A stretch of DNA of 64,000 nt from Streptomyces luomodiensis (GTDB taxonomy: Bacteria > Actinomycetota > Actinomycetes > Streptomycetales > Streptomycetaceae). The notes beneath the pieces were generated by a model that was not told where the DNA came from, searched no databases, and saw only the letters and a list, made by a program, of their open reading frames with translations. Position numbers and translations under genes: made by a program. Positions 1 through 64,000 of the stretch are shown piece after piece. Where the stretch lies: positions 7,688,001-7,752,000 of the forward strand of contig NZ_CP117522.1 of assembly GCF_031679605.1 (NCBI RefSeq). Direction: 5' to 3'. How positions within the stretch are numbered: position 1 is the first letter of the stretch; every line of letters begins with the position of its first letter.

Positions 1-1
1 C

Positions 2-3000
2 CGGACGACCCTGGAGGCGGGGGCGCAGGCCAAGCATCCGGTGACGGAACGGCCGCTGTTCGCGTTCCGGCTGCACCAGTTCCTCTCCAAGGGCGACACC
101 GTCTACACGACACTCGAGGATCCGCTCACCCGGCCGCTCACCCGCACCTACCAGCTGGAGTACCCGGACAGCGACGGCAAGCCGCTGTTCCCGCTGGCGT
201 TCTGCCGTGAGTGCGGCCAGGAGTACCTGACCGTCTGGCGCACCGAGGACGGCGGCGCGTTTGGTTACGAACCGCGCCGGGACACCTCCGCCTCCGGGGG
301 CCGCCAGGGCGAGGGCTACCTGTACCTGGGTATGCCCGGAGAGGACTACGAGTGGCCGGCCGACCCGCAGAAGGCCGTGGACGACCGGCGGCTGCCGGAA
401 TCGTGGCTGGAGCCGGACGCGCAGGGCGTGACGGTCGTCAAGAAGTCCTACCGGCCGCGTCTGCCCAAGCGCGTCGTCGTGGACGCCCACGGGAACGAGT
501 CGGGCGAGGGGCTGGTGGCGGCGTTCGTCCCGGCGCCGTTCCTCTTCTGCGTGCACTGCCAGGTCTCCTACGAGCAGACCCGCGGCCGGGACTTCGCCAA
601 GCTGGCCACGCTCGACCAGGAGGGGCGTTCCTCGGCGACCTCGCTGATCTCCGCGTCGATCGTGAAGTCCCTGCGGGCGGTGCCGGAGGAGAGTCTGGGC
701 AAGGAGGCGCGCAAGCTCCTCACCTTCGTCGACAACCGGCAGGACGCCTCCCTGCAGGCCGGACACTTCAACGACTTCGCTCAGGTGACCCAGTTACGTG
801 GCGCCCTCTACCAGGCCGCGGTGCGCGCCGGTGACGAGGGGTTGCGCCACGACGACCTGGCGGAGGCCGTCACCGAGGTGATGGGCCTGACGCCCCGCGA
901 GTACGCGGCGGGCACCGACCTGCCCCCGTCCATGGAGCGCCGGGCCACCAAGGCCTTCCGGGACGTCGTGGGATACCGCCTCTACCGTGATCTCGAGCGC
1001 GGTTGGCGCATCACGATGCCGAACCTGGAGCAGACGGGGCTGCTGCGGATCGACTACGAGGACCTGGACTGGATCGCCGCCCACCCCGAACGCTGGCAGT
1101 CCGCGCACGCCGCTCTGCGCGACGCCGATCCTGCACTGCGGCAGGAGATCGCCCGGACGCTGCTCGACTTCATGCGGCGCGCCCTCGCCATCGATGTGCA
1201 GTACTTCCGCGACGACTTCGACACCTTGCAGCGGGCGAGCGAAGAGCGTCTGACCGGGCCATGGGTGCTCAGCGAGAGCGACCGGCCCGCGGTCGGCACC
1301 GCCTACCCTTACGGCTCGCGGCCGGGGATGGAGCGGACCGCGCAGTTCCTGTCGGCCCGCGGCAAGTTCGGCAAGTACCTGCGGCGGAACGTGCCCGACC
1401 TGCGCGCCGCGACCCTGGACGACGTCCAGTCCGTCATCGAGGACTTGCTGAAGGTGCTGCGCGACGCCGACCTGGTGCGCGAGGTGGACGCGACCCCCGA
1501 GCAGTCCGGGCCGGCCTACCGCCGCCGTGCGGCTCAGAAGCGCACCGGTTACCGGGTGTCGGCCGCCGCGCTGATCTGGCGGGCGGGGAACGGTGAGCGG
1601 GGCGCGATCGATCCCCTGGCGCGCACCTACACCAGCGGCGAGGGCCCGCGCGTCAACCCGTTCTTCCGTGACCTGTACCGCACCGCGGCCGCCGAGCTGG
1701 CCGGTCTGTACGCGCGGGAGCACACCGCGCAGGTCACCCCGGAGGACCGGCTGGAGCGCGAGCGGCTGTTCCGCGACGCCGAACTGCCGCTGCTGTACTG
1801 CTCGCCGACGATGGAGCTGGGCGTGGACATCTCCTCGCTCAACGCGGTGATGATGCGCAATGTGCCGCCGACCCCGGCGAACTACGCGCAGCGCTCGGGC
1901 CGGGCGGGCCGTTCCGGTCAGCCCGCGCTGGTGACGACGTACTGTGCGACGGGCAACAGCCACGATCAGTACTACTTCCGCCGTTCCCAGGACATGGTGG
2001 CGGGGCAGGTGGCCCCGCCGCGTCTGGATCTGGCCAACGAGGATCTGGTCCGCTCACATCTCCAGGGCATCTGGCTGGCGGAGACCGGGATGAAGCTCGG
2101 CACGGCGATACCCGAGGTCGTCGACGTCGCCTACGACCCCGACGGAGACGACCGCCCCGACCCCCAGATGCCGCTGCCCCTTCTCCCGGACATCCTTGGC
2201 GCGTCCCTGGACGAGGACGCCCGCAGGCGCGCGGCCGCCACCGCCCGTACCGTCCTCGCCCCGCTGATCGCGGAATTCGAGTCGACCACCTGGTGGTACG
2301 ACGAGTGGATCGAGGACCGGATCGAGCGGGCCCCGGAGAGGTTCGACGCCTCCTTCGACCGGTGGCGGGATCTGTTCCGGGCGGCGGTCATCGACCAGTA
2401 CGAGCAGAACAAGCGCGTCGTCGACCACACCCTCTCCCAGGGCGAGCAGAGCCGGGCGCGCTCGCGCCGGCGGGAGGCGGAGACGCAGACGAACCTCCTG
2501 CTGAACCGCTCCGCCGACAGCAAGTCGGTGATGAGCGACTTCAATCCGTACCGCTATCTCGCGTCCGAGGGGTTCCTGCCCGGTTACAGCTTCCCGCGGC
2601 TGCCGCTGGCCGCGTACATCCCGCGCTCCGGCAACCGCCGCAATGCCGACGGCGACTATCTGCAGCGTCCCCGCTTCCTCGCGATCCGCGAGTTCGGCCC
2701 GGGAGCGCTCATCTACCACGAGGGCGCCCGCTATCAGGTCACCCGGGTGCAGCTGCCGCCGGACGCATCGGGCGAGCTGGCGACGGCGGAGGCCCGCCGC
2801 TGCGACGGCTGCGGCTACCACTACGCCGTCAAGCCCGGCTCCGACACGTGCACGATGTGCGGGGCGGAGCTGTACGGCAAGCGCACCGGCCTGCTCCACC
2901 TGCACACCGTGTACACCACGCCGCGCGAGCGGATCTCCTCCGACGAGGAGGAGCGTCGCCGGGCCGGTTTCCGTCTGGAGACCTCGTACGCCTTCCAGGA

Positions 3001-4123
3001 CCACGGTGCCCGCAAAGGGCGCCTCACCTCGCATGTCGCCGACGCCGACGGGGCGCCCGTCCTCGACCTCGACTACGGCGACTCCGCGACCGTCCGCATC
3101 ACCAATCTCGGCCGTGTCCGCGACAAGGAGGGCGAGCCGGACGGCTACTGGCTGGACCTGGGCGACGGCCGCTGGCTCAACGACCGGGCCGCCGCGGACG
3201 CCATCGAGGGCACCGGCATGCCGGTGGTCGACGAGGACGGCAACGAGAAGCGCCGCAAGAAGCGGGTCCTGCCCTTCGTCGAGGACCGCCGCAACATCCT
3301 CGTGGTCACCCTGGAGGAGCCGCTGCCCGAGCCGGTGGCGTGGTCGTTCCTGTACGCGCTGGAGCGGGGCATCGAGGCGGCGTTCGAGCTGGAGGACTCC
3401 GAGCTGACCGCGGAGTTGCTGCCGCCGGAGGACGGTCCGCGCCGGCGCATGCTGTTCACGGAGGCCGCAGAGGGCGGCGCCGGTGTGCTGCGCCGCATCC
3501 AGCACGACAAGCACGCCCTCGCCAAGGCCGCCCGGACGGCACTGGAGATCTGCCACTTCGACCCGGAGACCGGCGACGACGAGGGCGGGCCCGCGGACGG
3601 CGAGAAGTGCGCCCGCGGCTGCTACGCCTGCCTGCTGACCTACGCCAACCAGACACACCACCGCCAACTCAACCGGCACGCCGCCCGCCCGCTGCTGGTG
3701 CGGCTGTCCGGCGCCCGCACCGAGCGGGAGGACCGCGGCGAGTCCCGAAGCGAACGCTTCCGCAGGCTCGCTCCGGCCGACGCGTCCCCGAGCGCCCAGC
3801 CGACCCCGGCGGAGGCGGATCTGGCGGCCCTTGTCGCGCAGGGTGACCTGCTCGGCTGGCTGAGGGCGAAGGGCTACCGGCTGCCGGACGAGGCCGGCGT
3901 CCTCGTCCCGGAAGCCGGAGCGTGCCCCGATCTCGTCTTCCGTCTGGAGGGGGCCAGCGTCGCCGTGTTCGTCGACGCCCCCGGCCAGAGGCCCGACTCC
4001 ACCCGCGACATCGATGCCGGGTACCGCCTGGAGGAGGCCGGCTGGGACGTCGTGCGCTTTCCCACGGATGCGGACTGGGACGCCGTCGTCGAGCACAACG
4101 CCTCCTACTTCCACCTGCGTTGA
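2..4123 (+). CDS. Large DUF1998-family helicase, 5' end outside window
   Basis: The frame is open from the first bases, so the N-terminus and first RecA domain lie outside; a GTG at 41 is internal. About 1,373 residues are visible. The second RecA domain has SPTMELGVDISSL and a motif VI, QRSGRAGRSGQ, near visible residue 630. Next come a zinc-ribbon-like Cx2C pair (CDGCGYH, CTMC; nt 2800-2865) and a Cys-rich DUF1998 segment (CARGCYACLL; nt 3608-3637). The last ~90 residues (nt 3840-4110) resemble a DUF559/VSR-type nuclease fold, with PDLVF then FVDAPG, but the usual catalytic Lys is not seen. Such helicases occur in Druantia/DISARM-like defence loci and as MrfA-type repair helicases. It is 41 bp upstream of the SNF2 gene and probably heads its operon. 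The helicase family is clear; the substrate is unknown and the nuclease reading is tentative. Confidence 0.85.
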   Translation, partial: RTTLEAGAQAKHPVTERPLFAFRLHQFLSKGDTVYTTLEDPLTRPLTRTYQLEYPDSDGKPLFPLAFCRECGQEYLTVWRTEDGGAFGYEPRRDTSASGGRQGEGYLYLGMPGEDYEWPADPQKAVDDRRLPESWLEPDAQGVTVVKKSYRPRLPKRVVVDAHGNESGEGLVAAFVPAPFLFCVHCQVSYEQTRGRDFAKLATLDQEGRSSATSLISASIVKSLRAVPEESLGKEARKLLTFVDNRQDASLQAGHFNDFAQVTQLRGALYQAAVRAGDEGLRHDDLAEAVTEVMGLTPREYAAGTDLPPSMERRATKAFRDVVGYRLYRDLERGWRITMPNLEQTGLLRIDYEDLDWIAAHPERWQSAHAALRDADPALRQEIARTLLDFMRRALAIDVQYFRDDFDTLQRASEERLTGPWVLSESDRPAVGTAYPYGSRPGMERTAQFLSARGKFGKYLRRNVPDLRAATLDDVQSVIEDLLKVLRDADLVREVDATPEQSGPAYRRRAAQKRTGYRVSAAALIWRAGNGERGAIDPLARTYTSGEGPRVNPFFRDLYRTAAAELAGLYAREHTAQVTPEDRLERERLFRDAELPLLYCSPTMELGVDISSLNAVMMRNVPPTPANYAQRSGRAGRSGQPALVTTYCATGNSHDQYYFRRSQDMVAGQVAPPRLDLANEDLVRSHLQGIWLAETGMKLGTAIPEVVDVAYDPDGDDRPDPQMPLPLLPDILGASLDEDARRRAAATARTVLAPLIAEFESTTWWYDEWIEDRIERAPERFDASFDRWRDLFRAAVIDQYEQNKRVVDHTLSQGEQSRARSRRREAETQTNLLLNRSADSKSVMSDFNPYRYLASEGFLPGYSFPRLPLAAYIPRSGNRRNADGDYLQRPRFLAIREFGPGALIYHEGARYQVTRVQLPPDASGELATAEARRCDGCGYHYAVKPGSDTCTMCGAELYGKRTGLLHLHTVYTTPRERISSDEEERRRAGFRLETSYAFQDHGARKGRLTSHVADADGAPVLDLDYGDSATVRITNLGRVRDKEGEPDGYWLDLGDGRWLNDRAAADAIEGTGMPVVDEDGNEKRRKKRVLPFVEDRRNILVVTLEEPLPEPVAWSFLYALERGIEAAFELEDSELTAELLPPEDGPRRRMLFTEAAEGGAGVLRRIQHDKHALAKAARTALEICHFDPETGDDEGGPADGEKCARGCYACLLTYANQTHHRQLNRHAARPLLVRLSGARTEREDRGESRSERFRRLAPADASPSAQPTPAEADLAALVAQGDLLGWLRAKGYRLPDEAGVLVPEAGACPDLVFRLEGASVAVFVDAPGQRPDSTRDIDAGYRLEEAGWDVVRFPTDADWDAVVEHNASYFHLR

Positions 4124-4164
4124 CCGCCGCACCCTCTTTCGATCCCAAGGAACTGAGACAGCTC

Positions 4165-7119
4165 ATGAGCCTCACGTACACAGCCGGCTCCCTGGTCGCC
4201 GCCCGTGGCCGGGAATGGGTGGTGCTGCCCGAGAGCGCCCCCGACATGCTGGTGCTGCGCCCCCTGGGCGGGAGCGAGGACGACATCGCGGCCGTCTTCC
4301 CCTCCTTCGAGGAGGTGCGCCCGGCCGAGTTCGCGGCGCCGAGCCCGGCCGACCTGGGCGACCAGCGGGCCGCCGGTCTGCTGCGCACGGCGCTGCGCAT
4401 CGGGTTCCGGTCGGGTGCGGGCCCGTTCCGTTCGCTGGCGTCGATCGCTGTGGAGCCCCGGGCCTACCAGCTGGTTCCGCTGCTGATGGCGTTGCGGCAG
4501 CGCACCGTGCGGCTGCTGATATCGGACGATGTGGGGATCGGCAAGACGGTCGAGGCGGGGCTGATAGCCAAGGAACTGCTGGCGCAGGGGGAGGCGACCC
4601 GGTTAGCCGTGCTCTGCTCTCCGGCGCTGGCCGAGCAGTGGCAGGGCGAGCTGCGGGAGAAGTTCGGCATCGACGCCGAGCTGGTCCTGGCCTCCACGGT
4701 GACACGACTCGAGCGCGGCCTGGAGCTGGGCCAGTCCCTGTTCGACAAGCACCCCTACACCATCATCTCGACGGACTTCATCAAGTCGACCCGGCACCGC
4801 GAGGACTTCATACGGCACTGTCCCGACCTGGTGATCGTCGACGAGGCCCACACCTGCGTGGCCGCCGACGACACCGCGCAGGGCGGCACCTCGTCCGCCG
4901 CGAACCAGCTCCGGTACGAGCTGCTGCGCAGGATCTCCGCCCAGACCGACCGGCACCTGCTCCTGCTCACCGCGACCCCGCACTCCGGCAAGGAGTCCGC
5001 GTTCCGCAACCTGCTCGGCCTGGTGCGGCCCGAACTCGCGACGCTGGACCTGGAGCCCGCGACGGGGCGAGCAAAGCTTGCCGAGCATTTCGTGGCCCGC
5101 AAGCGCGCCGACGTCCGCGACTACCTCACCAAGGAGGACGGTCTCGCCGACGACTCCCTCGCCGAGCGCACCGCCTTCCCGTCCGACCGCTGGACCAAGG
5201 ACGAGCCGTACAAGCTGACGCCCGCCTACCGGGCGCTGCTCGACGACGCCATTGCCTATGCGCGGGACCGCGTCACGGCGGCCGGGGAGCAGGGCAAGCG
5301 GGAGGCCCGGATCGCCTGGTGGTCCGTGATCGCGCTGCTGCGCTCGATGGTGTCCTCACCCGCGGCCGCGGCGCAGACCCTGAAGACGCGGTCGGAGTCC
5401 GCCACCGCCCGCACCGCGCAGGAGGCCGACGCGCTGGGCGCCCCGGTGGCCGCCGACTCCGCCGAGAACGACCGGCTGGAAGGCATGGACGTCGCGCCGG
5501 GCGCCGCCGAGTCGGAGGAGGCGGGCGCCCGGCTGCTCGAACTCTCCCGGCGGGCGGCGCAGTTGGTGGGGCCGTCCGAGGACGCGAAACTCAAGGCGCT
5601 CACCCGGCATCTGAAGGGCCTGATCGCCGACGGCTACCACCCGATCGTCTTCTGCCGTTACATCCCCACCGCCGAGTACCTCGCCACCCAGCTCGAGGGC
5701 AAGCTCGGCAAGAAGACGAAGATCGCCGCGGTGACCGGTACCCTGTCCCCGCAGCAGCGTCTGGAGCGCATCGAGCAGCTCGCCGCCGAGTCCGCCGGTT
5801 CTGCCGAGGGGGCCGGTGACCCAGCCGTCCGCCGTGTCCTGATCGCCACCGACTGTCTCTCCGAGGGCGTCAACCTCCAGCACTACTTCGACGCCGTCGT
5901 CCACTACGACCTGGCCTGGAACCCCACCCGCCACGACCAGCGGGAGGGCCGCGTCGACCGGTACGGGCAGAAGCGCGACCAGGTCCGTGTCATCACCATG
6001 TACGGCGAGGACAACGGCATCGACGGCAAGGTCCTGGAGGTGCTGTTCAGGAAGCACCGGCAGATCAAGAAGGACCTCGGCATCTCCGTCTCCGTCCCCG
6101 ACGAGACCGCCTCCGGCGTCACCGACGCGGTGGTGGAGTGGCTGCTGCTGCACGGACGGCAGGGCAGCCAGGAGAGCCTGTTCGACTTGGACGGCCACCA
6201 GGAGTCGTTCGACCGCATCGAGCGCGAGTGGAACTCGGCCGCCGAGCGGGAGAAGACCTCCCGCTCCAAGTACGCCCAGCGCGCCATCCATCCGGAGGAG
6301 GTGGCGCGCGAGGTGGCCGCCGTACGGGCCGCGCTCGGCGGCGCCGACGAGGTGCGCGATTTCGCCCTGGAGGCGCTGCGCGACCTGGACGCGCTGGTCC
6401 GCGACCCGCGCGACGGCACCGGCGACTTCACCGCCCAGCTCGGCGGCGCCCCGGCCGGCCTGCGCGATGCCCTCGCCGCAACCCTCGGCGGACGGCTGAT
6501 CGAGGAGGACCGGGAGATCCCCTTCCGTACGACACCGGCGATCGCCCGCGGCGAGGCCGCGCTGGTCCGCACCGACCCGGCGATCGGCGCCATCGCCTCG
6601 TACGTCCTGGACTCGGCGCTCGACGCGAACACCCCGGGTCCCCGCCCGGCCCGCCGCTGCGGGGTGGTCACCACGGACGCGGTCACCATCCGCACCACGC
6701 TCCTGCTGGTGCGCTACCGCTTCCACCTCACCCTGCCGTCCCGCACCGGCGAGCGACAGCTGGTCGCGGAGGACGCCCGGCTGCTCGCCTACGAGGGGAT
6801 GCCGTCGCGCGCCCGCTGGCTGGACGACGACGCGGCCGCCGCGCTCCTCGCGGCTCGCGCCACCGCCAACACCCACGAGCAGCTGGCCCGCAACCAGATC
6901 ACCCGCGCGCTGGACGGCCTGCCGGGCCTGTCCGCCCACCTCACCGAGTACGGCACCCGCCTGGCCGCAGAACTCGACGCCTCGCACCGGCGCGTGCGCA
7001 AGGCCAACGAGGAGATCGTCCGCGGCCTGAAGGTCGTCCCGCAGGAGCCCGCCGATGTCCTCGGCGTGTACGTCTACCTGCCGCAGCCCGCCTCTACCGT
7101 GTCCGGAGCCGAAGCCTGA
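4165..7119 (+). CDS. SNF2-family helicase, DISARM DrmD-like
   Basis: A 984-aa SF2 helicase of the SNF2/RapA type. ATG 4165 is chosen because AAGGAACTGAG lies just upstream. Walker A is DDVGIGKTVEAG (~residues 120-132), the Walker B box is IVDEAHT (~226), motif III is LTATPHSG, and the C-terminal RecA domain has DCLSEGVNLQHY and REGRVDRYGQ (~570-600). The ~380 C-terminal residues are helical and unassigned. Class 1 DISARM includes a SNF2-like helicase (DrmD) next to an adenine methyltransferase (DrmMI). Here the methyltransferase follows with a TGATG overlap, and drmA/drmB are ~4-6 kb beyond it, so DrmD-like is the best reading. A generic R-M-associated SNF2 translocase is the alternative. Confidence 0.85.
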   Translation: MSLTYTAGSLVAARGREWVVLPESAPDMLVLRPLGGSEDDIAAVFPSFEEVRPAEFAAPSPADLGDQRAAGLLRTALRIGFRSGAGPFRSLASIAVEPRAYQLVPLLMALRQRTVRLLISDDVGIGKTVEAGLIAKELLAQGEATRLAVLCSPALAEQWQGELREKFGIDAELVLASTVTRLERGLELGQSLFDKHPYTIISTDFIKSTRHREDFIRHCPDLVIVDEAHTCVAADDTAQGGTSSAANQLRYELLRRISAQTDRHLLLLTATPHSGKESAFRNLLGLVRPELATLDLEPATGRAKLAEHFVARKRADVRDYLTKEDGLADDSLAERTAFPSDRWTKDEPYKLTPAYRALLDDAIAYARDRVTAAGEQGKREARIAWWSVIALLRSMVSSPAAAAQTLKTRSESATARTAQEADALGAPVAADSAENDRLEGMDVAPGAAESEEAGARLLELSRRAAQLVGPSEDAKLKALTRHLKGLIADGYHPIVFCRYIPTAEYLATQLEGKLGKKTKIAAVTGTLSPQQRLERIEQLAAESAGSAEGAGDPAVRRVLIATDCLSEGVNLQHYFDAVVHYDLAWNPTRHDQREGRVDRYGQKRDQVRVITMYGEDNGIDGKVLEVLFRKHRQIKKDLGISVSVPDETASGVTDAVVEWLLLHGRQGSQESLFDLDGHQESFDRIEREWNSAAEREKTSRSKYAQRAIHPEEVAREVAAVRAALGGADEVRDFALEALRDLDALVRDPRDGTGDFTAQLGGAPAGLRDALAATLGGRLIEEDREIPFRTTPAIARGEAALVRTDPAIGAIASYVLDSALDANTPGPRPARRCGVVTTDAVTIRTTLLLVRYRFHLTLPSRTGERQLVAEDARLLAYEGMPSRARWLDDDAAAALLAARATANTHEQLARNQITRALDGLPGLSAHLTEYGTRLAAELDASHRRVRKANEEIVRGLKVVPQEPADVLGVYVYLPQPASTVSGAEA

Positions 7120-10100
7120 TGTCCGCCGCCACCCGCACCGCCCTGGCCTTCACCGCCGTCACCACGGTCGGCGGACTGCTTCCCGCCGACATGCTCCTGC
7201 GCATCGCCGAGGCGCGGAACCTGCCGGGCACCAAGTCCGCCGACTACGGTCTGCCCGCGTCAGTCCCTGTGCGGGACGAGGCCGAGCGCGCCTGGGAGTA
7301 CCTCAAGCCGCTCTGGCGCGACCTGCGCGCCGCCCTGCCCTCCGACCCGGCCACCGGCGCCCCCGCCGCCGACCCCACCGGCCGGGCCGGCACCGACTGG
7401 CTCGCCCAGCTCTTCCGCAAGCTGGACTTCGGCGCCCTGACGGAGGTCGGCGCGGCGGGCATACCCGCCGACTCCGACCCGGAGAAACGCTTCCTTGTCT
7501 CCCACCGCCACGGCCCGGCCCTGGTCCACCTGATCCCCTGGAACCAGGAACTCGACAAACGCCCGGCAGCGGGCCAGGTCCCGGCCCAGTCCATGCTCCA
7601 GGACTGCCTCAACCGCACCGAGGCCCACCTGTGGGCCGTCCTCACCAACGGCCGCCGCCTGCGTCTGCTGCGCGACTCCTCGTCCTTCTCCACCGCCGCG
7701 TACGTCGAGTTCGACCTGGAGGCGATATTCGACGGCGAGCTGTTCAGCGAGTTCGTGCTGCTGTACTGCGTGCTGCACGCGTCCCGGTTCGAGGTGGCGG
7801 AGGGGACGGCAGCTTCGGGGTGCTGGCTGGAGAAGTGGCGTACGGAGGCCGTCACGTCCGGGGCGCGAGCGCTGGACCAGCTCCGGTTGGGCGTGCAGAA
7901 CGCGCTGACCGTGCTGGGTACGGGCTTCCTGCGCCACCCGGACAACGCCCGGCTGCGGGAGGACGTCGACCCGAAGGCGCTCCGGGATGCTCTGCTGCGG
8001 CTCGTCTACCGTCTGCTGTTCGTCTTCGTCGCCGAGGACCGGAACGCGTTGCTCGACCCGGAGGCCGATGAGCGGCAGCGGGACGCGTACGAGCGGTACT
8101 TCTCCTCGGCGCGGTTGCGTGAGCGGGCCCGGCGTCGTCAGGGCACGGCTCATGGTGACCAGTACGCGGCGCTGCGCATCGTCCTCGACGCCTTGGGTAC
8201 GGAAGGTGGCCGTCCCGAGCTGGCCCTGCCGGGGCTGGGCGGTCTGTTCACGCACACGGACGCCGATGCCCCGCTGGACGGCCTGAAGCTGTCCAACGAG
8301 TCGCTGCTCGCCGCCGTACGGCACCTCGCCCAGGTCCGCGACCCGGGCGCGCGGCGCTGGCGGGCGGTCGACTACAAGCACCTTGACGCGGAGGAGCTGG
8401 GCTCGGTGTACGAGTCCTTGCTGGAGCTGGAGCCGAAGCACTCGGCGACGGACCGCAGCTTCGAGCTGATCGAGGTGGCGGGCAACAGCCGCAAGACGAC
8501 AGGCAGTTACTACACCCCGTCCTCGCTCATCGAGTGCCTGCTGGACACGACGCTCGACCCGGTGATCAATGACGCCATCAAGCGGGGTGAGCAGCGAGCC
8601 ACGGCGGCCGGCCGTCCCGACCCGACGGACGACATCGTCGATGAGCTGCTGTCCTTGACCGTATGTGACCCCGCGTGTGGATCAGGGGACTTCCTTGTCG
8701 CGTCGGCCCGCCGTATCGCCAAGCACGTGGCGTCCGTGCGTGAGCGAAACCCGGAGCCGACGGTCGACGCCATGCGTCACGCGTTACACGAGGTTGTCGC
8801 GCGCTGCGTCTATGGCGTCGATCTCAACCCGATGGCCGTGGAGCTGGCCAAGGTCTCCCTGTGGATCGAGGCCATGGAGCCGGGCAAGCCGCTCGGGTTC
8901 CTGGACGCCCATGTCAAGCACGGGAACGGCTTAATCGGTGCCACGCCGAAACTACTGGCGGAGGGTGTTCCGGACGACGCCTTCAAGCCGATCGAGGGCG
9001 ACGACCGGAAGTACGCGTCCGGACTCGTCAAGCGCAACAAGGCCCAGCGGGGCGGCCAGGACGAGCTTCTGTTCGATGCGGATGTGCTGCCGGGCAACGA
9101 GCGCTACGCCGCCGAGCTGGCCCGCATCACCGCCGCCCCCGCCGACTCCTTGGAGCAGGTGCGGGCGCAGGAGTCCGCCTACCGGGCCTCAACGGGGTCG
9201 GCCGCGTACGTGCAGGACCTGCACGCTGCCGACGCGTGGTGCGCCGCGTTTGTGTGGCCCAAGCACGAGGGGGCGCCGGAGGCGCCGACGGATCAGGTGT
9301 TTCGGGCGCTGCGGGGGCGGGACCAGTCGCCTGTGCCGGATGCCACGCACGCCGAAATCCTGCGGCTTCGGGATGAGTACCGGTTCTTCCACTGGCACCT
9401 GGAGTTCCCGGAGGTTTTCGCCGTCCCGGAGTCGGGCGTCGGGGTTCAGGGGGGTACGGGTTGGGCCGGGGGGTTCGACGCGGTGGTGGGGAATCCGCCG
9501 TGGGAGCGCGTGAAACTCCAGGAGCAGGAGTTCTTTGCCCAGCGGGACCCCCGCATCGCCGAGGCCAAGAACGCCGCCGCGCGTAAGCGCCTCATCGCCG
9601 AGCTGCGCGACGACCGCGACGGTGCGCGCCTGTACGCCGAGTTCGGAGCCGCCAAGCGGCGGGCGGAGGGCGAGAGCCACTTCCTGCGCACCAGTGCGCG
9701 TTTCCCGCTGACGGGGCGCGGCGACATCAACACGTATGCGGTCTTCACGGAGACGGACCGCACACTGACGGGACCGCGCGGGCGGACGGGCGTGATTGTG
9801 CCGACGGGGATCGCGACGGATGCAACGACTCAGTTCTTCTTCAGAGACTTGATCACCAAGGGGCACCTTGCAGCGCTGTACGGCTTCGAGAACGAGGAGA
9901 AGATCTTCCCCGGAGTCGACCACCGCGTGAACTTCGCTCTGTTCTCCATGGTGGGTTCCGGCTCCCCCGACGAGCCGATCTCCATCGCCTTCCGGGTCCG
10001 TCAGACCGAGCAGATCCCGGAGCGCTCCTACCCCCTGACGGGCCGCGACATCCAGCTCCTCAACCCGAACACCGGCACATGCCCTGTCTTCCGCAGCCGT

Positions 10101-11243
10101 CGCGACGCCGAGATCACCCTGGGAATCTACCGCCGAGTGCCGGTTCTCATCGACGAGACAAAGAAGGCAAGCGGAAACCCCTGGGGCATCGCGTTCACGC
10201 GCATGTTCGACATGTCGAACGACTCTCACCTGTTCCGCCCCTCCGCCCAGTACGGCGAGACCTTGGACGATCTCCTCAAAGAAGGCTGGGCGCCCGACGG
10301 CAACGTCCTCTTCCGTGGTGAGGAGCGTCTGCTCCCGCTGTACGAGGCGAAGATGCTGCACTACTACGATCACCGCTTCTCCACGTACGAGAACGCCACG
10401 GAGAAGCAGCTTGCTGTGGGCACCCTGCCGCGTTTCACCGTGGAACAGCACGAGGATGCCTGCGCCGTACCGCTGCCCCGCTACTGGGTGCCGGAGCAGG
10501 ATGTCCCGACTGGCGAAGTCGACAAGAACGGCCAACCCATCATGGAGCCAGGCGTCTGCAGCCGTCTGTCCGCCAAGGGTTGGGACCGGCAATGGCTCCT
10601 CGGTTGGCGTGACATCTGCCGAGCGAGCGATTCCCGGACTGCAATCACCGCGTTCCTGCCTTTGGCTGGCGTAGGTGACAAGTTCCTGCTGGAGCTCCCA
10701 GGGGTACCTCCGGCGCTCGTTCCGCTCTTGGGTGCCTGCCAATCGTCTTTTGTCTTCGACTACTCAAGCCGTCAAAAGCTCGGCGGCACCAGCATGAAGT
10801 ACTTCACCTGGCGGCAGCTCCCCGTTCCAACCCCAGATTCCCTGAGGCCACACGCCGAGTTCGTCACCCCCCGGGTCCTCGAATTGGCCTACACCGCGAC
10901 CGACATGGCCCCCTTCGCCCGCGACCTCGGTGACACCGGATCCCCGTTCCGCTGGGACGAAGAACGCCGTGCCGTGATCCGCGCAGAGCTGGACGCTCTC
11001 TTCTTCCACCTCTACGGCATCACCCGCGACGACACCGCGTACATCCTGGACACCTTCAATGTCACCCGCGACAACGACATCAAGGCACACGGCGAGTACC
11101 GCACCAAGAACCTGATCCTCGCCGAGTACGACCGGATGGCCGCCGCTGGCCTCACCCTGGAGACCCCGCTCACCGAGGGGGAGTTCGGTACCTACCGCTC
11201 CACTCTCACTCCGCCCCCCGGTCAGGGCCCCCGCCACGGCTGA
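7119..11243 (+). CDS. Eco57I/DrmMI-like N6-adenine DNA methyltransferase
   Basis: A 1,374-aa protein starting at ATG 7119, which overlaps the helicase stop (TGATG), so it is translationally coupled. The SAM-binding motif I is CDPACGSGDFLVAS (~residue 517), followed by GVDLNPMAVELAKVSLW. The catalytic motif IV is GNPPWERVKL (~792). Together they mark a gamma-class N6-adenine methyltransferase of the Eco57I/PglX/DrmMI type. The long N-terminal region contains LLVYRLLFVFVAEDRN-like helices typical of large Eco57I-type enzymes, and the C-terminal ~400 residues are probably for target recognition. No PD-(D/E)XK motif is evident, so restriction would depend on partner proteins. It probably marks self DNA for the DISARM-like genes. 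A BREX PglX identity is less likely because no PglZ is present. Confidence 0.87.
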   Translation: MSAATRTALAFTAVTTVGGLLPADMLLRIAEARNLPGTKSADYGLPASVPVRDEAERAWEYLKPLWRDLRAALPSDPATGAPAADPTGRAGTDWLAQLFRKLDFGALTEVGAAGIPADSDPEKRFLVSHRHGPALVHLIPWNQELDKRPAAGQVPAQSMLQDCLNRTEAHLWAVLTNGRRLRLLRDSSSFSTAAYVEFDLEAIFDGELFSEFVLLYCVLHASRFEVAEGTAASGCWLEKWRTEAVTSGARALDQLRLGVQNALTVLGTGFLRHPDNARLREDVDPKALRDALLRLVYRLLFVFVAEDRNALLDPEADERQRDAYERYFSSARLRERARRRQGTAHGDQYAALRIVLDALGTEGGRPELALPGLGGLFTHTDADAPLDGLKLSNESLLAAVRHLAQVRDPGARRWRAVDYKHLDAEELGSVYESLLELEPKHSATDRSFELIEVAGNSRKTTGSYYTPSSLIECLLDTTLDPVINDAIKRGEQRATAAGRPDPTDDIVDELLSLTVCDPACGSGDFLVASARRIAKHVASVRERNPEPTVDAMRHALHEVVARCVYGVDLNPMAVELAKVSLWIEAMEPGKPLGFLDAHVKHGNGLIGATPKLLAEGVPDDAFKPIEGDDRKYASGLVKRNKAQRGGQDELLFDADVLPGNERYAAELARITAAPADSLEQVRAQESAYRASTGSAAYVQDLHAADAWCAAFVWPKHEGAPEAPTDQVFRALRGRDQSPVPDATHAEILRLRDEYRFFHWHLEFPEVFAVPESGVGVQGGTGWAGGFDAVVGNPPWERVKLQEQEFFAQRDPRIAEAKNAAARKRLIAELRDDRDGARLYAEFGAAKRRAEGESHFLRTSARFPLTGRGDINTYAVFTETDRTLTGPRGRTGVIVPTGIATDATTQFFFRDLITKGHLAALYGFENEEKIFPGVDHRVNFALFSMVGSGSPDEPISIAFRVRQTEQIPERSYPLTGRDIQLLNPNTGTCPVFRSRRDAEITLGIYRRVPVLIDETKKASGNPWGIAFTRMFDMSNDSHLFRPSAQYGETLDDLLKEGWAPDGNVLFRGEERLLPLYEAKMLHYYDHRFSTYENATEKQLAVGTLPRFTVEQHEDACAVPLPRYWVPEQDVPTGEVDKNGQPIMEPGVCSRLSAKGWDRQWLLGWRDICRASDSRTAITAFLPLAGVGDKFLLELPGVPPALVPLLGACQSSFVFDYSSRQKLGGTSMKYFTWRQLPVPTPDSLRPHAEFVTPRVLELAYTATDMAPFARDLGDTGSPFRWDEERRAVIRAELDALFFHLYGITRDDTAYILDTFNVTRDNDIKAHGEYRTKNLILAEYDRMAAAGLTLETPLTEGEFGTYRSTLTPPPGQGPRHG

Positions 11244-11387
11244 TCCGCCCCTCACCCAAGGAACCAACACCTCGTGGTGCGCCGAAGCCATACCAGTAAC
11301 CCGCGCTCGGCCGTCGTTCTGACGTCGGGCGCGGACTGGGGTACGCGTGTCGCAGGGCAGCGGCGGGGGAGTGGGGCCGAGTTGCCG

Positions 11388-11845
11388 ATGCCTCGGCGGC
11401 AGGTGGCGAAGGTCAAGGCGTTGCGGGAATCCCTCGGGCTGATAGGCGTGGCGATCAACGCCAAGCGCTGGGCTCAGGCGCGCTACATGCTCAGCCGGAC
11501 ACGGGCCTGGTCAACGCGCTGCCCGTCGACCAGACCATCAAGGAACGCAGGCAACTTGCCCTGCTACGGGCGAAGTTCAAAGCGAGCGGCACTCCCGCAG
11601 CCAAGCGCGCCGCGAAAACCAAGGCCGCTCCCGGGGTGCGGGCGGACGGCAAGAAGTCGGCCGCGGAACCCGCACCCCGGGAGGCTGCGCCGAAGTCGAC
11701 TCCCGACCTCGGCGACCGCTACATCAACCGTGCCGCGCTCGGTTACGCCTCCGAGGCGCCCGACACGAAGCTCACGAACGACGCCCAGCCCTCGCGGCCC
11801 ACAGCGAAGGGCGGGCGGGACAGGTCCTTCGAGTCCCTTACGTGA
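11388..11845 (+). pseudogene. Small basic protein gene with apparent frameshift
   Basis: A protein-like reading starts at ATG 11388 (MPRRQVAKVKALRESLGLIG), with GGGGGAG upstream. It runs to about 11490, where the coding-like frame moves to another phase (DTGLVNALPVDQTIKERRQ) and continues to a TGA at 11843-11845. The 458-bp span is one base short of whole codons, so one missing base explains it. The downstream part is rich in Lys, Ala and Pro. I do not recognise the family. The last ~100 bp overlap the opposite-strand DUF397 gene. It could be a decayed gene, a sequencing error, or two unrelated small frames. Confidence 0.4.
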
Positions 11846-11943
11846 ACGGCTCCTTCGGCTATCGCGACCTCCACGCAGCTGTCGCCCTCACTGCCGCTGT
11901 AGCTGGACTTGAACCAGGCAAGTTCCCTCGCGCCGCTGCTCAT
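11743..11943 (-). CDS. DUF397 family protein
   Basis: A 66-aa protein with the characteristic actinobacterial DUF397 pattern: WFKSSYSG, then a Cys in DSCVEVA, VHVRDSKD, and a C-terminal Trp-containing strand (REGWASFV). DUF397 genes sit directly downstream of XRE-type regulators in Streptomyces; in Scr1-type pairs the small protein is regarded as the toxin-like partner. ATG 11943 overlaps the stop of the XRE gene (ATGA), so the two are coupled. Family assignment is firm; biochemical function is not established. Confidence 0.9.
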   Translation of the reverse strand: MSSGARELAWFKSSYSGSEGDSCVEVAIAEGAVHVRDSKDLSRPPFAVGREGWASFVSFVSGASEA

Positions 11944-12821
11944 AGCTCTCCTCGCAGTCGCTCCAGCAGGACCCGGGATTCGTTGGGGTTCAGGGCCTGC
12001 GAGCGCAGTGTTTCATAGCGATGGCAGAGCACACTCACCTCTTTCGGGTCGGCGATGAGCCGCCCGTTCTTCTGCCCTTCGGCGTAGCCGAGCCGCCGCC
12101 CCTCCGGCGTCTCCAGAACCTGCACCGGACCATCCAGACACGCATGCAACCCCGCCTCCAGCGGAACCACTTGCAGCGTCACATTGCGCGGAGCGCTCCG
12201 CTCCAGCACGTGGTCCACCAGCCCCCGCATAGCCTCCGCATCCCCGAACCGCCGCCGGAACACATGCTCTTCGACGATGAAGCTGAACGGCACCTTCGGC
12301 CGGTCCCGCATCATCCGCTGCCGCTCCATCCGCGCCGCGAGCTGCTCCTCCAGCTCCTCGTCCGTCCGCAGCGGGATCGTGCCCTCGAACACCGCCCGCG
12401 CGTACGCCTCCGACTGCAACAACCCCGGCACCAACCGGCACTCGTACGTGCACAGGCTCACCGCCTCCCGCTCCAGCCGTGCCCACCGCCGGAACCAGGC
12501 GGCGAGCCCCACCTCACCCCGGGTGAGATGGCGGGCGGCCCTGCGCAGCGCACCCGTGTTGCCGGTCGCCTCCTCCGCGCGCTCCACGAACGCCTGGTCC
12601 GGCATGCGGCGGCCCAGCTCCACCGACTCCACGGTGTGCTTGGAGTACTGGACGACGGCGGCGAGTTCACACCGGCTGAGCCCCGCGTGTTCGCGTAAGG
12701 CCTGGACGACCGCGCCGAAGGTGCGCAGACTGTCCGAGGGCTGGGGTTCCCGCTCGACTTCTCCCGCCGGAGCCGTCCGGCCACCCCCACCCGTGGCCGC
12801 CTCCGTTTCGACGATGCCCAT
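11940..12821 (-). CDS. XRE-family regulator with DUF5753-type C-terminus
   Basis: A 293-aa DNA-binding protein. The helix-turn-helix is at ~residues 30-85 (FGAVVQALREHAGLSRCELA through HTVESVELGRRMPD). The rest is the DUF5753-like effector domain common in Streptomyces: LCTYECRLVPGLLQSEAYARAV, the Arg/Met-rich RMERQRMM, then LHACLDGPVQVLE and LGYAEGQ. ATG 12821 follows GGAGAAAGGGG. It is the antitoxin-like regulator of the DUF397 protein. A divergent anti-sigma-like ATPase gene begins at 12978, completing the usual Streptomyces trio. The pair lies between the two halves of the DISARM-like locus and is probably independent of it. Confidence 0.9.
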   Translation of the reverse strand: MGIVETEAATGGGGRTAPAGEVEREPQPSDSLRTFGAVVQALREHAGLSRCELAAVVQYSKHTVESVELGRRMPDQAFVERAEEATGNTGALRRAARHLTRGEVGLAAWFRRWARLEREAVSLCTYECRLVPGLLQSEAYARAVFEGTIPLRTDEELEEQLAARMERQRMMRDRPKVPFSFIVEEHVFRRRFGDAEAMRGLVDHVLERSAPRNVTLQVVPLEAGLHACLDGPVQVLETPEGRRLGYAEGQKNGRLIADPKEVSVLCHRYETLRSQALNPNESRVLLERLRGEL

Positions 12822-12977
12822 CCGCCGCCCCTTTCTCCAGCCCCCTCGGGCCCGCACACGTTCAGCCCCAGCGTGGCGGCCGAGCATGCGTACCGTCCAC
12901 TCCATGTGCCCGTACGCTGACTCAGCGTACGTGATGTGAGCCTCGCCACAGGCCGATACGTGCGCCACGCTGGCGCC

Positions 12978-13455
12978 ATGAACCAACCCGCTCCCCAACC
13001 GGCTCCCCACGTCACCACCGCCCCGCTCACCTTCACGCAGCTGATCTCCCCAACGCGGCGCGGCGCTCGGCTCGCCCGGCTGCTCAGCGCCGATCAACTG
13101 CGGTCCTGGGGCGTCCCGCAGGACCTCACCAAACGTGCCGAGATCGTCGTCGCGGAGCTTGCCGCGAACGCCGTGCTCCATGGCAGCCTGCCCGGCCGCA
13201 GCTTTCGGCTGACCCTCACGTTCGACACCGCACCCGGCCGCCTTCGCGTCGACGTCACCGACTCGCGCGGGGAACAAGTGGCCGCTGGTCCGTCCCGCGA
13301 GCGCCGCGCCCGACGCATCGCTCCCCACCAGCGGGCGCGGCCTCTCGCTCGTCGCCGCGATCGCCGACCGCTGGGACACGCTCCCCTATCCGCCCAGCGG
13401 CAAAACGGTCCGCGCCCTCCTCACGACACCCGTTCCCCCGCTGCACCCGAACTGA
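12978..13455 (+). pseudogene. Anti-sigma-type HATPase, disrupted by +1 frameshift
   Basis: Reading from ATG 12978 gives a HATPase_c/SpoIIAB-RsbW-like domain with the N-box AELAANAVLHG and a strand RLRVDVTDSRG. A run of four Gs at 13269-13272 then breaks the frame. In the +1 frame the expected C-terminal G-boxes follow (LPTSGRGLSLVAAIADRW, then GKTVRALL) to a TGA at 13453-13455. The 478-bp length is one base over whole codons. The intact protein would be ~158 aa, normal for this family. Either the gene is inactivated or a homopolymer error is present. Such ATPases are commonly divergent from XRE/DUF397 pairs, as here. Confidence 0.75.
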
Positions 13456-13613
13456 CGACGTTCCGTCGGACACGCGTCCTCAGTTTGCGAGCGGCTGCGC
13501 GGGCCTTCGCGTCTGCCATGGCGATGGGCCGCTTGCGGCTGCCCTCGGTCTGGACGTCTGTACGACACGGTTTTCGGCACCCACTGGTTCTGGGACTATT
13601 CCGGAAACCGACG

Positions 13614-14318
13614 TTACGCAGTTGAATCCCCCGATTCAGGGCCGAAGGGCACCTCGTCCCCGCGATCATCCTCGGCCCAGCTCGACGGGGGCTGTCCGAA
13701 GATGGCACGTGCGGACTTGATCGTCAGTCGCCCGAGGACATGGTTGCCGCCGGCGCCGAGTGCAGCACCGATTCCCAGTGGCACCTGTTTGCTCAGCACC
13801 AGGACCCCCTGCTGGGTCCCGTACTTGGTGACGAACCGTGGTCCCAGCACCTTGTTGACCCGGTTGATCGCGCTCATGGGGATCGCACCGACGATGCGCC
13901 GTGCCCAGTAGGGGCCGGTGCGCCCGATGGCTTTGTCCAGAACCCGCACCGCCCCGTCGCCGAGGAGGACGGTCAGGACCAGGAGCTTGCGTCGCTCGAA
14001 GTCCTCAGGATGTATGGCATGAACCTCGGCCAGCGACAGCGTGTACAGCACTGACGCCTCGGTGAAGACCATGGCATCGGCCAGAGCCGTCGGGATACCG
14101 GCGCCGGGCACGATCCCTGCCGCGCCGGACGCTCCTCCGGACGCGGTGATGCCGGCGAGGTAGTAACGGTCCAACCGACGAATCAACTCCTGTGGAGTCT
14201 CGCCGGAATAGACTCGCCGCAGGCGCTCGACATTCTTTCTCGCCAGCGGCTGCTGGGCGACCAACGCCTTGTCGAGAGCCTGCTGAAGCATGCTCTTGAC
14301 GTCATCGGCCTTGCTCAT
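13614..14318 (-). CDS. EcsC-like membrane-associated protein
   Basis: A 234-aa protein, MSKADDVKSML onwards. Residues ~45-95 contain long Gly/Ala-rich hydrophobic stretches (YYLAGITASGGASGAAGIVP, then IPTALADAMVFTEASVLYTL), and a second hydrophobic stretch (VPLGIGAALGAGGNHVLG) lies near residue 190. This alternation of glycine-zipper helices and amphipathic segments resembles the EcsC family, found in bacterial defence and transport settings. ATG 14318 has only a weak upstream AGAGGA. It is 113 bp downstream of the SF1 helicase gene on the same strand and could be a late member of the drmAB operon. Function unknown; the EcsC assignment is moderate. Confidence 0.6.
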   Translation of the reverse strand: MSKADDVKSMLQQALDKALVAQQPLARKNVERLRRVYSGETPQELIRRLDRYYLAGITASGGASGAAGIVPGAGIPTALADAMVFTEASVLYTLSLAEVHAIHPEDFERRKLLVLTVLLGDGAVRVLDKAIGRTGPYWARRIVGAIPMSAINRVNKVLGPRFVTKYGTQQGVLVLSKQVPLGIGAALGAGGNHVLGRLTIKSARAIFGQPPSSWAEDDRGDEVPFGPESGDSTA

Positions 14319-14431
14319 GGAGGTTCTGGTCCTCTCGGATCGCGAGCGCCTCGAGGGCGTCGACATACGGCCAGGTCTGAAGCTGGCGCTGACGGTGTGG
14401 GTGGGTGCGTCGGTTCTGGCACACGGGTCCG

Positions 14432-15556
14432 TCACTTCATCTGCACCCACCCGTGCAGCCCCTCCAGGTGGCGCGGCAGCCGGCTGCCCTGCCAACCCAG
14501 CACCAGCCGCTCCCGTGCACGGGTGACCATGACGTAGTACGCCATGCGCAGGGTCGCCGACGTGGGGTCGGTGGCGGCGTCGGTCTCGGTGTCCGCGATG
14601 ACGACCGTGTCGAAGTCGAGGCCCTTGGTGCTGGCTCGGTGTACGAGGACGACGCCGGGGCGGGCGAGGTCGAGGTCGCGGTAGCGTCCCGAGGAGGCCG
14701 CCGAGCTGTACAGCTGGGGTTGGTGGGCGAGCCCGGCGCGTTCGAGGCGGCGCATGAGATCAGCCGCAGTGCGCGACGAGTTGGTGATGACGCCGATGCG
14801 GTCCTTCGGGTGCCGGGCCGCCATGGTGGCGATATGGCCGACGACGTCCTGGTTGCCGGAGTAGTGTCGGACGACGGGCAGGGCGCCGCTGCGGAAGGGC
14901 ATCTCAGGACGGGTACCACCGGTGCGGAAGTGTTCGGCGAGGGAGGCGATCTCGCGCGTGTTGCGGTGGTTGCCGGTGACCTCTGCGCGTCCGGTGGAGC
15001 GCCCGAGGGCGTCGGTTATCTCGGTGAGGGTGCAGTTCGTCTCGGTGAGGCGTTGGCACTCGTCGGCGAAGACCGTGACGGAGGCGGCGGCGAGGCGGAC
15101 CAACCGGTAGAAGCCTGGGGACAGGTCCTGGCCTTCGTCGACGACGAGGTGGGGGGTGGCCGCCTCGTTCTGGCCGAGGGTAGCGGCGGCCTGGTGGGTG
15201 AGGGCCGTCCAGTCGAACCAGCCGTCCTGGGTGCGCGGTGCGCCGTATCCGAAGTGACGCAGGACCCAGCCGTGGACGGTGGCGGCCTCGATGGGTGCGC
15301 CCGGGACCGTGAGGCCCTGAAGGGTGTCGCGCAGGAGCTGGCGCAGGAGGTTGGAGCGCGACAGCAGCAGGGTGGGTCGGCCGGTGAGGGCGAGGTGGAC
15401 GGCGCGGTGCGCGGCGAGCAGGCTCTTGCCGCTGCCGGGTGGGCCGGTGACGACGTGGTTGCCCGTCAGCGGCAGGACGTCCAGGCAGTCGCGCTGGGCG
15501 GGGGTGAGGTCGGGGTGGAGGACGGAGGTGTGCGCGGCGGTCATGGGTCGTGTCAT
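14432..15556 (-). CDS. Compact UvrD-like SF1 helicase, last gene of sigma-drmA-drmB operon
   Basis: A 374-aa protein with a complete but minimal SF1 helicase set: Walker A GPPGSGKSLLAAHRA (~residues 38-50), Walker B VVDEGQDLSP (~140), GNHRNT (motif IV-like, ~195), KGLDFDTVVIADTE (motif V) and YVMVTRARERLVLG (motif VI). UvrD/Rep enzymes are 650-750 aa, so the 1B/2B insertions appear to be missing. ATG 15556 forms an ATGA overlap with the drmB stop, which indicates coupling. Class 1 and 2 DISARM end in drmC, a phospholipase-D-family gene; this helicase occupies that position. It may unwind or signal on DNA handled by DrmAB. Confidence 0.85.
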   Translation of the reverse strand: MTRPMTAAHTSVLHPDLTPAQRDCLDVLPLTGNHVVTGPPGSGKSLLAAHRAVHLALTGRPTLLLSRSNLLRQLLRDTLQGLTVPGAPIEAATVHGWVLRHFGYGAPRTQDGWFDWTALTHQAAATLGQNEAATPHLVVDEGQDLSPGFYRLVRLAAASVTVFADECQRLTETNCTLTEITDALGRSTGRAEVTGNHRNTREIASLAEHFRTGGTRPEMPFRSGALPVVRHYSGNQDVVGHIATMAARHPKDRIGVITNSSRTAADLMRRLERAGLAHQPQLYSSAASSGRYRDLDLARPGVVLVHRASTKGLDFDTVVIADTETDAATDPTSATLRMAYYVMVTRARERLVLGWQGSRLPRHLEGLHGWVQMK

Positions 15557-17427
15557 CCCAGGGCGGTGGCGGCCGCGTACTCGCGGCTGGCGGTGAGGAC
15601 GTCGGTGAAGTAGCCGGGGACGAGGGCGGAGCCGACGACCAAGGCGCGGTCGAGCAGGGTGTTGCCGGTCTGGCAGCTCGTCTCGGGCAGCAGGGTGCAG
15701 GCGTGGCAGGCGGCGCGGTTGAGGTTGCCGAAGCCCTGGCCGGTGTGTTCGGCGCACAGCGGGTCGGCGGAGCACCAGGCGGCTGCCTCCAGCATGCGGA
15801 TGAGTGTTTCGGCGAAGTGCGGGGCCTCGCCCTGCCGGACCAGGCCGCCGAGGGTGCCTTCCGCGTCGCCGGCGGCGGTGTAGATGAGCAGGCCGCGCTG
15901 GCCGTACTCGGTTCGCCCGTAGACGCGCTCGCGCAGGCTGGCGGTGGTGTAGCCGGAGTCGAAGGAGAGCTGGCGGATGAGCAGGTGGGCGAGGGTGTGC
16001 AGGAGCAGGAAGCGAGGGGAGAGTTCGCTGCCGAGGGTCTCGGCGAGCTGCTCGTCGCGGAACGACGCGTCGAGGTCGGTGCGGATTCCGTGGACGTGGG
16101 CCCGCACGCGGGGGTCGTTCTCCCAGGTGGTCAGGCGCTGCTCGTCGAGGGTGAGGACGATGCCCTCGCCGTAGACCTCGGTGGCGGGCAGCCAGCGCAG
16201 GCGGCCGCTGGTGTCGGCGGGTACGAGGGTGCCGCCCAGGGAGTGGCGGCGGAATCCGGTGAGTGCCCGCACCTCGCGGAGGCGGTCGGCGAGGATGACG
16301 CCGTCGATGTGCGCGTCGAGGGTGGCCCACGGCTCCTCCGCCTCGCCGTCGAGTCCGAGGCCGCCACGGCGGATCGCGAAGTCACCAGTCGGCTCGGGGA
16401 GTTCGATGGCGTCGAAGGCGTGCCACTCGTCGCGGCTGAGGTCGATCTTTCCCGACTCCGGGCGGTCGGCGGGCTGGGGCGCGGTGGAACCGGTGGCCTC
16501 GGCGATGAGCTGGTCGATGAGGCTGTCGGGGACGTGGGTGTCGTCCTGGATCATGGAGCGGAAGGTGTCGGCTCGGGGCGTATCGAGTACGTCGAGCAGG
16601 ATCGGCCAGTAGCCGTGGCCCCGGACGGCCTCCGCCGCGTCCTGCTCCGCGCGCGGCAGCTCGGCGGACTGGGGGATGTCGAGAGCCGAGTAGACAACCG
16701 GGTAGTAGACATTGCCGGCGGTGCGCTGAACGATGTGCACCTGCTGGCCGCAGGAGGTGCTCTGGTGCGGGCGCTGCCAGGGGTTGCGGCCCGAGCAGCG
16801 TCCGCCCTGGGGGCCGAGGATGTCGAGCAGGTCGCGCTCGGCGCCGCAGGGCTTGCCGTCTTTCCCGGTCGCTCCGCAGTGCACCGAGAGCGCCTCGAGT
16901 CCGGAGGCGCGGTCGGCGACGCGGAAGCTGAGCCGGCGGGCCTTCCACGCGTCCTTCGCCTCGGAGCACTCGGCGCGCTGGTCGGTCGGGAGGTGGGAGT
17001 GGGCCCAGTACCACCAGTCGACGTCGTCGAGGTGGCCGTCGGCGCAGATGCGGACGAACCGCATCGGCGTAAGGCGGGGCGCGGCGGCGCAGGACGTGCA
17101 GACGGGAGGCTCGCCGGGCTTTTCGTGCTCACGCAGGAAGCGGACCATGCTCCGGCAGGCGCCGCAGAACAGCCAGCCGGGGAAGCGGACGTAGGGGACG
17201 CCGGGGCGGTCGGGCTGGTCGTAGCGGTCGTTGAGGGTGTGGGGCGCGGCGTAGAAGCCCGTGACGCCCAGCCGGGCGGCGAGCCGTGCGGAGGGGACCG
17301 CGGTTTTGCCCTGCGGCCAGGTTTCGATGCCGGCGGCGACGAACGACTCGCCCTGGACGTCGAGGACGGCGCCGACGCCGAACGGCAGCACGGTCTGTGC
17401 CTGGCGGACCCGCAGTTTGCGCTTCAC
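15553..17427 (-). CDS. drmB: DISARM protein DrmB (DUF1998)
   Basis: A 624-aa protein. It begins with the DrmB-type signature QAQTVLPFGVGAVLDVQGES, followed by a Cx2C pair (FCGACRS, CTSCA; ~residues 88-112) and an RICADGHLDDVDW motif. The DUF1998 core is LLLHTLAHLLIRQLSFDSGY (~475). Clustered C-terminal cysteines (CSADPLC, ACHACTLL, SCQ) suggest a zinc site. GTG 17427 overlaps the drmA stop (GTGA), with GGGAGCAGGAA upstream. DrmA and DrmB form the conserved DISARM core complex that engages incoming unmodified DNA. Length and motif order fit DrmB well. Confidence 0.92.
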   Translation of the reverse strand: MKRKLRVRQAQTVLPFGVGAVLDVQGESFVAAGIETWPQGKTAVPSARLAARLGVTGFYAAPHTLNDRYDQPDRPGVPYVRFPGWLFCGACRSMVRFLREHEKPGEPPVCTSCAAAPRLTPMRFVRICADGHLDDVDWWYWAHSHLPTDQRAECSEAKDAWKARRLSFRVADRASGLEALSVHCGATGKDGKPCGAERDLLDILGPQGGRCSGRNPWQRPHQSTSCGQQVHIVQRTAGNVYYPVVYSALDIPQSAELPRAEQDAAEAVRGHGYWPILLDVLDTPRADTFRSMIQDDTHVPDSLIDQLIAEATGSTAPQPADRPESGKIDLSRDEWHAFDAIELPEPTGDFAIRRGGLGLDGEAEEPWATLDAHIDGVILADRLREVRALTGFRRHSLGGTLVPADTSGRLRWLPATEVYGEGIVLTLDEQRLTTWENDPRVRAHVHGIRTDLDASFRDEQLAETLGSELSPRFLLLHTLAHLLIRQLSFDSGYTTASLRERVYGRTEYGQRGLLIYTAAGDAEGTLGGLVRQGEAPHFAETLIRMLEAAAWCSADPLCAEHTGQGFGNLNRAACHACTLLPETSCQTGNTLLDRALVVGSALVPGYFTDVLTASREYAAATALG

Positions 17428-20400
17428 TTTCCTGCTCCCGTCACAGTGATCTGGCATTCGCGGTCCACACTCCGCATGGAATTGAGGGTTTCCCACAGGC
17501 CGTAGCGCTGCTCGAAAACCTTGAGCAGGTTCCGGTGACCCTTCCCCTGGCTGCGGTAGAAGAGGTCCTTGCTCTCGGCGGCGGCTGTCCGGGCCTCCCG
17601 GTACCAGTCGGCCAGGAGATTGCCGAGTTCGGTGCGGACGTCGGCCCGTACGCCGTCGGCGCGGGCTCCCGTGGCGCCGCTCTCCGCGATGGCGGCGCGC
17701 TCGGCGAGGGCGTCGGCGATCCGCTCGGCCTCTTCCTGGTGGCGGGTGATGTGTCCGGCCTGGTTCTCGGCGGCCAGGCCGAGCCGGTGGCGGACCAGGA
17801 TGACGAGCGCGGCGTGGAGGGCGCGGTGGCGGGCGGGTGGGGACCAGGGGGTGACGCTGGCGGGTTCGACGTAGCGGTAGAGCGCCCGGTGGTAGTCGAA
17901 GAAGGTCTCGTAGTGGGACCGGTCGCGCGGGCGGGTGGCGTTGAAGTAGGTGACGACGAGTCCGGGCACGCGGTGGCGGCCGACGCGGCTGGTGGCCTGG
18001 ATGTACTCGGCGGTGGTCTTGGGCTGGCCCTGCATGAGCAGGTAGGCGAGCCGCTTCACGTCGACGCCGACGGAGAGCATGTTGGTGCACGGGAGGAAGG
18101 ACACCGACAGCGGATCGTCCCAAGGTTTTTCGAGGCGGTCGAGGAGGATGGGCTGCTCGGCGCGCGGCAGGTTGCTGGTCAGTTCCTGTACGTCGCCGTG
18201 GCCGAGGGCGCGGACGCCGGCGCCTTCGTCGAGGCCCCGGAGCTGGGCGGGGATGTCGTCGCCGGCCGCGGTGACGGTGCGGCCGAGTTCCCGCAGGCTG
18301 TGGTGGTAGGCGACGAGGGTCCAGTAGTCGTCGCGGTGTTCCTCGGGGAGCTGGTGGACGCCCTGGAGCATGGCCGCCGTGGTGGCGACGGCGCCACGGC
18401 CCGCGGTGTGGCCCTGCGCCATGACGCCCAGGTAGAGGCGGCCGGGGCGGCCGGTGTCGGGGACGGCGAAGAAGCTGTCGCGGGCGTCGAGTCCGGACGG
18501 CGGGAAGAGCTGGACGTCCTGGTGGTGCAGGGCGCGGACCTGTTCGGCGGAGCGCCGGATGGTGGCCGTGGCGGCGACGACCTTGGGCGGGCGGCCGTCC
18601 GGGCCTGTGCACAGCTCCAAGATGGCCGCCTCGTAGAGGCCGACGGTGGTGCCCAGCGGGCCGGTGAGCAGGTGCAGCTCGTCCTGGATGATCAGGGACG
18701 GGGGCGGGTTGCCGACGCCGCTTTCGGTGCCGGTGGCGGCGCCGAAGAAGCTGCCGGATTCGGACTCCCAGGCGAGCCGGGCGAACTTGTCGACGGTGCC
18801 GAGGACGAAGGTGGGCGGGTGCCGGTAGAGGTGCTGGTCGACGACGGCGACGGGCAGGACGTCGTGGAAGGCGCACTTGTCGCGCGGGCAGTAGAAGGCG
18901 AAGGCGTCCGCTTCGGCGCGGATCCCGTAGTCGGCGCGGACGCTGGACCGGGTCGGCGGCAGGATGCGGGTGCCGCACCACGGGCAGCGGTCGAGGATGA
19001 AGACGTCCTCGGGGTGGGTAGCCTCGCGCTGCTGGTCGAAAGCGTCCTTGGCCTTCTGGAATGTGTTGGGGGTGGTGGTCTCGCCGACCCACAGGCCGAT
19101 GGTGATCGGCTTGCCGCCGAGGCCGAGTCCGGGCTCGTCGCGGCGGAGGTGTTCCAGGGCGCAGATCGTGGTGGCGGCGCGCTGGAACTGCTGGGTGGTG
19201 AGCAGGCTGAGGGTGTAGCGGCTGAGCACGGTGGTCCCGCCGCCCTCGTCGCGGAGGCGGCGCAGGGCGATGGTGAAGGCGGCCAGGAGCAGGTACGCCT
19301 CGGTCTTGCCACCGCCGGTGGGAAACCAGATCAGGTCGGTGGTCGCGCGGTCGGGGTGGTCGGGTTCGGCGACCCCGTCGAGGGCGAGGAGGAAGAAGGC
19401 GAGCTGGAAGGGGCGCCAGGTGGCGTCGGGGTCGACGGGCGGGTCAAAGGCCACGGGCTCCGAGCGCGGGCGCCGCAGGCCGGCCTGGTCGGGGGCGGAG
19501 TGCCGCATCTGGAGCAGCATGGCGCGCTGCGCGATGCGGAAGGCGGCCAGCAGTTCGGGGCGGTCCGGGTCGCACAGGGTGCGCACGCCGGCCTCGATGC
19601 GGGCGACCGCCTGGTGGACACGGCCGAGGATACGATCCGCGGCCTCCCGCCCCCAGGGCGGCACGTCGACGGACCGCTGGCCCACGTACCAGGCGTGGTA
19701 GGAGGCGGCGAACTCCGCGAGCTCCTCGCGGAGTTGGTCGCCGCTGACAGCGGGGTCGGCCAGGTGGGCGAGGCGGAGCGCGGGTGCGTCGAGCGGGCCG
19801 CCGGCCCGGATGGCGGGCACCTCGGCACGTGGCAGGACCTCGGAGGCGAGACGTTCCACGGCGCCGTCCTCGCCGCGGTCCTCGCGGACGGCGCAGCCGT
19901 GGCCGACCGCATGAGTGACGACATGCCGGTACTGCAGGCGTAGTTCGCGCTCCTCGGGGTCCCGGCTGGCGAGCCGGACGCTGGGGTACGGCAGCACGGC
20001 GCCGTCGGCGGGGCGGACCGTGAGGCCGCACTGGAAGAGCATGTCATCCCAGCTCGGCGCCTTGCCGTCGGAGCCATCGTGGCGGGCCGTGTTGACCAGG
20101 GCCACGGTGATGAGCGTGCCGTCGCCGTAGGAGCGGCGGCGCAGCCGGATTTCCGCGCGGCCGTCGAGGACGGGCACGGTCTCCCGGTCCGGGCCGATGG
20201 TGTGGGTCTCGGCCGCGAGGGGGACACGGCGCCAGTGCCGGCCGCGCCCGGGTTCGCTCCGCCGGGTCTCGTAGCAGGCGGCGGCGCAGCCCACCTCGAT
20301 GTGTGCGGCGTTGGTGTAGAAGCTGAGGCCGAGGGAGGCGGGTAGCCAGCTGTTGGTCTCGGGCACAGGGTCGGGGGCCGGATCCACGTCGGGGGCGTCC

Positions 20401-20591
20401 TGCTCGGCTCCGGGCGCATCGGGGTCGTCGGCCGCGAGGGCGAGCTGCCGCTCCAGCTCTGCCTGTTGCGGGTAGAGCGTGCCCATGAGGTACTGCCGGT
20501 CGGGCGGGGCATCGAGCATCTCGTCGTCATCGCCGACGGGGCCGACGAGCTGGCGAGTGAGGTAGTCGACCAGCTCTTGGCGCGGGTCCAT
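17424..20591 (-). CDS. drmA: DISARM helicase DrmA
   Basis: A 1,055-aa helicase with the DrmA N-terminal pattern (RQELVDYLTRQLVGPVGDDD, then RQYLMGTLYPQQ). Walker A is WFPTGGGKTEAY (~residue 425). The Walker B box is a variant DELH (IIQDELHLLTGPLGT, ~637), followed by ATATIRRS. Motif VI is ATSRVGRHRVPGLVVTYFNA (~870). A Cx2C pair (CPWCGT) and CPRDKC lie between motifs I and II. ATG 20591 follows AAGGA. It lies 68 bp downstream of the sigma-factor gene and overlaps drmB by 4 bp. DrmA is the ATP-dependent motor of DISARM; with DrmB it binds phage DNA and blocks its establishment. Confidence 0.93.
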   Translation of the reverse strand: MDPRQELVDYLTRQLVGPVGDDDEMLDAPPDRQYLMGTLYPQQAELERQLALAADDPDAPGAEQDAPDVDPAPDPVPETNSWLPASLGLSFYTNAAHIEVGCAAACYETRRSEPGRGRHWRRVPLAAETHTIGPDRETVPVLDGRAEIRLRRRSYGDGTLITVALVNTARHDGSDGKAPSWDDMLFQCGLTVRPADGAVLPYPSVRLASRDPEERELRLQYRHVVTHAVGHGCAVREDRGEDGAVERLASEVLPRAEVPAIRAGGPLDAPALRLAHLADPAVSGDQLREELAEFAASYHAWYVGQRSVDVPPWGREAADRILGRVHQAVARIEAGVRTLCDPDRPELLAAFRIAQRAMLLQMRHSAPDQAGLRRPRSEPVAFDPPVDPDATWRPFQLAFFLLALDGVAEPDHPDRATTDLIWFPTGGGKTEAYLLLAAFTIALRRLRDEGGGTTVLSRYTLSLLTTQQFQRAATTICALEHLRRDEPGLGLGGKPITIGLWVGETTTPNTFQKAKDAFDQQREATHPEDVFILDRCPWCGTRILPPTRSSVRADYGIRAEADAFAFYCPRDKCAFHDVLPVAVVDQHLYRHPPTFVLGTVDKFARLAWESESGSFFGAATGTESGVGNPPPSLIIQDELHLLTGPLGTTVGLYEAAILELCTGPDGRPPKVVAATATIRRSAEQVRALHHQDVQLFPPSGLDARDSFFAVPDTGRPGRLYLGVMAQGHTAGRGAVATTAAMLQGVHQLPEEHRDDYWTLVAYHHSLRELGRTVTAAGDDIPAQLRGLDEGAGVRALGHGDVQELTSNLPRAEQPILLDRLEKPWDDPLSVSFLPCTNMLSVGVDVKRLAYLLMQGQPKTTAEYIQATSRVGRHRVPGLVVTYFNATRPRDRSHYETFFDYHRALYRYVEPASVTPWSPPARHRALHAALVILVRHRLGLAAENQAGHITRHQEEAERIADALAERAAIAESGATGARADGVRADVRTELGNLLADWYREARTAAAESKDLFYRSQGKGHRNLLKVFEQRYGLWETLNSMRSVDRECQITVTGAGK

Positions 20592-20659
20592 GCACGGTTC
20601 CTTCGGATCAGAGGTATGTGTGGAGCGGGGACGGCGGGGTCCGCGGTGGACGCGGACGT

Positions 20660-22210
20660 TCAGGCGGCTGGCGGCTTCAGCCCGTGGCGGGCCAGCTGGC
20701 CGTGGAACTTCGCCCTGGCCTTTCCTTCGATCTGGCGAATGCGCTCTCGGGTGACGCCGAAGACGGCGCCGATGTCCTCCAGCGTGTCCGGCTCGTCACC
20801 GTCGAGACCGGTGCGCCGGACGAGGACGTGCCGCTCCCGCTCGGAGAGGTGCTCCAGAACGTGTCGCACGCGCGCCTGGAACTCCTTGCGGATCAACACG
20901 GCGGCGGGGCCGGGCAGTCGGCTCGGCCCGATGACGAGGTCACCAAGGGCCGTGTCGTCGCCGATGACCCGGTCCAGGGAGTCGGTGGGCCGGCTGATCC
21001 TGCGTATCCTCTCCACTTCGGCGAAGGTGAGACCGCTGACGTAAGCCACGTTGTCGACGGTCCTGGGTCGGCCTTCGCTGAGCAGCTTGCGTTCGGCCTT
21101 GGCGACCTTGGCGACCTTTTCATGAAGGTGCACGGGCAGCCGGATCAGAGTGCCTTCGTCGGCGATGGCCCGCGTGATGGCCTGCTTGATCCACCAGGTG
21201 GCGTAGGTCGAGAACTTGTAGCCCTTGGTGGCGTCGAACCTGCGGACCGCGCGCAACAGTCCGATGGTGCCGTGCTGGACGAGATCGTCAGTATCCAGCC
21301 CGCGTCCCTGGTGGTACTGCGCGATCTTCCATACGAGCCGCCGGTTGTGCAGGACGAGGCAGTCGTGAGCGCGTCGCCGCTCGTCGTCGGGGGACAGCGC
21401 CGCGATCTCCTCCTTTGGTACGTCGCGGCTGAGATGGTCGGCACTGCCGCGGAGGAGAACCGCGAGGCCCACTTCCTCCTCCGCCCTCAGCGTCACCCGG
21501 GCCGGGTTCCGGCGCCACCGGTCCGCTTCCAGCACGGCCCGCGCGGCGCGGACGGCGTCGGACAGTGTGTCGTGCGGGGCGACAGCGGCGGAACGGGTGC
21601 GCTTGGTGGTGTGCGGCGGCCTCGCGGAGGCGGCAGCCGGAGCGGGATCACGGCCCATCGGCCGGGCCTCACCGGGTACTGCCGGCTCGGCCGGTGTGCC
21701 GTGCGGGCGGGGACGGGCGATGGGGAAGTCGGCGGTCAGCTCACGGGCTTCGGCCAAGCTCAGCCGGTGGAGCCGCACCACGCCATCGTGGGCGAGCTTG
21801 CTGACGGTACCGTCGGCTGCGGCGTAGCGGGCCAGCATCCGCCGGGCCTGAGCCAGGCGTGCGGCCGCCTCGGTGGCGACGGGGCCGGGCGCGGCGGCGA
21901 CGGGCGGTAAGGCAGCCGCTTTCGCAGATGGGGCTTTGGCCCGGGTCGTGAGGTCGGAGGCGGGCGTGGGGCGGTGGTTGGCGCGACCCCGGGGCGAGGC
22001 CTTCACGCGGAGGCCGACGGCGACGAGTCCGGTGCGCAGCCCTCGCCGCTGCTCGTCGGTCGTGAGCCCGAGTCGGTCCGTTTCCAGAGCGAAGGCCCGC
22101 TGACTGATGACTCCGCCACGAGTGGCGCCGCGTTTGAGCCTTTCGATGACGGACGGCAACTCTGCCTCGATCGCGCGCCGTTCGGCGTCGGTCATCGGCT
22201 CTCTCCCCAT
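20660..22210 (-). CDS. Sigma70-family sigma factor heading the drmAB operon
   Basis: A 516-aa sigma factor with regions 2, 3 and 4. Region 2 is NRRLVWKIAQYH through FDATKGYKFSTYATWWIKQA (~residues 290-350), with the 2.4-like TWWIKQAI. Region 3 includes LPVHLHEKVAKV and SGLTFAEVERIRR. Region 4 has the helix-turn-helix TLEDIGAVFGVTRERIRQIE (~473-497). Residues ~10-60 (ERLKRGATRGGVISQRAF) look like sigma region 1.1, and a Pro/Ala-rich linker follows. ATG 22210 is preferred over 22231 because AAGGGGGG lies 4-11 bases upstream. The nearest gene is drmA, 68 bp downstream on the same strand. It could direct RNA polymerase to the island's own promoters or to phage-triggered ones. No anti-sigma gene is adjacent. 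Confidence 0.9.
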   Translation of the reverse strand: MGREPMTDAERRAIEAELPSVIERLKRGATRGGVISQRAFALETDRLGLTTDEQRRGLRTGLVAVGLRVKASPRGRANHRPTPASDLTTRAKAPSAKAAALPPVAAAPGPVATEAAARLAQARRMLARYAAADGTVSKLAHDGVVRLHRLSLAEARELTADFPIARPRPHGTPAEPAVPGEARPMGRDPAPAAASARPPHTTKRTRSAAVAPHDTLSDAVRAARAVLEADRWRRNPARVTLRAEEEVGLAVLLRGSADHLSRDVPKEEIAALSPDDERRRAHDCLVLHNRRLVWKIAQYHQGRGLDTDDLVQHGTIGLLRAVRRFDATKGYKFSTYATWWIKQAITRAIADEGTLIRLPVHLHEKVAKVAKAERKLLSEGRPRTVDNVAYVSGLTFAEVERIRRISRPTDSLDRVIGDDTALGDLVIGPSRLPGPAAVLIRKEFQARVRHVLEHLSERERHVLVRRTGLDGDEPDTLEDIGAVFGVTRERIRQIEGKARAKFHGQLARHGLKPPAA

Positions 22211-22273
22211 GAGACCCCCCTTGTCCGGCACTCGAGCGCCGGTTCCGCCCGGCGGAGTTGGCCGGACAAATCA

Positions 22274-22354
22274 CACTGTAGGAGCACTGTGTTTACAGTG
22301 TCAACACGATCTTCGCTCCCCTTGCGTCACTTGACGGCGTCAACGGGTACAGTG
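22274..22354. promoter_or_regulatory. Candidate operator cluster between sigma-drmAB and mcrBC
   Basis: The 186-bp divergent gap holds three related elements. CACTGT at 22274-22279 recurs 11 bp later at 22285-22290, where it forms an inverted repeat with ACAGTG at 22295-22300 around GTTT; a further ACAGTG lies at 22349-22354. A second palindrome, TTGAC-GGC-GTCAA, is at 22331-22343. Half-sites one helical turn apart suggest cooperative binding by a repressor or activator. No convincing -10/-35 pair was found. Confidence 0.55.
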
Positions 22355-22396
22355 ATGCGGGTTCGCGCAGGCCTCGCCCTACCCGGAGGGTCATCC

Positions 22397-24220
22397 ATGC
22401 CGCAGCCCGACCGTCTCCCCGGCACGCCCGACTTCCGCATCGCGCTGCCCAAGGACAGCGGTGAGGCGCACGGGCATCTGCTCACCGAGTTCGGCGGCAA
22501 CGGCACGTACAAGTTCTGCCTGCACAAGGGGTCGATGGTGGCCGCCGAGGCATGGCCCGGACTCGGCGACCACGCCCGCCGCTTCCGCGCGGAGCTGCGC
22601 GCGAGCGGTGGGCTCGTGGACGCCCCCGCCGACCCCGGTCGGCCGCAGGCACCGCCGCGCTGGGTGGCGACCCGGGACATCGCCTGCAACTCCTCCTCGG
22701 CCGCCGCCGCGCTGGTGTACGGCTACGACGCCTCCGGGCCCGAGTCCTGGCGGACCGCCGAGGGTCACCCGCTCGCCGACTACCTGTCCACCACCTGGCG
22801 CGCCCCGCGCAAGGCGTGGCTGGTCCGCGGCTCCAACGTCTCAGGGCACAACCTGGTGCGGCAGCTGTGGCTGGAGGAAGGGTTCGTCTCACTTGCGGGC
22901 GCTCATCTGCCGCCTCTTGAGGAGGCCGATCCCACCAAGAGCGCGCTGCGCCGCTACGTCGAGGACGGGTACGAGGGGGCGGCCTCGTACCACCAGAAGC
23001 GGGGCCTGGTCGACGAGTTACACGCCTTCCTGACACAGATGCGGGTCGGTGACACGGTGGCCACCATCGACGGTGGCCGTCTGCTGGCCGGGCGGATCAC
23101 CGGGGAGGCCGTGCAGACCCCGTCGCCGGGCGGGTTGTCGAATCTGCGGCGGGCCGTCAGCTGGCAGACGGACAGCCACGCGTACGAGGAGCTGCCGGAC
23201 GAGGTGCGGCAGAAGCTGTCCGCGCAGCATGACGTCGTCGATCTGACCGGGGTCATGGACGCGCTGGACGAACTCACCGGGGATACGGAGCGGGCCTACC
23301 CGACGGCGGCCGGCGGCAGCGGCGAGCACCCGGGCGGCGGGGTGGCGCAGCGGGAGCCAGCACTGCCGGACATCACCGACGCCCTCGCCGCCGACCTCCT
23401 GGTCCACGACCGCGCCTGGCTGGAGGAGCTGCGCGAACTGCTTGTTGACGAAAAGCAGTTGGTGCTCCACGGCCCGCCGGGCACCGGCAAGACGTACACG
23501 GCTATGAAGCTGGCCGAGCACTTCGGCGGCGGCCCGGAACAGGTCAAGATCGTCCAATTCCACCCCTCGTACACGTACGAGGACTTCTTCGAGGGGTTCC
23601 GGCCCATGGAGGATCCCGAGACGCGGGACGTGGCCTTCCGGCTGACGGCGGGCCCGCTCCGGGAGCTGGCCGACCTCGCCTTACGCGAGGGGAACCGGCA
23701 CGTCCCGCACTTCCTGATCATCGATGAGATCAACCGCGCCAACCTGGCGAAGGTCTTCGGCGAGCTGTACTTCCTCCTCGAGTACCGGAAAAGGTCCCTG
23801 CGTCTCACGTACTCCGGGGACGACTTCTACCTACCGCCCAACCTCTTCATCATCGGCACGATGAACACCGCCGACCGGTCGATCGCCCTGGTGGACGCGG
23901 CGATGCGACGCCGTTTCGCGTTCGTGGAGCTGTCCCCGCGCACCGAGCCGACCGCCGGACTGCTCGAGCGCTGGCTGAAGCGCGAGGGCAGGAACACGGA
24001 GCCCGCCCGCCTCCTCGACGCCCTCAACGCCCGTATAGACGACCCGGACTTCGCCATCGGCCCTTCGTATCTGATGAAGCCCGGTGTCTACCGCGAAGGC
24101 GGCCTGGAACGGACCTGGCGCACGAAGATCCTGCCGTTGCTGGAGGAGCACCACTACGGCGACGGTCTCGACGTCGCCGCCCGCTACGGCCTCGACGCGC
24201 TGCGCGAGCAGCACCCGTGA
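22397..24220 (+). CDS. mcrB: McrB-type AAA+ GTPase with DUF4357 N-terminus
   Basis: A 607-aa protein. ATG 22397 is set by GGAGGG six bases upstream. Residues ~95-140 fit DUF4357 (CNSSSAAAALVYGYDASGPE, then W). Residues ~205-250 (LTQMRVGDTVATIDGGRLLAG) resemble the PUA/EVE-like modules used for modified-base recognition. The AAA+ domain has Walker A HGPPGTGKTYT (~360), Walker B FLIIDEINRANLAKVFGEL and the McrB signature MNTADRSIALVD (~489). It overlaps mcrC by 4 bp. McrB is the GTP-driven motor of modification-dependent restriction; the N-terminal fold would choose the modified base recognised. Confidence 0.93.
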   Translation: MPQPDRLPGTPDFRIALPKDSGEAHGHLLTEFGGNGTYKFCLHKGSMVAAEAWPGLGDHARRFRAELRASGGLVDAPADPGRPQAPPRWVATRDIACNSSSAAAALVYGYDASGPESWRTAEGHPLADYLSTTWRAPRKAWLVRGSNVSGHNLVRQLWLEEGFVSLAGAHLPPLEEADPTKSALRRYVEDGYEGAASYHQKRGLVDELHAFLTQMRVGDTVATIDGGRLLAGRITGEAVQTPSPGGLSNLRRAVSWQTDSHAYEELPDEVRQKLSAQHDVVDLTGVMDALDELTGDTERAYPTAAGGSGEHPGGGVAQREPALPDITDALAADLLVHDRAWLEELRELLVDEKQLVLHGPPGTGKTYTAMKLAEHFGGGPEQVKIVQFHPSYTYEDFFEGFRPMEDPETRDVAFRLTAGPLRELADLALREGNRHVPHFLIIDEINRANLAKVFGELYFLLEYRKRSLRLTYSGDDFYLPPNLFIIGTMNTADRSIALVDAAMRRRFAFVELSPRTEPTAGLLERWLKREGRNTEPARLLDALNARIDDPDFAIGPSYLMKPGVYREGGLERTWRTKILPLLEEHHYGDGLDVAARYGLDALREQHP

Positions 24221-25476
24221 CCGTGCCCGTGCCCGTGAGCGAGGTGACGCTGCGCGAGTACGGGCCCGCCGTCTCCGTCCCGCTGGGCGCCGGGGCCGGG
24301 CGGGCCCTCGCCGCCTCCGGCATCCTGCAGAGCGCCACCCCGGATCCCGGCCGGGACGGGCACTGGCTGCTGCGGGCGGGCAGCCGGGTCGGCGCCGTGC
24401 GCACGCCCGGCGGACCGGTCGTGCGGATCGTGCCCAAGACCCCGGTGAGCCGGCTGTTCTTCCTGCTCGGGTTCAGCCTCGACCCGGCGCGCGCCTGGCG
24501 CGACAGCCGGGAGGGCACCGTCGACACCGGCGCCTACGATGACGTCGTCCCCGGGCTCGCGCACGCCGTGGAGCGGCAGATCGACGCGGCGCTGCGGCAG
24601 GGGGTCCTCCAGGGCTACCAGGAGGTCGAGGAGACCGCGCTGGTCGTGCGTGGCCGGATACGCGAGGCCGAGCAGATCCGGCGGCACTTCGGCCGTACGC
24701 CGCCCGTGGAGATCATCTACGACGCGTACACCGCTGACACCGCCGAGAACCGCATCCTGCGCGCCGCAGCCGAGCGGCTGCTGCGGCTGCCGGGCGTCCC
24801 CGGGCCCGTCCGGCGGCGCCTCGCTCACCAGCGCGTACGTCTGGCCGACGCCTTGCCGCTGTTACCGGGACAGGAACTGCCGAGGTGGCAGCCGTCCCGG
24901 CTCAACTCCCGCTACCAGCCCGCGCTGCGGCTCGCCGAGGCCGTCCTGCGCGGCTCCTCACCGGAACATCGGCTCGCCGGGCCGGAGCCGCTCGCCGTGG
25001 ACGGCTACCTGCTCGACATGAACAAGCTGTTCGAGGACTTCGTCACCGTCGCCCTGCGCGAGGCCTTTCGCGAGCACGGTCTGACCGCGCGTCTCCAGGA
25101 TCTCCACCACCTCGACACAGCGGGTCTCGTACGGATGCGCCCCGATCTCGTCGTGCGCACCGGGGACGGCCGCACCCCGCTCGCCGTGGTCGACGCCAAG
25201 TACAAGGTCGAGAAGGCCGACGGGCTCCTCAACGCCGACCTGTATCAGGCGCTCGCGTACGCCACCGTGCTGGGGCTGCGCGAGGCGCACCTGGTGTACG
25301 CCGCCGGACGGCAGCCCGAACGCCGCCACGAGGTGCGCGGGACGGCGGCGGGGCCGGACAGCCAAGGGATGCACCTGTACCAGCACAGTCTCGACCTCTC
25401 CCGCGAACCAGAACAACTCCTGTCGGCCGTCAGGGACGTCGCCGGACGGCTGGCGTGGACGGCGTCACCTTCGTGA
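24217..25476 (+). CDS. mcrC: McrC nuclease subunit
   Basis: A 419-aa McrC-family protein. GTG 24217 overlaps the mcrB stop (GTGA). The N-terminal beta-rich part (LREYGPAVSV, RIVPKTPVSRLFFLLGF) is the region that contacts McrB. The C-terminal PD-(D/E)XK nuclease core is MRPDLVVR (~residue 308) followed by LAVVDAKYKVEKAD (~326), so the Asp, Asp and Lys expected for catalysis are present. It stimulates McrB GTP hydrolysis and cuts DNA that carries the modification McrB recognises. Phages with modified bases, or foreign methylated DNA, would be the targets. Confidence 0.93.
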   Translation: MTVPVPVSEVTLREYGPAVSVPLGAGAGRALAASGILQSATPDPGRDGHWLLRAGSRVGAVRTPGGPVVRIVPKTPVSRLFFLLGFSLDPARAWRDSREGTVDTGAYDDVVPGLAHAVERQIDAALRQGVLQGYQEVEETALVVRGRIREAEQIRRHFGRTPPVEIIYDAYTADTAENRILRAAAERLLRLPGVPGPVRRRLAHQRVRLADALPLLPGQELPRWQPSRLNSRYQPALRLAEAVLRGSSPEHRLAGPEPLAVDGYLLDMNKLFEDFVTVALREAFREHGLTARLQDLHHLDTAGLVRMRPDLVVRTGDGRTPLAVVDAKYKVEKADGLLNADLYQALAYATVLGLREAHLVYAAGRQPERRHEVRGTAAGPDSQGMHLYQHSLDLSREPEQLLSAVRDVAGRLAWTASPS

Positions 25477-25512
25477 TCACGCAACCCCGTCAGGCTGAAA
25501 GAAAGGAACCCC

Positions 25513-27648
25513 ATGCCCCGGCTCGCCTTCGCCCAAAGCTTCTGGGACGGCTACGAGACGTTGGAGAAGCCGGTGCGAGCCGGAGTACGCAAGGCCATGG
25601 CGAAATTCCACACCATGAGCGCCGCCGAACTCAACGCCGATAAGGGACTGCACCTGGAGTCCGTCGAGAACGCCCGTGACCGGCGGATGCGCACTATCCG
25701 CGTCACCGACTTCTGGCGGGGCGTCGTCCTCGCCCCCGACGACGGCAGCGATGTGTTCCTGCTGGTCAACGTTTTGCCGCACGACGACGCCTACACCTGG
25801 GCGGCGAAGCGTCTGTACAGCGCGAACTCCGCGACCCGGGCTCTGGAGGTACGCGACGCCGTCGCCCTGGACGAGCTGACACCGCTGTACGAGACGGCCG
25901 CGCGCACGGCTCCCCGACTGCTGTTCGCGCACGTCTCCGACGGCACGCTGCGCGAGCTGGGCATCGACGATCAGGTGCTGCGCGCCGCGCGCTCCCTGGT
26001 GGACAAGGCCCAGCTGGAAGCGTTCGCCACGCTCCTGCCGGAGGACCAGCTGGAGGTGTTGCAGTACCTCGCGCAGGGCTTCAGTCCGGAAGAGGTCTAC
26101 CGCGATGTCGTCGCCGTCCGCCGGCCCGCCGACGCGCCTGCCGAGCCGGTCGAGGACCTGGCCACGGTCATCGCCAACACGTCCGCCCGTATCCGGCTGG
26201 TCACCGGGGGGCGGGAGCTGGCGGAGATCCTTGAGAAGCCGTTCGCGGCCTGGCGGATCTTCCTCCATCCCTCCCAGCGGCGTGTCGCCTACCGCACTTC
26301 CTACGGTGGCCCCGTCCAGGTCACCGGCGGCCCCGGGACGGGGAAGACGGTGGCCGCCCTGCACCGGGTGGGGCACCTGCTCGGCCGTTCCGCCGACGGC
26401 CGGGTCCTGCTCACCACGTACACCAACGCGCTGGCCGCCGGGCTACGTGAGATGCTCGGCCTGCTTCTCGACGGGGACGAGAAGCTGCTGGCCCGGGTCG
26501 ATGTGACGACCGTCGACGCCTACGCGCACGCCGTCGTGCGCGCCACGTCGGCGGCCCCGCCCAAGCCCATCGGCGACCGGGAACAGCGGCAGCTGTGGGA
26601 GAAGGCCGTCCATCAGCTCGGCCTGCCGTTCACCGCCCAGTTCCTGGCTCAGGAGTACCGGCACGTCGTGCTCGGCCAGAACCTCCGCGATCTCGACGCC
26701 TACCTCGGCGCGAGCCGCCGCGGCCGCGGCACCGGCCTCGGCCCTTCGCGCCGCCGGGAGGTGTGGCGGGGCGTGGAGCGGTTCGAGCAGCTCCTGCACG
26801 ACCGCGGCGAGACCACGCACCTGCGGGTCTGTGCCCACGCTGCGGAACTCCTCGCCGGTGAACCGGCCCCGTACGCCCATGTCGTCGTCGACGAGGCACA
26901 GGACCTGCACCCCGCACAGTGGCGTGTGCTGCGCGCCGCCGTGTCCCCCGGCCCCGACGACCTGTTCGTCACCGGTGACCCGCACCAGCGGATCTACGAT
27001 TCCCGAGTGTCGCTCGCCTCCTTGGGCATCGCCACGGCCGGCCGCAGCTTCCGGTTGCGCGTCAACTACCGCTCCACCGAGGAGATACTCGCCTGGTCGG
27101 CGCGGCTCCTCGCGCCCGTCACCGTCGACGCACTCGAAGGCGAGGGGACGGACTCGCTGGCCGGATACCGCTCGCTGCTGCACGGGCGCCGACCCCAGGC
27201 GCAGGGGTACGCGACCCGGCAGCAGGAGACCGAGGCCCTGGTGGGCCGGGTACGGGCGCTGCTCGCCGAAGGCCTCGCACCGCATGAGATCGGCGTGTGC
27301 GCGCGCTTCAACCTCTCCCTGGACGCGGCCGAGGAGAAGCTGAAGGCCGCCGGCATCCCGGTGCTGCGGGTCAAGGGGCAGACCACGCGGGGAGCGGATG
27401 GGGTACGGCTGGCGACGATGCACGCGATGAAGGGGCTGGAGTTCCGGGCGGTCTCCGTCCTCGGGGTCAGTGAGGGCGCTGTCCCGTTCGCCCGTGAGAT
27501 CACCCCGCGCGAGGCGGACCCACTGCAGCACGACGCCGACCTGCTCCGGGAACGCTGCCTCCTCTTCGTCGCCTGTACGCGCGCCCGCGAAGCCCTGAGC
27601 GTGACGTGGAGCGGGACCGCGAGCCCGTTTCTGCCGCGCGCCGCCTGA
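25513..27648 (+). CDS. RelE-like domain fused to UvrD/Rep-type SF1 helicase
   Basis: A 711-aa protein whose ATG 25513 lies behind AAAGGAACCCC, 36 bp after mcrC. Residues 1-110 resemble a RelE/ParE toxin fold: RLAFAQSFWDGYETL, then LESVENARDRRMRTIRVTDFW and VLPHDDAYTWAAKRLYSAN. After an ~150-residue linker comes a full SF1 helicase: Walker A GGPGTGKTVAALH (~271), VVDEAQDLHPAQW (~459), VTGDPHQRIYD, VNYRST, MHAMKGLEF and FVACTRAREAL. The toxin-like domain may be a DNA/RNA-binding module rather than an active RNase. Its place after mcrBC suggests a joint restriction operon, but it could act alone. Confidence 0.87.
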   Translation: MPRLAFAQSFWDGYETLEKPVRAGVRKAMAKFHTMSAAELNADKGLHLESVENARDRRMRTIRVTDFWRGVVLAPDDGSDVFLLVNVLPHDDAYTWAAKRLYSANSATRALEVRDAVALDELTPLYETAARTAPRLLFAHVSDGTLRELGIDDQVLRAARSLVDKAQLEAFATLLPEDQLEVLQYLAQGFSPEEVYRDVVAVRRPADAPAEPVEDLATVIANTSARIRLVTGGRELAEILEKPFAAWRIFLHPSQRRVAYRTSYGGPVQVTGGPGTGKTVAALHRVGHLLGRSADGRVLLTTYTNALAAGLREMLGLLLDGDEKLLARVDVTTVDAYAHAVVRATSAAPPKPIGDREQRQLWEKAVHQLGLPFTAQFLAQEYRHVVLGQNLRDLDAYLGASRRGRGTGLGPSRRREVWRGVERFEQLLHDRGETTHLRVCAHAAELLAGEPAPYAHVVVDEAQDLHPAQWRVLRAAVSPGPDDLFVTGDPHQRIYDSRVSLASLGIATAGRSFRLRVNYRSTEEILAWSARLLAPVTVDALEGEGTDSLAGYRSLLHGRRPQAQGYATRQQETEALVGRVRALLAEGLAPHEIGVCARFNLSLDAAEEKLKAAGIPVLRVKGQTTRGADGVRLATMHAMKGLEFRAVSVLGVSEGAVPFAREITPREADPLQHDADLLRERCLLFVACTRAREALSVTWSGTASPFLPRAA

Positions 27649-27668
27649 CCGGCCACCCGGAGCGGACG

Positions 27669-27701
27669 GGTGCGGGACACCTACCCGAGGCGCCCCGCAC
27701 C
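27669..27701. terminator. Bidirectional hairpin between convergent genes
   Basis: GGTGCGGG (27669-27676) pairs perfectly with CCCGCACC (27694-27701) across a 17-base loop. It lies between the end of the RelE-UvrD gene and the end of the oppositely oriented methyltransferase. No U-tract follows, which is common in Streptomyces. Confidence 0.5.
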
Positions 27702-27705
27702 GTCC

Positions 27706-29364
27706 TCACTCCGGCGGCGTCAGGGCGCCCGTGGCGAGGCCGTCACGGGCGACTTCGGCGAGCTGCCGGCTCAGCTCGTCGACCCTGCGCATTCCCGCCT
27801 CGAATGCGGACAGGGCCCGGAAAGCGGAGCCGTACCGCCGCTGGTCGTCGATGCCCATGCGAGGGATACGTGAGCCCCTGCTGTCGAAGCGGTAGGTCCC
27901 ACTGGCACTGGTGGACCGGCGGGCGTTGACGGAGCTGCGCACGAAACCCTGCAGAAAGTCCGTGTCGAGCTGCTCGCTGGCCGACACCGGTTCCGGGCCG
28001 GCGTCGTGCGCGACGAGTCCGGCGCGGACGAGATCCGCGACGCTGGTGGTGGCCCCGTCCAGGGAGCCTGGGCCGCCGCCCGGCGCAAGCTCGGGCAGGA
28101 GGGTGGCGAGGCGACGGATCTGGTCCTCCAGCTCCTCGCGGAGGGCGGCGTATTCACCCGGATAGTCCCGGTGCCGGACCCGCAGATGGCTGCCGGGGGT
28201 CAGGTCGACCGTGTCGTCGAGAAGCTCGATCAGCGGCACCTCGGCGACCTGTTCGGGGCGTGGTTCCAGGCTTCCGTCGGGGCTGTTGCCGGTCAGGTCG
28301 ACCATGCGCACGGTGTGGTTCGCGTCCGCGGCTCCCGTGTTCTCGGGGCGCCGCAGACACCACAGGTGGACGGGCAGGGCGTGAGAGGTCGCCGTCCCCG
28401 GTGGCAGGGCGACCACTTGGCGCACGATGCCCCGGCGTACGAGCTCCGCCCGGATGCGGCGGCCTGCCTTTCGGTAGGCGACTGAGGCAGGCATGACCAT
28501 GAGGACGTGTCCGCCGGGTTCGGTGTGCGCGTAGGCGTGCTGGAGCCACGCGAGCTCCCCTTCGGCCTTGGAGGGGGTACCGAGTTCCCAGCGGGAGTCG
28601 AGCAGCAGCTCTTCCCGCCCCCACTCGGTTACGCCGGCCGGCGGGTCACAGACGACCAGGTCCGCCTTGAGATCCGGCCACGCGTCCGCGCGCAGCGAGT
28701 CACCTGCCACGACGAGTACTTCCGAGCGGCCCAGGAGATCGGCGCGGAGCTGTGCGAAACGGGCGCTGTCGGCGTCCATCTCCTGGCCGCGGCAGCACAT
28801 CCCCGATGTGGAGGCTACGGACAGGAGCAGCACCCCGATTCCGCAGGCCGGATCGAAGACCGTGGAGTCGGCCGGCAGCTCCGGGGTGAAGTGACATACA
28901 GCCCGCACCACGCGCTCGGGAGTCACCTGGTCCGATCCCGTACGACGAGCGGAGTCCATGAACCGTTCGGTCAGCCCGTGCACGAGGTCGGCGGGTGCTC
29001 CCGTCCGGGCGAGACCCCGTACCCGGACGGCGATGTCATCCGGCAGTCCCGGCTCGTGTCCTCCTGCCAGCGCCCCGGCCACCTGCGCCAGGCCCGCGAC
29101 CATCTGTTCGCCGTACGCGGCCCGCATGGCCTGCCACAGCTCGACCTCGGGCGATACCTCCCGACCTTTGCGCTGCCTGTCCAGCCATTCCTGGACCTCG
29201 GTGAGCGCGTAGAGCGGACTGTTCGCAGCACCTCCCGCCGGCGCGGGGAAGTCGTCGTAACGCCGACGCCAGTTGGAGACAGCGGCCCGTGTCACTCCGG
29301 CCAGCCGAGCGATCTCGGAGCCGGTGACAAGAGGTCCGACCGATGAAGCGGCACTGTCCGTCAT
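27706..29364 (-). CDS. N-6 DNA methylase-like protein with N-terminal helix-turn-helix
   Basis: A 552-aa protein that starts with a MerR/AlpA-like helix-turn-helix (SEIARLAGVTRAAVSNWRRR, ~residues 16-35). An HsdM-type methyltransferase domain follows: motif I FDPACGIGVLLLSVA (~170) and motif IV VVCDPPAG (~238). Motif IV is atypical: gamma-class enzymes usually read NPPF/Y, with an aromatic after the prolines, and here it is DPPA, so catalytic activity is doubtful. The C-terminus lacks an obvious partner, and no hsdS or hsdR gene is nearby. ATG 29364 has no clear ribosome site, so the transcript could be leaderless. It may act as a DNA-binding sensor or regulator rather than a modification enzyme. 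Confidence 0.75.
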   Translation of the reverse strand: MTDSAASSVGPLVTGSEIARLAGVTRAAVSNWRRRYDDFPAPAGGAANSPLYALTEVQEWLDRQRKGREVSPEVELWQAMRAAYGEQMVAGLAQVAGALAGGHEPGLPDDIAVRVRGLARTGAPADLVHGLTERFMDSARRTGSDQVTPERVVRAVCHFTPELPADSTVFDPACGIGVLLLSVASTSGMCCRGQEMDADSARFAQLRADLLGRSEVLVVAGDSLRADAWPDLKADLVVCDPPAGVTEWGREELLLDSRWELGTPSKAEGELAWLQHAYAHTEPGGHVLMVMPASVAYRKAGRRIRAELVRRGIVRQVVALPPGTATSHALPVHLWCLRRPENTGAADANHTVRMVDLTGNSPDGSLEPRPEQVAEVPLIELLDDTVDLTPGSHLRVRHRDYPGEYAALREELEDQIRRLATLLPELAPGGGPGSLDGATTSVADLVRAGLVAHDAGPEPVSASEQLDTDFLQGFVRSSVNARRSTSASGTYRFDSRGSRIPRMGIDDQRRYGSAFRALSAFEAGMRRVDELSRQLAEVARDGLATGALTPPE

Positions 29365-29901
29365 GGTTTCAGTGTACACGGGCTGTCGCCCATATTCGTG
29401 ACCAATATCCGTTAACTACATACACATGCCGATGTCAAAATCTTGCGTGTACTGGACCGGTGTGATGTCACGTGTTCTCGACCAGTCGCCCTCGCTCTGG
29501 TCCTGAGTGCAGGGTGGCCCGATTCCTTCCGGCTCCCCGCTGACGCGGAGGTGACGCGCAACCAAACGGGCAACAAAGTGATAATCCGTGCGCTGCCTGT
29601 CAACGTCTGGGTGGCGAAAGCACGCTGATGGACCCACGAAGCAGACGCTGCGCGAGCTTGAGCCTGCAGCTACGTCGGCGTCAGCACGGTCGTGAGGGGC
29701 GTCGACCGTGGGGATGTGCCGTTCCTCGGGCCGACGGCGGCCTCGGCGCGGCCGCTGTCGGCGGGATGGCCCGCGTCGGCACCCTGTGCGGTGGGGGCCG
29801 AGCGGACGGACGGGGTCGGCCCGCTCGTGATGGTGGGGAAGTGGTGTCACAAGATCCGCGCGTACCCGGTCTAACGATTGAGCCGGGAAGGAGGACGCCG
29901 T
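29365..29901. other. Intergenic region without a supported gene
   Basis: This 537-bp gap separates the defence island from the ECF sigma genes. The first ~100 bp are AT-richer than the surroundings (around 29395-29445, with GTTAAC and CATACACATG) and include a GTGTACAC palindrome at 29373-29380, which suits a promoter/operator for the helix-turn-helix methylase. Short open frames on both strands have no recognisable protein pattern. No RNA gene was recognised. Confidence 0.4.
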
Positions 29902-30843
29902 ATGGATCACGGTGACGTGGTGCCGATCGCGGAGTTGCTCGACGAGCGTCGGTATCTGCTGGATGTGGCCTACTGGATGCTGGGCAACCGCGGTGAGGCG
30001 GAATGCGTCGTCGATGAGACCTATCGCCGGTGGTACGGGCTGTCGGACGCGGGGCGCGAGCAGATCACGGCTCCTCGCTCCTGGCTCGCGAAGACCGCCG
30101 GCGGGATCTGCCTGGGACGTCTCGTCCTGCCCGGCCGGGGCGCGGGAGGCCGCGCGGGCGGCCGCGGGGGAGGGCGCCGAACACGGGCGGCGGACGGCGA
30201 AGGGCCGTGGGCGGTGGTGGAGGGGGAGGTCAGCCGGGCGCTGCTGGACGCGTTGGACTCCGTGTCGCCCGCCGAACGGGCGGCGTTCGTGCTCAACGAC
30301 GTCTTCGGGATGACCTCCGGCGCGATCGCCGACATCGTGGGACGCACGGAGGCGGAGTGTGCCGAACTCGCCCACCGGGTCCGCCGCGGGCTTCGCGCTC
30401 AGCGCTCACTCCCCACGACACCCGAACGGCACGACTCCCTCGCCCGCGCCGTTCGCGACGCCTGCGCCGCCGAAGACGCCGCACTGCTCGCCTCGCTCCT
30501 GTCCCCGGACGCCACGGCGTTCTTCGACGGCGGCGGTAAAGTCCGGGCACTGGCCGGCCCCGTCCACGGCAGCCGACGGGTCGCGCACAGCCTGCTCACC
30601 CTGCTGGCCGACCGCCCCCGCACCACCCTGGCCACGCACTCCGTCAACGGCCGCACCGGGCTCGTCGTCCGCTACGACCGCCAAGTCGCCGCCGTCATCA
30701 GCCTCGACATCGCCGACCGCCACATCGCACAGGTCTGGGTCACCCTCAACCCCGACAAACTCGATGCCTGGAACCACACCCCGGAAACCGGTGGCTCCGG
30801 CTCCGGCCGGAGCCCGGCACACCGGGGCGACGGCTGGTCCTGA
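29902..30843 (+). CDS. ECF sigma factor with SnoaL-like C-terminal domain
   Basis: A 313-aa protein; ATG 29902 follows GGAAGGAGGA. Sigma region 2 is recognisable but diverged (LLDVAYWMLGNRGEAECVVDE, WYG), and a Gly/Arg-rich linker follows at ~residues 78-98. Region 4 is SVSPAERAAFVLNDVFGMTS through RTEAECAEL. The C-terminal half (~165-300) is a SnoaL-like domain with FFDGGGKVRA, SVNGRTGLVV and VTLNPDKLDAW, typical of the ECF41/ECF56-like class in which this tail tunes activity in place of an anti-sigma factor. It converges on another ECF gene ending at 30872. Confidence 0.87.
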   Translation: MDHGDVVPIAELLDERRYLLDVAYWMLGNRGEAECVVDETYRRWYGLSDAGREQITAPRSWLAKTAGGICLGRLVLPGRGAGGRAGGRGGGRRTRAADGEGPWAVVEGEVSRALLDALDSVSPAERAAFVLNDVFGMTSGAIADIVGRTEAECAELAHRVRRGLRAQRSLPTTPERHDSLARAVRDACAAEDAALLASLLSPDATAFFDGGGKVRALAGPVHGSRRVAHSLLTLLADRPRTTLATHSVNGRTGLVVRYDRQVAAVISLDIADRHIAQVWVTLNPDKLDAWNHTPETGGSGSGRSPAHRGDGWS

Positions 30844-30871
30844 TCACTCAGCGGCCGGCGCCGTGCCGCGG

Positions 30872-31816
30872 TCACACACCAGGCGCAGGGCTGACGCCGG
30901 TCGCGAAGCGGGAACGCGAACCGAGGAATGCGGCGATCTTGCTCGGGCTCAGCACCCACATCAGCTTGTGGATGCCCTCCGTCGAGGCGGCTATCGCCAC
31001 GAACGCGGAGGGCTTGCCATCTCGGTGGATCATCAAGCTCGTACGGCCGTTGGCATCGACCAGCCCGAGGTCCACATCCCGCCAGAACCGCGGATAGGAC
31101 GTCGAGAGGTTGGCCACGCGGGCACGGCCCAGCACAGGGATACGAGCGGCGCCCCGCATCCCGTTGCCATCGGTCAGACTGACGACGTCGGGCGCGAAAA
31201 GTGCTTCCAACGAGGCCACGTCCCCCGTTCGAGCCGCTGAGACGAAGGCGTTCAGCAGGCGTCGGTGCTCCGTCGTGTCCACGCTCTCGCGCCGCTCGTC
31301 CGACAGGTGCTGACGAGCGCGGCTCACGATCTTCCGCACGTTGACGACACTGAGGTGAAGGATCTCGGCGATCTCGGGATAGGAGTAATCGAACGCCTCG
31401 CGCAGTACGTATGCGGCGCGCTCGGTGGGACTCAGCTTCTCCAGCACCAGCAGCAGAGCCATCTCCAGGGCCTCCGCGCGCTCCGCGCCCAGTGCGGGGT
31501 CCGCACTCGTGTCGACGGGCTCGGGCAGCCACGGTCCGATGTAGGTCTCCCGACGGACCCGCGCCGACTGTGCGACGTTGATGGCCAGACGGGTCGTCGT
31601 GCTCGAGAGAAAGGCCACCGGGCTGACCACCGCGGAGCGGTCGGTCCTCTGCCAGCGCAGCCACACTTCCTGGAGCACGTCCTCGGCCTCGGCCGCGCTG
31701 CCGAGCACGCGGTAGGCGATTCCGAAGAGACGTAATCGGTGCCGCACGAAGACGGAGACGGCCTCTTCGAGATCACTTGCCGTGGGGGACTCCGTGGGAG
31801 ACGGTTCGACATGCAT
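30872..31816 (-). CDS. ECF41/SigJ-like sigma factor
   Basis: A 314-aa ECF sigma factor. ATG 31816 follows CAGGATC. Region 2 is GIAYRVLGSAAEAEDVLQEVWLRW, region 4 is KLSPTERAAYVLREAFDYSYPEIAEIL, and a SnoaL-like tail follows (~residues 185-300, ALFAPDVVSLTDGNGMRGA, then MWVLSPSKIAAF). ECF41 genes typically sit beside and control oxidoreductase, epimerase or carboxymuconolactone decarboxylase genes. Here an NAD(P)/FAD oxidoreductase gene lies 143 bp upstream on the same strand, which fits. The tail is expected both to stimulate and to restrain the sigma factor. Confidence 0.92.
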   Translation of the reverse strand: MHVEPSPTESPTASDLEEAVSVFVRHRLRLFGIAYRVLGSAAEAEDVLQEVWLRWQRTDRSAVVSPVAFLSSTTTRLAINVAQSARVRRETYIGPWLPEPVDTSADPALGAERAEALEMALLLVLEKLSPTERAAYVLREAFDYSYPEIAEILHLSVVNVRKIVSRARQHLSDERRESVDTTEHRRLLNAFVSAARTGDVASLEALFAPDVVSLTDGNGMRGAARIPVLGRARVANLSTSYPRFWRDVDLGLVDANGRTSLMIHRDGKPSAFVAIAASTEGIHKLMWVLSPSKIAAFLGSRSRFATGVSPAPGV

Positions 31817-31959
31817 GATCCTGAGGTCTCCGTTCCTCCGGTTGTGGCTGTCCCGTGACAGGAGCACACGGTTGTCGCACGGCTACGGTACGGCGGGACG
31901 GCCGAGGCCGTCCCGCACCTCGGACGCGCTCGGTCGCGGAAGCACCGGCAGCCGTGTCG

Positions 31960-33165
31960 TCAGAGGTTGGAGAAGCGACCGGCCTGGGCGAGGAGCTGCT
32001 CGGCGTCGTCGAGCGGGGGGTAGATCCACACCGTATTGATGTCCTGCTTGAGACGCTTGGCCTCCTCGCCGGCCATCCGCACCACCCGGTCCCAGCCGGC
32101 TGTGGAGACGGCGCCGACCGGTCCGAGGTCCAAGGTGGTGGTGTAGGGATCCGGAGCGAAGGGCAGGGGCTCGGCTCCCAGAAGGTCAGCCGCCACATTG
32201 TGTCCGGCGAACTTGCCCATCGGCAGGGCGTGCTGGCAGCTTTGCAGCGTGAGGTGCCCCTCCTCCGCCGGCGCGACCGCGGTGTCGCCGGCCGCGTACA
32301 CGTCGGGAACTCCGGGCACCCGGAGATACGCGTCCACGCCGAGCCGTCCCAGCCGGTCCCGCTCTCCAGGAATCTGGGCGGTCAAAGGGCTGGCGGCCAT
32401 GCCGGCCGTCCATACGACGGTCGCCGCGGGGATCACCTCGCCATCGGAAAGGGCGACCTCCTCGGCGGTGGCCGAAGCCACGGTACGTCCCAGCCGGCAC
32501 TCAATCTTCAGTTCGTCGATCGCACCCTCGATGCTCGGACGCGGGCCAGGGCCGAGCTCCGGGCCGAGGACATCGGCACGGTCGACCAGTACGACCCGCA
32601 CCTCCTCGCCCGTACCCTGCGCACCGGCGAGGGCGCGCAACCGCTCGCCAAGGCCGGTGGCGATCTCCACGCCGGTGAATCCGGCGCCCACGACGACTGC
32701 CGTGTACCGGCCCGCGGAGGCGGCACGCCGGGGCAGCCGCCGCAGGTGGTGATCGAGCGCCGCGGCCGAGGGCAGGGTGTCGATGTCGAAGACGTGCTGT
32801 GCGCCGGGGACGTCAGGGCGCACCAGCTGGCTTCCGGTGGCCAGGACGAGCTTGTCGTAGGCGAGGGTCCGTTCCCCGCCCGTCCGCTCGACGGCCCGGA
32901 CGGTACGGGCTCGGGTGTCGATGCCCGTCACCGTCGCGGTGACGCGGCGGACGCCGATCGGGCCGAGGACACGGTCCAAGGGCACCCGCTTGCTCTCCGG
33001 GTCGTCCTCGTAGAGGCGGGGACGAATCACCAGGTCGTCACCGCCGCTGATCAGGGTCACCCGGAGTTCCTCACCGGCCTTGCCGGCCTGCCGCGCGGTC
33101 CGTACGGCTCCCGCCGCGGCCCACACACCTGCGAAGCCACCGCCAACCACCAGGACGTTCTTCAT
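31960..33165 (-). CDS. NDH-2-like NAD(P)/FAD-dependent oxidoreductase
   Basis: A 401-aa flavoprotein of the type II NADH dehydrogenase family. The first Rossmann motif is VLVVGGGFAGVWAA (residues 4-17), the second (NADH) is AVVVGAGFTGVEIATGLGE (~155-173), and the FAD-binding C-terminal motif is VYAAGDTAVAP (~288). No membrane-anchoring C-terminal helix is obvious, so association would be peripheral. It would oxidise NAD(P)H and pass electrons to a quinone or other acceptor. It is transcribed toward the ECF41 sigma gene and is the likely regulon member of that sigma factor. Confidence 0.9.
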   Translation of the reverse strand: MKNVLVVGGGFAGVWAAAGAVRTARQAGKAGEELRVTLISGGDDLVIRPRLYEDDPESKRVPLDRVLGPIGVRRVTATVTGIDTRARTVRAVERTGGERTLAYDKLVLATGSQLVRPDVPGAQHVFDIDTLPSAAALDHHLRRLPRRAASAGRYTAVVVGAGFTGVEIATGLGERLRALAGAQGTGEEVRVVLVDRADVLGPELGPGPRPSIEGAIDELKIECRLGRTVASATAEEVALSDGEVIPAATVVWTAGMAASPLTAQIPGERDRLGRLGVDAYLRVPGVPDVYAAGDTAVAPAEEGHLTLQSCQHALPMGKFAGHNVAADLLGAEPLPFAPDPYTTTLDLGPVGAVSTAGWDRVVRMAGEEAKRLKQDINTVWIYPPLDDAEQLLAQAGRFSNL

Positions 33166-33525
33166 CGTTCCTCCCTAGCCTGCTGACTGCCACATGCGTG
33201 GCGGGGGCCTGGCACACCGTCCCGCGAATGCCGCGTTCGGGCGCCCAGGTCCCACGACCGTTCCGCAGTCATGACCGAGTGCGGTGCGCATCTGTGACAG
33301 GTGTGGCCGGCTGACGTCGAACTCCGCCGTCCGCCGGGGACAGGCCCGGGGGACAGGCCGGAGGGAAGGGGGCCAGGGGGACAGGCCGGATGAGAGGCAC
33401 GTCACCTCCGACGTCCTGTCACACACAGCCGGGTCACCCCGGTCATCACTGTGCATCCGCAACACGGCGAGGAGATCACCGTGGAATCCCTCCGCTCCGC
33501 CACCGCGGACTGAAGGAGAAGAGAC
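33166..33525. other. Divergent promoter region with GGGACAGGCC repeats
   Basis: The 360-bp gap separates the NDH-2-like gene (-) and the P450 gene (+) and should hold both promoters. Three copies of a GGGACAGGCC element lie between about 33335 and 33390, in a G-rich tract on the P450 side. No gene or convincing promoter boxes were identified. Confidence 0.4.
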
Positions 33526-34761
33526 ATGTCCCTGTCCCTCCCGTTCGTCATCGATCCAGGCGGTGCCGACCGACACGCGGAACACCGGGCCCTGCGGGCT
33601 CGTGGTCCGGCCACCCGCGTGGACATCCTCGGCCTGTCCGCCTGGGCGGTCAGTGACCCTGCCCTCCTCAAAACCCTGCTCACCAGCCCTGATGTCTCCA
33701 AGAACGGCCGCGCTCACTACCCGGCTTTCGAGGAGACGACGCGCACGTGGCCGCTCGCCCTGTGGATCGAGGTGCAGAGCATGCTCACCGCCTACGGCGC
33801 GGACCACCGCAGACTGCGGCGGATGGTCTCCCCGGCCTTCAGCGCACGCCGCATCGCCACGCTGAAGCCGACCGTAGCGGCCATGGTCACCGAACTGATC
33901 GACGACCTTGCCTCGGTGCCCGCCGGGCAGGTGGTGGATCTGCGTGAGCGGCTGGCCTACCCGCTGCCCATCAATGTGATCGGCCACCTGATGGGTGTGC
34001 CGGAAGACCAGCGGGACGATTTTCGGCAGCTCGTCGACAACGTCTTCGACAGTACGCTCACGCCTGAGCAGGCCCAGGCCAATACCGCGCGTCTCTTCGA
34101 GACCACCGACCAGTTGATCGCCACCAAGCGCCGCAACCCCGGCGACGACATGACCTCCTTCCTCATAGCGGCCCGTGACGAGGAAGCGGACGGCTCCGGC
34201 TTCACCGACGCGGAATTGCGCGACACGCTGATCCTCATGATCAATGCCGGGTACGAAACGACCGTCAACGTCATCGACCAGGCCGTCTTCGCCATGCTGA
34301 CCGCACCCGACCAGCTTCACCTCGTCCGCACCGGCCAGGCCGCCTGGGAGGACGTGGTGGAGGAGACCCTGCGCACCGAGCCCGCCATCACGTACCTGCC
34401 CATGCGCTTCGCCGTCACCGACATCGACCTGCCGGACGGGCAGACCATCTCCGCGGGGGACCCCATCCTCGCCGCGTACGCGGCCGCCAACCGTCACCCC
34501 GAGTGGCACGGGCCCGACGCCGACACCTTCGACGTCACCCGCGAGGTCAAGGACCACCTGGCATTCGGCTACGGCGTGCACTTCTGCCTCGGCGCTCCCC
34601 TGGCCCGTCTCGAAGTCGCGGAAGCCCTGCGTCAGCTCTTCGAGCGTTTCCCCGCCGTGTCGCTCGCGGTACCGGCCGACGCTTTGCCACCGGTACCCAC
34701 CCTCATCAGCAACGGTCACCAGGAACTCCCCGTGCGGCTGCGCGCCGTCGACCAGCGGTGA
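33526..34761 (+). CDS. Cytochrome P450
   Basis: A 411-aa bacterial class I P450 with ATG 33526 after GAAGGAGAAG. The I-helix oxygen-activation motif is INAGYETTVN (~residue 240). Its acidic-Thr pair reads ET, in the position of the usual (E/D)T. The K-helix ExxR is EETLRTEP (~280), and the haem loop is FGYGVHFCLGAPLAR (~345-359) with the axial Cys. It is a soluble monooxygenase that needs a ferredoxin and reductase; no such genes are adjacent, although a flavoprotein is divergent from it. The substrate cannot be read from the sequence. Confidence 0.95.
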   Translation: MSLSLPFVIDPGGADRHAEHRALRARGPATRVDILGLSAWAVSDPALLKTLLTSPDVSKNGRAHYPAFEETTRTWPLALWIEVQSMLTAYGADHRRLRRMVSPAFSARRIATLKPTVAAMVTELIDDLASVPAGQVVDLRERLAYPLPINVIGHLMGVPEDQRDDFRQLVDNVFDSTLTPEQAQANTARLFETTDQLIATKRRNPGDDMTSFLIAARDEEADGSGFTDAELRDTLILMINAGYETTVNVIDQAVFAMLTAPDQLHLVRTGQAAWEDVVEETLRTEPAITYLPMRFAVTDIDLPDGQTISAGDPILAAYAAANRHPEWHGPDADTFDVTREVKDHLAFGYGVHFCLGAPLARLEVAEALRQLFERFPAVSLAVPADALPPVPTLISNGHQELPVRLRAVDQR

Positions 34762-34791
34762 GCCGCGGACGCGTGCCGGCCGTGCGACCGG

Positions 34792-35340
34792 TCAGGGGCA
34801 GTGGGCGATGGCCCGTACGGGGGCGCCCGAACCGTCCTTGACGGCGAGCGGGGCCAGGGTGAGCAGGCTCCAGCCGGTCAGCCGGTCGAGGTGGGTGAAG
34901 TTCTCGCCGATGAGCACGTCCGCGCCGAGCAGCAGCCGGTGCACCGGGCATGCGCGTGAGTCGGACGGATCGGGGGACGGTGTGTCCACGGCGATCATCC
35001 GCACTCCCCGTTCGAGCAGGGCGGCGGCCAGTTCGACGGATACGTACGGCCATGGCTCCAGGTAGGTGGGGGTGTTCCAGCGGCCGGCCCAGCCGCAGTC
35101 GACCAGGGCGAAGTCCCCGGGGCCGACCGGGCCGTACGCCGCCTCGAACTCGGCGAATGCGTTGCCGCGGTGTCCGCGGGAGCGGACGGACACCACGTAC
35201 GGGGATCGGGCATGGCGCGCCGCGGGAGACAGGTGCCGGTGGACTTGCAGGGAACGGCCCGCCCGGATCGGGGAGGCTCGGCCCGCTCCTGCGGGGATGC
35301 CGGAGAACGCGGCGTGAACGCCAGGCGGCCCGCTGACGTA
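34792..35340 (-). pseudogene. Truncated cyclase-family (kynurenine formamidase-like) gene
   Basis: The C-terminal half of a PF04199 cyclase/amidohydrolase is intact: GDFALVDCGWAGRWNTPTYL, RMIAVDTPSPDPSD, PVHRLLLGADVLIGENFTHL and a GAPVRAIAHCP end. The N-terminal half with the metal-binding HxGTHxDxPxH motif is absent. The frame is open back to a TGA at 35341-35343, with only ~45 unassignable residues before the conserved part. The first GTG that gives a sensible product is near 35196. A strong promoter/operator copy lies immediately upstream (35348-35381), so the remnant is probably still transcribed. Family members are ~220-260 aa. A deletion joining the promoter to a 3' fragment would explain the layout. 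Confidence 0.75.
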
Positions 35341-35347
35341 TCAGTCG

Positions 35348-35381
35348 TGGTATACAAGCGCCGGTCGAACAGCCGGTCAAG
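35348..35381 (-). promoter_or_regulatory. Promoter/operator copy upstream of the cyclase remnant
   Basis: Read on the minus strand, this 34-bp segment has TTGACC (-35) and TGTATA (-10) separated by 18 bases. The TTGTATACCA element covers the -10. It matches the segment before manD (36289-36322) at 31 of 34 positions. The GntR-family regulator encoded at 35536-36246 lies between the two copies and is the likely ligand-controlled repressor of both. Confidence 0.75.
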
Positions 35382-35535
35382 AGTGTGCTGTGACACGAGC
35401 GCACCCTGGCGACGGACGCACCGGGGCGACGGTGAGGTGTTACCGGCGGCGGCGCATGGTCAGCGGCCGCGCGGCGCTGGGGCGTGGCGGGGGAGGCGCT
35501 CGGGTGGCCGCCTGTCGCGGCTCACTCGCAGTGGC

Positions 35536-36246
35536 TCACTCCCAGACGACGACGTTCCGCCGCACCGGCACCGCTTGGGTGTTGGAGGCGAACAGCTCCG
35601 GCGAACGCTCCCGGATCTGCTCGATGTCCTCGAAGACCGCGCGCAGGTGGTGCCGCATGGTGCTGCGGGCGCGCGTGAGGTCATGGTCGAGGACGGCCTC
35701 GAAGATCTTCTCGTGCTGGTCGGCGAAGACCGCCGGTGAGCTGGCCTCGAGGCCGAGGCGGCGGGCGCGGTCCAGATGGCCCTTGGCGGACACCACGGTC
35801 GACCAGGCGCGGCCATGGCTGCTCAGGTGCAGGAGCCCGTGGTGGAACGCCTCGTCCAGCGCGAAGAACTCCTCCACGTCGATCCCGGGTTCCCGCTGGC
35901 GGGCGAGGTTGCCGCGCAGATCGGCGACCAGACCTGGGTCCAGGTCCGCGGGAAGGTCGTCGAGCGCTGCCAGCTCCACGGCCTCGCGGATGAACTGGGC
36001 GTCCGCGACGCGGTCCGGGTCGACCCGTGAGACGAACGAGCCCACCTGCGGGAAGACCTGGACGAGGCCCTCCTCGGCCAGCAGGATCAGGCTCTCGCGC
36101 ACCGGGGTCCGGCTGACACCGAGGGCCGCGGCCAGCTCGTTCTCGGACAGCGCGCTGCCCGGCGGGAGATCCAGGGTCAGGACTCTGCGCCGGAGCGTCT
36201 CGTAGACGACGCGGCGATTGGTGCGCCGCCTGTCGGGTCCAGCCAT
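35536..36246 (-). CDS. GntR/FadR-subfamily (FCD) transcriptional regulator
   Basis: A 236-aa regulator. ATG 36246 follows AAGGTGG. The N-terminal winged helix has GSALSENELAAALGVSRTPV and LLAEEGLVQVFPQVGSFVSR (~residues 25-75). The C-terminal FCD domain has the metal-binding pattern Asp-x3-His (LDEAFHHGL), with further His residues at DQHEKIFEAV and MRHHLRAV. FCD regulators usually bind an acidic metabolite. It is divergent from the manD operon, and two near-identical operators flank it. It probably represses the operon until L-gulonate, mannonate, fructuronate or a related acid is present. Confidence 0.92.
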   Translation of the reverse strand: MAGPDRRRTNRRVVYETLRRRVLTLDLPPGSALSENELAAALGVSRTPVRESLILLAEEGLVQVFPQVGSFVSRVDPDRVADAQFIREAVELAALDDLPADLDPGLVADLRGNLARQREPGIDVEEFFALDEAFHHGLLHLSSHGRAWSTVVSAKGHLDRARRLGLEASSPAVFADQHEKIFEAVLDHDLTRARSTMRHHLRAVFEDIEQIRERSPELFASNTQAVPVRRNVVVWE

Positions 36247-36277
36247 GCGCCCACCTTAGTAGACAGGGCTGAAGGAC

Positions 36278-36322
36278 TAGTACACCAGCTTGACCGGCTC
36301 ATCGACCGGTGCTTGTATACCA
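36278..36322 (+). promoter_or_regulatory. Promoter and GntR operator of the manD operon
   Basis: TTGACC at 36290-36295 and TGTATA at 36314-36319 are 18 bases apart. TTGTATACCA (36313-36322) overlaps the -10 element. A diverged half, TAGTACACCAG (36278-36288), lies upstream between this promoter and the GntR gene and could serve autoregulation. Expected transcription starts near 36326, about 50 bases before manD. Confidence 0.75.
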
Positions 36323-36376
36323 GGGCTGCTATGCCAGGACACGCCATGTCGGACGGGGCGAGGAAATGGGGAACCC

Positions 36377-37585
36377 ATGAGCAGGATCGAACGGGCCGAG
36401 GTCCTCGTGGCCTCGCCGGGCCGCAACTTCGTCACCCTGCGGCTGACGACCTCGGACGGCGTCACCGGACTGGGGGACGCCACACTGAACGGCCGGGAGC
36501 TGTCGGTGGCCGGTTATCTGCGCGACCACGTCGTCCCGCTGCTGATCGGCCGCGACCCGGCCCGCATCGAGGACATGTGGCAGTACCTGTACCGCGGCGC
36601 GTACTGGCGCCGCGGCCCGGTGACCATGACCGCGATCGCCGCGGTCGACACCGCCCTGTGGGACATCAAGGGCAAGGTCGCCGGGCTGCCCGTCTACCAG
36701 CTCCTCGGCGGCCGCTCCCGGGACGGCGTACTGGTCTACTCGCACGCCAGCGGCACCGACGTGCCCTCGCTGCTCGACGATGTGGCGCGCTTCCGCGACC
36801 TGGGCTACCAGGCCATCCGGGCGCAGGCCGCCGTCCCGGACATCGGCGGCAGCTACGGAGTGCGCAAAGGCACCGTCTACGAGCCCGCCGCCCACTCCCT
36901 GCCGGATGAGCAGCCATGGTCCACGGAGGCGTACCTGGACTTCGCGCCCACCTACCTCGAGGCCGTCCGTGACCGCTTCGGCTTCGGCTTCCACCTGCTG
37001 CACGACGTCCACCACCGGCTGACGCCCATCGAGGCGGCCCGGTTCGGCAAGCGGGTGGAGGACTACCGGCTGTTCTGGATGGAGGACCCGACCCCCGCGG
37101 AGAACCAGGAGGCGTTCCGGCTCATCCGGCAGCACACCACCACCCCGATCGCGGTCGGCGAGGTGCTCAGCTCGATCTGGGACGTGCAGCACCTGATCAC
37201 CGAGCAGCTCATCGACTACGTGCGGACCACGGTCGTGCACGCCGGCGGTATCACGCATCTGCGCCGGATCTTCGACCTGGCGGCCCTCTACCAGGTCCGC
37301 ACCGGATCCCACGGAGCGACGGACCTGTCACCGATCACGCTCGCGGCAGCGGTCCACGTCGACACCGCCGTGCCGAATTTCGGCATCCAGGAGTACATGC
37401 CGCACGTCGCCGAGACCATGGAGGTCTTCCGCAGCGAGGTCCGCTTCGAGGACGGCATGCTCCACCCCGCGGACGTCCCCGGCCTGGGTATCGAGTACGA
37501 CGACGAGGCGGCCGAGCGCTTCCCGTACGAACGCCGCTACCTACCGGTGGCCCGCCGCCTGGACGGCTCGGTCCACGACTGGTGA
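36377..37585 (+). CDS. manD: D-mannonate dehydratase (enolase superfamily, ManD)
   Basis: A 402-aa enolase-superfamily enzyme of the usual ManD length. It carries the ManD-type features [40 protein letters not shown], the metal ligands in LLHDVHHRL (Asp), WMEDPTPAE (Glu) and AVGEVLSS (Glu), plus the catalytic-loop [13 protein letters not shown] 36377 lies after GAGGAAATGGGG. It removes water from D-mannonate to give 2-keto-3-deoxy-D-gluconate (KDG). Some ManD homologues act weakly on D-gluconate instead, but fructuronate reductase and KDG kinase in the same operon favour mannonate. Confidence 0.93.
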
Positions 37586-37592
37586 GGAACCC

Positions 37593-39065
37593 GTGACCAC
37601 GCACCACCCGCTCCGCCGGGCCGCCCTGGACCGGCTCCCGCCGGCCCAGCGCCCGCCCGTCGACCCCCGCGAGCTGCGCCCCCGTATCGTCCACTTCGGA
37701 CTGGGCGCCTTCCACCGGGCCCACCAGGCGGTCTACACCGAGACCGCCGCGGCGCGCTCCGGCGAACCATGGGGCATCGTCGCCGTCGCGCCCCGTTCCG
37801 CCGCGACGGCGACGGCCCTGCGCGCCCAGGACTTCCTGTACTCGGTGACCGACCGCACCCTGGGCCGGGGCCGCACCCGCGTGGTCGGCTCCGTCGTGGA
37901 CGCCCTGGTGATGCGTCCCGACGCCGCCCGGATCGACGCACTGCTGGCCTCCCCGGAGGTGACCACGGTGACGCTGACCGTCACCGAGAAGGGCTACGCG
38001 CGCCACCCCGGCACCGGCGGTCTGGACCTCCGGGAACCCGGGATCGCCGCCGACCTCGCCGCCACGGCCGAGGCGGGGCGCGCCGAGATGGCCACCGTGG
38101 TCGGACGGCTGGCCGGCTCGCTCGCCGCCCGCTTCCGCCGCTGCGCGGCCCCGGTCAACGTCGTTTCCTGCGACAACGCGGCCGGCAACGGCGCGGCCCT
38201 GGCCCGTGTGGTGCGCGAGTTCACCGAAGCCTCGGCCTGGCCGGACCGGCGGGCGATGCTGGACTGGCTGGCGACCGCGGTCGCCTTCCCCGCGACGGTC
38301 GTCGACCGCATCGTCCCGGCCACCACGCCCGAGGACCGCGACGCCGCGTCGGCCGCCCTGGGCCTGCGCGACGAGATGGCCGTGTCCGGCGAGCCCTACC
38401 GGCAGTGGGTGCTGGAGGACTCCTTCCGGGCGGCGCGGCCGCGCTGGGAGCTCGACGGCGCGCTCGTCGTACCGGACGTCGCGCCGTACCAGCTGACGAA
38501 GCTGCGGCTGCTCAACGGCGCGCACTCGGCCCTGGCCTACCTGGGCGCGGCCGCGGGCTGCCGGACGGTCGCCGAGGCGATGGACACCGACTGGGGGGAG
38601 CGGCTCGTCCGCGGCTTCGGCGCGGAGGTCGCCCGCACCCTTCCGCCGGCCGGACCGGACCCGCAGAAGTACGTCGAGGACCTGGTGACCCGCTTCCGCA
38701 ACCCGGCGATACGGCATCTGCTGCGCCAGATCGGTTCGGACGGCTCCCTCAAGATCCCCGAACGGTGGCTGGACGCGCTGCGCGCCCTCAGAGCGGACGG
38801 AACCCCCACACCCGTTATGGAGCTGGCGCTCGCGGCGTGGGCCGACGCCACCCGGCCCGGCGACGCCGGCGGCCGGCTCCACGGGATGACCGATCCCGCC
38901 GCGGAGGCGCTCGCCCGCTGCTGGCAACGGGCGACCGACCCGGCGACACCGGTCGCGCGGCTGCTGGCGGCGATCGGCGCACCCGACCTGGCCGAGCAGC
39001 CGGATCTCGTCTCCGCGGTGGCCGCCCGGCTTCCGGCGCTGCGCGCGGGCCGGATCGAACTCTGA
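37593..39065 (+). CDS. uxuB: D-fructuronate reductase / mannitol dehydrogenase family
   Basis: A 490-aa polyol-specific long-chain dehydrogenase. GTG 37593 lies seven bases after manD and behind GAGGAAC. The NAD site is IVHFGLGAFHRAHQAVYTE (~residues 31-49). The conserved catalytic region is NVVSCDNAAGNG, PATVVDRIVPATT and KLRLLNGAHSALAYLG (the Lys of the active site). It interconverts D-fructuronate and D-mannonate with NAD(H). Close relatives oxidise mannitol or altronate; the neighbours manD, kdgK and eda point to fructuronate. Confidence 0.9.
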   Translation: MTTHHPLRRAALDRLPPAQRPPVDPRELRPRIVHFGLGAFHRAHQAVYTETAAARSGEPWGIVAVAPRSAATATALRAQDFLYSVTDRTLGRGRTRVVGSVVDALVMRPDAARIDALLASPEVTTVTLTVTEKGYARHPGTGGLDLREPGIAADLAATAEAGRAEMATVVGRLAGSLAARFRRCAAPVNVVSCDNAAGNGAALARVVREFTEASAWPDRRAMLDWLATAVAFPATVVDRIVPATTPEDRDAASAALGLRDEMAVSGEPYRQWVLEDSFRAARPRWELDGALVVPDVAPYQLTKLRLLNGAHSALAYLGAAAGCRTVAEAMDTDWGERLVRGFGAEVARTLPPAGPDPQKYVEDLVTRFRNPAIRHLLRQIGSDGSLKIPERWLDALRALRADGTPTPVMELALAAWADATRPGDAGGRLHGMTDPAAEALARCWQRATDPATPVARLLAAIGAPDLAEQPDLVSAVAARLPALRAGRIEL

Positions 39066-39205
39066 ACATCCAACCGGACCACTCCCGCCAAGACCCGACC
39101 CCAAGACCCGACCCGCACCGAACGGTCGCGCCGGCCTGCCCACCGGCCATCCGATCCACACCACAGCGACAGGGGCGAACGGCACGTGACGCAAGGAGGC
39201 GCACG

Positions 39206-40585
39206 ATGACGCACACCACCCAGACGCCACCCGACCGCGCCACCCGGTCGACCCGGGACCTGACCCGGGCCGCGGTGTCCGGCTGGCTCGGTACGGCGAT
39301 GGAGTTCATGGACTTCCAGCTGTACTCGCTCGCCGCGGCCGTCGTCTTCGACAAGATCTTCTTCCCCGACGTCAGCCCCGCCATCGGGCTGATCGCCGCG
39401 ATGGCGACCTACGGGGTCGGCTATGTCGCGCGCCTGGCCGGTGCCGTCTACTTCGGTCGCCTGGGAGACCGGATCGGCCGCAAGAAGGTCCTGTTCATCA
39501 CCATCGTCCTGATGGGAGCGTCGACCACGCTCATCGGCGCGCTGCCGTCCTACGCGACGATCGGGATCGCCGCCCCGGCCCTGCTCGTCGCGCTGCGCCT
39601 GATCCAGGGTTTCGGCGCGGGCGCGGAGATCGCGGGCGCCACCGCGATGCTGACCGAGTACGCACCGGTCAGGCGCCGTGGCCTGATCGCCTCCCTGGTG
39701 TCCCTCGGCACCAACTCGGGCACGCTGGCCGCTTCCGCCCTGTGGGCCGTGCTGCTCGGCGTCCTCTCCGACGAACAGCTGCTCAGCTGGGGCTGGCGGC
39801 TGCCGTTCCTGAGCAGCTTCCTGCTGCTGCTCTTCGCCGTGTGGCTGCGCTCGAACCTGAAGGAAAGCCCCGTGTTCGAGGAACGGCCCGACGTCGTCGA
39901 CGGCGTCGCGCTGCCGCGCGAGGAGGCCGAGGCGGCCACCGCCGCCGAACAGCGGAGCGGCCTCGGGACCGGGCCGCACCGGCGCAAGGGCAAGGCGTTC
40001 TTCCTGGCGCTGGGGCTGCGCTTCGGCCAGGCCGGCAACTCGGGTCTCATCCAGACCTTCCTCGTGGGCTACATCGCCACCACGCTGACGGTGGACCGGT
40101 CCGTCCCGACCACCGCCATCGTCTACGGCTCGCTGCTCGGCTTCGTCACCGTCCCCGTGGCCGGAGCGCTCGGCGACCGGTTCGGCCGGCGGCCGGTCTA
40201 CCTCGCGCTGACCGGGCTGACCATGGTCCTGGCGCTGCCCATGATGGCCGTCGTCGCCCACGGCGGCAGCGTGGCGCTGACCCTCGCGGTCGTCCTCGGT
40301 CTGAACATCGCCGTCCTCGGCCCGTTCTCCCTGGAGAGCGTCACGATGGCGGAACTCTTCGGCTCCCGCACCCGCTTCACCCAGCTCGCCGTGGCCAAGG
40401 AGATCGGCGGCATCCTGGCCACCGCCGTCGGACCCGTCATCGCGGCGACGCTGACCGCCGCCACGCACCACTGGTGGCCGATCGCCGCCATGCTCATCTG
40501 CTACTCGCTCATCACCTTCGTCTCCGCCTGGCTCGCCCCCGAGACCCGGGGACGCGATCTCGTCCGATGGGAGGACGCCCTGTGA
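39206..40585 (+). CDS. MFS transporter, metabolite:H+ symporter family
   Basis: A 459-aa, 12-helix major facilitator. ATG 39206 follows AAGGAGG. Typical MHS features are present: a first helix with GTAMEFMDFQLYSLAAAVVF, then YFGRLGDRIGRKKVL between helices 2 and 3, and ALRLIQGFGAGAEIAGATAM in helix 4. The repeat motif GALGDRFGRRPVYLAL falls in the second half. The family includes ProP, ShiA, KgtP and MhpT-like carboxylate symporters. Its position inside a sugar-acid operon makes L-gulonate or another hexonate/hexuronate the likely cargo. The 140-bp gap upstream is the largest in the operon and shows no obvious promoter. Confidence 0.9.
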   Translation: MTHTTQTPPDRATRSTRDLTRAAVSGWLGTAMEFMDFQLYSLAAAVVFDKIFFPDVSPAIGLIAAMATYGVGYVARLAGAVYFGRLGDRIGRKKVLFITIVLMGASTTLIGALPSYATIGIAAPALLVALRLIQGFGAGAEIAGATAMLTEYAPVRRRGLIASLVSLGTNSGTLAASALWAVLLGVLSDEQLLSWGWRLPFLSSFLLLLFAVWLRSNLKESPVFEERPDVVDGVALPREEAEAATAAEQRSGLGTGPHRRKGKAFFLALGLRFGQAGNSGLIQTFLVGYIATTLTVDRSVPTTAIVYGSLLGFVTVPVAGALGDRFGRRPVYLALTGLTMVLALPMMAVVAHGGSVALTLAVVLGLNIAVLGPFSLESVTMAELFGSRTRFTQLAVAKEIGGILATAVGPVIAATLTAATHHWWPIAAMLICYSLITFVSAWLAPETRGRDLVRWEDAL

Positions 40586-41631
40586 AGGCCGTCGTCGTAC
40601 ACGGTGCCGGTGATCTGAGGATCGATCACCTGCCCGATCCGGTCCCCGGCGCCGGGGAGGTGCTCATCGCCATGGAGTGGGGCGGCATCTGCGGCTCCGA
40701 CCTCGCCTACTGGCGCCACGGCGGGTCCGGCACGGCCGTCCTGAAGCACCCCATGGTCCTCGGGCACGAGGTCGCCGGACGCATCGTCCGGCTGGGGACC
40801 GGGGTAGCGGGGTTCGAGGCCGGGCAGCCGGTCACCGTCCACCCGGCCCGGACCGTCGGGGACGGGGCCCTGCCGGACCGGATCGCGGGGCGCACCAACC
40901 TCCACCCGCGCGTGCGGTACTTCGGCTCGGCCGCCTTCGACCCGCACACCGACGGCGGCTTCAGCGAGTTCAGGGCCGTCCGCGCCGAGCAGCTCAGACC
41001 GCTGCCCGACGGTGTGAGCACGCGGCACGGTGCCCTGGCCGAGCCCCTCGCCGTCGCGCTGCACGCCGTGCACCGCGCCGGTGACCTGCGCGGCCGGCAC
41101 GTCCTCGTCAACGGAGCCGGCCCGATCGGATCGCTGGTCGTCGCCGCGGCGAAGCTGCGCGGCGCGGCCACGGTCGTCGCCGCGGACATCAACGACTCCT
41201 CCCTCGCCGTCGCCCGCGCCCTGGGCGCCGACGAGCTGCGCAACACCGCGCGCGGCGACCTGCTCCCCGACGACGTCGAGCTCGTCTTCGAGGCATCGGG
41301 AGCGCCGGCGGCACTGGGCCCCGTGCTCCGCGCCACCGCCCGTGGCGGCACCCTCGTGCAGGTGGGCAACCTCCCCGGCACCGCCGCCCCCGCCGTCCTC
41401 GGCGACCTGGTGACCCGTGAGATCACCTGGATCGGCTCCTACCGGTTCGTCGACGAGATCAGTGACGCACTGCGGGCCATGCGCGACGGCCTGGACGTGA
41501 CGCCGCTCATCACCCACACCTTCGACCTCGACCAGGCGGCCGAGGCCCTGGCCGTGGCGGCCGACCGCACCAGCGGCAGCAGCAAGGTCCTGCTCCGGCT
41601 CGGCCAGGACCCGGCAGGAGGCCCGCGTTGA
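40582..41631 (+). CDS. L-gulonate/L-idonate-type 5-dehydrogenase (Zn ADH family)
   Basis: A 349-aa medium-chain dehydrogenase. GTG 40582 overlaps the transporter stop (GTGA), with GGGAGG upstream. The catalytic zinc ligands are seen in GGICGSDLAYW and MVLGHEVAGRI. The four-Cys structural zinc loop is absent, as in some sugar-acid members. The Rossmann motif is VLVNGAGPIGSLVVAAA. Sequence alone would suggest L-idonate 5-dehydrogenase (IdnD). In this operon, with fructuronate reductase and mannonate dehydratase, L-gulonate 5-dehydrogenase (L-gulonate to D-fructuronate, as in RspB-type enzymes) is more coherent. Confidence 0.85.
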   Translation: MKAVVVHGAGDLRIDHLPDPVPGAGEVLIAMEWGGICGSDLAYWRHGGSGTAVLKHPMVLGHEVAGRIVRLGTGVAGFEAGQPVTVHPARTVGDGALPDRIAGRTNLHPRVRYFGSAAFDPHTDGGFSEFRAVRAEQLRPLPDGVSTRHGALAEPLAVALHAVHRAGDLRGRHVLVNGAGPIGSLVVAAAKLRGAATVVAADINDSSLAVARALGADELRNTARGDLLPDDVELVFEASGAPAALGPVLRATARGGTLVQVGNLPGTAAPAVLGDLVTREITWIGSYRFVDEISDALRAMRDGLDVTPLITHTFDLDQAAEALAVAADRTSGSSKVLLRLGQDPAGGPR

Positions 41632-42647
41632 CCACCGCGCACCGCGACGGCCCCCACCCGCCCGCCGGCACCGCACCCGGAGCGGTGGTGACCCTGGGCG
41701 AGACCATGGCGCTGCTGACCACGCCGGCGCAGGGCCGCGTGACCGCCGGGTCGGCCCTGCCCGTCGGGATCGGCGGAGCGGAGTCCAACGTCGCCATCGG
41801 ACTCGCCCGGCTGGGCGTCCCGGCCACCTGGATCAGCCGGGTCGGCGACGACGCCCTGGGAACCTACGTCATCCGGGAGATCCGCGCCGAAGGGGTCCAG
41901 GTCGTCGCCCACCGGGACGACACCGCCCCGACCGGGCTGATGCTCAAGGAACTGCGCGGCGGTCTGCCCCGGCGGATCCGCTACTACCGGAGCGGAAGCG
42001 CCGCCTCCCACCTGTCCGCGGCCGACGTCGACGAAGCGGCCGTCGCGGCGGCCGACGTGCTGCACCTGACCGGCATCACCCCCGCCCTCGGCCCCGGTCC
42101 GCTCGCCGCCGTCGAACACGCCATCGCCACCGCCCGGTCGTCGGGAACCCTCGTCTCGTTCGACGTCAACTACCGGGCGACGCTGTGGCCGCGGTCCGAG
42201 GCGGCCCCGGTGCTGACCCGGCTGGCCTCCCTGGCCGACCTCCTCTTCGCCGGGCCCGCCGAGGCGGCGCTGCTGCTCGGCACGGACGAGCCCCGGCACG
42301 AGCCGGCGGACGTCGAAACCGGTGCGGCCCTGGCCCGGAAACTGGCGCGGCTGGGGCCCGGAACGGTCGTGGTCAAGCTCGGCGCCCTCGGCGCCCTGGC
42401 CCTGCGCCACGGCGAGACCCACCGGGCACCGGCCCGGCCCGTCACCGTCGTCGACGCCGTGGGGGCGGGCGACGCCTTCGTCGCCGGCTACCTCAGCGGT
42501 GTCGTCGGCGGCGCCCCCGTAGCCGACTGCCTCAGCACCGGGAACCTCCTCGGCGCCGCGGTCTGCGCCGCGCCGGGCGATTGGGAAGGGCTGCCCACCC
42601 GCGAGGAACTCGCGGCCCGGTCCGACGACGAGGAGGTCATCCGATGA
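41628..42647 (+). CDS. kdgK: 2-keto-3-deoxygluconate kinase (PfkB family)
   Basis: A 339-aa PfkB sugar kinase. The start is TTG 41628, overlapping the previous stop (TTGA) behind GGCAGGAGG. The substrate-binding signature is GIGGAESNVAIGLARLG, then the RYYRSGSAASHLS sugar-acid pocket (YRSGSA is typical of KDG kinases). The C-terminal catalytic PfkB motif is VDAVGAGDAFVAGYLSG, with the Asp base. It phosphorylates KDG to 2-keto-3-deoxy-6-phosphogluconate (KDPG). It overlaps eda by 4 bp. Confidence 0.92.
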   Translation: MTTAHRDGPHPPAGTAPGAVVTLGETMALLTTPAQGRVTAGSALPVGIGGAESNVAIGLARLGVPATWISRVGDDALGTYVIREIRAEGVQVVAHRDDTAPTGLMLKELRGGLPRRIRYYRSGSAASHLSAADVDEAAVAAADVLHLTGITPALGPGPLAAVEHAIATARSSGTLVSFDVNYRATLWPRSEAAPVLTRLASLADLLFAGPAEAALLLGTDEPRHEPADVETGAALARKLARLGPGTVVVKLGALGALALRHGETHRAPARPVTVVDAVGAGDAFVAGYLSGVVGGAPVADCLSTGNLLGAAVCAAPGDWEGLPTREELAARSDDEEVIR

Positions 42648-43366
42648 CCTCCCGCTGTGCACCGAACCCACCGGACCGGGGAAACACCATGAACCCACCG
42701 GACCGGGAAAACGCCGTGAACCCACCGGACCGAGGGAACGCCGTGCCCGCCCAGTCCCTGCTGCACACCTGCCCCGTCGTACCCGTGGTCGTGCTCGACG
42801 ACCCCGCGCAGGCGCTGCCCCTCGGCGAGGCACTGCTCGCCGGCGGCATCGACGTCGTCGAGATCACCCTGCGCACCGCCGCCGGCGTCGACGCCATCCG
42901 CGCCCTGGCGGCGCTGCCCGGGATGCGCGTCGGCGCGGGCTCGGTGCTGGTGCCCGACCAGGTCGACCACGTGGTGGCCGCGGGGGCGCGGTTCGTCGTC
43001 AGCCCCGGCCTCTCCGCCGGTGTGGTCGACCGGGCCCGCGCGCTCGGGGTCCCGGCGCTGCCCGGCGTGGCCACCGCCTCGGACCTCATGGCCGCGGTCG
43101 GCCTCGGCCTCACCGAGGTCAAGGTCTTCCCGGCGGGACTGCTGGGCGGCCCGGCCGCCATCCGCGCCCTCGCGGCCCCTTTCCCCGGCATCTCCTTCAT
43201 GCCGTCGGGAGGGGTGACCGCCGCCACCATGGCCGACTACCTCGCCCTCCCCGCCGTACCCGCCGTCAGCGGCAGCTGGATGGTGGACCGGACCCTGCTC
43301 GGCGAGGCCCGCTGGGACGAGGTCACCGCCCGGTCCGCGGCCGCGATGCGGCACGCGACCCGCTGA
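42644..43366 (+). CDS. eda: KDPG aldolase with repeat-bearing N-terminal extension
   Basis: A 240-aa protein from ATG 42644, overlapping the kdgK stop (ATGA). The class I aldolase core starts near residue 35: CPVVPVVVLDD, GGIDVVEITLRTAAG (Glu base), RVGAGSVL and the Schiff-base Lys in LTEVKVFPAG. GISFMPSGGVT forms the phosphate loop. It cleaves KDPG to pyruvate and glyceraldehyde-3-phosphate. The first ~34 residues are not part of the family fold: they contain three 9-aa repeats (NPPDRGNTM-like), each ending at an in-frame ATG or GTG. Translation could begin at any of these; the last, GTG 42743, gives ~207 aa, near the usual 205-215 aa. Confidence 0.92.
   Translation: MTSRCAPNPPDRGNTMNPPDRENAVNPPDRGNAVPAQSLLHTCPVVPVVVLDDPAQALPLGEALLAGGIDVVEITLRTAAGVDAIRALAALPGMRVGAGSVLVPDQVDHVVAAGARFVVSPGLSAGVVDRARALGVPALPGVATASDLMAAVGLGLTEVKVFPAGLLGGPAAIRALAAPFPGISFMPSGGVTAATMADYLALPAVPAVSGSWMVDRTLLGEARWDEVTARSAAAMRHATR
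42664..42744 (+). repeat. Three tandem 27-bp repeats carrying start codons
   Basis: Units at 42664-42690, 42691-42717 and 42718-42744 begin GAACCCACCGGACCG and differ at only a few positions. Each ends so that ATG (42689) or GTG (42716, 42743) straddles the junction with the next unit, all in the eda frame. Because 27 is a multiple of three, copy-number change would keep the frame. Confidence 0.9.
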
Positions 43367-43374
43367 GGAACGGG

Positions 43375-43394
43375 GCCGGCGTGATGGTGCCGGC
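43375..43394. terminator. Weak hairpin between convergent eda and cysN
   Basis: GCCGGC at 43375-43380 and again at 43389-43394 can pair across an 8-base loop. It falls in the 31-bp gap between two convergent genes. The six-base all-GC stem lacks a U-tract. Confidence 0.4.
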
Positions 43395-43397
43395 GAG

Positions 43398-44696
43398 TCA
43401 GGGTGAGCCTGTGGCGGCCCGCGCCATTCCGGCGGTCAGGGTGCTGCCGTCGGCCGGGTCGATCAGCAGGAACGAGCCGGTGCGGCGCGACGCGGCGTAC
43501 GGGTCCACGGCCAGCGGCTCGGCGGTGCGCAGGACGACGCGGCCGATGTCGTTGGCGGCCAGTTCGCCGGGGTCCGGGTGCTGTGAGAGGTCGGCCAGGG
43601 TCAGGCGGGTGGGGATCTCCTTGACGATGGCCTTGACGGTGCGAGTGGTGTGCTTGACCAGCACCCGGTCACCGGGCCTGAGCGGGCGGTCGTGCAGATG
43701 GCAGACGGTCGCGGCCAGATCCTGGCCGGCCCGTACCGGGGCGTTCGCGGGTGCGATCAGATCGCCGCGGGAGATGTCCAGGTCGTCGGCGAGCCGGAGG
43801 GTGACCGACTGCGGCGCCCAGGCCACCTCCACCGACTGCCCCAGCGCGTCGATCGCCGCGATGGTGCTGGAGCGGCCGGCGGGGTGGACGGTGACCCGGT
43901 CGCCGACCCGCAGCACGCCGGACGCCAACTGGCCCGCGTAGCCCCGGTAGTCGGGATGCTCGGCGGTGCGCGGCCGGATGACGTACTGGACGGGGAAGCG
44001 CGCCGGGTCGTCGGTCGGGTCGTGGGTCACCGGGACCGTCTCCAGGTGTTCGAGGACGGTCGGCCCGCTGTACCAGTCCATGTGCGCCGAGCGGGTGACC
44101 ACGTTGTCGCCCGCCAGCGCGGAGATCGGGACGGCGGTCACCTCCGGCACGCCCAGGGAGGCGGCGTAGCCGGCGAACTCGTCCGCGATCGTGGCGAAGG
44201 CGGCCTCGGCGTAGTCCACCAGGTCCATCTTGTTGACGGCCAGCACCACGTGCGGGACGCGCAGCAGCGCGGCCACGGCGGCGTGCCTGCGGGTCTGCTC
44301 GACCACGCCGTTGCGGGCGTCCACCAGGACCACGGCGAGTTCGGCGGTGGAGGCGCCGGTGACCATGTTCCGGGTGTACTGCACATGGCCGGGGGTGTCC
44401 GCGAGGATGAACCGCCGCCGGGGGGTGGCGAAGTAGCGGTACGCCACGTCGATGGTGATGCCCTGCTCGCGCTCGGCCCGCAGCCCGTCGGTGAGCAGCG
44501 CCAGGTCGGGGGTCTCCTGGCCGCGTGCCCGCGAGGCCCGCGAGACCGCCTCCAGCTGGTCGGACGGCACCGACGTGGAGTCATGCAGCAGACGGCCCAC
44601 CAGGGTGGACTTGCCGTCGTCGACACTCCCGGCGGTGGCGAACCGCAGCAGCGCGGTGGCCGCCGACGGCTCGGTGCTCTCGGCTGTCGTGCGCAT
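43398..44696 (-). CDS. cysN: Sulfate adenylyltransferase subunit 1 (GTPase)
   Basis: A 432-aa EF-Tu-like GTPase. The G1 motif is AGSVDDGKSTLVGRLL, followed by EREQGITIDVAYRYF (G2), ADTPGHVQYTRNM (G3) and VNKMDLVD (G4). Domains II and III follow (FPVQYVIRP through IGRVVLRTAEPL). It lacks a C-terminal APS-kinase fusion, consistent with a separate cysC in the operon. With CysD it makes adenosine 5'-phosphosulfate (APS) from sulfate and ATP, using GTP hydrolysis. It is the last gene of the sulfotransferase operon, 3 bp after cysD. Confidence 0.95.
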   Translation of the reverse strand: MRTTAESTEPSAATALLRFATAGSVDDGKSTLVGRLLHDSTSVPSDQLEAVSRASRARGQETPDLALLTDGLRAEREQGITIDVAYRYFATPRRRFILADTPGHVQYTRNMVTGASTAELAVVLVDARNGVVEQTRRHAAVAALLRVPHVVLAVNKMDLVDYAEAAFATIADEFAGYAASLGVPEVTAVPISALAGDNVVTRSAHMDWYSGPTVLEHLETVPVTHDPTDDPARFPVQYVIRPRTAEHPDYRGYAGQLASGVLRVGDRVTVHPAGRSSTIAAIDALGQSVEVAWAPQSVTLRLADDLDISRGDLIAPANAPVRAGQDLAATVCHLHDRPLRPGDRVLVKHTTRTVKAIVKEIPTRLTLADLSQHPDPGELAANDIGRVVLRTAEPLAVDPYAASRRTGSFLLIDPADGSTLTAGMARAATGSP

Positions 44697-44699
44697 CGT

Positions 44700-45632
44700 C
44701 TAGAAGTAGCCTTCCCGCTTGCGGTCTTCCATCGCGGCCTCGGAGAGCTTGTCATCGGCCCTGGTGGCGCCCCGTTCGGTCAGCCGGGAGGCGGCGATCT
44801 CGGCGATCACCTTCTCGACCGTGTCCGCGTCCGAGTCCACGGCGCCGGTGCAGGACATGTCGCCGACGGTGCGGTAGCGCACCAGCCGGGTCGCCACCCG
44901 CTCACCGTCCTTGGGGCCGCCCCATGCGCCGGGTGCGAGCCACATCCCCGAGCGGGAGAAGACCTCCCGCCGGTGTGCGTAGTAGATCGAGGGGAGGACG
45001 ATCTTCTCCCGGGCGATGTACTGCCACACGTCCAGTTCGGTCCAGTTCGACAGCGGGAAGACCCGCACGTGTTCGCCGGGGGAGTGGCGGCCGTTGTAGA
45101 GCTGCCACAGCTCGGGGCGCTGGCGGCGCGGGTCCCAGCCGCCGAACTCGTCCCGCAGCGAGAACACCCGCTCCTTGGCGCGGGCCTTCTCCTCGTCCCG
45201 GCGCCCGCCGCCGAACACCGCGTCGAACCGGTGCTCGTTGATGGCCTCCAGCAGCGGCAGCGTCTGGAGGGGGTTGCGGGTGCCGTCCGGACGCTCGCGG
45301 AGCCTGCCGTTGTCGAGGTACCGCTGCACCGAGGCCACGTGCAGCCGCAGGCCGTGCTCGGCCACGGTCTCGTCCCGGAAGCGCAGCACCTCGGGGAAGT
45401 TGTGGCCGGTGTCCACGTGCAGCAGCCCGAAGGGCAGCGGCGCCGGGGCGAACGCCTTCAGCGCCAGGTGCAGCATCACGAGGGAGTCCTTGCCGCCGGA
45501 GAAGAGGATCAGCGGGCGTTCGAACTCCCCCGCGACCTCGCGGAAGATGTGCACCGCCTCCGACTCCAGCGCGTCCACATGCGTCAGCGTGAACGGTGGG
45601 TACGTCACACCGGTGAAGGATGAGCCCGTCAC
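44700..45632 (-). CDS. cysD: Sulfate adenylyltransferase subunit 2
   Basis: A 310-aa PP-loop ATP pyrophosphatase family member of standard length. The PP-loop is ILFSGGKDSLVMLHLALKA (~residues 40-58), followed by LLHVDTGHNFPEV, GGGRRDEEKARAKER and FPLSNWTELDVWQYI. The C-terminus, AAMEDRKREGYF, is the conserved CysD end. GTG 45632 overlaps the cysC stop (GTGA). It forms APS together with CysN. In this operon the product is likely to be steered to PAPS for sulfotransfer; no APS or PAPS reductase gene is in the window. Confidence 0.96.
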   Translation of the reverse strand: MTGSSFTGVTYPPFTLTHVDALESEAVHIFREVAGEFERPLILFSGGKDSLVMLHLALKAFAPAPLPFGLLHVDTGHNFPEVLRFRDETVAEHGLRLHVASVQRYLDNGRLRERPDGTRNPLQTLPLLEAINEHRFDAVFGGGRRDEEKARAKERVFSLRDEFGGWDPRRQRPELWQLYNGRHSPGEHVRVFPLSNWTELDVWQYIAREKIVLPSIYYAHRREVFSRSGMWLAPGAWGGPKDGERVATRLVRYRTVGDMSCTGAVDSDADTVEKVIAEIAASRLTERGATRADDKLSEAAMEDRKREGYF

Positions 45633-46258
45633 ACCAGCCCCCTCTCCATCAGGTGGGCGTAGAGCCTGCCGGCGCAGGCGGAGACGGTGCTGTCCCGGGT
45701 GTCCAGCCGCAGGTCCGGGCTCTCGGGCGGCTCGTACGGGTCGTCGACGCCCGTCAGCCCCGTCGGCTCGCCCGCCGCCTGCTGGGCGTACAGGCCCTTC
45801 ACGTCCCGCCGCGAACACACCTCGACCGGCGTGGCCACATGCACCTCGACATAGGGTGTGGCCTCCGCCTCATGGCGGGTGCGGACGGCGGCCCGGCTGC
45901 CGGCGTAGGGAGCGATCACGGGGACGAGGACGCAGGCACCCCGTGCGGCCATGCGCTGGGCGGCGTAGCCGACGCGCCGCACATGGGTCTCGCGATCGGC
46001 GCGGGAGAAGCCGAGCCCCAGGGAGCCGGTGGCGCGGACCTCGTCGCCGTCCAGCACCTGAACCCGGCGGCCCGTGGCGCGCAGGAGTCCGGCGAGCGCG
46101 GTGGCGATCGTCGTCTTGCCCGCGCTCGGCAGGCCGGTCAGCCATACGGTGAAGCCGGTGGCCGGTGTCGCTTCCGGCTTGTCCCGCCTGGTGCGGGGGC
46201 CGGCTGCGTCCGAGTCCGTCAGGGGAGCGGTCGCTCCCTGGGAGGCCAGGTCCGTCAC
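45629..46258 (-). CDS. cysC: Adenylylsulfate (APS) kinase
   Basis: A 209-aa P-loop kinase starting at GTG 46258, which overlaps the upstream glycosyltransferase stop (GTGA). Walker A is WLTGLPSAGKTTIATAL (~residues 39-55), then VLDGDEVRATGSLGLGFSRADRETH with the APS-binding Asp and Arg residues, VPVIAPYAGSRAAVR and KGLYAQQAAGEPTGLTGVDDPYE. The N-terminal ~35 residues are low-complexity. It phosphorylates APS to PAPS, the sulfate donor for the sulfotransferase at the head of the operon. Confidence 0.95.
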   Translation of the reverse strand: MTDLASQGATAPLTDSDAAGPRTRRDKPEATPATGFTVWLTGLPSAGKTTIATALAGLLRATGRRVQVLDGDEVRATGSLGLGFSRADRETHVRRVGYAAQRMAARGACVLVPVIAPYAGSRAAVRTRHEAEATPYVEVHVATPVEVCSRRDVKGLYAQQAAGEPTGLTGVDDPYEPPESPDLRLDTRDSTVSACAGRLYAHLMERGLV

Positions 46259-47478
46259 GCGGGCCTCCCCGGTCGGGCACCCCGGGAGGCGGGGTGCAGG
46301 GTCTCGAAGAGGCGCTGCCAACGCGGCTGGATGGAGTCGGGCGCGTAGGCGCGTGCCGAGTCGAGCGCGGCGGCTCCCATGTCGGCGCGCCGGCCCTCGT
46401 CGTCCATCAGCCGGGTCAGCGCTCCGGCGAGCGCGGCGGTGTCGCCCGGTGGGACGAGGAAGCCGTCCTTGCCGTCGGTCAGGACGTCGCGCGGCCCGGT
46501 GGGGCAGTCGAAGCTCACGATGGGCAGCCCGAGCGCCATGGCCTCGATCATGACCATGGGAAGGCCCTCGAAGCGGGAGCTGAGGACGTACAGGGACGCC
46601 TTGGTGAGTTCCCCGTCCAGGTCGGAGGTGTGGCCCATCAGGAACACGTTGTTGTAGAGGTGGTGTTCGTCGATGAGGTTGCGCAACGCCGTGTGCTGGG
46701 GTCCGGAGCCGTAGATGCGCAGCTGCCAGTCCGGGTGGTGCTCAAGGGCCCGGCCGAAGGCCGGGATCAGCAGGTCGAAGCCCTTCTGTGGCAGCAGCCG
46801 CCCGGCCGCGACGGCGATGTGCGCGGGGTAGTTGCCCGCTTGGCGCGGCGGTTTGTGCACCGCGTTGGGGACGCACACCACCCGGGCGCCGGGCAGCGTC
46901 TGTTCGTACGCCTCGCGATCGCCCTCGGTGAGTACGGCGATGATGTCGAAGCGTCCGTAAGTCCGGGCTATCGCCGCCTGGACGTCGCGGCGGTGCGAGC
47001 GCAGATTCATGTGTTCCTGCGCGACGAGGGGCAGGTGTCTGGGCGCGAAGCGGGCCGCGAGGAGGTTGAGCCCGGGGCGGGTGGAGACCAGGACGCCGTC
47101 GTCCAGACCGCGCAGATGGCGGATGACGGCGCGTTCCACCTCGGGGGTGAAGAACTGGGCGCCGAACTCCCCCGCCGGTACGTACGCCGGCCGGTGTTCG
47201 CGCGCGCTCCTCGTGCGCCGGGACCGCAGCCAGGCGAACGGGCTGTCCTCGCCGGCGGGTCCGGCTCCGGCTCCGGACTTCTCCCGCTCGCGTTCGTCGA
47301 CGAGGGGGACGAGCCGCACCCTCGGATCGAGTGGAAACCTGGGTTCCGTGCGGCCTCGGCGGGCGCTGACGATCTCCACCTCGTGACCGGCGGCGGCCAT
47401 GGCGGATGCCTGGTTGAAGACGGTGCGAATGGTGCCGCCCATCCCGTAGGCGTGCAGCAGCAGATAGCGGATCATCAT
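46255..47478 (-). CDS. GT4-family glycosyltransferase
   Basis: A 407-aa GT-B glycosyltransferase. The N-terminal acceptor domain starts LLLHAYGMGGTIRTVFNQA, with the Gly-rich GGT loop near residue 14. The donor domain has AVAAGRLLPQKGFDLLIPAF (~225) and the EX7E motif within RFEGLPMVMIEAMALGLPIV (~315), typical of TagE/WaaG-like GT4 enzymes. It overlaps the sulfotransferase stop (ATGA) and cysC (GTGA). GT4 members of this type often extend teichoic-acid or surface polysaccharide chains. With a sulfotransferase and PAPS genes in the operon, it probably builds the glycan that is sulfated. Confidence 0.9.
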   Translation of the reverse strand: MMIRYLLLHAYGMGGTIRTVFNQASAMAAAGHEVEIVSARRGRTEPRFPLDPRVRLVPLVDEREREKSGAGAGPAGEDSPFAWLRSRRTRSAREHRPAYVPAGEFGAQFFTPEVERAVIRHLRGLDDGVLVSTRPGLNLLAARFAPRHLPLVAQEHMNLRSHRRDVQAAIARTYGRFDIIAVLTEGDREAYEQTLPGARVVCVPNAVHKPPRQAGNYPAHIAVAAGRLLPQKGFDLLIPAFGRALEHHPDWQLRIYGSGPQHTALRNLIDEHHLYNNVFLMGHTSDLDGELTKASLYVLSSRFEGLPMVMIEAMALGLPIVSFDCPTGPRDVLTDGKDGFLVPPGDTAALAGALTRLMDDEGRRADMGAAALDSARAYAPDSIQPRWQRLFETLHPASRGARPGRPA

Positions 47479-48884
47479 GTGCGGGTCCGCACCTCACCGG
47501 GGGTCGGCACGCACTCGATGGACAGGTTGTCCTTGACGGTGTAGTACGGCCTGGCCGCCACGTCCGTCCCCGTCCCCGCACCCGCCGGCAGCGGCTGCGC
47601 GGGAAAGACCATCACCTTCTTCTTGTCGGCCACCCCGTCCAGCCGCCGCCCGAGACGCAGCCGCACCGCCCCGCCGTCGTCGTCCTGTCCGCTCAGGTAC
47701 GCGTCCCACACGGCGGGCAGTTCGACCTCTCCCGGCGCGAGTTCGGACAGCGGTACGGTCACATCGAAGCGGACGCCGTCGAGCGGCGCCGCGTAGGTGC
47801 GCCGACGCTCGGGGTGGCCGCGCAGGACGAGGGCGAGCTGCCAGGCGTGGGGAGGGGCGCCGGGCGGTGCGCCGTGGATGTCGCCGGCCACGCGGATGCT
47901 CCCCTCCCGCGCCCAGACCTGGGCGACCTCCGCATGCCCGCCGTCAGCGGCCCGAGGCGCGTCCCGCCCATCGGCGGGAGCTGTGGTGTAGCCCCAGGCC
48001 GCGCTGATACATCGCAGGGGTTCAGGGATCTCGTCGTGGGCGGGCAGTGCGCGGCCGGGCTGGACACGTCCGGTGCGGATCTTCTCCTTCCAGTCCCCGA
48101 GGCCCTTCCGGAGCTGATCCTCGCCCCGGGCACCGTATGCGAGCATGCGGGGCTCCCACTCGACGCCGAGGAACGCGCAGATGCCCCGCAGGGCCGCCTC
48201 GGGATCGGCGGTCAGCTCTTCGTACCGCACGGTGTGGCCGGGCAGCGCCTTACGGGCGCGCTCGACGGCTCGCATATAGCGCAGCGCGTCCAGCGCCGCC
48301 TCGTCCGGGTCGCGCTTGTCCGGATCGGCCTCGTGCCAGGAGCGGGCGATGGAGGCGGGGTGGCGCAACAGGAAGAGGAAGCGGGCGTCGGGCCAGCACG
48401 CGGCGAGCCGCTGATAGGCGAAGGCGTTGCTGGGCGTCTTCTCGACGATGACGGGCTTGCCCACCCGGATCAGCTCCCGGTGCATCACCCGGTCCCACAG
48501 CAGGTGTTCCAGATCGGCGCGGTCCAAGTCCAGCTCCGCCATGGCCCGCTCGCTCAACGTGGTGCCGGGGCGGACCTCCAGCCTCCGTACGTGCAGCTCA
48601 TGCGGGGAGTGCAGCTGGGAGTGGGCGTTCAGCAGCAGCCGCAGCAGCGTCGAGCCGGACCGTACGGGCGAGATGATGAAGACCGGTTTGCGCAGCAGCC
48701 GGTCGGTTTCCGGTTCGGCGGGTGGCCGGAAGGTGACGCGAGCCGCCCCGGACGTGACGGCGGCTGCTTTCGAGGAGGCCCCGGCGGTGGCTTTGGACAC
48801 CGCCCGCGCGGGCGGTGCCACCCGGCGGATGGCGTAGCCCGTCCGGGACCCCAGCTGTGCGTTGAGCTGACGGAGGAACTTCAT
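47475..48884 (-). CDS. PAPS-dependent sulfotransferase with C-terminal beta domain
   Basis: A 469-aa protein. Residues ~65-300 form a sulfotransferase domain. The 5'-phosphosulfate loop is FIISPVRSGSTLLRLLL, and the 3'-phosphate motif is FLFLLRHPASIARSWHE. EKTPSNAFAYQRL and VRYEELTADPEAALRGICAFLGVEW follow. Residues ~320-469 are an extra beta-rich domain (VRVAGDIHG, LGRRLDGVADK, PYYTVKDNLSIEC) resembling C-terminal modules on actinobacterial teichoic-acid polymerases. A basic N-terminal stretch precedes the catalytic part; no transmembrane helix is obvious. ATG 48884 has no strong ribosome site. First gene of the five-gene operon; acceptor unknown, probably a cell-wall glycan. Confidence 0.87.
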   Translation of the reverse strand: MKFLRQLNAQLGSRTGYAIRRVAPPARAVSKATAGASSKAAAVTSGAARVTFRPPAEPETDRLLRKPVFIISPVRSGSTLLRLLLNAHSQLHSPHELHVRRLEVRPGTTLSERAMAELDLDRADLEHLLWDRVMHRELIRVGKPVIVEKTPSNAFAYQRLAACWPDARFLFLLRHPASIARSWHEADPDKRDPDEAALDALRYMRAVERARKALPGHTVRYEELTADPEAALRGICAFLGVEWEPRMLAYGARGEDQLRKGLGDWKEKIRTGRVQPGRALPAHDEIPEPLRCISAAWGYTTAPADGRDAPRAADGGHAEVAQVWAREGSIRVAGDIHGAPPGAPPHAWQLALVLRGHPERRRTYAAPLDGVRFDVTVPLSELAPGEVELPAVWDAYLSGQDDDGGAVRLRLGRRLDGVADKKKVMVFPAQPLPAGAGTGTDVAARPYYTVKDNLSIECVPTPGEVRTRT

Positions 48885-48979
48885 GTCGCGCCAAGTTAGG
48901 CACCGTTCCTGAGAGGAGGGACGGAAGACCCTGAGAATTCCGTAAGACGCGTTTCGGCCGACGCCGGCGGTGATGGCGG

Positions 48980-49057
48980 AACCCGCCAGCCGAACCCGTC
49001 AGGCGAACCCGCCAGCCGAACCCGTCAGGCGAATCCGCCAGCCGAACTCGTCAGGCG
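48980..49057. repeat. Six 13-bp repeats (three 26-bp units) at gene 3' end
   Basis: AACCCGCCAGCCG and AACCCGTCAGGCG alternate three times from 48980 to 49057, with single-base changes in the last copies. The repeat enters the last three codons of the amidohydrolase gene (stop at 49051-49053), so its stop codon lies inside a repeat unit. Slippage is the likely origin. It may also influence 3' processing. Confidence 0.85.
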
Positions 49058-49917
49058 AATCCGTACAGGGCCGCCGGGTTGGTGACCAGCACCCGGTGGG
49101 TCGGTTCCTCGCCGAGCAGCGTCGTGAGCAGGGTCAGGGACCGCTCGTCGTCCACGGGCAGGTACGGCTGGACACGGCGCGGGTTCCGGTCGGCGGGGGT
49201 GCCGCCGGTGTGCGGCCAGTCGGAGCCCCACAGCAGGCGGTCCGGGCGGGCCGCGACCAGTGTGGCCAGGATGTCCCGCACATCGTCGTAGTCACCGGCG
49301 ACCCGGTAGGGGGCGGAGAGCTTCAGCCACACGTGCCCGGTTTCCAGGAGTCCGAGGACGGTTTTCAGCGCGTCGGGCTCGTCCTTCGCCCCCGGCGTGA
49401 CGCGGGCGAAGTGGTCGAGGACGACGGGAACCGGGAGGTCGGCGAGCGTGTCGGCCAGGGACGCCAGAGTGCGGGAACCGGCGTGCAGCTCCAGGTGCCA
49501 GCCGACCGCGCTGATCGTGCGGACGGTCTCCTCGATCCGCCGCCGGGCGCGCTCGGCGTCCGTCGTCGTGTGGACGCCCAGGTTGACGCGGGTGCCGCGG
49601 ACCCCTGCCCGTTCCATCGTGGCCAGTGACGCGCGGTCGGTGCCGGGCGCGATCACGGCGATTCCCCGCGCGCTCGGGCCGAGTGCGCCGAGCGCGTCCA
49701 GCAGGCGGGAGTTGTCCGTGCCGTAGGGACTGGGCTGGACCAGGACGGTCCTGGTGATGCCGAGGCGGCGGTGCAGGGCGGTCAGTTCGGCGGGCAGGGC
49801 GTCGGGCGGGGTGTAGCCGCGGTCGGGTGCGTAGGGGTAGCGGGTGGCGGGGCCGAAGACGTGCGCATGGGCGTCACAGGCGCCGTCGGGGAGGGCCTCG
49901 GGGAGGGGTACGGCCAC
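49051..49917 (-). CDS. Amidohydrolase, 2-pyrone-4,6-dicarboxylate lactonase-like
   Basis: A 288-aa amidohydrolase-2 family protein. GTG 49917 is chosen because AAGGAG lies 8 bases upstream. The N-terminal metal motif is CDAHAHVFGP, then LVQPSPYGTDNSRLLDAL, LELHAG, VLDHFARV and the C-terminal LLWGSDWPHT with the catalytic Asp. LigI/PDC-lactonases have this pattern and length, although many members hydrolyse other lactones or decarboxylate. It is divergent from the 2-hydroxycarboxylate transporter gene and likely feeds the same pathway. Substrate uncertain. Confidence 0.87.
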   Translation of the reverse strand: MAVPLPEALPDGACDAHAHVFGPATRYPYAPDRGYTPPDALPAELTALHRRLGITRTVLVQPSPYGTDNSRLLDALGALGPSARGIAVIAPGTDRASLATMERAGVRGTRVNLGVHTTTDAERARRRIEETVRTISAVGWHLELHAGSRTLASLADTLADLPVPVVLDHFARVTPGAKDEPDALKTVLGLLETGHVWLKLSAPYRVAGDYDDVRDILATLVAARPDRLLWGSDWPHTGGTPADRNPRRVQPYLPVDDERSLTLLTTLLGEEPTHRVLVTNPAALYGFA

Positions 49918-49969
49918 GGGGGCGGCTCCTTGTTTCACGGGTTTCGCCGGGGACCCTACTCCCGAATTT

Positions 49970-49999
49970 CTTGGTACAACAGTCTTCCAAAAAACCAAG
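49970..49999. promoter_or_regulatory. Inverted repeat in divergent AT-rich promoter
   Basis: CTTGGT (49970-49975) and ACCAAG (49994-49999) form an inverted repeat with an 18-base spacer, in a stretch (49965-49999) far richer in A+T than the surroundings. The left arm reads TTGGTACAAC, a GntR/FCD-like half-site shape. It lies between the divergent amidohydrolase and transporter genes and could be the operator of the GntR protein at 55015-56004. Confidence 0.5.
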
Positions 50000-50150
50000 C
50001 CGTGTGTTTGTGTATCCCTGGCGGTGGCATGCCGAGGACGCGGCGGCCACCTGCCTGATCCCCGTCCCTTGAGCCCCCTGGGCCAGCCTTCTGAGCCCCT
50101 TGAGTCCCTGAGCCCCCTTGGGCCCCCTTGAGCCGCAAAAGGACACCGCT

Positions 50151-51545
50151 ATGTCCGATATCACCAGCTCCTCAGGCATCTCCTCCGGAGCGAAGCACTC
50201 CGCCGAAGCGCCGGTGGCCACGGATTCCGTGCCGCCTTCGACGCGGGCGGGGCGCCTGTGGCGCCGGGGGATGGACTTCGACATCGGGATCGTTCCGCTG
50301 CCGGTGTTCATCGCCCTCGCCGCGCTGATCGCGGCGCTGACCGCGACGGACAACATCACCGGTGAGCTCGCCGTGGTCATCGGCGTCATGTGCGTGTTCG
50401 CCTTCGCCCTGGGCGAGCTCGGCAAGCGGCTCCCCCTGGTCCGCGGCATCGGCGGGGCGGCGATCTTCGTGACGCTGGTGCCGTCGTACCTGGCCTACCA
50501 GGGGCTGATCCCGAGTGCCGCGCTCACCTCCATCGGCGGTTTCTTCGGCGACACCAAGGTGCTGAGCCTGTTCATCGCCTTCGTCATCGTCGGCAGCATC
50601 ATGGGCATGGATCGCGGGGTGCTGGTCCGCGGCTTCGGGAAGATCTTCGCGCCGCTGGTCGCGGGCAGCGCCGTCGCCCTGGTGGTCGGCACCGCCGTGG
50701 GCACCGCGACCGGCCTCGGCTGGAAGCACACCGTGTTCTTCATCGTCGTCCCCATCATGGCCGGTGGCGTGGGGGAGGGCGCGATCCCGCTGACCATCGG
50801 CTACGCCGGCGTCCTGAGCGCCACCCAGGGCGAGCTGCTCGCCCAGGTGCTGCCCGCGGTGTTCGTCGGCAACCTCACCGCCATCCTCCTCGCCGGTCTC
50901 CTGAACCACCTCGGCAAACGACGCCCCGACCTGACCGGCCACGGACGCCTGGACGTGGCGGGCGGACCGGACCCGCTGGCGGCCGCCGAAGGCGAGCGGC
51001 CCGCCGCCCCGGTCACCGTGCAGCAGGTCGCCGCGGCCGGGGTCACCGCCGTCACCCTCTATCTGGCCGGTGTCCTCGCGCTGGATCTGTTCGACCTGCC
51101 CGCGCCCGTGGTGATGCTGGCCCTCGCGGTCCTGCTGAAGCTGGCGCACGGTGTCACGCCCCGCCTCCAGCAGGGCGCCGGGTTCGTCTACGACTTCTGC
51201 CTGGCCGCCATGGCGTTCCCCATGCTGTTCACCTTCAGCGCCACCCAGACCCCCTGGCAGACGCTGGTGAAGGGCTTCTCCCCGGCCCCGCTGGTCACCG
51301 TGGTGGCGACGGTCTGCGCCCTCGTCGGCACCGGGTTCGTCGTCTCCCGCTGGGTCAGGCTCCACCCCATCGAGGGCGCCCTGGTCACGGGCACCCACAG
51401 TGGCATGGGCGGCGCGGGCGACGTCGCCATCCTCACCGCGGCCGGCCGGATGCGGCTGCTGCCCTTCGCGCAGATCGCCACCCGGATCGGCGGTGGCATC
51501 ACCGTGGCGCTGGCCCTGCTCGCGGCGCACACCGTGGGGCTGTGA
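50151..51545 (+). CDS. 2-hydroxycarboxylate transporter family (CitS/MaeN-like)
   Basis: A 464-aa secondary transporter; ATG 50151 follows AAAAGGA. After a ~40-residue hydrophilic N-terminus there are about 11 hydrophobic segments. The 2HCT signature GGxG loops are present in both halves: IMAGGVGEGAIPLTIGYA (~residue 205) and GTHSGMGGAGDVAILTAAGRM (~425), followed by LLPFAQIATRIGGG, where the conserved Arg contacts the substrate carboxylate. The family moves citrate, malate, lactate or related hydroxyacids with Na+ or H+. It heads the plus-strand operon, with a divergent amidohydrolase. Confidence 0.93.
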   Translation: MSDITSSSGISSGAKHSAEAPVATDSVPPSTRAGRLWRRGMDFDIGIVPLPVFIALAALIAALTATDNITGELAVVIGVMCVFAFALGELGKRLPLVRGIGGAAIFVTLVPSYLAYQGLIPSAALTSIGGFFGDTKVLSLFIAFVIVGSIMGMDRGVLVRGFGKIFAPLVAGSAVALVVGTAVGTATGLGWKHTVFFIVVPIMAGGVGEGAIPLTIGYAGVLSATQGELLAQVLPAVFVGNLTAILLAGLLNHLGKRRPDLTGHGRLDVAGGPDPLAAAEGERPAAPVTVQQVAAAGVTAVTLYLAGVLALDLFDLPAPVVMLALAVLLKLAHGVTPRLQQGAGFVYDFCLAAMAFPMLFTFSATQTPWQTLVKGFSPAPLVTVVATVCALVGTGFVVSRWVRLHPIEGALVTGTHSGMGGAGDVAILTAAGRMRLLPFAQIATRIGGGITVALALLAAHTVGL

Positions 51546-51550
51546 CCGCC

Positions 51551-51614
51551 CCGCCCACAGTCCCCGCCCACAGTCCCCGCCCACAGCGCCCCGCCCACAG
51601 CCCCCCGCCCACAC
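51551..51614 (+). repeat. Five imperfect CCGCCCACAG repeats
   Basis: The element starts at 51551, 51564, 51577, 51591 and 51605 (the last ends in C), giving a 13-14-bp period. It fills most of the 111-bp gap between the transporter stop and the next start. No stem-loop of note. Confidence 0.85.
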
Positions 51615-51656
51615 CCCTCGCACACCCCCCACACCCTGGAACAGGAAAGGCAATCC

Positions 51657-52733
51657 GTGAACATCCTGGTACTGCCCGGCGACGGCATCGGGCCCGAGAT
51701 CACCGCGGCCACCCTCGACGTGCTGAACGCCGTGGACAAGCGGCTCGGACTGGGGCTGACGTACGACACCCACGACATCGGCCTCGCCTCGCTGGCCGCC
51801 TCCGGCTCCACCCTGCCGGACGAGGTGCTGGACCGCGTCCCGCGCGCCGACGGTGTGCTGCTCGGCCCGGTCTCGCACTACGACTATCCGCCGCGCGCCG
51901 AGGGCGGCATCAACCCGTCCGCCGAACTGCGCACCCGCTTCCGGCTGTTCGCCAACGTCCGCCCCTGCGTCTCCCGCCCCGACCTGAGCGTTCTGCGCAC
52001 CCCGATGGACCTGGTCATCGTCCGCGAGAACACCGAGGGCTTCTACTCCGACCGCAACATGTACGCGGGCGCCGGTGAGTTCATGCCCGACGAGGACCAC
52101 GCCTTCTCCATCCGGAAGGTCACCGCCGAGGCCAGCCGGCGGGTGGCCCGCGCGGCCTTCGAACTGGCCCGGGGACGCCGTAAGAAGGTCACCGCCGTCC
52201 ACAAGGCCAATGTGGTCAAGCTGTCGGACGGACTGTTCCTGCGCGAGGTGCGCGAGGTGGCCGCCGAGTTCCCCGACGTGGAGCTGGAAGAGCTGATCGT
52301 GGACGCCACCGCGGCGCTGCTGATCCGCAGCCCGGAGCGGTTCGACGTGATCGTGACGACGAACATGTTCGGCGACATCCTCTCCGACGAGGCGTCCGAA
52401 CTCTCCGGCAGCCTCGGCCTCGGTGGCTCCATCAACGCGAGCGACACCCTGTGCGTGGCCCAGGCCCAGCACGGCTCGGCTCCCGACATCGCCGGTCAGG
52501 GCATCGCCAACCCCACGTCGCTGATCCTGTCCGCCGCGATGCTGCTGGACTGGCGCGGCCGGCGCGACGGCGACGACCGGCTCGTCCGCGCCGCCGCGGT
52601 GATCACCGCCGCGGTGGACACCACCCTCGACAACCCCGCCACCCGCACCCGCGACATCGGCGGCACCCTCGGTACCACCGACTTCGGCGCCGAGATCCGC
52701 CGTGTCATCGAGCGCACTGGAGAAACCGCCTGA
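51657..52733 (+). CDS. Isocitrate/isopropylmalate/tartrate dehydrogenase family
   Basis: A 358-aa beta-decarboxylating dehydrogenase from GTG 51657, behind GGAAAGG. It has VLPGDGIGPEITAATLDVL, the substrate loop NPSAELRTRFRLFANVRPC, IVRENTEGFYS, VHKANVVKLSDGLF (catalytic Lys) and NMFGDILSDEASELSGSLGL (Mg-binding Asp). It oxidises and usually decarboxylates a 2-hydroxyacid with NAD(P) and Mg2+/Mn2+. The substrate loop does not match the canonical LeuB or Icd pattern well, and the neighbours (2HCT transporter, aldehyde dehydrogenase) suggest a malate/tartrate-like acid. It overlaps the aldehyde dehydrogenase gene by one base (TGATG). Confidence 0.88.
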   Translation: MNILVLPGDGIGPEITAATLDVLNAVDKRLGLGLTYDTHDIGLASLAASGSTLPDEVLDRVPRADGVLLGPVSHYDYPPRAEGGINPSAELRTRFRLFANVRPCVSRPDLSVLRTPMDLVIVRENTEGFYSDRNMYAGAGEFMPDEDHAFSIRKVTAEASRRVARAAFELARGRRKKVTAVHKANVVKLSDGLFLREVREVAAEFPDVELEELIVDATAALLIRSPERFDVIVTTNMFGDILSDEASELSGSLGLGGSINASDTLCVAQAQHGSAPDIAGQGIANPTSLILSAAMLLDWRGRRDGDDRLVRAAAVITAAVDTTLDNPATRTRDIGGTLGTTDFGAEIRRVIERTGETA

Positions 52734-54112
52734 TGATCATTTCCAGCAACCCCGCCACCGGCGCCGAACTCGCCCGCTACCAGCCGCAGTCGGACCAGGA
52801 GGTGGACGCTGTCCTCGACGCGGCGGCCCACGCCCAGGCCGCGTGGCGCCGACGCGCCATCACCGACCGCACCCCCCTGCTGCGCGAGATGGCCCGTGTG
52901 CTGCGCGAGGGACGGGACGGCTACGCGGCGCTGATCACCGCCGAGATGGGCAAGCCGATCACCGAGGCCCGCGCGGAGATCGAGAAGTGCGCGGTGACCT
53001 GCGAGTACTACGCCGAGCACGCCCCGGCCCAGCTCGCGGACCGGCCGGTCGCCGCCGGCGCCACCGAGAGCGCCGTCGTCTACGACCCGCTGGGCGTCGT
53101 CCTCGCGGTGATGCCCTGGAACTACCCGTTCTGGCAGTTCTTCCGGTTCGCCGCCCCCGCGCTGGCGGCGGGCAACGGCGCCCTGCTCAAGCACGCGGGC
53201 AACGTGCCGCAGTGCGCGCTCGCCGTCGAGGAGGTCGTCCGCGAGGCCGGTGCCCCCGAGGGCCTGTGCCGGACCCTGCTGATCGAGGTCGACCAGGTGG
53301 CGGGTCTGATCGCCGATCCGCGCGTCGCCGCGGTCACCCTCACCGGCTCCACCGAGGTGGGCGCGATCGTCGCCGCCCAGGCCGCGGCCGTCCTGAAGAA
53401 GCAGGTGCTCGAACTCGGCGGCTCCGACCCGTTCGTCGTCCTGGCCGACGCCGATATCGCGCGGGCCGCCGCCACCGCCGTCGGGGCCCGGTACCTCAAC
53501 GCCGGTCAGTCCTGCGTCAACGCCAAGCGGTTCCTCGTCGAGGAGCGGGTGGCCGATGAGTTCGTGGCCGCGTTCACCGCCGCGGCGGCGGCCCTGAAGG
53601 TCGGCGACCCGGCCGACCCGGACACCGCGATCGGCCCCATGGCCCGTGCCAACCTCCGCGACACCCTGCACGACCAGGTCACCCGCACCCTCGCCGCGGG
53701 CGCCGTGCTCGCCCTCGGGGGCGAGATCCCCGACGGTCCGGGCTGCTACTACCCGCCCACCGTCCTGGACCACGTCCGGCCCGGCATGGCCGCCTTCGAC
53801 GAGGAGACCTTCGGCCCCGTCGCCGCCATCACCCGCGTCGCCGACGCCGACGAGGCGATCGCCCTGGCCAACCGGACCGAGTACGGCCTCGGCGCCGCCC
53901 TGTGGACGGGCGACCTCGACCGCGCCCGCCGGCTCGCCCGTGTCCTGGACGCCGGAGCGGTCTTCGTCAACGGCATGGTCGCCTCCGATCCGCGCCTGCC
54001 CTTCGGCGGCATCAAGAAGTCCGGCTACGGCCGTGAACTGGGCGCCGAGGGCATCCGCGAGTTCGTCAACACCAAGACCGTGTGCATCAACCACCCGGAC
54101 CCGGCCGCCTGA
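52733..54112 (+). CDS. NAD(P)-dependent aldehyde dehydrogenase, succinate-semialdehyde type
   Basis: A 459-aa class I aldehyde dehydrogenase starting at ATG 52733 within TGATG, with GGAG upstream. The cofactor region is VLAVMPWNYPFWQFFRFAAPALAAGN, followed by LTGSTEVGAIVAAQ. The catalytic Glu is in LELGGSDPFVV and the nucleophilic Cys in LNAGQSCVNAKRF. EETFGPVAAI and PFGGIKKSGYGRELG complete the family pattern. It is closest to the GabD/Sad-like short subgroup. It probably oxidises a semialdehyde made from the acid carried by the transporter. Confidence 0.92.
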   Translation: MIISSNPATGAELARYQPQSDQEVDAVLDAAAHAQAAWRRRAITDRTPLLREMARVLREGRDGYAALITAEMGKPITEARAEIEKCAVTCEYYAEHAPAQLADRPVAAGATESAVVYDPLGVVLAVMPWNYPFWQFFRFAAPALAAGNGALLKHAGNVPQCALAVEEVVREAGAPEGLCRTLLIEVDQVAGLIADPRVAAVTLTGSTEVGAIVAAQAAAVLKKQVLELGGSDPFVVLADADIARAAATAVGARYLNAGQSCVNAKRFLVEERVADEFVAAFTAAAAALKVGDPADPDTAIGPMARANLRDTLHDQVTRTLAAGAVLALGGEIPDGPGCYYPPTVLDHVRPGMAAFDEETFGPVAAITRVADADEAIALANRTEYGLGAALWTGDLDRARRLARVLDAGAVFVNGMVASDPRLPFGGIKKSGYGRELGAEGIREFVNTKTVCINHPDPAA

Positions 54113-54183
54113 CCGCGTCGCACATGAACAACCACACGTACCGAAGCACCACCCCCACCCGACCAGAGAGGGAGACACCGCGC

Positions 54184-54642
54184 ATGAGCTCCACCCCCGT
54201 CCCCGACCGGCCCTGCTGCGGCGGCTTCGCCCCCGCCGTGCTGCGCCCCGCGGAGCTGACCGCCTTCAGCCGCGGTGGCGGCGCCCGTACCATTCCGCTG
54301 GTCACCCGGGCGGTCGGCGCCGAGGTCTTTCTGACCGGCCAGACCCTCTTCGAGGGCGGCGCGGGCATTCCCCTGCACACCCACAACTGCCCCGAGAGCG
54401 TCACCATCCTCGAAGGCGACGCCATCGTGGAGATCGACGGCACCGAGCACCACGTGACCCGCTTCGACACCACCTACGTGGCCGCCGGCACCCCGCACCG
54501 CTTCCGCAACGCCTCGGACACCGCGCCGATGCGGATCCTGTGGATCTACGCCTCGGTGGACGCCACCCGCACCCTCGTGGAGACCGGCGTCACCGCCCGG
54601 GTCGACGCCGAGCACACCAAGCCCACCGGCACGACGAGCTGA
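54184..54642 (+). CDS. Cupin-domain protein
   Basis: A 152-aa single-domain cupin; ATG 54184 follows GAGAGGGAG. Cupin motif 1 is GIPLHTHNCPESVTILEGDAIVEIDG, with His-x-His and Glu ligands, and motif 2 is VAAGTPHRFRNAS, with the fourth His, so a metal site is complete. An N-terminal CCGG pair may bind metal or be redox active. Role unknown: an isomerase, decarboxylase or small dioxygenase step for the cluster substrate is plausible. Confidence 0.88.
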   Translation: MSSTPVPDRPCCGGFAPAVLRPAELTAFSRGGGARTIPLVTRAVGAEVFLTGQTLFEGGAGIPLHTHNCPESVTILEGDAIVEIDGTEHHVTRFDTTYVAAGTPHRFRNASDTAPMRILWIYASVDATRTLVETGVTARVDAEHTKPTGTTS

Positions 54643-54656
54643 GGACGGACCAGAAC

Positions 54657-54953
54657 ATGATCACGGAGATCGCCCAGATCGAGGTCCGGCCCGGGAGCGA
54701 GGAGGAGTTCGAGAAGGCCGTGACGGAGGCCCTCCCACTCTTCCTCGCGGCGGACGGCTGCGACGGAGTCGATCTGCACCGCGGCGTCGAGCAGCCGTCC
54801 CGCTACCGGCTCATGGTGCGGTGGGAGACCGTCGAACACCACACCGTGACCTTCCGCGAGTCCGAGGGCTTCGCCCGGTGGCGGGCCCTCGCCGGCCCGT
54901 ACTTCGCCGCTCCGCCGCAGGTCGAACACGTATACTCCGTCCTTGCCCCATGA
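54657..54953 (+). CDS. Antibiotic biosynthesis monooxygenase (ABM) domain protein
   Basis: A 98-aa ABM/dimeric alpha-beta-barrel protein from ATG 54657, 14 bp after the cupin gene. Typical features are ITEIAQIEVRPGSEEEFEKAV, GVDLHRGVEQPSRYRLMVRWE, and a C-terminal FRESEGFARWRALAGPYF. Such proteins act as small cofactor-free quinol oxygenases or as binding partners. It is co-oriented with the rest of the operon and followed by the GntR gene. Confidence 0.88.
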   Translation: MITEIAQIEVRPGSEEEFEKAVTEALPLFLAADGCDGVDLHRGVEQPSRYRLMVRWETVEHHTVTFRESEGFARWRALAGPYFAAPPQVEHVYSVLAP

Positions 54954-55014
54954 CCGGCGGCCGGGATCGCACCGGTCCCGGCCAGCCCCGGCCACCCCTG
55001 CGGAGGCGCCAGCG

Positions 55015-56004
55015 ATGAACCCGCCACCAGCGCGGAAGCGGACACCCGGCGCGGACGGCGCGGACGGTGCGGACGGCGTGCACGGTGCGGGCGGCGGCGC
55101 GGGCCAGGGGGCGACACCGCTGACCCGGCAGACGGCCGCCCGCATCGTGGAACACATCGCCACCGGCGGTCTGCCGGAGGGCACCCGGCTGGTCGAGCGC
55201 AACCTCGCCGACCTGCTGAAGGTCTCCCGCTCGCCCGTCCGCCAGGCCCTGCGGCTGCTGGCGGACGAGGGCGTGGTCGCGCCGGCCGCGCGCGGCGGCT
55301 TCACCGTGGCACTGACCGGCGAGGCCCTGACCCGGACGGCCACGGTCCCGCCCGCCGAGGACGACATCGAGGCGAGCTATCTGCGCATCGCCGCGGACCG
55401 CCTCGACGGCCGGCTGCCCGACCGCGTCACCGAGAACGCCCTCGCCCGCCGCTACGACCTCCCGCCGGGCCAACTCGCCCACATCCTGCGCCGCATCGCC
55501 GTCGAGGGCTGGATCGACCGGCTGCCCGGCTACGGCTGGGAGTTCCAGCCCATGCTCACCTCGATGGACGCCTACCAGGACAGCTACCGCTTCCGCCTGA
55601 CCATCGAACCCGCCGCCGTCCTCGAACCCGGCTTCGTCCTCGACCGCGACGCGCTGGAAACCGTCCGCGCCCAGCAGCAACGCCTCGTCGACGGCGACAT
55701 CTGGACCATCGGCAACGCGCAGCTGTACGACCTCAACAGCCGCTTCCACGAGGTCGTCATGGGCTGCAGCCACAACTCCTTCTTCATCGACGGCCTCCGC
55801 CGCGTCGACCGCCTGCGCCGGCTGATCGAATACCGCCGCTCCCTCAAACGTGACCGCGCCGTCGTCCGCTGCGCCGAGCATGTGCGGATCGCCGACCTCC
55901 TGCTGGTGGAACAGCGCGCCGAGGCGTCGGAGGCGCTCAGGGAGCACCTGACCACCGTCAGCAAGGAGAAGACGGACACGGACGCGCCAGGGGACATCGC
56001 CTGA
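55015..56004 (+). CDS. GntR/FCD regulator with two winged-helix domains
   Basis: A 329-aa regulator, ~90 aa longer than ordinary FCD regulators. ATG 55015 follows GGAGG. After a Gly/Ala/Asp-rich head with GAD repeats, a GntR winged helix is at ~residues 38-100 (GTRLVERNLADLLKVSRSPV, LLADEGVVAPAARGGFTV). A second winged-helix-like unit is at ~120-185 (RLPDRVTENALARRYDLPPG, ILRRIAVEGWIDRLPGYGWEF). The FCD domain follows (SRFHEVVMGCSHNSFFIDGL; ~240). Probably controls the operon in response to its carboxylic acid. Tandem DNA-binding heads would let one dimer contact a longer operator. Confidence 0.9.
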   Translation: MNPPPARKRTPGADGADGADGVHGAGGGAGQGATPLTRQTAARIVEHIATGGLPEGTRLVERNLADLLKVSRSPVRQALRLLADEGVVAPAARGGFTVALTGEALTRTATVPPAEDDIEASYLRIAADRLDGRLPDRVTENALARRYDLPPGQLAHILRRIAVEGWIDRLPGYGWEFQPMLTSMDAYQDSYRFRLTIEPAAVLEPGFVLDRDALETVRAQQQRLVDGDIWTIGNAQLYDLNSRFHEVVMGCSHNSFFIDGLRRVDRLRRLIEYRRSLKRDRAVVRCAEHVRIADLLLVEQRAEASEALREHLTTVSKEKTDTDAPGDIA

Positions 56005-56047
56005 CGGCCGCCCACCCTTCCGGCCCCGCCGCCGCGCACTGCGCCTC

Positions 56048-56076
56048 GCGCGCCCGCGGAAGCACCGCGGGCGCGC
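56048..56076. terminator. Perfect 12-bp hairpin between convergent operons
   Basis: GCGCGCCCGCGG (56048-56059) and CCGCGGGCGCGC (56065-56076) pair without mismatch around the 5-base loop AAGCA. The hairpin lies between the GntR stop (56004) and the ssuD stop (56083), so it can end transcription from both sides. There is no U-tract. Confidence 0.85.
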
Positions 56077-56082
56077 CACCGT

Positions 56083-57243
56083 TCAGGAGCTGCCCGCCCC
56101 CGCGAACGGCACCTGCGCGGTGGGCTGTCGGGCCGGGGCGGGGTGGAAGGGGTGGGACCACAGGCCCTGGCGGCGCAGCAGGGGCAGGACGCCTTCGCCG
56201 AACCAGTACGCCTCCTCCAGGTGCGGATAGCCGGAGAGGATGAATTCGTCGATGCCGATGCCGTGGTATTCGGCGATCCGCTCGGCGACCTCGGCGTGGC
56301 TGCCCACCAGCGCCGTGCCCGCGCCGCCGCGGACCAGGCCGATACCGGCCCAGAGGTTGGGGTGGATCTCGAGGTTGTCCAGGCTGCCGCCGTGCAGGGC
56401 GAGCATGCGCCGCTGGCCCTCGGACTCGCTGCGGCCGAGGCCGGTCTGGATGGAGCGGACGGTCTCCGGGCCGAAGCCGTCCAGCAGCCGCCGTGCCTCC
56501 GCCCACGCCTGCTCGGCGGTGTCGCGGGTGATGACGTGCAGCCGGATGCCGAAGCGGACCGTGCGGCCCTGCTCGGCGGCGAGCGAGCGGATCCAGGCGA
56601 TCTTCTGCGCGACCTGGGCGGGGGGTTCGCCCCAGGTGAGGTAGACGTCGGCGTGGCGGGCGGCGACCTGGCCGGCGGCGGAGGAGGAGCCGCCGAAGTA
56701 GATCTCCGGGACCGGGTCGGGGAGCCGGTTCAGCTTGGCGCCCTCGACGTGGAGGTGTTCACCGGCGAGGTCGACGGTCTTGCCGTCCCACAGGTCGCGG
56801 ACGATGCTCAGGAACTCGCCGGTGCGGGCGTAGCGGGCGTCCTTGTCGAGGAAGTCGCCGTAGGCGCGCTGCTCCTGGCTCTCCCCGCCGGTGACCACGT
56901 TGAGCAGCAGCCGCCCGCCGGACTGCCGCTGGTAGGTGGAGGCCATCTGGGCGGCGAAGGTGGGCGAGAGGAAGCCGGGGCGGAAGGCGACCAGGAACTT
57001 CAGCCGCTCGGTGTGCTGACTGACCATCGCGGTGGTCAGCCAGGCGTCCTCGCACCAGGCGCCGGTCGGGGTGAGCGCGCCCACGAAGCCGAGGTGCTCG
57101 GCGGCGCGGGCGATCTGGGCGAGATAGCCGACGGACGGCGGGCGGTCCCCGCCGGCCGATGTGACGGGCGTGCCGTGGCCGCCGCCGACGACGTGGCGGC
57201 TGTCACCGTTGGTGGGCAGGAACCAGTGGAAGGTGAGGGACAT
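56083..57243 (-). CDS. ssuD: FMNH2-dependent alkanesulfonate monooxygenase
   Basis: A 386-aa luciferase-like flavin monooxygenase of SsuD length. It has FHWFLPTNGDSRHVVGGGHG, GALTPTGAWCEDAWL (the conserved Cys region), FLVAFRPGFLSPTFAAQMASTYQRQSG split across the FMN pocket, LLNVVTGGE, EIYFGGSSSAA and YLTWGEPP. It releases sulfite from alkanesulfonates using O2 and FMNH2 supplied by SsuE. Last gene of the sulfur-scavenging operon. Confidence 0.92.
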   Translation of the reverse strand: MSLTFHWFLPTNGDSRHVVGGGHGTPVTSAGGDRPPSVGYLAQIARAAEHLGFVGALTPTGAWCEDAWLTTAMVSQHTERLKFLVAFRPGFLSPTFAAQMASTYQRQSGGRLLLNVVTGGESQEQRAYGDFLDKDARYARTGEFLSIVRDLWDGKTVDLAGEHLHVEGAKLNRLPDPVPEIYFGGSSSAAGQVAARHADVYLTWGEPPAQVAQKIAWIRSLAAEQGRTVRFGIRLHVITRDTAEQAWAEARRLLDGFGPETVRSIQTGLGRSESEGQRRMLALHGGSLDNLEIHPNLWAGIGLVRGGAGTALVGSHAEVAERIAEYHGIGIDEFILSGYPHLEEAYWFGEGVLPLLRRQGLWSHPFHPAPARQPTAQVPFAGAGSS

Positions 57244-57264
57244 GGTGCGACTCCGTTCAGAGGG

Positions 57265-58464
57265 CTACAGCAGCCCGTGCCGGGGTGGTTTCGTTCCGCT
57301 CAGCACATAGCGGCCGATGTGCTGGATCTTCCAGCGGGCCGGGTCGTGCAGGGTGTGGGTACGGGCGTCCCGCCAGTGGCGGTGCAGGCCCAGGGTGTCC
57401 AGGGCCGAGCGGGTGCCGGCGACCTCGAACAGCGAACTGCCCGTCTCCACGGCCGCGTTCGCCGCCGCCACCTTCGCCGCGGCCACCGCGATCGACGCCT
57501 CGGCGGCGGTGTCGTCGTCGAGGCGGGCCCGTGCGGCGTCCACCGCTCGGGCGGCGGCCGCCAGCAGGGCCTCGGCGCCACGGATCTGGAGGGCCAGTTC
57601 GCCGAAGCGCTGGATGAGCAGCGGATCCTCGGCGGCGGTGTCCACACCGCTCTCGAACCAGGGGCGGCTCTTGGTGCGGACGAAGGTGACCGCCTCCGCC
57701 AGCGCCCCCGAGGCGATCCCCGCGTCGATCGCCGCGTGCAGCAACTGCGCGACCGCGCCGTGCAGTTGGGGCCCGCGGAAGGTGAGGTGGTGCGGTACGA
57801 CCCGGTCGGCCGGCACCGGCACGGCCGCCAGCCGGACGGTGCCGCTCGCGGTCGTCCGCTGGCCCATGCCATCCCAGTCGTCCACGACGGTCAGACCGGG
57901 CGCGTCCCTGGGCACATAGGCCACCTGGAGGTCGTCGTTCTCGCCCCGGGCCAGCACCGGGATCCAGTCGGCGAACAGCGCGCCGGTGGAGTAGTGCTTG
58001 ACACCGGTCAGGGTGTACGAGCCGGCGGCGCCGGGGTCCAGCCGGGTGCGGATGTCCTGGACGTGCCGGGTGCCCGCCTCCGACTGGGCGTTGCCGAACC
58101 GCTTGCCCGCCAGCACCTCGCCGAAGAAGAACTCCCGCTGCGCCCGCGTGCCCTGTCGGCGCAGCACGTTGATGTACACGAAGTGGCTCTGCGGGATCTG
58201 GGCGAGGCTGGCGTCGGCGGCGGCGAGCAGCCGGAACACCTCGGCGAGGGTCACCGCGGCGACGTCCGCGCCGCCGTGCCCGGCCGGGACGGTGATCCCC
58301 AGCAGTCCGGACGCGGACAGCCGGTCCAGTTCGGCACGCGGCAGCCGGCGCCGCGCGTCGCGCTCGGCGGCGCCCGTACGGAACTCCTCGGCCAGCGCCG
58401 CGGCCACCTTCAGCGCCTCGGTGTCATCGGCGATGACATGGGCGGGCTCGGGCAGGGGCGACAT
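57265..58464 (-). CDS. sfnB: SfnB-family sulfur acquisition oxidoreductase
   Basis: A 399-aa acyl-CoA-dehydrogenase-fold flavoprotein of the SfnB/DszC type. It has LLGITVPAGHGGADVAAVTL, LAQIPQSHFVYINVLRRQGT, NAQSEAGTRHVQDI, TGVKHYSTGALFADWI and GMGQRTTASGTVRL, without an obvious acyl-CoA catalytic Glu context. Such enzymes monooxygenate small organosulfur compounds or help scavenge sulfur under sulfate limitation. It starts 2 bp after the ssuE stop and is followed by ssuD. Confidence 0.87.
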   Translation of the reverse strand: MSPLPEPAHVIADDTEALKVAAALAEEFRTGAAERDARRRLPRAELDRLSASGLLGITVPAGHGGADVAAVTLAEVFRLLAAADASLAQIPQSHFVYINVLRRQGTRAQREFFFGEVLAGKRFGNAQSEAGTRHVQDIRTRLDPGAAGSYTLTGVKHYSTGALFADWIPVLARGENDDLQVAYVPRDAPGLTVVDDWDGMGQRTTASGTVRLAAVPVPADRVVPHHLTFRGPQLHGAVAQLLHAAIDAGIASGALAEAVTFVRTKSRPWFESGVDTAAEDPLLIQRFGELALQIRGAEALLAAAARAVDAARARLDDDTAAEASIAVAAAKVAAANAAVETGSSLFEVAGTRSALDTLGLHRHWRDARTHTLHDPARWKIQHIGRYVLSGTKPPRHGLL

Positions 58465-58466
58465 GG

Positions 58467-59024
58467 TCAGCTCGCCGCCGCCAGCACGGTCGGGTGCGGG
58501 CCGAGCGCCGCCGAGAACTGGTCGACCACCTGCTCCAGCGCCTCGGCGGCCCCGGCCGCCACACGCACCCCGCCGTCCGGCTCGACCGTGATGTCCTTGT
58601 CGAGGGTGAACCAGCCCTGGACGATATGGGACGCGCCCATGGAGGACAGCACCGGCCGCAGCGCGTAGTCGATGGCCAGCACATGGGCCACGCTGCCGCC
58701 GGTGGCCAGCGGCAGCACGGTCTTGCCGGTGAGCGCGTACTGCGGCAGCAGATCCAGCAGGGACTTCAGCAGCCCGGAGTAGGCCGCCTTGTAGACCGGC
58801 GTCCCCACCACGACCCCGTCCGCCTGCTCCACCAGCGCCTTGGCCCGCACGATGGCCGGGTGCGAGAAGTCCGCGCCGAGCAGCGCGGTGGCGGGGAGGG
58901 TGCGTACGTCGAGCGGGATCACCTCATGGCCCTGGGCGGTCAGCCGGGCGTCCAGGTGGCGCAGCAGCCGGGCGGTGCGGGAGGTGGCGGAGGGGGAGCC
59001 GGAGAGGGACAGGACGGTGGCCAT
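58467..59024 (-). CDS. ssuE: NAD(P)H-dependent FMN reductase
   Basis: A 185-aa flavodoxin-like reductase. ATG 59024 is preferred over 59030 because GAAGGG lies ~9 bases upstream. The FMN loop is LSLSGSPSATSRTARLL (residues 4-20), then GVVVGTPVYKAAYSGLLKSLLDLLP and LPLATGGSVAHVLAIDYALRPVL, which are typical SsuE features. It reduces FMN for SsuD and the SfnB-type enzyme. It is 57 bp downstream of the remnant gene and is now effectively the first intact gene of the operon. Confidence 0.93.
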   Translation of the reverse strand: MATVLSLSGSPSATSRTARLLRHLDARLTAQGHEVIPLDVRTLPATALLGADFSHPAIVRAKALVEQADGVVVGTPVYKAAYSGLLKSLLDLLPQYALTGKTVLPLATGGSVAHVLAIDYALRPVLSSMGASHIVQGWFTLDKDITVEPDGGVRVAAGAAEALEQVVDQFSAALGPHPTVLAAAS

Positions 59025-59081
59025 GAGCAACCCTTCGTGGTGCGGTCGGGGCAGGGGGACGGGAGGGGACCGCGGCGGCGG

Positions 59082-59210
59082 TCAGGACAGTGCGGGCTCG
59101 GGCTCCGGCAGCCGCGCCTCCAGCTCGCGGACCAGGGGCAGCACCCGCTTGCCGAAGTACTCCACCTCCTTGGGCACCCAATAGGCGAAACGCAGGGGTG
59201 CTGCGGGCAT
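59082..59210 (-). pseudogene. Internally deleted SfnG-like monooxygenase remnant
   Basis: A 42-aa frame with ATG 59210 behind GGGAG. Its first residues, PLRFAYWVP, are the N-terminus of a SfnG-type luciferase-like monooxygenase. The rest, EVEYFGKRVLPLVRELEARL, is a luciferase-like C-terminal end. About 310-330 internal residues are missing, and the frame is kept across the joint. SfnG genes normally sit beside sfnB, as here. The ribosome site and stop survive, so a mini-peptide may still be made. The junction lies after the VP near 59170. Confidence 0.7.
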
Positions 59211-59359
59211 GCGGAACTCCCGGTGGAACGAATACGGGCATGGGGAATCGGCGCCACGGCGTCGAGCGGAATTCATCGCGGACGGGGCGGGGAAAGATCG
59301 GGCGGCGCGAAGGGGACGAGCGCCGGGGCGGGGCGGCCGCATTTCCTCGAGCGGCGGCC

Positions 59360-59416
59360 GGGACCCTTCCCGCGGGGCTTTGCGGGGCTCTGCGGGACTT
59401 TGCGGAAGAAGGGCCC
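59360..59416 (-). promoter_or_regulatory. Hairpin between leader peptide and ssu/sfn operon
   Basis: On the minus-strand transcript, GGGCCCTTC (59416-59408) can pair with GAAGGGTCCC (59369-59360) with one bulged/mismatched base. It lies ~80 bases after the Cys leader stop codon and ~150 bases before the first downstream start. The interval is filled with repeated GCGGGG/GCGGGA units that could form alternative pairings. This fits an attenuator; the mechanism is inferred. Confidence 0.5.
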
Positions 59417-59498
59417 TAGAAGCCTTTCCCGATCATGGGAGGCGAGGGGCAGTGAAGCGGAGGCGGACCCTCAGCGCTCGCTCGGACCCGATGGCAGG

Positions 59499-59579
59499 TC
59501 AGCCCGGACAGCAACAGAACGCGCTGGAGACACGCGCGAGGTCGACGTGGCGTCGCCGCGTGAGGTCCTGTCGCTTCAT
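59499..59579 (-). CDS. Cysteine-responsive leader peptide
   Basis: A 26-aa frame from ATG 59579 to TGA 59499-59501. It contains RRRHVDLARVSSAFCCCPG, which matches the actinobacterial leader peptides (basic start, HVDLxRV core, terminal Cys run) found before cysteine and sulfur-acquisition genes. Three consecutive Cys codons (TGT TGC TGT) near the end make ribosome progress depend on Cys-tRNA. Stalling when cysteine is short would change RNA folding downstream and switch on ssuE-sfnB-ssuD. It also gives the operon's transcription start upstream of 59579. Confidence 0.87.
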   Translation of the reverse strand: MKRQDLTRRRHVDLARVSSAFCCCPG

Positions 59580-59787
59580 GTCACCGATCCAACCAGGGGG
59601 AAGTCCTGCCGGTCAAGAACGCCCGGGGCGTATTCCATATCGCGGACGCATGGACTGGGCTGCGGAAATTCCGCGGTGCCTGCTTCGAGATTACCCGGGA
59701 GGCGGGCCGGGGAGTGAGTCGGTATTCATGAGACCGTGATAGGGATCCCCTTGAACGGCGCGGACCGGGACGGGCATTCTGCGGCGT

Positions 59788-60696
59788 GTGCGTATCGAAC
59801 AGCTGGAATACATCGCCGCGGTCACCCGCCTCGGCTCGCTCCGCCGCGCCGCCGAGGAACTGCATCTGTCCCAGCCCGCGCTCAGCGAGACGGTGCGCAA
59901 TCTGGAACGCGAACTCGGCGTGGACCTGCTGGAGCGCAAGCGCTCCGGCGCCACGATCAGCGCCGAGGGACGGGAGCTGCTGCCGCATATCGTCAGCGTC
60001 ATCGAGGCCGTCGACCGGCTGCGCGGCGCGGCCGGCGACCAGCACCGGGTCAGCCGGATGATCCGGCTGGGCACGGTCAACACCGCGACCGTCCCGCTGC
60101 TGATCCCGGCCGTCCGGGAGTTCCGCGCGACGCACCCGGTGACCCAGGTCGAGGTGGTGGCCGCGCAGCAGGCCGAGATCCACCGGGCGCTGCTGGAGGG
60201 GAGTTTCGACCTGGGCCTGGTCAACTACCTCCAGGGGGACGACGTCCCGCCCGCGCTGGAGACCACCGAGCTGCTGCGCGGCCGCCCGGTGGTCTGTCTG
60301 CGCCCCGACAGCCCGCTGGCGGCCCGGCCGACGGTGAGCGTGGCGGATCTGCTGGACGAGCGGGAGCCGCTGATCGTCATGCGCTCCGGCTATCTCATGC
60401 ACCGTTTCATCCACCGGCTGCTGGCCGGGCGCACCCCGTCCTTCTCGTACTCCACCGACGGGGCCGAGATGGGCAAGCTGATGGTCGCCGAGGGGCTCGG
60501 CGTCACCGTGCTGCCCGACTTCAGCGTCATCGGCGACCCCCTGGAGCGCGGCGGCGCGATCACCTACCGGCCGCTCGCGGACGGCGAGGCCACCGAGGTG
60601 GCGCTGGTGATCCAGCGCCGCCGCTCGGGCTCGGTCCCGCGCGCCGTCCGCGATCTGCACCAGCTCTTCGTACGGCGCGCGGGGACGACGCCCTGA
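59788..60696 (+). CDS. LysR-family transcriptional regulator
   Basis: A 302-aa LysR protein from GTG 59788. The helix-turn-helix is LGSLRRAAEELHLSQPALSETVRNLERELGV in two adjacent parts (~residues 14-45). The effector domain has IRLGTVNTATVPLLIPAV, FDLGLVNYLQGD and MGKLMVAEGLGVTVLPDFSV. It is divergent from the leader peptide and ssu/sfn operon, in the position of CysB/Cbl-type sulfur regulators. It may sense a sulfate-derived metabolite such as APS. The ~208-bp gap to the leader should contain both promoters. Confidence 0.9.
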   Translation: MRIEQLEYIAAVTRLGSLRRAAEELHLSQPALSETVRNLERELGVDLLERKRSGATISAEGRELLPHIVSVIEAVDRLRGAAGDQHRVSRMIRLGTVNTATVPLLIPAVREFRATHPVTQVEVVAAQQAEIHRALLEGSFDLGLVNYLQGDDVPPALETTELLRGRPVVCLRPDSPLAARPTVSVADLLDEREPLIVMRSGYLMHRFIHRLLAGRTPSFSYSTDGAEMGKLMVAEGLGVTVLPDFSVIGDPLERGGAITYRPLADGEATEVALVIQRRRSGSVPRAVRDLHQLFVRRAGTTP

Positions 60697-60736
60697 GCGG
60701 CTACGACGCCGACGCGGCAACGACCGCCTGCGCGGG

Positions 60737-61702
60737 CTACAGCTCCCTGAGCGCGGGCAGCAGTTGCTTCTCGGCCCAGTCCAGGAACGGCCGCTGGTGG
60801 TCGCCGCCGATCTGGACGAGGGCGACGTCCGTGAAGCCCGCGTCCACGTAGGGCCTGATCCGCTCGGTGAACTCCCCGATGTCGTCGCCGCACGGAATGG
60901 ACGCGGCCACGTCCTCGGGCCGTACGAACTGGGTGGCGCCCGCGAAGGAGGCCGGCCCCGGCAGCTCCGAGTTGACCTTCCAGCCGCTCCCGAACCAGCG
61001 GAACTGGTCATGGGCGCGGGCGATCGCCGCGTCCCGGTCGGGGTCGTAGCAGACCGGGATCTGTCCGATCCGCGGCTTCCCGCTGCCGCCGTTGCGGTCG
61101 AACTCCGCCACCAGCTCGGACTTCGGCTCCGTCGCGATCAGGATGTCGGCCAGCTGCCCGGCCAGCAGGCAGGACTGCCGCCCGGAGACGGCGAGGCCGA
61201 TGGGCGGCGGCTGGTCCGGCAGGTCCCACAGCTTGGCCGAGTCGACGTCGTAGTGGGTGCCGTGGTGGGTGACATAGCCGCCGGCGAACAGCGCGCGGAT
61301 GATCTCGATCGCCTCTTGCAGCATCTCCTGCCGCACATCCGCCGACGGCCAGCCCTGGCCGACCACGTGCTCGTTCAGGTTCTCGCCGGACCCGAGCCCC
61401 AGCCGGAACCGCCCCTCGGACAGCAGTTGGAGCGTCGCCGCCTTCTGGGCGACCACCGCCGGGTGGTAGCGCACGGTGGGGCAGGTGACATACGTCGTCA
61501 GCGGGATCGAGGAGGTGGCCTGCGCGGCGGCACCCAGCACGCTCCAGGCGTAGGGCGCGTGTCCCTGGGAGGCCAGCCACGGGAAGTAGTGGTCGGAGGT
61601 CACCGAGAAGTCGAACCCGACCTGCTCGGCCCGGACCACGTCGTCGACGAGCTGACGTGGACCGGCCTGCTCGGTCATCATCGTGTATCCCCATCGAACC
61701 AT
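60737..61702 (-). CDS. Luciferase-like oxidoreductase, probably F420-dependent (Fgd-like)
   Basis: A 321-aa luciferase-like TIM-barrel protein. VRWGYTMMTEQAGPRQLVDDV starts the barrel in two parts, then VTSDHYFPWLASQGHAPYAWSVLGAAA, TTYVTCPTVRYHPAVVAQKAATLQLL (each seen in the usual order), LGLGSGENLNEHVVG and PPIGLAVSGRQS. The SDHYFPW and GSGENLNEH motifs are typical of F420-dependent glucose-6-phosphate dehydrogenase-like enzymes. It probably transfers hydride between F420 and an unknown substrate. It sits 105 bp downstream of the esterase gene and shows no link to the sulfur cluster. Confidence 0.85.
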   Translation of the reverse strand: MVRWGYTMMTEQAGPRQLVDDVVRAEQVGFDFSVTSDHYFPWLASQGHAPYAWSVLGAAAQATSSIPLTTYVTCPTVRYHPAVVAQKAATLQLLSEGRFRLGLGSGENLNEHVVGQGWPSADVRQEMLQEAIEIIRALFAGGYVTHHGTHYDVDSAKLWDLPDQPPPIGLAVSGRQSCLLAGQLADILIATEPKSELVAEFDRNGGSGKPRIGQIPVCYDPDRDAAIARAHDQFRWFGSGWKVNSELPGPASFAGATQFVRPEDVAASIPCGDDIGEFTERIRPYVDAGFTDVALVQIGGDHQRPFLDWAEKQLLPALREL

Positions 61703-61807
61703 GGCCCACGAGTACCGTCCGGCCCGGCTCCCAAACGTCCCAAACCGGCTTCCGGGGCGGGAAACGACTGGTCACGGCGTGCGGCGGCGGCTCACCCGGC
61801 GTAGCCG

Positions 61808-63835
61808 TCAGCCGAGCCTGGCGGAGATGACGGGGGCCAGGCGGTCGGTGATGGTGCGGTGGCCCTTGTCGTTGGGGTGGACGGAGTCGGAAAGGTCGTC
61901 GGAGGCGAGCCAGCCGGTGGTGTCGACGTAGGAGACCCGGGTGTCGCCGGAAGCGGTGACGGCGGCCTGGGTCTCGGTGCCGAACCGGCCGCTGAAGGTG
62001 CGCAGCGCGAAGATCCACGCGTCCGGGTAGGCGGTGCGGACCTTGCGCAGCAGGCTGGCGTAGGCGGCCTGGAACTGCGCCGAGCCGACCCCGCGGCCCA
62101 CGTCGTTGGTGCCGAGGTTGATGACCACCGCGTCCGCCTGGTAGCGGGAGAAGTCCCAGTCGGGGGTGGCGGCGTTCGGGTTCAGCTTGGTGAACTGCTG
62201 CTCCAGGCTCATCCGGTCGTCCGCCGTGTCGACGAGTGCGGCGCCGCCCTGGGCGATCTGGGTGTGGTCGGCGCCGAGCCGCTCGCCGATGAGCCAGCCG
62301 TAGGCGGTGCGGGCGTTCTGCGAGGTGGTGGTGCCCACCGTGATCGAGTCGCCGACGAATTCGATCAGCTTCTCCGGGGCCGGCGGGGCGAAGGTGGTGG
62401 CGCCGCTGTCCAGGGTCAGGCCCTGGAAGACCGCGTCACCGTGGTAGGAGCCCGCGACCACCTGGTAGTTGACCTGGAGGGTGTGGTTTCCGGCCGACAG
62501 CGGGGTCGGGGTGAGGTTCACCGTGCCCTTGGCCTCGTCGTAGAAGGTGGCGGGGCCGCCGTCGATGCTGACCCACAGGTCGATCGCGTTCCGCTGTTTG
62601 AGCCCCACGGTGCGGCCGGTGAAGCCGGTGCGGAAGTAGGCGCCCGCCCAGTAGGGGGTGTAGGCGGTGGCCGAACTCCGGGTGTCCCAGCGGCCGGTGA
62701 ACCTGATGTTGGGGTCGCCCGGCTGGCCGGGGGCGACGGCGGCCGCCTTGGTGGCGGCGGCGCCCACGTCGGCGGCGATGACCGGGGCCAGGCGGTCCGC
62801 GAACTTGGTGTGCCCGGCCTCGTTGGGGTGGCCGTTGCCGTCCTCGTAGTCGGTGCCGTCGGTGAGCCAGCCGGTGGTGTCCACGTAGCGCACCCGGGCG
62901 TCGCCCGCCGCGTTGCGCGCGCTCACGGCCGCCTTGGTCTCCGTCACATAGCGCTTCTTGAGGGTCTGTACGGCGAAGAGGGCCGCGTTCGGGTACGTCG
63001 CGCGGATGTCGCGCAGCAAAGTGGTGTACGCCGACTGGAACTCGGCGCCCGTGACACCGTGCCCGATGTCATTGGTGCCCAGGTTGATGACGACCGCGCT
63101 CGCCTGGTAGCGGGAGAAGTCCCAGTTCTGATCGCCGGTCGAGGCCGTCTTGAAGAACTGCGTGGCCAGTCCCACGCAGCCGTCCTTGCCCACCAGGCAG
63201 TAGCCCGAGCGGGCGATCTGGGTGTGCCGCATGCCCAGCAGCTCGCCGGTCTTCCAGCCGTACGAGTCCAGCGCGAGCCGGTCGGTGAGGGCGCCCGCGG
63301 TGATGGAGTCGCCCACGAACTCGAGGAGCCCGGACGGCACCCGAGGAGCGACGGTGCCCGCGCCCGCGTCCAGGACCAGGCCCTGGAAGACGGTGTCGCC
63401 GGAGCGGTAGGAGACCCGGAGGGTGTGGGTGCCCTGGGGCAGCGGCTGGGGGGTGAGGGTGACGGTGCCCTTGACGCCCGCGTAGAAGACGTCGGCGCCG
63501 CCGTCGACGCTCGCGTAGAAGTTCACCGCCTCCCGGGCCTTGATCTTCACCGTGGTGCCGGTGAACGCGGTCTGGAGGTAGCCGCCGGTCCAGTTGGGGA
63601 CGGCGGCGGTGGCGGAGCTCAGGTCCCAGCGGCCGGTGTAGACGATGTTGGGGTCGGTGACTGAGCCGTCCCCCAGGGCCGCCGCCGGGGTCGCCGCCGG
63701 GGCCGCCGCCGGAGCCGACGCCCGTGCGGTGGCGCCGAGGCCGACCCCCAGTGCGCAGAGCGACGCGGTCATGACAAGAACGAAGAGCGTGCGTAAGGAA
63801 CGTGAGGCGGGCGAGGCGTGCGGGATCGATGGCAT
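61808..63835 (-). CDS. Secreted protein with two tandem CE2-like acetyl esterase modules
   Basis: A 675-aa exported protein. The signal peptide covers ~residues 1-40 (RSLRTLFVLVMTASLCALGV, then ATARA). Two homologous modules follow. Module 1 has a jelly-roll region (~60-165, DPNIVYTGRWD, VNFYASVDGG) and an SGNH hydrolase (GDSITAG, NLGTNDIG, GHPNEAGH). Module 2 repeats this (DPNIRFTGRWD, WVSIDGG, GDSITVG, NLGTNDVG, VHPNDKGH). Each retains the Ser, Asn and His blocks. The jelly-roll plus SGNH order is that of CE2 carbohydrate esterases, which remove acetyl groups from xylan or mannan. CE2 enzymes are normally one module (~350 aa), so this is an internal duplication. Confidence 0.9.
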   Translation of the reverse strand: MPSIPHASPASRSLRTLFVLVMTASLCALGVGLGATARASAPAAAPAATPAAALGDGSVTDPNIVYTGRWDLSSATAAVPNWTGGYLQTAFTGTTVKIKAREAVNFYASVDGGADVFYAGVKGTVTLTPQPLPQGTHTLRVSYRSGDTVFQGLVLDAGAGTVAPRVPSGLLEFVGDSITAGALTDRLALDSYGWKTGELLGMRHTQIARSGYCLVGKDGCVGLATQFFKTASTGDQNWDFSRYQASAVVINLGTNDIGHGVTGAEFQSAYTTLLRDIRATYPNAALFAVQTLKKRYVTETKAAVSARNAAGDARVRYVDTTGWLTDGTDYEDGNGHPNEAGHTKFADRLAPVIAADVGAAATKAAAVAPGQPGDPNIRFTGRWDTRSSATAYTPYWAGAYFRTGFTGRTVGLKQRNAIDLWVSIDGGPATFYDEAKGTVNLTPTPLSAGNHTLQVNYQVVAGSYHGDAVFQGLTLDSGATTFAPPAPEKLIEFVGDSITVGTTTSQNARTAYGWLIGERLGADHTQIAQGGAALVDTADDRMSLEQQFTKLNPNAATPDWDFSRYQADAVVINLGTNDVGRGVGSAQFQAAYASLLRKVRTAYPDAWIFALRTFSGRFGTETQAAVTASGDTRVSYVDTTGWLASDDLSDSVHPNDKGHRTITDRLAPVISARLG

Positions 63836-63868
63836 GAGGGTCCCCTCGAGGAGGTGATGGCTGCTGCC

Positions 63869-63882
63869 TGGGAGCGCTCCCA
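63869..63882. promoter_or_regulatory. CebR-type operator (TGGGAGCGCTCCCA)
   Basis: A perfect 14-bp palindrome identical to the binding site of CebR, the LacI-family cello-oligosaccharide repressor of Streptomyces. It lies 34 bp upstream of the tandem esterase start. This would induce the esterase together with cellulases when cellobiose or cellotriose is present. Confidence 0.92.
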
Positions 63883-64000
63883 GGCGTCCGTGGCTCCACG
63901 ATGGAAGCTCTGAATCGGTTCAACGTCAAGGTGTGCGGCGATGGTCGTCCACGGCGGACGTTCACGGCGTAAGTCCACGGCGGACCCACAGCGAACCTCT

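Follow-up and report, generated by a model that had tools for sequence, protein, structure and literature searches.

Analysis of the window, a stretch of 64,000 nucleotides of Streptomyces luomodiensis DNA, reveals on the minus strand a gene for a sigma-70 factor, a 68-bp gap, drmA, a 4-bp overlap, drmB, a second 4-bp overlap and a compact SF1 helicase gene, just as a sequence-only reading of this DNA had described them. The first gene (20660-22210) encodes a defence-associated sigma-70 factor of 516 amino acids, an assignment based on Pfam, a family search, a tree and an N-terminal model. drmA (17424-20591) encodes a YprA-type SF2 helicase lacking a DUF1998 domain of its own, in which the motifs PTGGGKT and DELH were read by eye, and drmB (15553-17427) encodes a DUF1998/MZB protein. 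The SF1 helicase (14432-15556; 374 amino acids) displays a Walker A motif, GPPGSGKS, and DEGQD, both read by eye, and serves as the marker gene of the module. Downstream of it on the same strand lies an accessory gene, the PADLOC candidate PDC-S29 (13614-14318), which is found in some loci of the alpha architecture (see below) only.

Divergent from the sigma gene, the plus strand carries an mcrB-like gene for an AAA protein (DUF4357 and AAA_5; 22397-24220), mcrC (24217-25476; Pfam McrBC, 166 bits) and the UvrD-type helicase of the McrBC cassette (25513-27648), followed on the minus strand by an N6 adenine methyltransferase (27706-29379). At the other end of the window, an ARMADA cassette on the plus strand comprises an armC-like YprA-type helicase (1-4123, the gene beginning 2210 bp before the window), an armA-like BrxHII/DrmD-like helicase (4219-7119) and an armB-like PglX/DrmMI-like methyltransferase (7119-11243). 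The intergenic region upstream of the sigma gene contains a predicted sigma-operon promoter on the minus strand (TTGACA, 18-bp spacer, TACAGT; 22275-22304), whose -35 element is overlapped by an inverted repeat, GTTGAC-ACT-GTAAAC (22291-22305, minus strand). A second copy, CTTGAC-GGC-GTCAAC, lies on the mcrB side, 3 bp ahead of a TACAGT (22330-22344, plus strand).

We examined how widely this arrangement is conserved. The small helicase was found in 25 of 200 Streptomycetaceae genomes, 23 of which carry drmA, drmB and the helicase together, and the sigma gene adjoins them in all 23. In two of these loci (G456 and G503) the helicase, and in G456 also drmB, matched in two frames, so that these copies may be frame-shifted. 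Likewise, a separate scan showed that 45 of 47 sigma loci continue into drmA, drmB and the helicase on the same strand, the other two being cut by contig ends. No such sigma gene was found beside 17 other DrmA loci, one of which has the helicase, and a locus outside the family (L172) has drmA, drmB and the helicase without it. The loci fall into four architectures (alpha, beta, gamma and delta). The claim that the sigma gene leads the operon holds for two of them; in the other two, gamma and delta, it is divergent from the drmA operon, which it nevertheless adjoins. Distances between sigma factors follow those of DrmA, DrmB and the helicase (r 0.93-0.96 over 60 loci; none of 999 permutations as high), a correlation computed with no control gene, so species descent could account for part of it. 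The sequence-only reading had staked its proposal on conserved synteny of this sigma clade with drmA, and this is what the 23 loci display. Together the results support a specific sigma clade tied to drmA in Streptomyces and close relatives.

The sigma protein contains regions 2, 3 and 4, represented by three Pfam domains above cut-off, preceded by an extension of ~280 amino acids with two small predicted helical domains. Region 1.1 had no Pfam match at E<=1, and profile comparison by hhalign and hmmsearch was not significant. AlphaFold modelled the full-length protein poorly (mean pLDDT 67, pTM 0.29) and the N-terminal part with a mean pLDDT of 73 and a pTM of 0.35; fold searches gave a weak match to 5mww, so that region 1.1 is at most a tentative assignment. 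The second N-terminal domain drew no telling match, which in itself does not argue for a new fold. In a tree whose taxa do not include true MzaA sequences, these sigmas cluster together and separately from RpoD/Hrd (support 100/99). Alignment of nine defence sigmas with the three Hrd-type sigmas of the genome and one RpoD shows that residues of regions 2.3-2.4 and 4.2, including the promoter-reading ones of 2.4 and 4.2, are conserved as in Hrd sigmas. As the residues that read the -10 and -35 elements are kept, the factor should read promoters of the housekeeping type. Some beta sigmas bear a C-terminal extension of ~780 amino acids with repeats and a coiled coil, read by eye, and the gamma sigma is a single open frame that includes a weak HTH match and a part resembling PADLOC PDC-M33A (GHKL-like by eye), indicating that the sigma core serves as a module of large proteins. 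An origin of the sigma factor in mobile elements was considered and rejected: no relative of its N-terminus appeared in the viral contigs or phage records searched, and one plasmid, S. fungicidicus p1, gave a match.

A palindrome approximating GTTGAC-N3-GTCAAC is found within the sigma promoter and ahead of both McrBC and the ARMADA operon. The latter starts just outside the window, where a perfect copy, GTTGACGGCGTCAAC, stands 106 bp ahead of the predicted start of the armC-like gene. When the window was shuffled 100 times, the predicted sigma promoter found no match. TTGACN-N17/18-TANNNT lies upstream of sigma in alpha (30 of 33 regions) as well as in beta (21 of 22), and on the mcrB side the palindrome accompanied by TANNNT is present in 30 of 32 alpha loci. 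Allowing at most one mismatch within 300 bp upstream, we found the motif before alpha sigma (33/33), alpha mcrB (32/32), beta sigma (22/23) and beta armC (22/22). These counts are not independent, as the region scanned for sigma overlaps that for mcrB in most alpha loci and that for armC in beta. The same scan of comparison genes yielded 1/33 and 0/25 for drmA and 1/31 for uvrD, and the expectation was at most 0.08 per set in shuffles that swap two-base blocks and are not strict dinucleotide shuffles. In alpha genomes, where ARMADA lies away from sigma, the motif precedes ARMADA in this genome and in 12 of 12 further ones. It also precedes homologues of the N6 adenine methyltransferase in 16 of 22 alpha loci; the window's own copy has no upstream motif at up to one mismatch.

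Further scans set bounds on the motif. The motif scan found the palindrome in no gamma (0/7) or delta (0/3) locus, all of which do carry the sigma gene. Of six distant ARMADA loci (L263-L268), scanned in full, five show no site close to the gene, and L263 has one with a single mismatch 30 bp ahead of its open frame. Genome-wide, the extended pattern matched five times at up to one mismatch, not above the four matches of a reversed control pattern; the other two places were next to a marR-like gene and within a coding gene (genes read by eye). What speaks for the palindrome is thus where it lies and that it is conserved, not how often it occurs. The palindrome is also found before ARMADA in 6 of 7 kinase-ARMADA loci from those genomes of the 200-genome set that have no helicase match, two of these genomes having truncated sigma remnants; its reader therefore need not be the sigma factor, and the idea of sigma as sole reader is weakened. 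Of the earlier suggestion that a shared motif precedes the cassettes, the motif itself is borne out at sigma, McrBC and ARMADA, with sigma as its putative reader. The sigma promoter resembles an ordinary housekeeping promoter. Read by eye, the -10 of the ARMADA promoters is weak, and the mcrB site lacks an obvious -35 at the expected spacing.

Sigma, DrmA, DrmB and the SF1 helicase constitute a distinct defence module of Streptomycetaceae, set in an island with McrBC and ARMADA. We favour, at about even odds (a probability of roughly 0.5), the reading that the sigma would act as an island-dedicated, self-regulated immune transcription factor, a proposal drawn from sequence. The sigma operon would start from the TTGACN-N18-TANNNT promoter, whose -35 overlaps the palindrome, an arrangement that alpha and beta loci share. 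The same palindrome occurs at the promoters of McrBC and ARMADA, suggesting that the operons answer to one regulator and that the whole island may be controlled as one unit. Bound to core RNA polymerase, the sigma would help to transcribe its own operon and the neighbouring ones. This positive feedback may be held off by whatever binds the palindrome and be released on infection. By analogy with DISARM, DrmA-DrmB would move on incoming DNA with the small helicase. The further suggestion of the sequence-only reading, that the sigma sustains transcription once phage proteins disable the housekeeping factor, is conjectural.

It is unlikely, though far from negligible, that the sigma works chiefly within the defence complex, as one of its subunits, and less as a gene switch. 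It would dock DrmA-DrmB-helicase onto RNA polymerase or promoters, so that DNA undergoing transcription is sensed or attacked, for example phage genes or a hijacked polymerase. Its attachment to the drmA operon in gamma and delta, where it is not the leader, and the beta and gamma proteins built around the sigma core are consistent with such a role. So is the small helicase: its best NCBIfam models are HelD/HelR, motors that recycle RNA polymerase, although the scores of 34.5-38.6 bits fall far short of cut-off. The same holds for region 2.2, in which the aligned defence sigmas share H, two of the nine having V or W instead, versus E in the four Hrd/RpoD rows. The conserved DNA-reading residues, however, are those of an ordinary initiation factor, and L172 has DrmA, DrmB and the helicase but no sigma.

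That the sigma is under the island's regulator and transcribes elsewhere in the chromosome, while the housekeeping sigma and a palindrome-bound repressor run the island, we consider rather improbable. The repressor could, for example, be the N6-methyltransferase, with its HTH-like start, or an unlinked protein. A palindrome overlapping the -35 or spacer suits a repressor, and both its presence in the six genomes lacking the helicase marker and the housekeeping form of the sigma-operon promoter point the same way; yet such a scheme gives no evident reason for strict inheritance with DrmAB and the helicase over four architectures. Defence islands do gather unrelated genes, and the shared descent noted above may inflate the distance correlation, but an accidental neighbourhood, or hitch-hiking within a hot spot for defence genes, is very hard to reconcile with neighbourhoods conserved in 23/23 and 45/47 loci and in four rearranged configurations, and with the lack of sigma at the 17 other DrmA loci. 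Extending the favoured reading of an immune transcription factor, the clade might, as a fixed partner of DrmA-DrmB-helicase, be both the island's switch through the palindrome and a physical part coupling the machinery to RNA polymerase, in a system that watches transcription itself; this we regard as doubtful.

How defence islands stay quiet and switch on together is an open question. It becomes directly testable in ordinary Streptomyces strains through a sigma clade that is strictly co-inherited with a single type of defence module, and through a conserved element that several defence operons share, including one that does not adjoin sigma. Our data also describe a DrmAB system without the DISARM methyltransferase and drmC, and raise the possibility of a sigma factor as part of an immune machine.

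DISARM class 1 and 2 systems draw on drmA, drmB, drmC, drmMI or drmMII, and drmD. The operon resembles them in that overlapping genes encode homologues of DrmA and DrmB in this order: DrmA scores 666 bits with PADLOC DrmA and 869 bits with NCBIfam DrmAS, just below the cut-off of 950, and DrmB scores 407 bits with NCBIfam DrmB_fam, above the cut-off of 240. It differs in having an SF1 helicase and a sigma factor in place of drmC and the methyltransferase. No match to drmC (phospholipase D-type) was found among the operon genes or neighbouring ORFs scanned, and the operon has no drmMI/drmMII methyltransferase, the nearest methyltransferases being the one of the ARMADA cassette, on the opposite strand, and the separate N6 enzyme. 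The DISARM label is thus too strong.

A sigma factor in a defence operon is not without precedent, since mzaA of mzaABCDE likewise encodes a sigma-70 factor alongside defence genes. Among NCBIfam models, our sigma matches MzaA best, at 243 bits against a cut-off of 800 and over the sigma core only. Across 246 actinobacterial genomes, the matches listed, housekeeping sigmas included, score higher and none is above cut-off; among them ordinary RpoD-type sigmas reach ~346-369 bits, so the match is no sign of kinship. With no mzaB-E in a PADLOC scan of eight neighbouring genes (41 to 27648), membership in MZA was rejected. The phage defence candidate PDC-M33 of PADLOC, known here from these matches alone, resembles a gamma locus (L097): M33A is matched there by the portion that follows the sigma core (67.5 bits) and M33C, weakly, by a DUF6339 gene close by (23 bits). 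The window locus is without it.

ARMADA type I is defined by a YprA helicase, a BrxHII-like helicase and a PglX-like methyltransferase in that order (Bell et al. 2025 preprint, PMC12458937), and the cassette in the window has the identical gene order. Its YprA protein differs in beginning with a Ser/Thr protein kinase part, read by eye, and DruE models score best for its YprA part. In the main text of PMC12458937, the word 'sigma' appears only as part of the name of a supplier. ARMADA is the neighbour of the sigma module and not the sigma module itself.

The sequence-only reading had placed a sigma-70 factor at the head of a drmA-drmB-helicase operon, and this gene order is confirmed. Within the window (bases 7688001-7752000 of one 10.04-Mb contig) the minus strand encodes the sigma factor (20660-22210) and, after a 68-bp gap, drmA (17424-20591), drmB (15553-17427) and a 374-aa SF1 helicase (14432-15556), joined by two 4-bp overlaps. 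Two plus-strand defence cassettes flank the operon. The McrB-McrC-UvrD cassette (22397-27648) is divergent from sigma, and beyond the SF1 helicase lies the ARMADA cassette (1-11243), encoding a YprA helicase, a BrxHII/DrmD-like helicase and a PglX/DrmMI-like methyltransferase. The YprA gene starts 2210 bp outside the window and runs from G000:C1:7685791, on the window's own contig, to window 4123 (about 2110 aa in total); its N-terminus reads by eye as a Ser/Thr protein kinase part, also present in the close ARMADA relatives. An N6 adenine methyltransferase is encoded at 27706-29379 (-). Two more sigma-like genes lie at 30872-31867 (-) and 29878-30843 (+), of which one is ECF-like, having regions 2 and 4, and the other has region 4 only.

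Three surveys, which overlap in some genomes, show that sigma and the module occur together. A search with six aligned N-termini of sigma against the genome_contigs collection (84,980 species, one genome each) returned 48 loci, of which 47 are sigma loci; L059, a remnant with no sigma match, was rejected. Nearly all relatives of the window sigma are from Streptomyces. At 45 of the 47 loci sigma is followed on its own strand by drmA, drmB and the small helicase, and at the other two (L024, L047) the contig ends ahead of drmA. The small helicase, which marks the module, is present in 25 of 200 Streptomycetaceae genomes. Inspection of all 25 neighbourhoods found drmA, drmB and helicase together in 23, with sigma adjoining in 23/23; the remaining two, L170 and L171, are remnants without drmA. 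Two genomes among the 23, G456 and G503, have the helicase matched in two frames, as is drmB in G456. Finally, a DrmA model matches 45 of 101 Streptomyces genomes at E<=0.001, and we fetched 20 DrmA regions from Streptomyces, 18 picked favouring weaker or window-like matches and 2 for comparison. Ten contain the helicase, all ten with sigma; sigma was found in none of the eight without the helicase, nor in what remains of two contig-cut regions (L101, L102). Sigma matched none of nine DrmA regions taken from the phylum's other families. Among these, L175 matches the helicase only weakly; another, the actinobacterial locus L172, carries a NERD-helicase followed by DrmA, DrmB and a small SF1 helicase, showing that the three-protein core exists without sigma outside Streptomycetaceae. 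A gene for an NgoMIV-type restriction enzyme lies nearby in L172.

The module occurs in four architectures, represented among the 23 helicase-survey loci by 10 alpha, 5 beta, 3 delta and 5 gamma. In alpha, the window type, a sigma of about 500 aa precedes drmA-drmB-helicase, and McrBC-UvrD is divergent in nearly all loci. Some alpha loci also have a PDC-S29-like gene downstream of the small helicase (window 13614-14318, -). Beta sigmas have an extra C-terminus behind the core, long in many, and ARMADA is divergent in most; the beta sigma of S. fungicidicus plasmid p1 (L011:11437-15258) measures 1273 aa in all. By eye, its core is followed by a stretch of about 115 aa that is repeated, and by a long coiled coil. 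In delta (L093, L164, L165) sigma and drmA are divergent. In gamma (seven loci: L091, L096, L097, L166-L169) one open frame, predicted at 1133-1208 aa in the loci measured, joins the sigma core to a part that is PDC-M33A-like by PADLOC and GHKL-like; the latter is a reading by eye, and Pfam GHKL models gave no match. The gamma sigma is divergent from a NERD-helicase-drmA-drmB-helicase operon. Behind it, scans of two loci (L091, L097) showed a DUF6339 gene along with one of about 320-330 aa. The gamma frame and the DUF6339 gene possibly form a bridge between DrmAB modules and the PADLOC candidate system PDC-M33. In L109, a DrmAB locus that lacks the helicase, the left end carries a gene fragment (L109:3-587, -) with 77% identity to the C-terminal part of gamma; drmA is about 7.6 kb away.

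A test for a shared promoter motif ahead of the island cassettes had been suggested, and we found one at the sigma, McrBC and ARMADA promoters. The window sigma is preceded by TTGACA-N18-TACAGT, whose -35 is overlapped by GTTGAC-N3-GTAAAC; TTGACN-N17/18-TANNNT is present in 30/33 alpha and 21/22 beta sigma upstream regions. We counted the palindrome GTTGAC-N3-GTNAAC at <=1 mismatch within 300 bp upstream, taking identical upstream regions once and omitting loci without a recognisable start. It is present at alpha sigma in 33/33, alpha mcrB in 32/32, beta sigma in 22/23 and beta ARMADA in 22/22, and at the alpha N6-methyltransferase in 16/22, the window's own copy lacking it. Control regions gave 1/33 (alpha drmA), 0/25 (beta drmA) and 1/31 (alpha uvrD), no more than 0.08 per set is expected from block shuffles, and gamma (0/7) and delta (0/3) have none. 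A single intergenic stretch, usually with two copies, serves both sigma and mcrB in most alpha loci; in L021 and L032 the two genes lie farther apart, each with its own. The stretch common to sigma and ARMADA in beta has one copy, counted for both genes. On the mcrB side the palindrome sits 3 bp ahead of TANNNT in 30/32. Across the window's whole genome the extended pattern matches exactly only once, at the sigma promoter; at one mismatch it occurs in three more places, one of them 106 bp before the predicted ARMADA gene start. In 12/12 other alpha genomes with an ARMADA match the palindrome lies upstream of ARMADA at a similar distance, -91 to -123. With three extra places in 10 Mb, we estimate that a chance match no more than 300 bp from any of some four island operons has a probability of the order of 1/3000. 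The argument from conservation is stronger than this estimate.

The palindrome also occurs without the helicase marker. Of seven kinase-ARMADA loci from genomes of the 200 set without a helicase match, six (L256-L261) carry it, L258 and L259 beside truncated beta-sigma remnants, and L262 has none. Thus, either the module was recently lost there or another protein reads the palindrome, which may therefore be a site where a repressor binds as its operator, the sigma operon being one of the targets. The N6 adenine methyltransferase is a candidate binder. In L256 its homologue starts with an HTH-like stretch (by eye) and is divergent from ARMADA, with the palindrome between them. Five of six distant ARMADA loci (L263-L268) lack a site close to the gene; L263 has a one-mismatch palindrome (L263:10242-10256), 30 bp before its open frame.

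In a tree of 52 sigma cores, from 98 found and with rows limited per group, alpha, beta, gamma and delta sigmas form one group separate from 12 RpoD and from the three Hrd-type sigmas that this genome itself encodes (support 100/99). Across 60 distinct loci, sigma distances track those of DrmA (r 0.93), DrmB (0.94) and helicase (0.96), and inside alpha (26 loci) they track those of DrmA (r 0.65), with 0/999 permutations as high in either case; species descent may contribute to these values. In regions 2.3-2.4 and 4.2 the defence sigmas retain the residues STYAT.W / Q / TRER.RQ, which we take to be readers of the -10 and -35 elements. Where the four Hrd/RpoD rows have E in region 2.2, presumably a contact to core polymerase, seven of the nine defence sigmas in the alignment have H and the others V and W.

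Together our data show a conserved module with a conserved promoter and a shared element. We propose that one regulator would hold the sigma, McrBC and ARMADA operons, and that infection would lift this block. Sigma would then amplify its own operon, perhaps also its neighbours, and DrmA-DrmB with the small helicase would act on invading DNA as in DISARM. Alternatively, sigma could be a subunit linking the defence machinery to RNA polymerase, a reading favoured by the extended sigmas of beta and gamma, by an association that is independent of operon order, and by a small helicase that is weakly HelD-like.

We looked for the defining DISARM parts drmC and methyltransferase and found neither in the operon; the system is therefore DISARM-related, and its identity as DISARM was rejected. 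Among the open-licence papers listed on sigma factor, DISARM, MZA, ARMADA and defense islands, no title or abstract start describes a sigma factor with DrmAB, which suggests only weakly that the combination is unpublished. There is a precedent for a defence operon that includes a sigma factor, namely mzaABCDE with its mzaA (PMC9523054); the window sigma fell short of the MzaA model. The neighbouring cassette at 1-11243 has the gene order of ARMADA type I as given in a 2025 preprint (PMC12458937).
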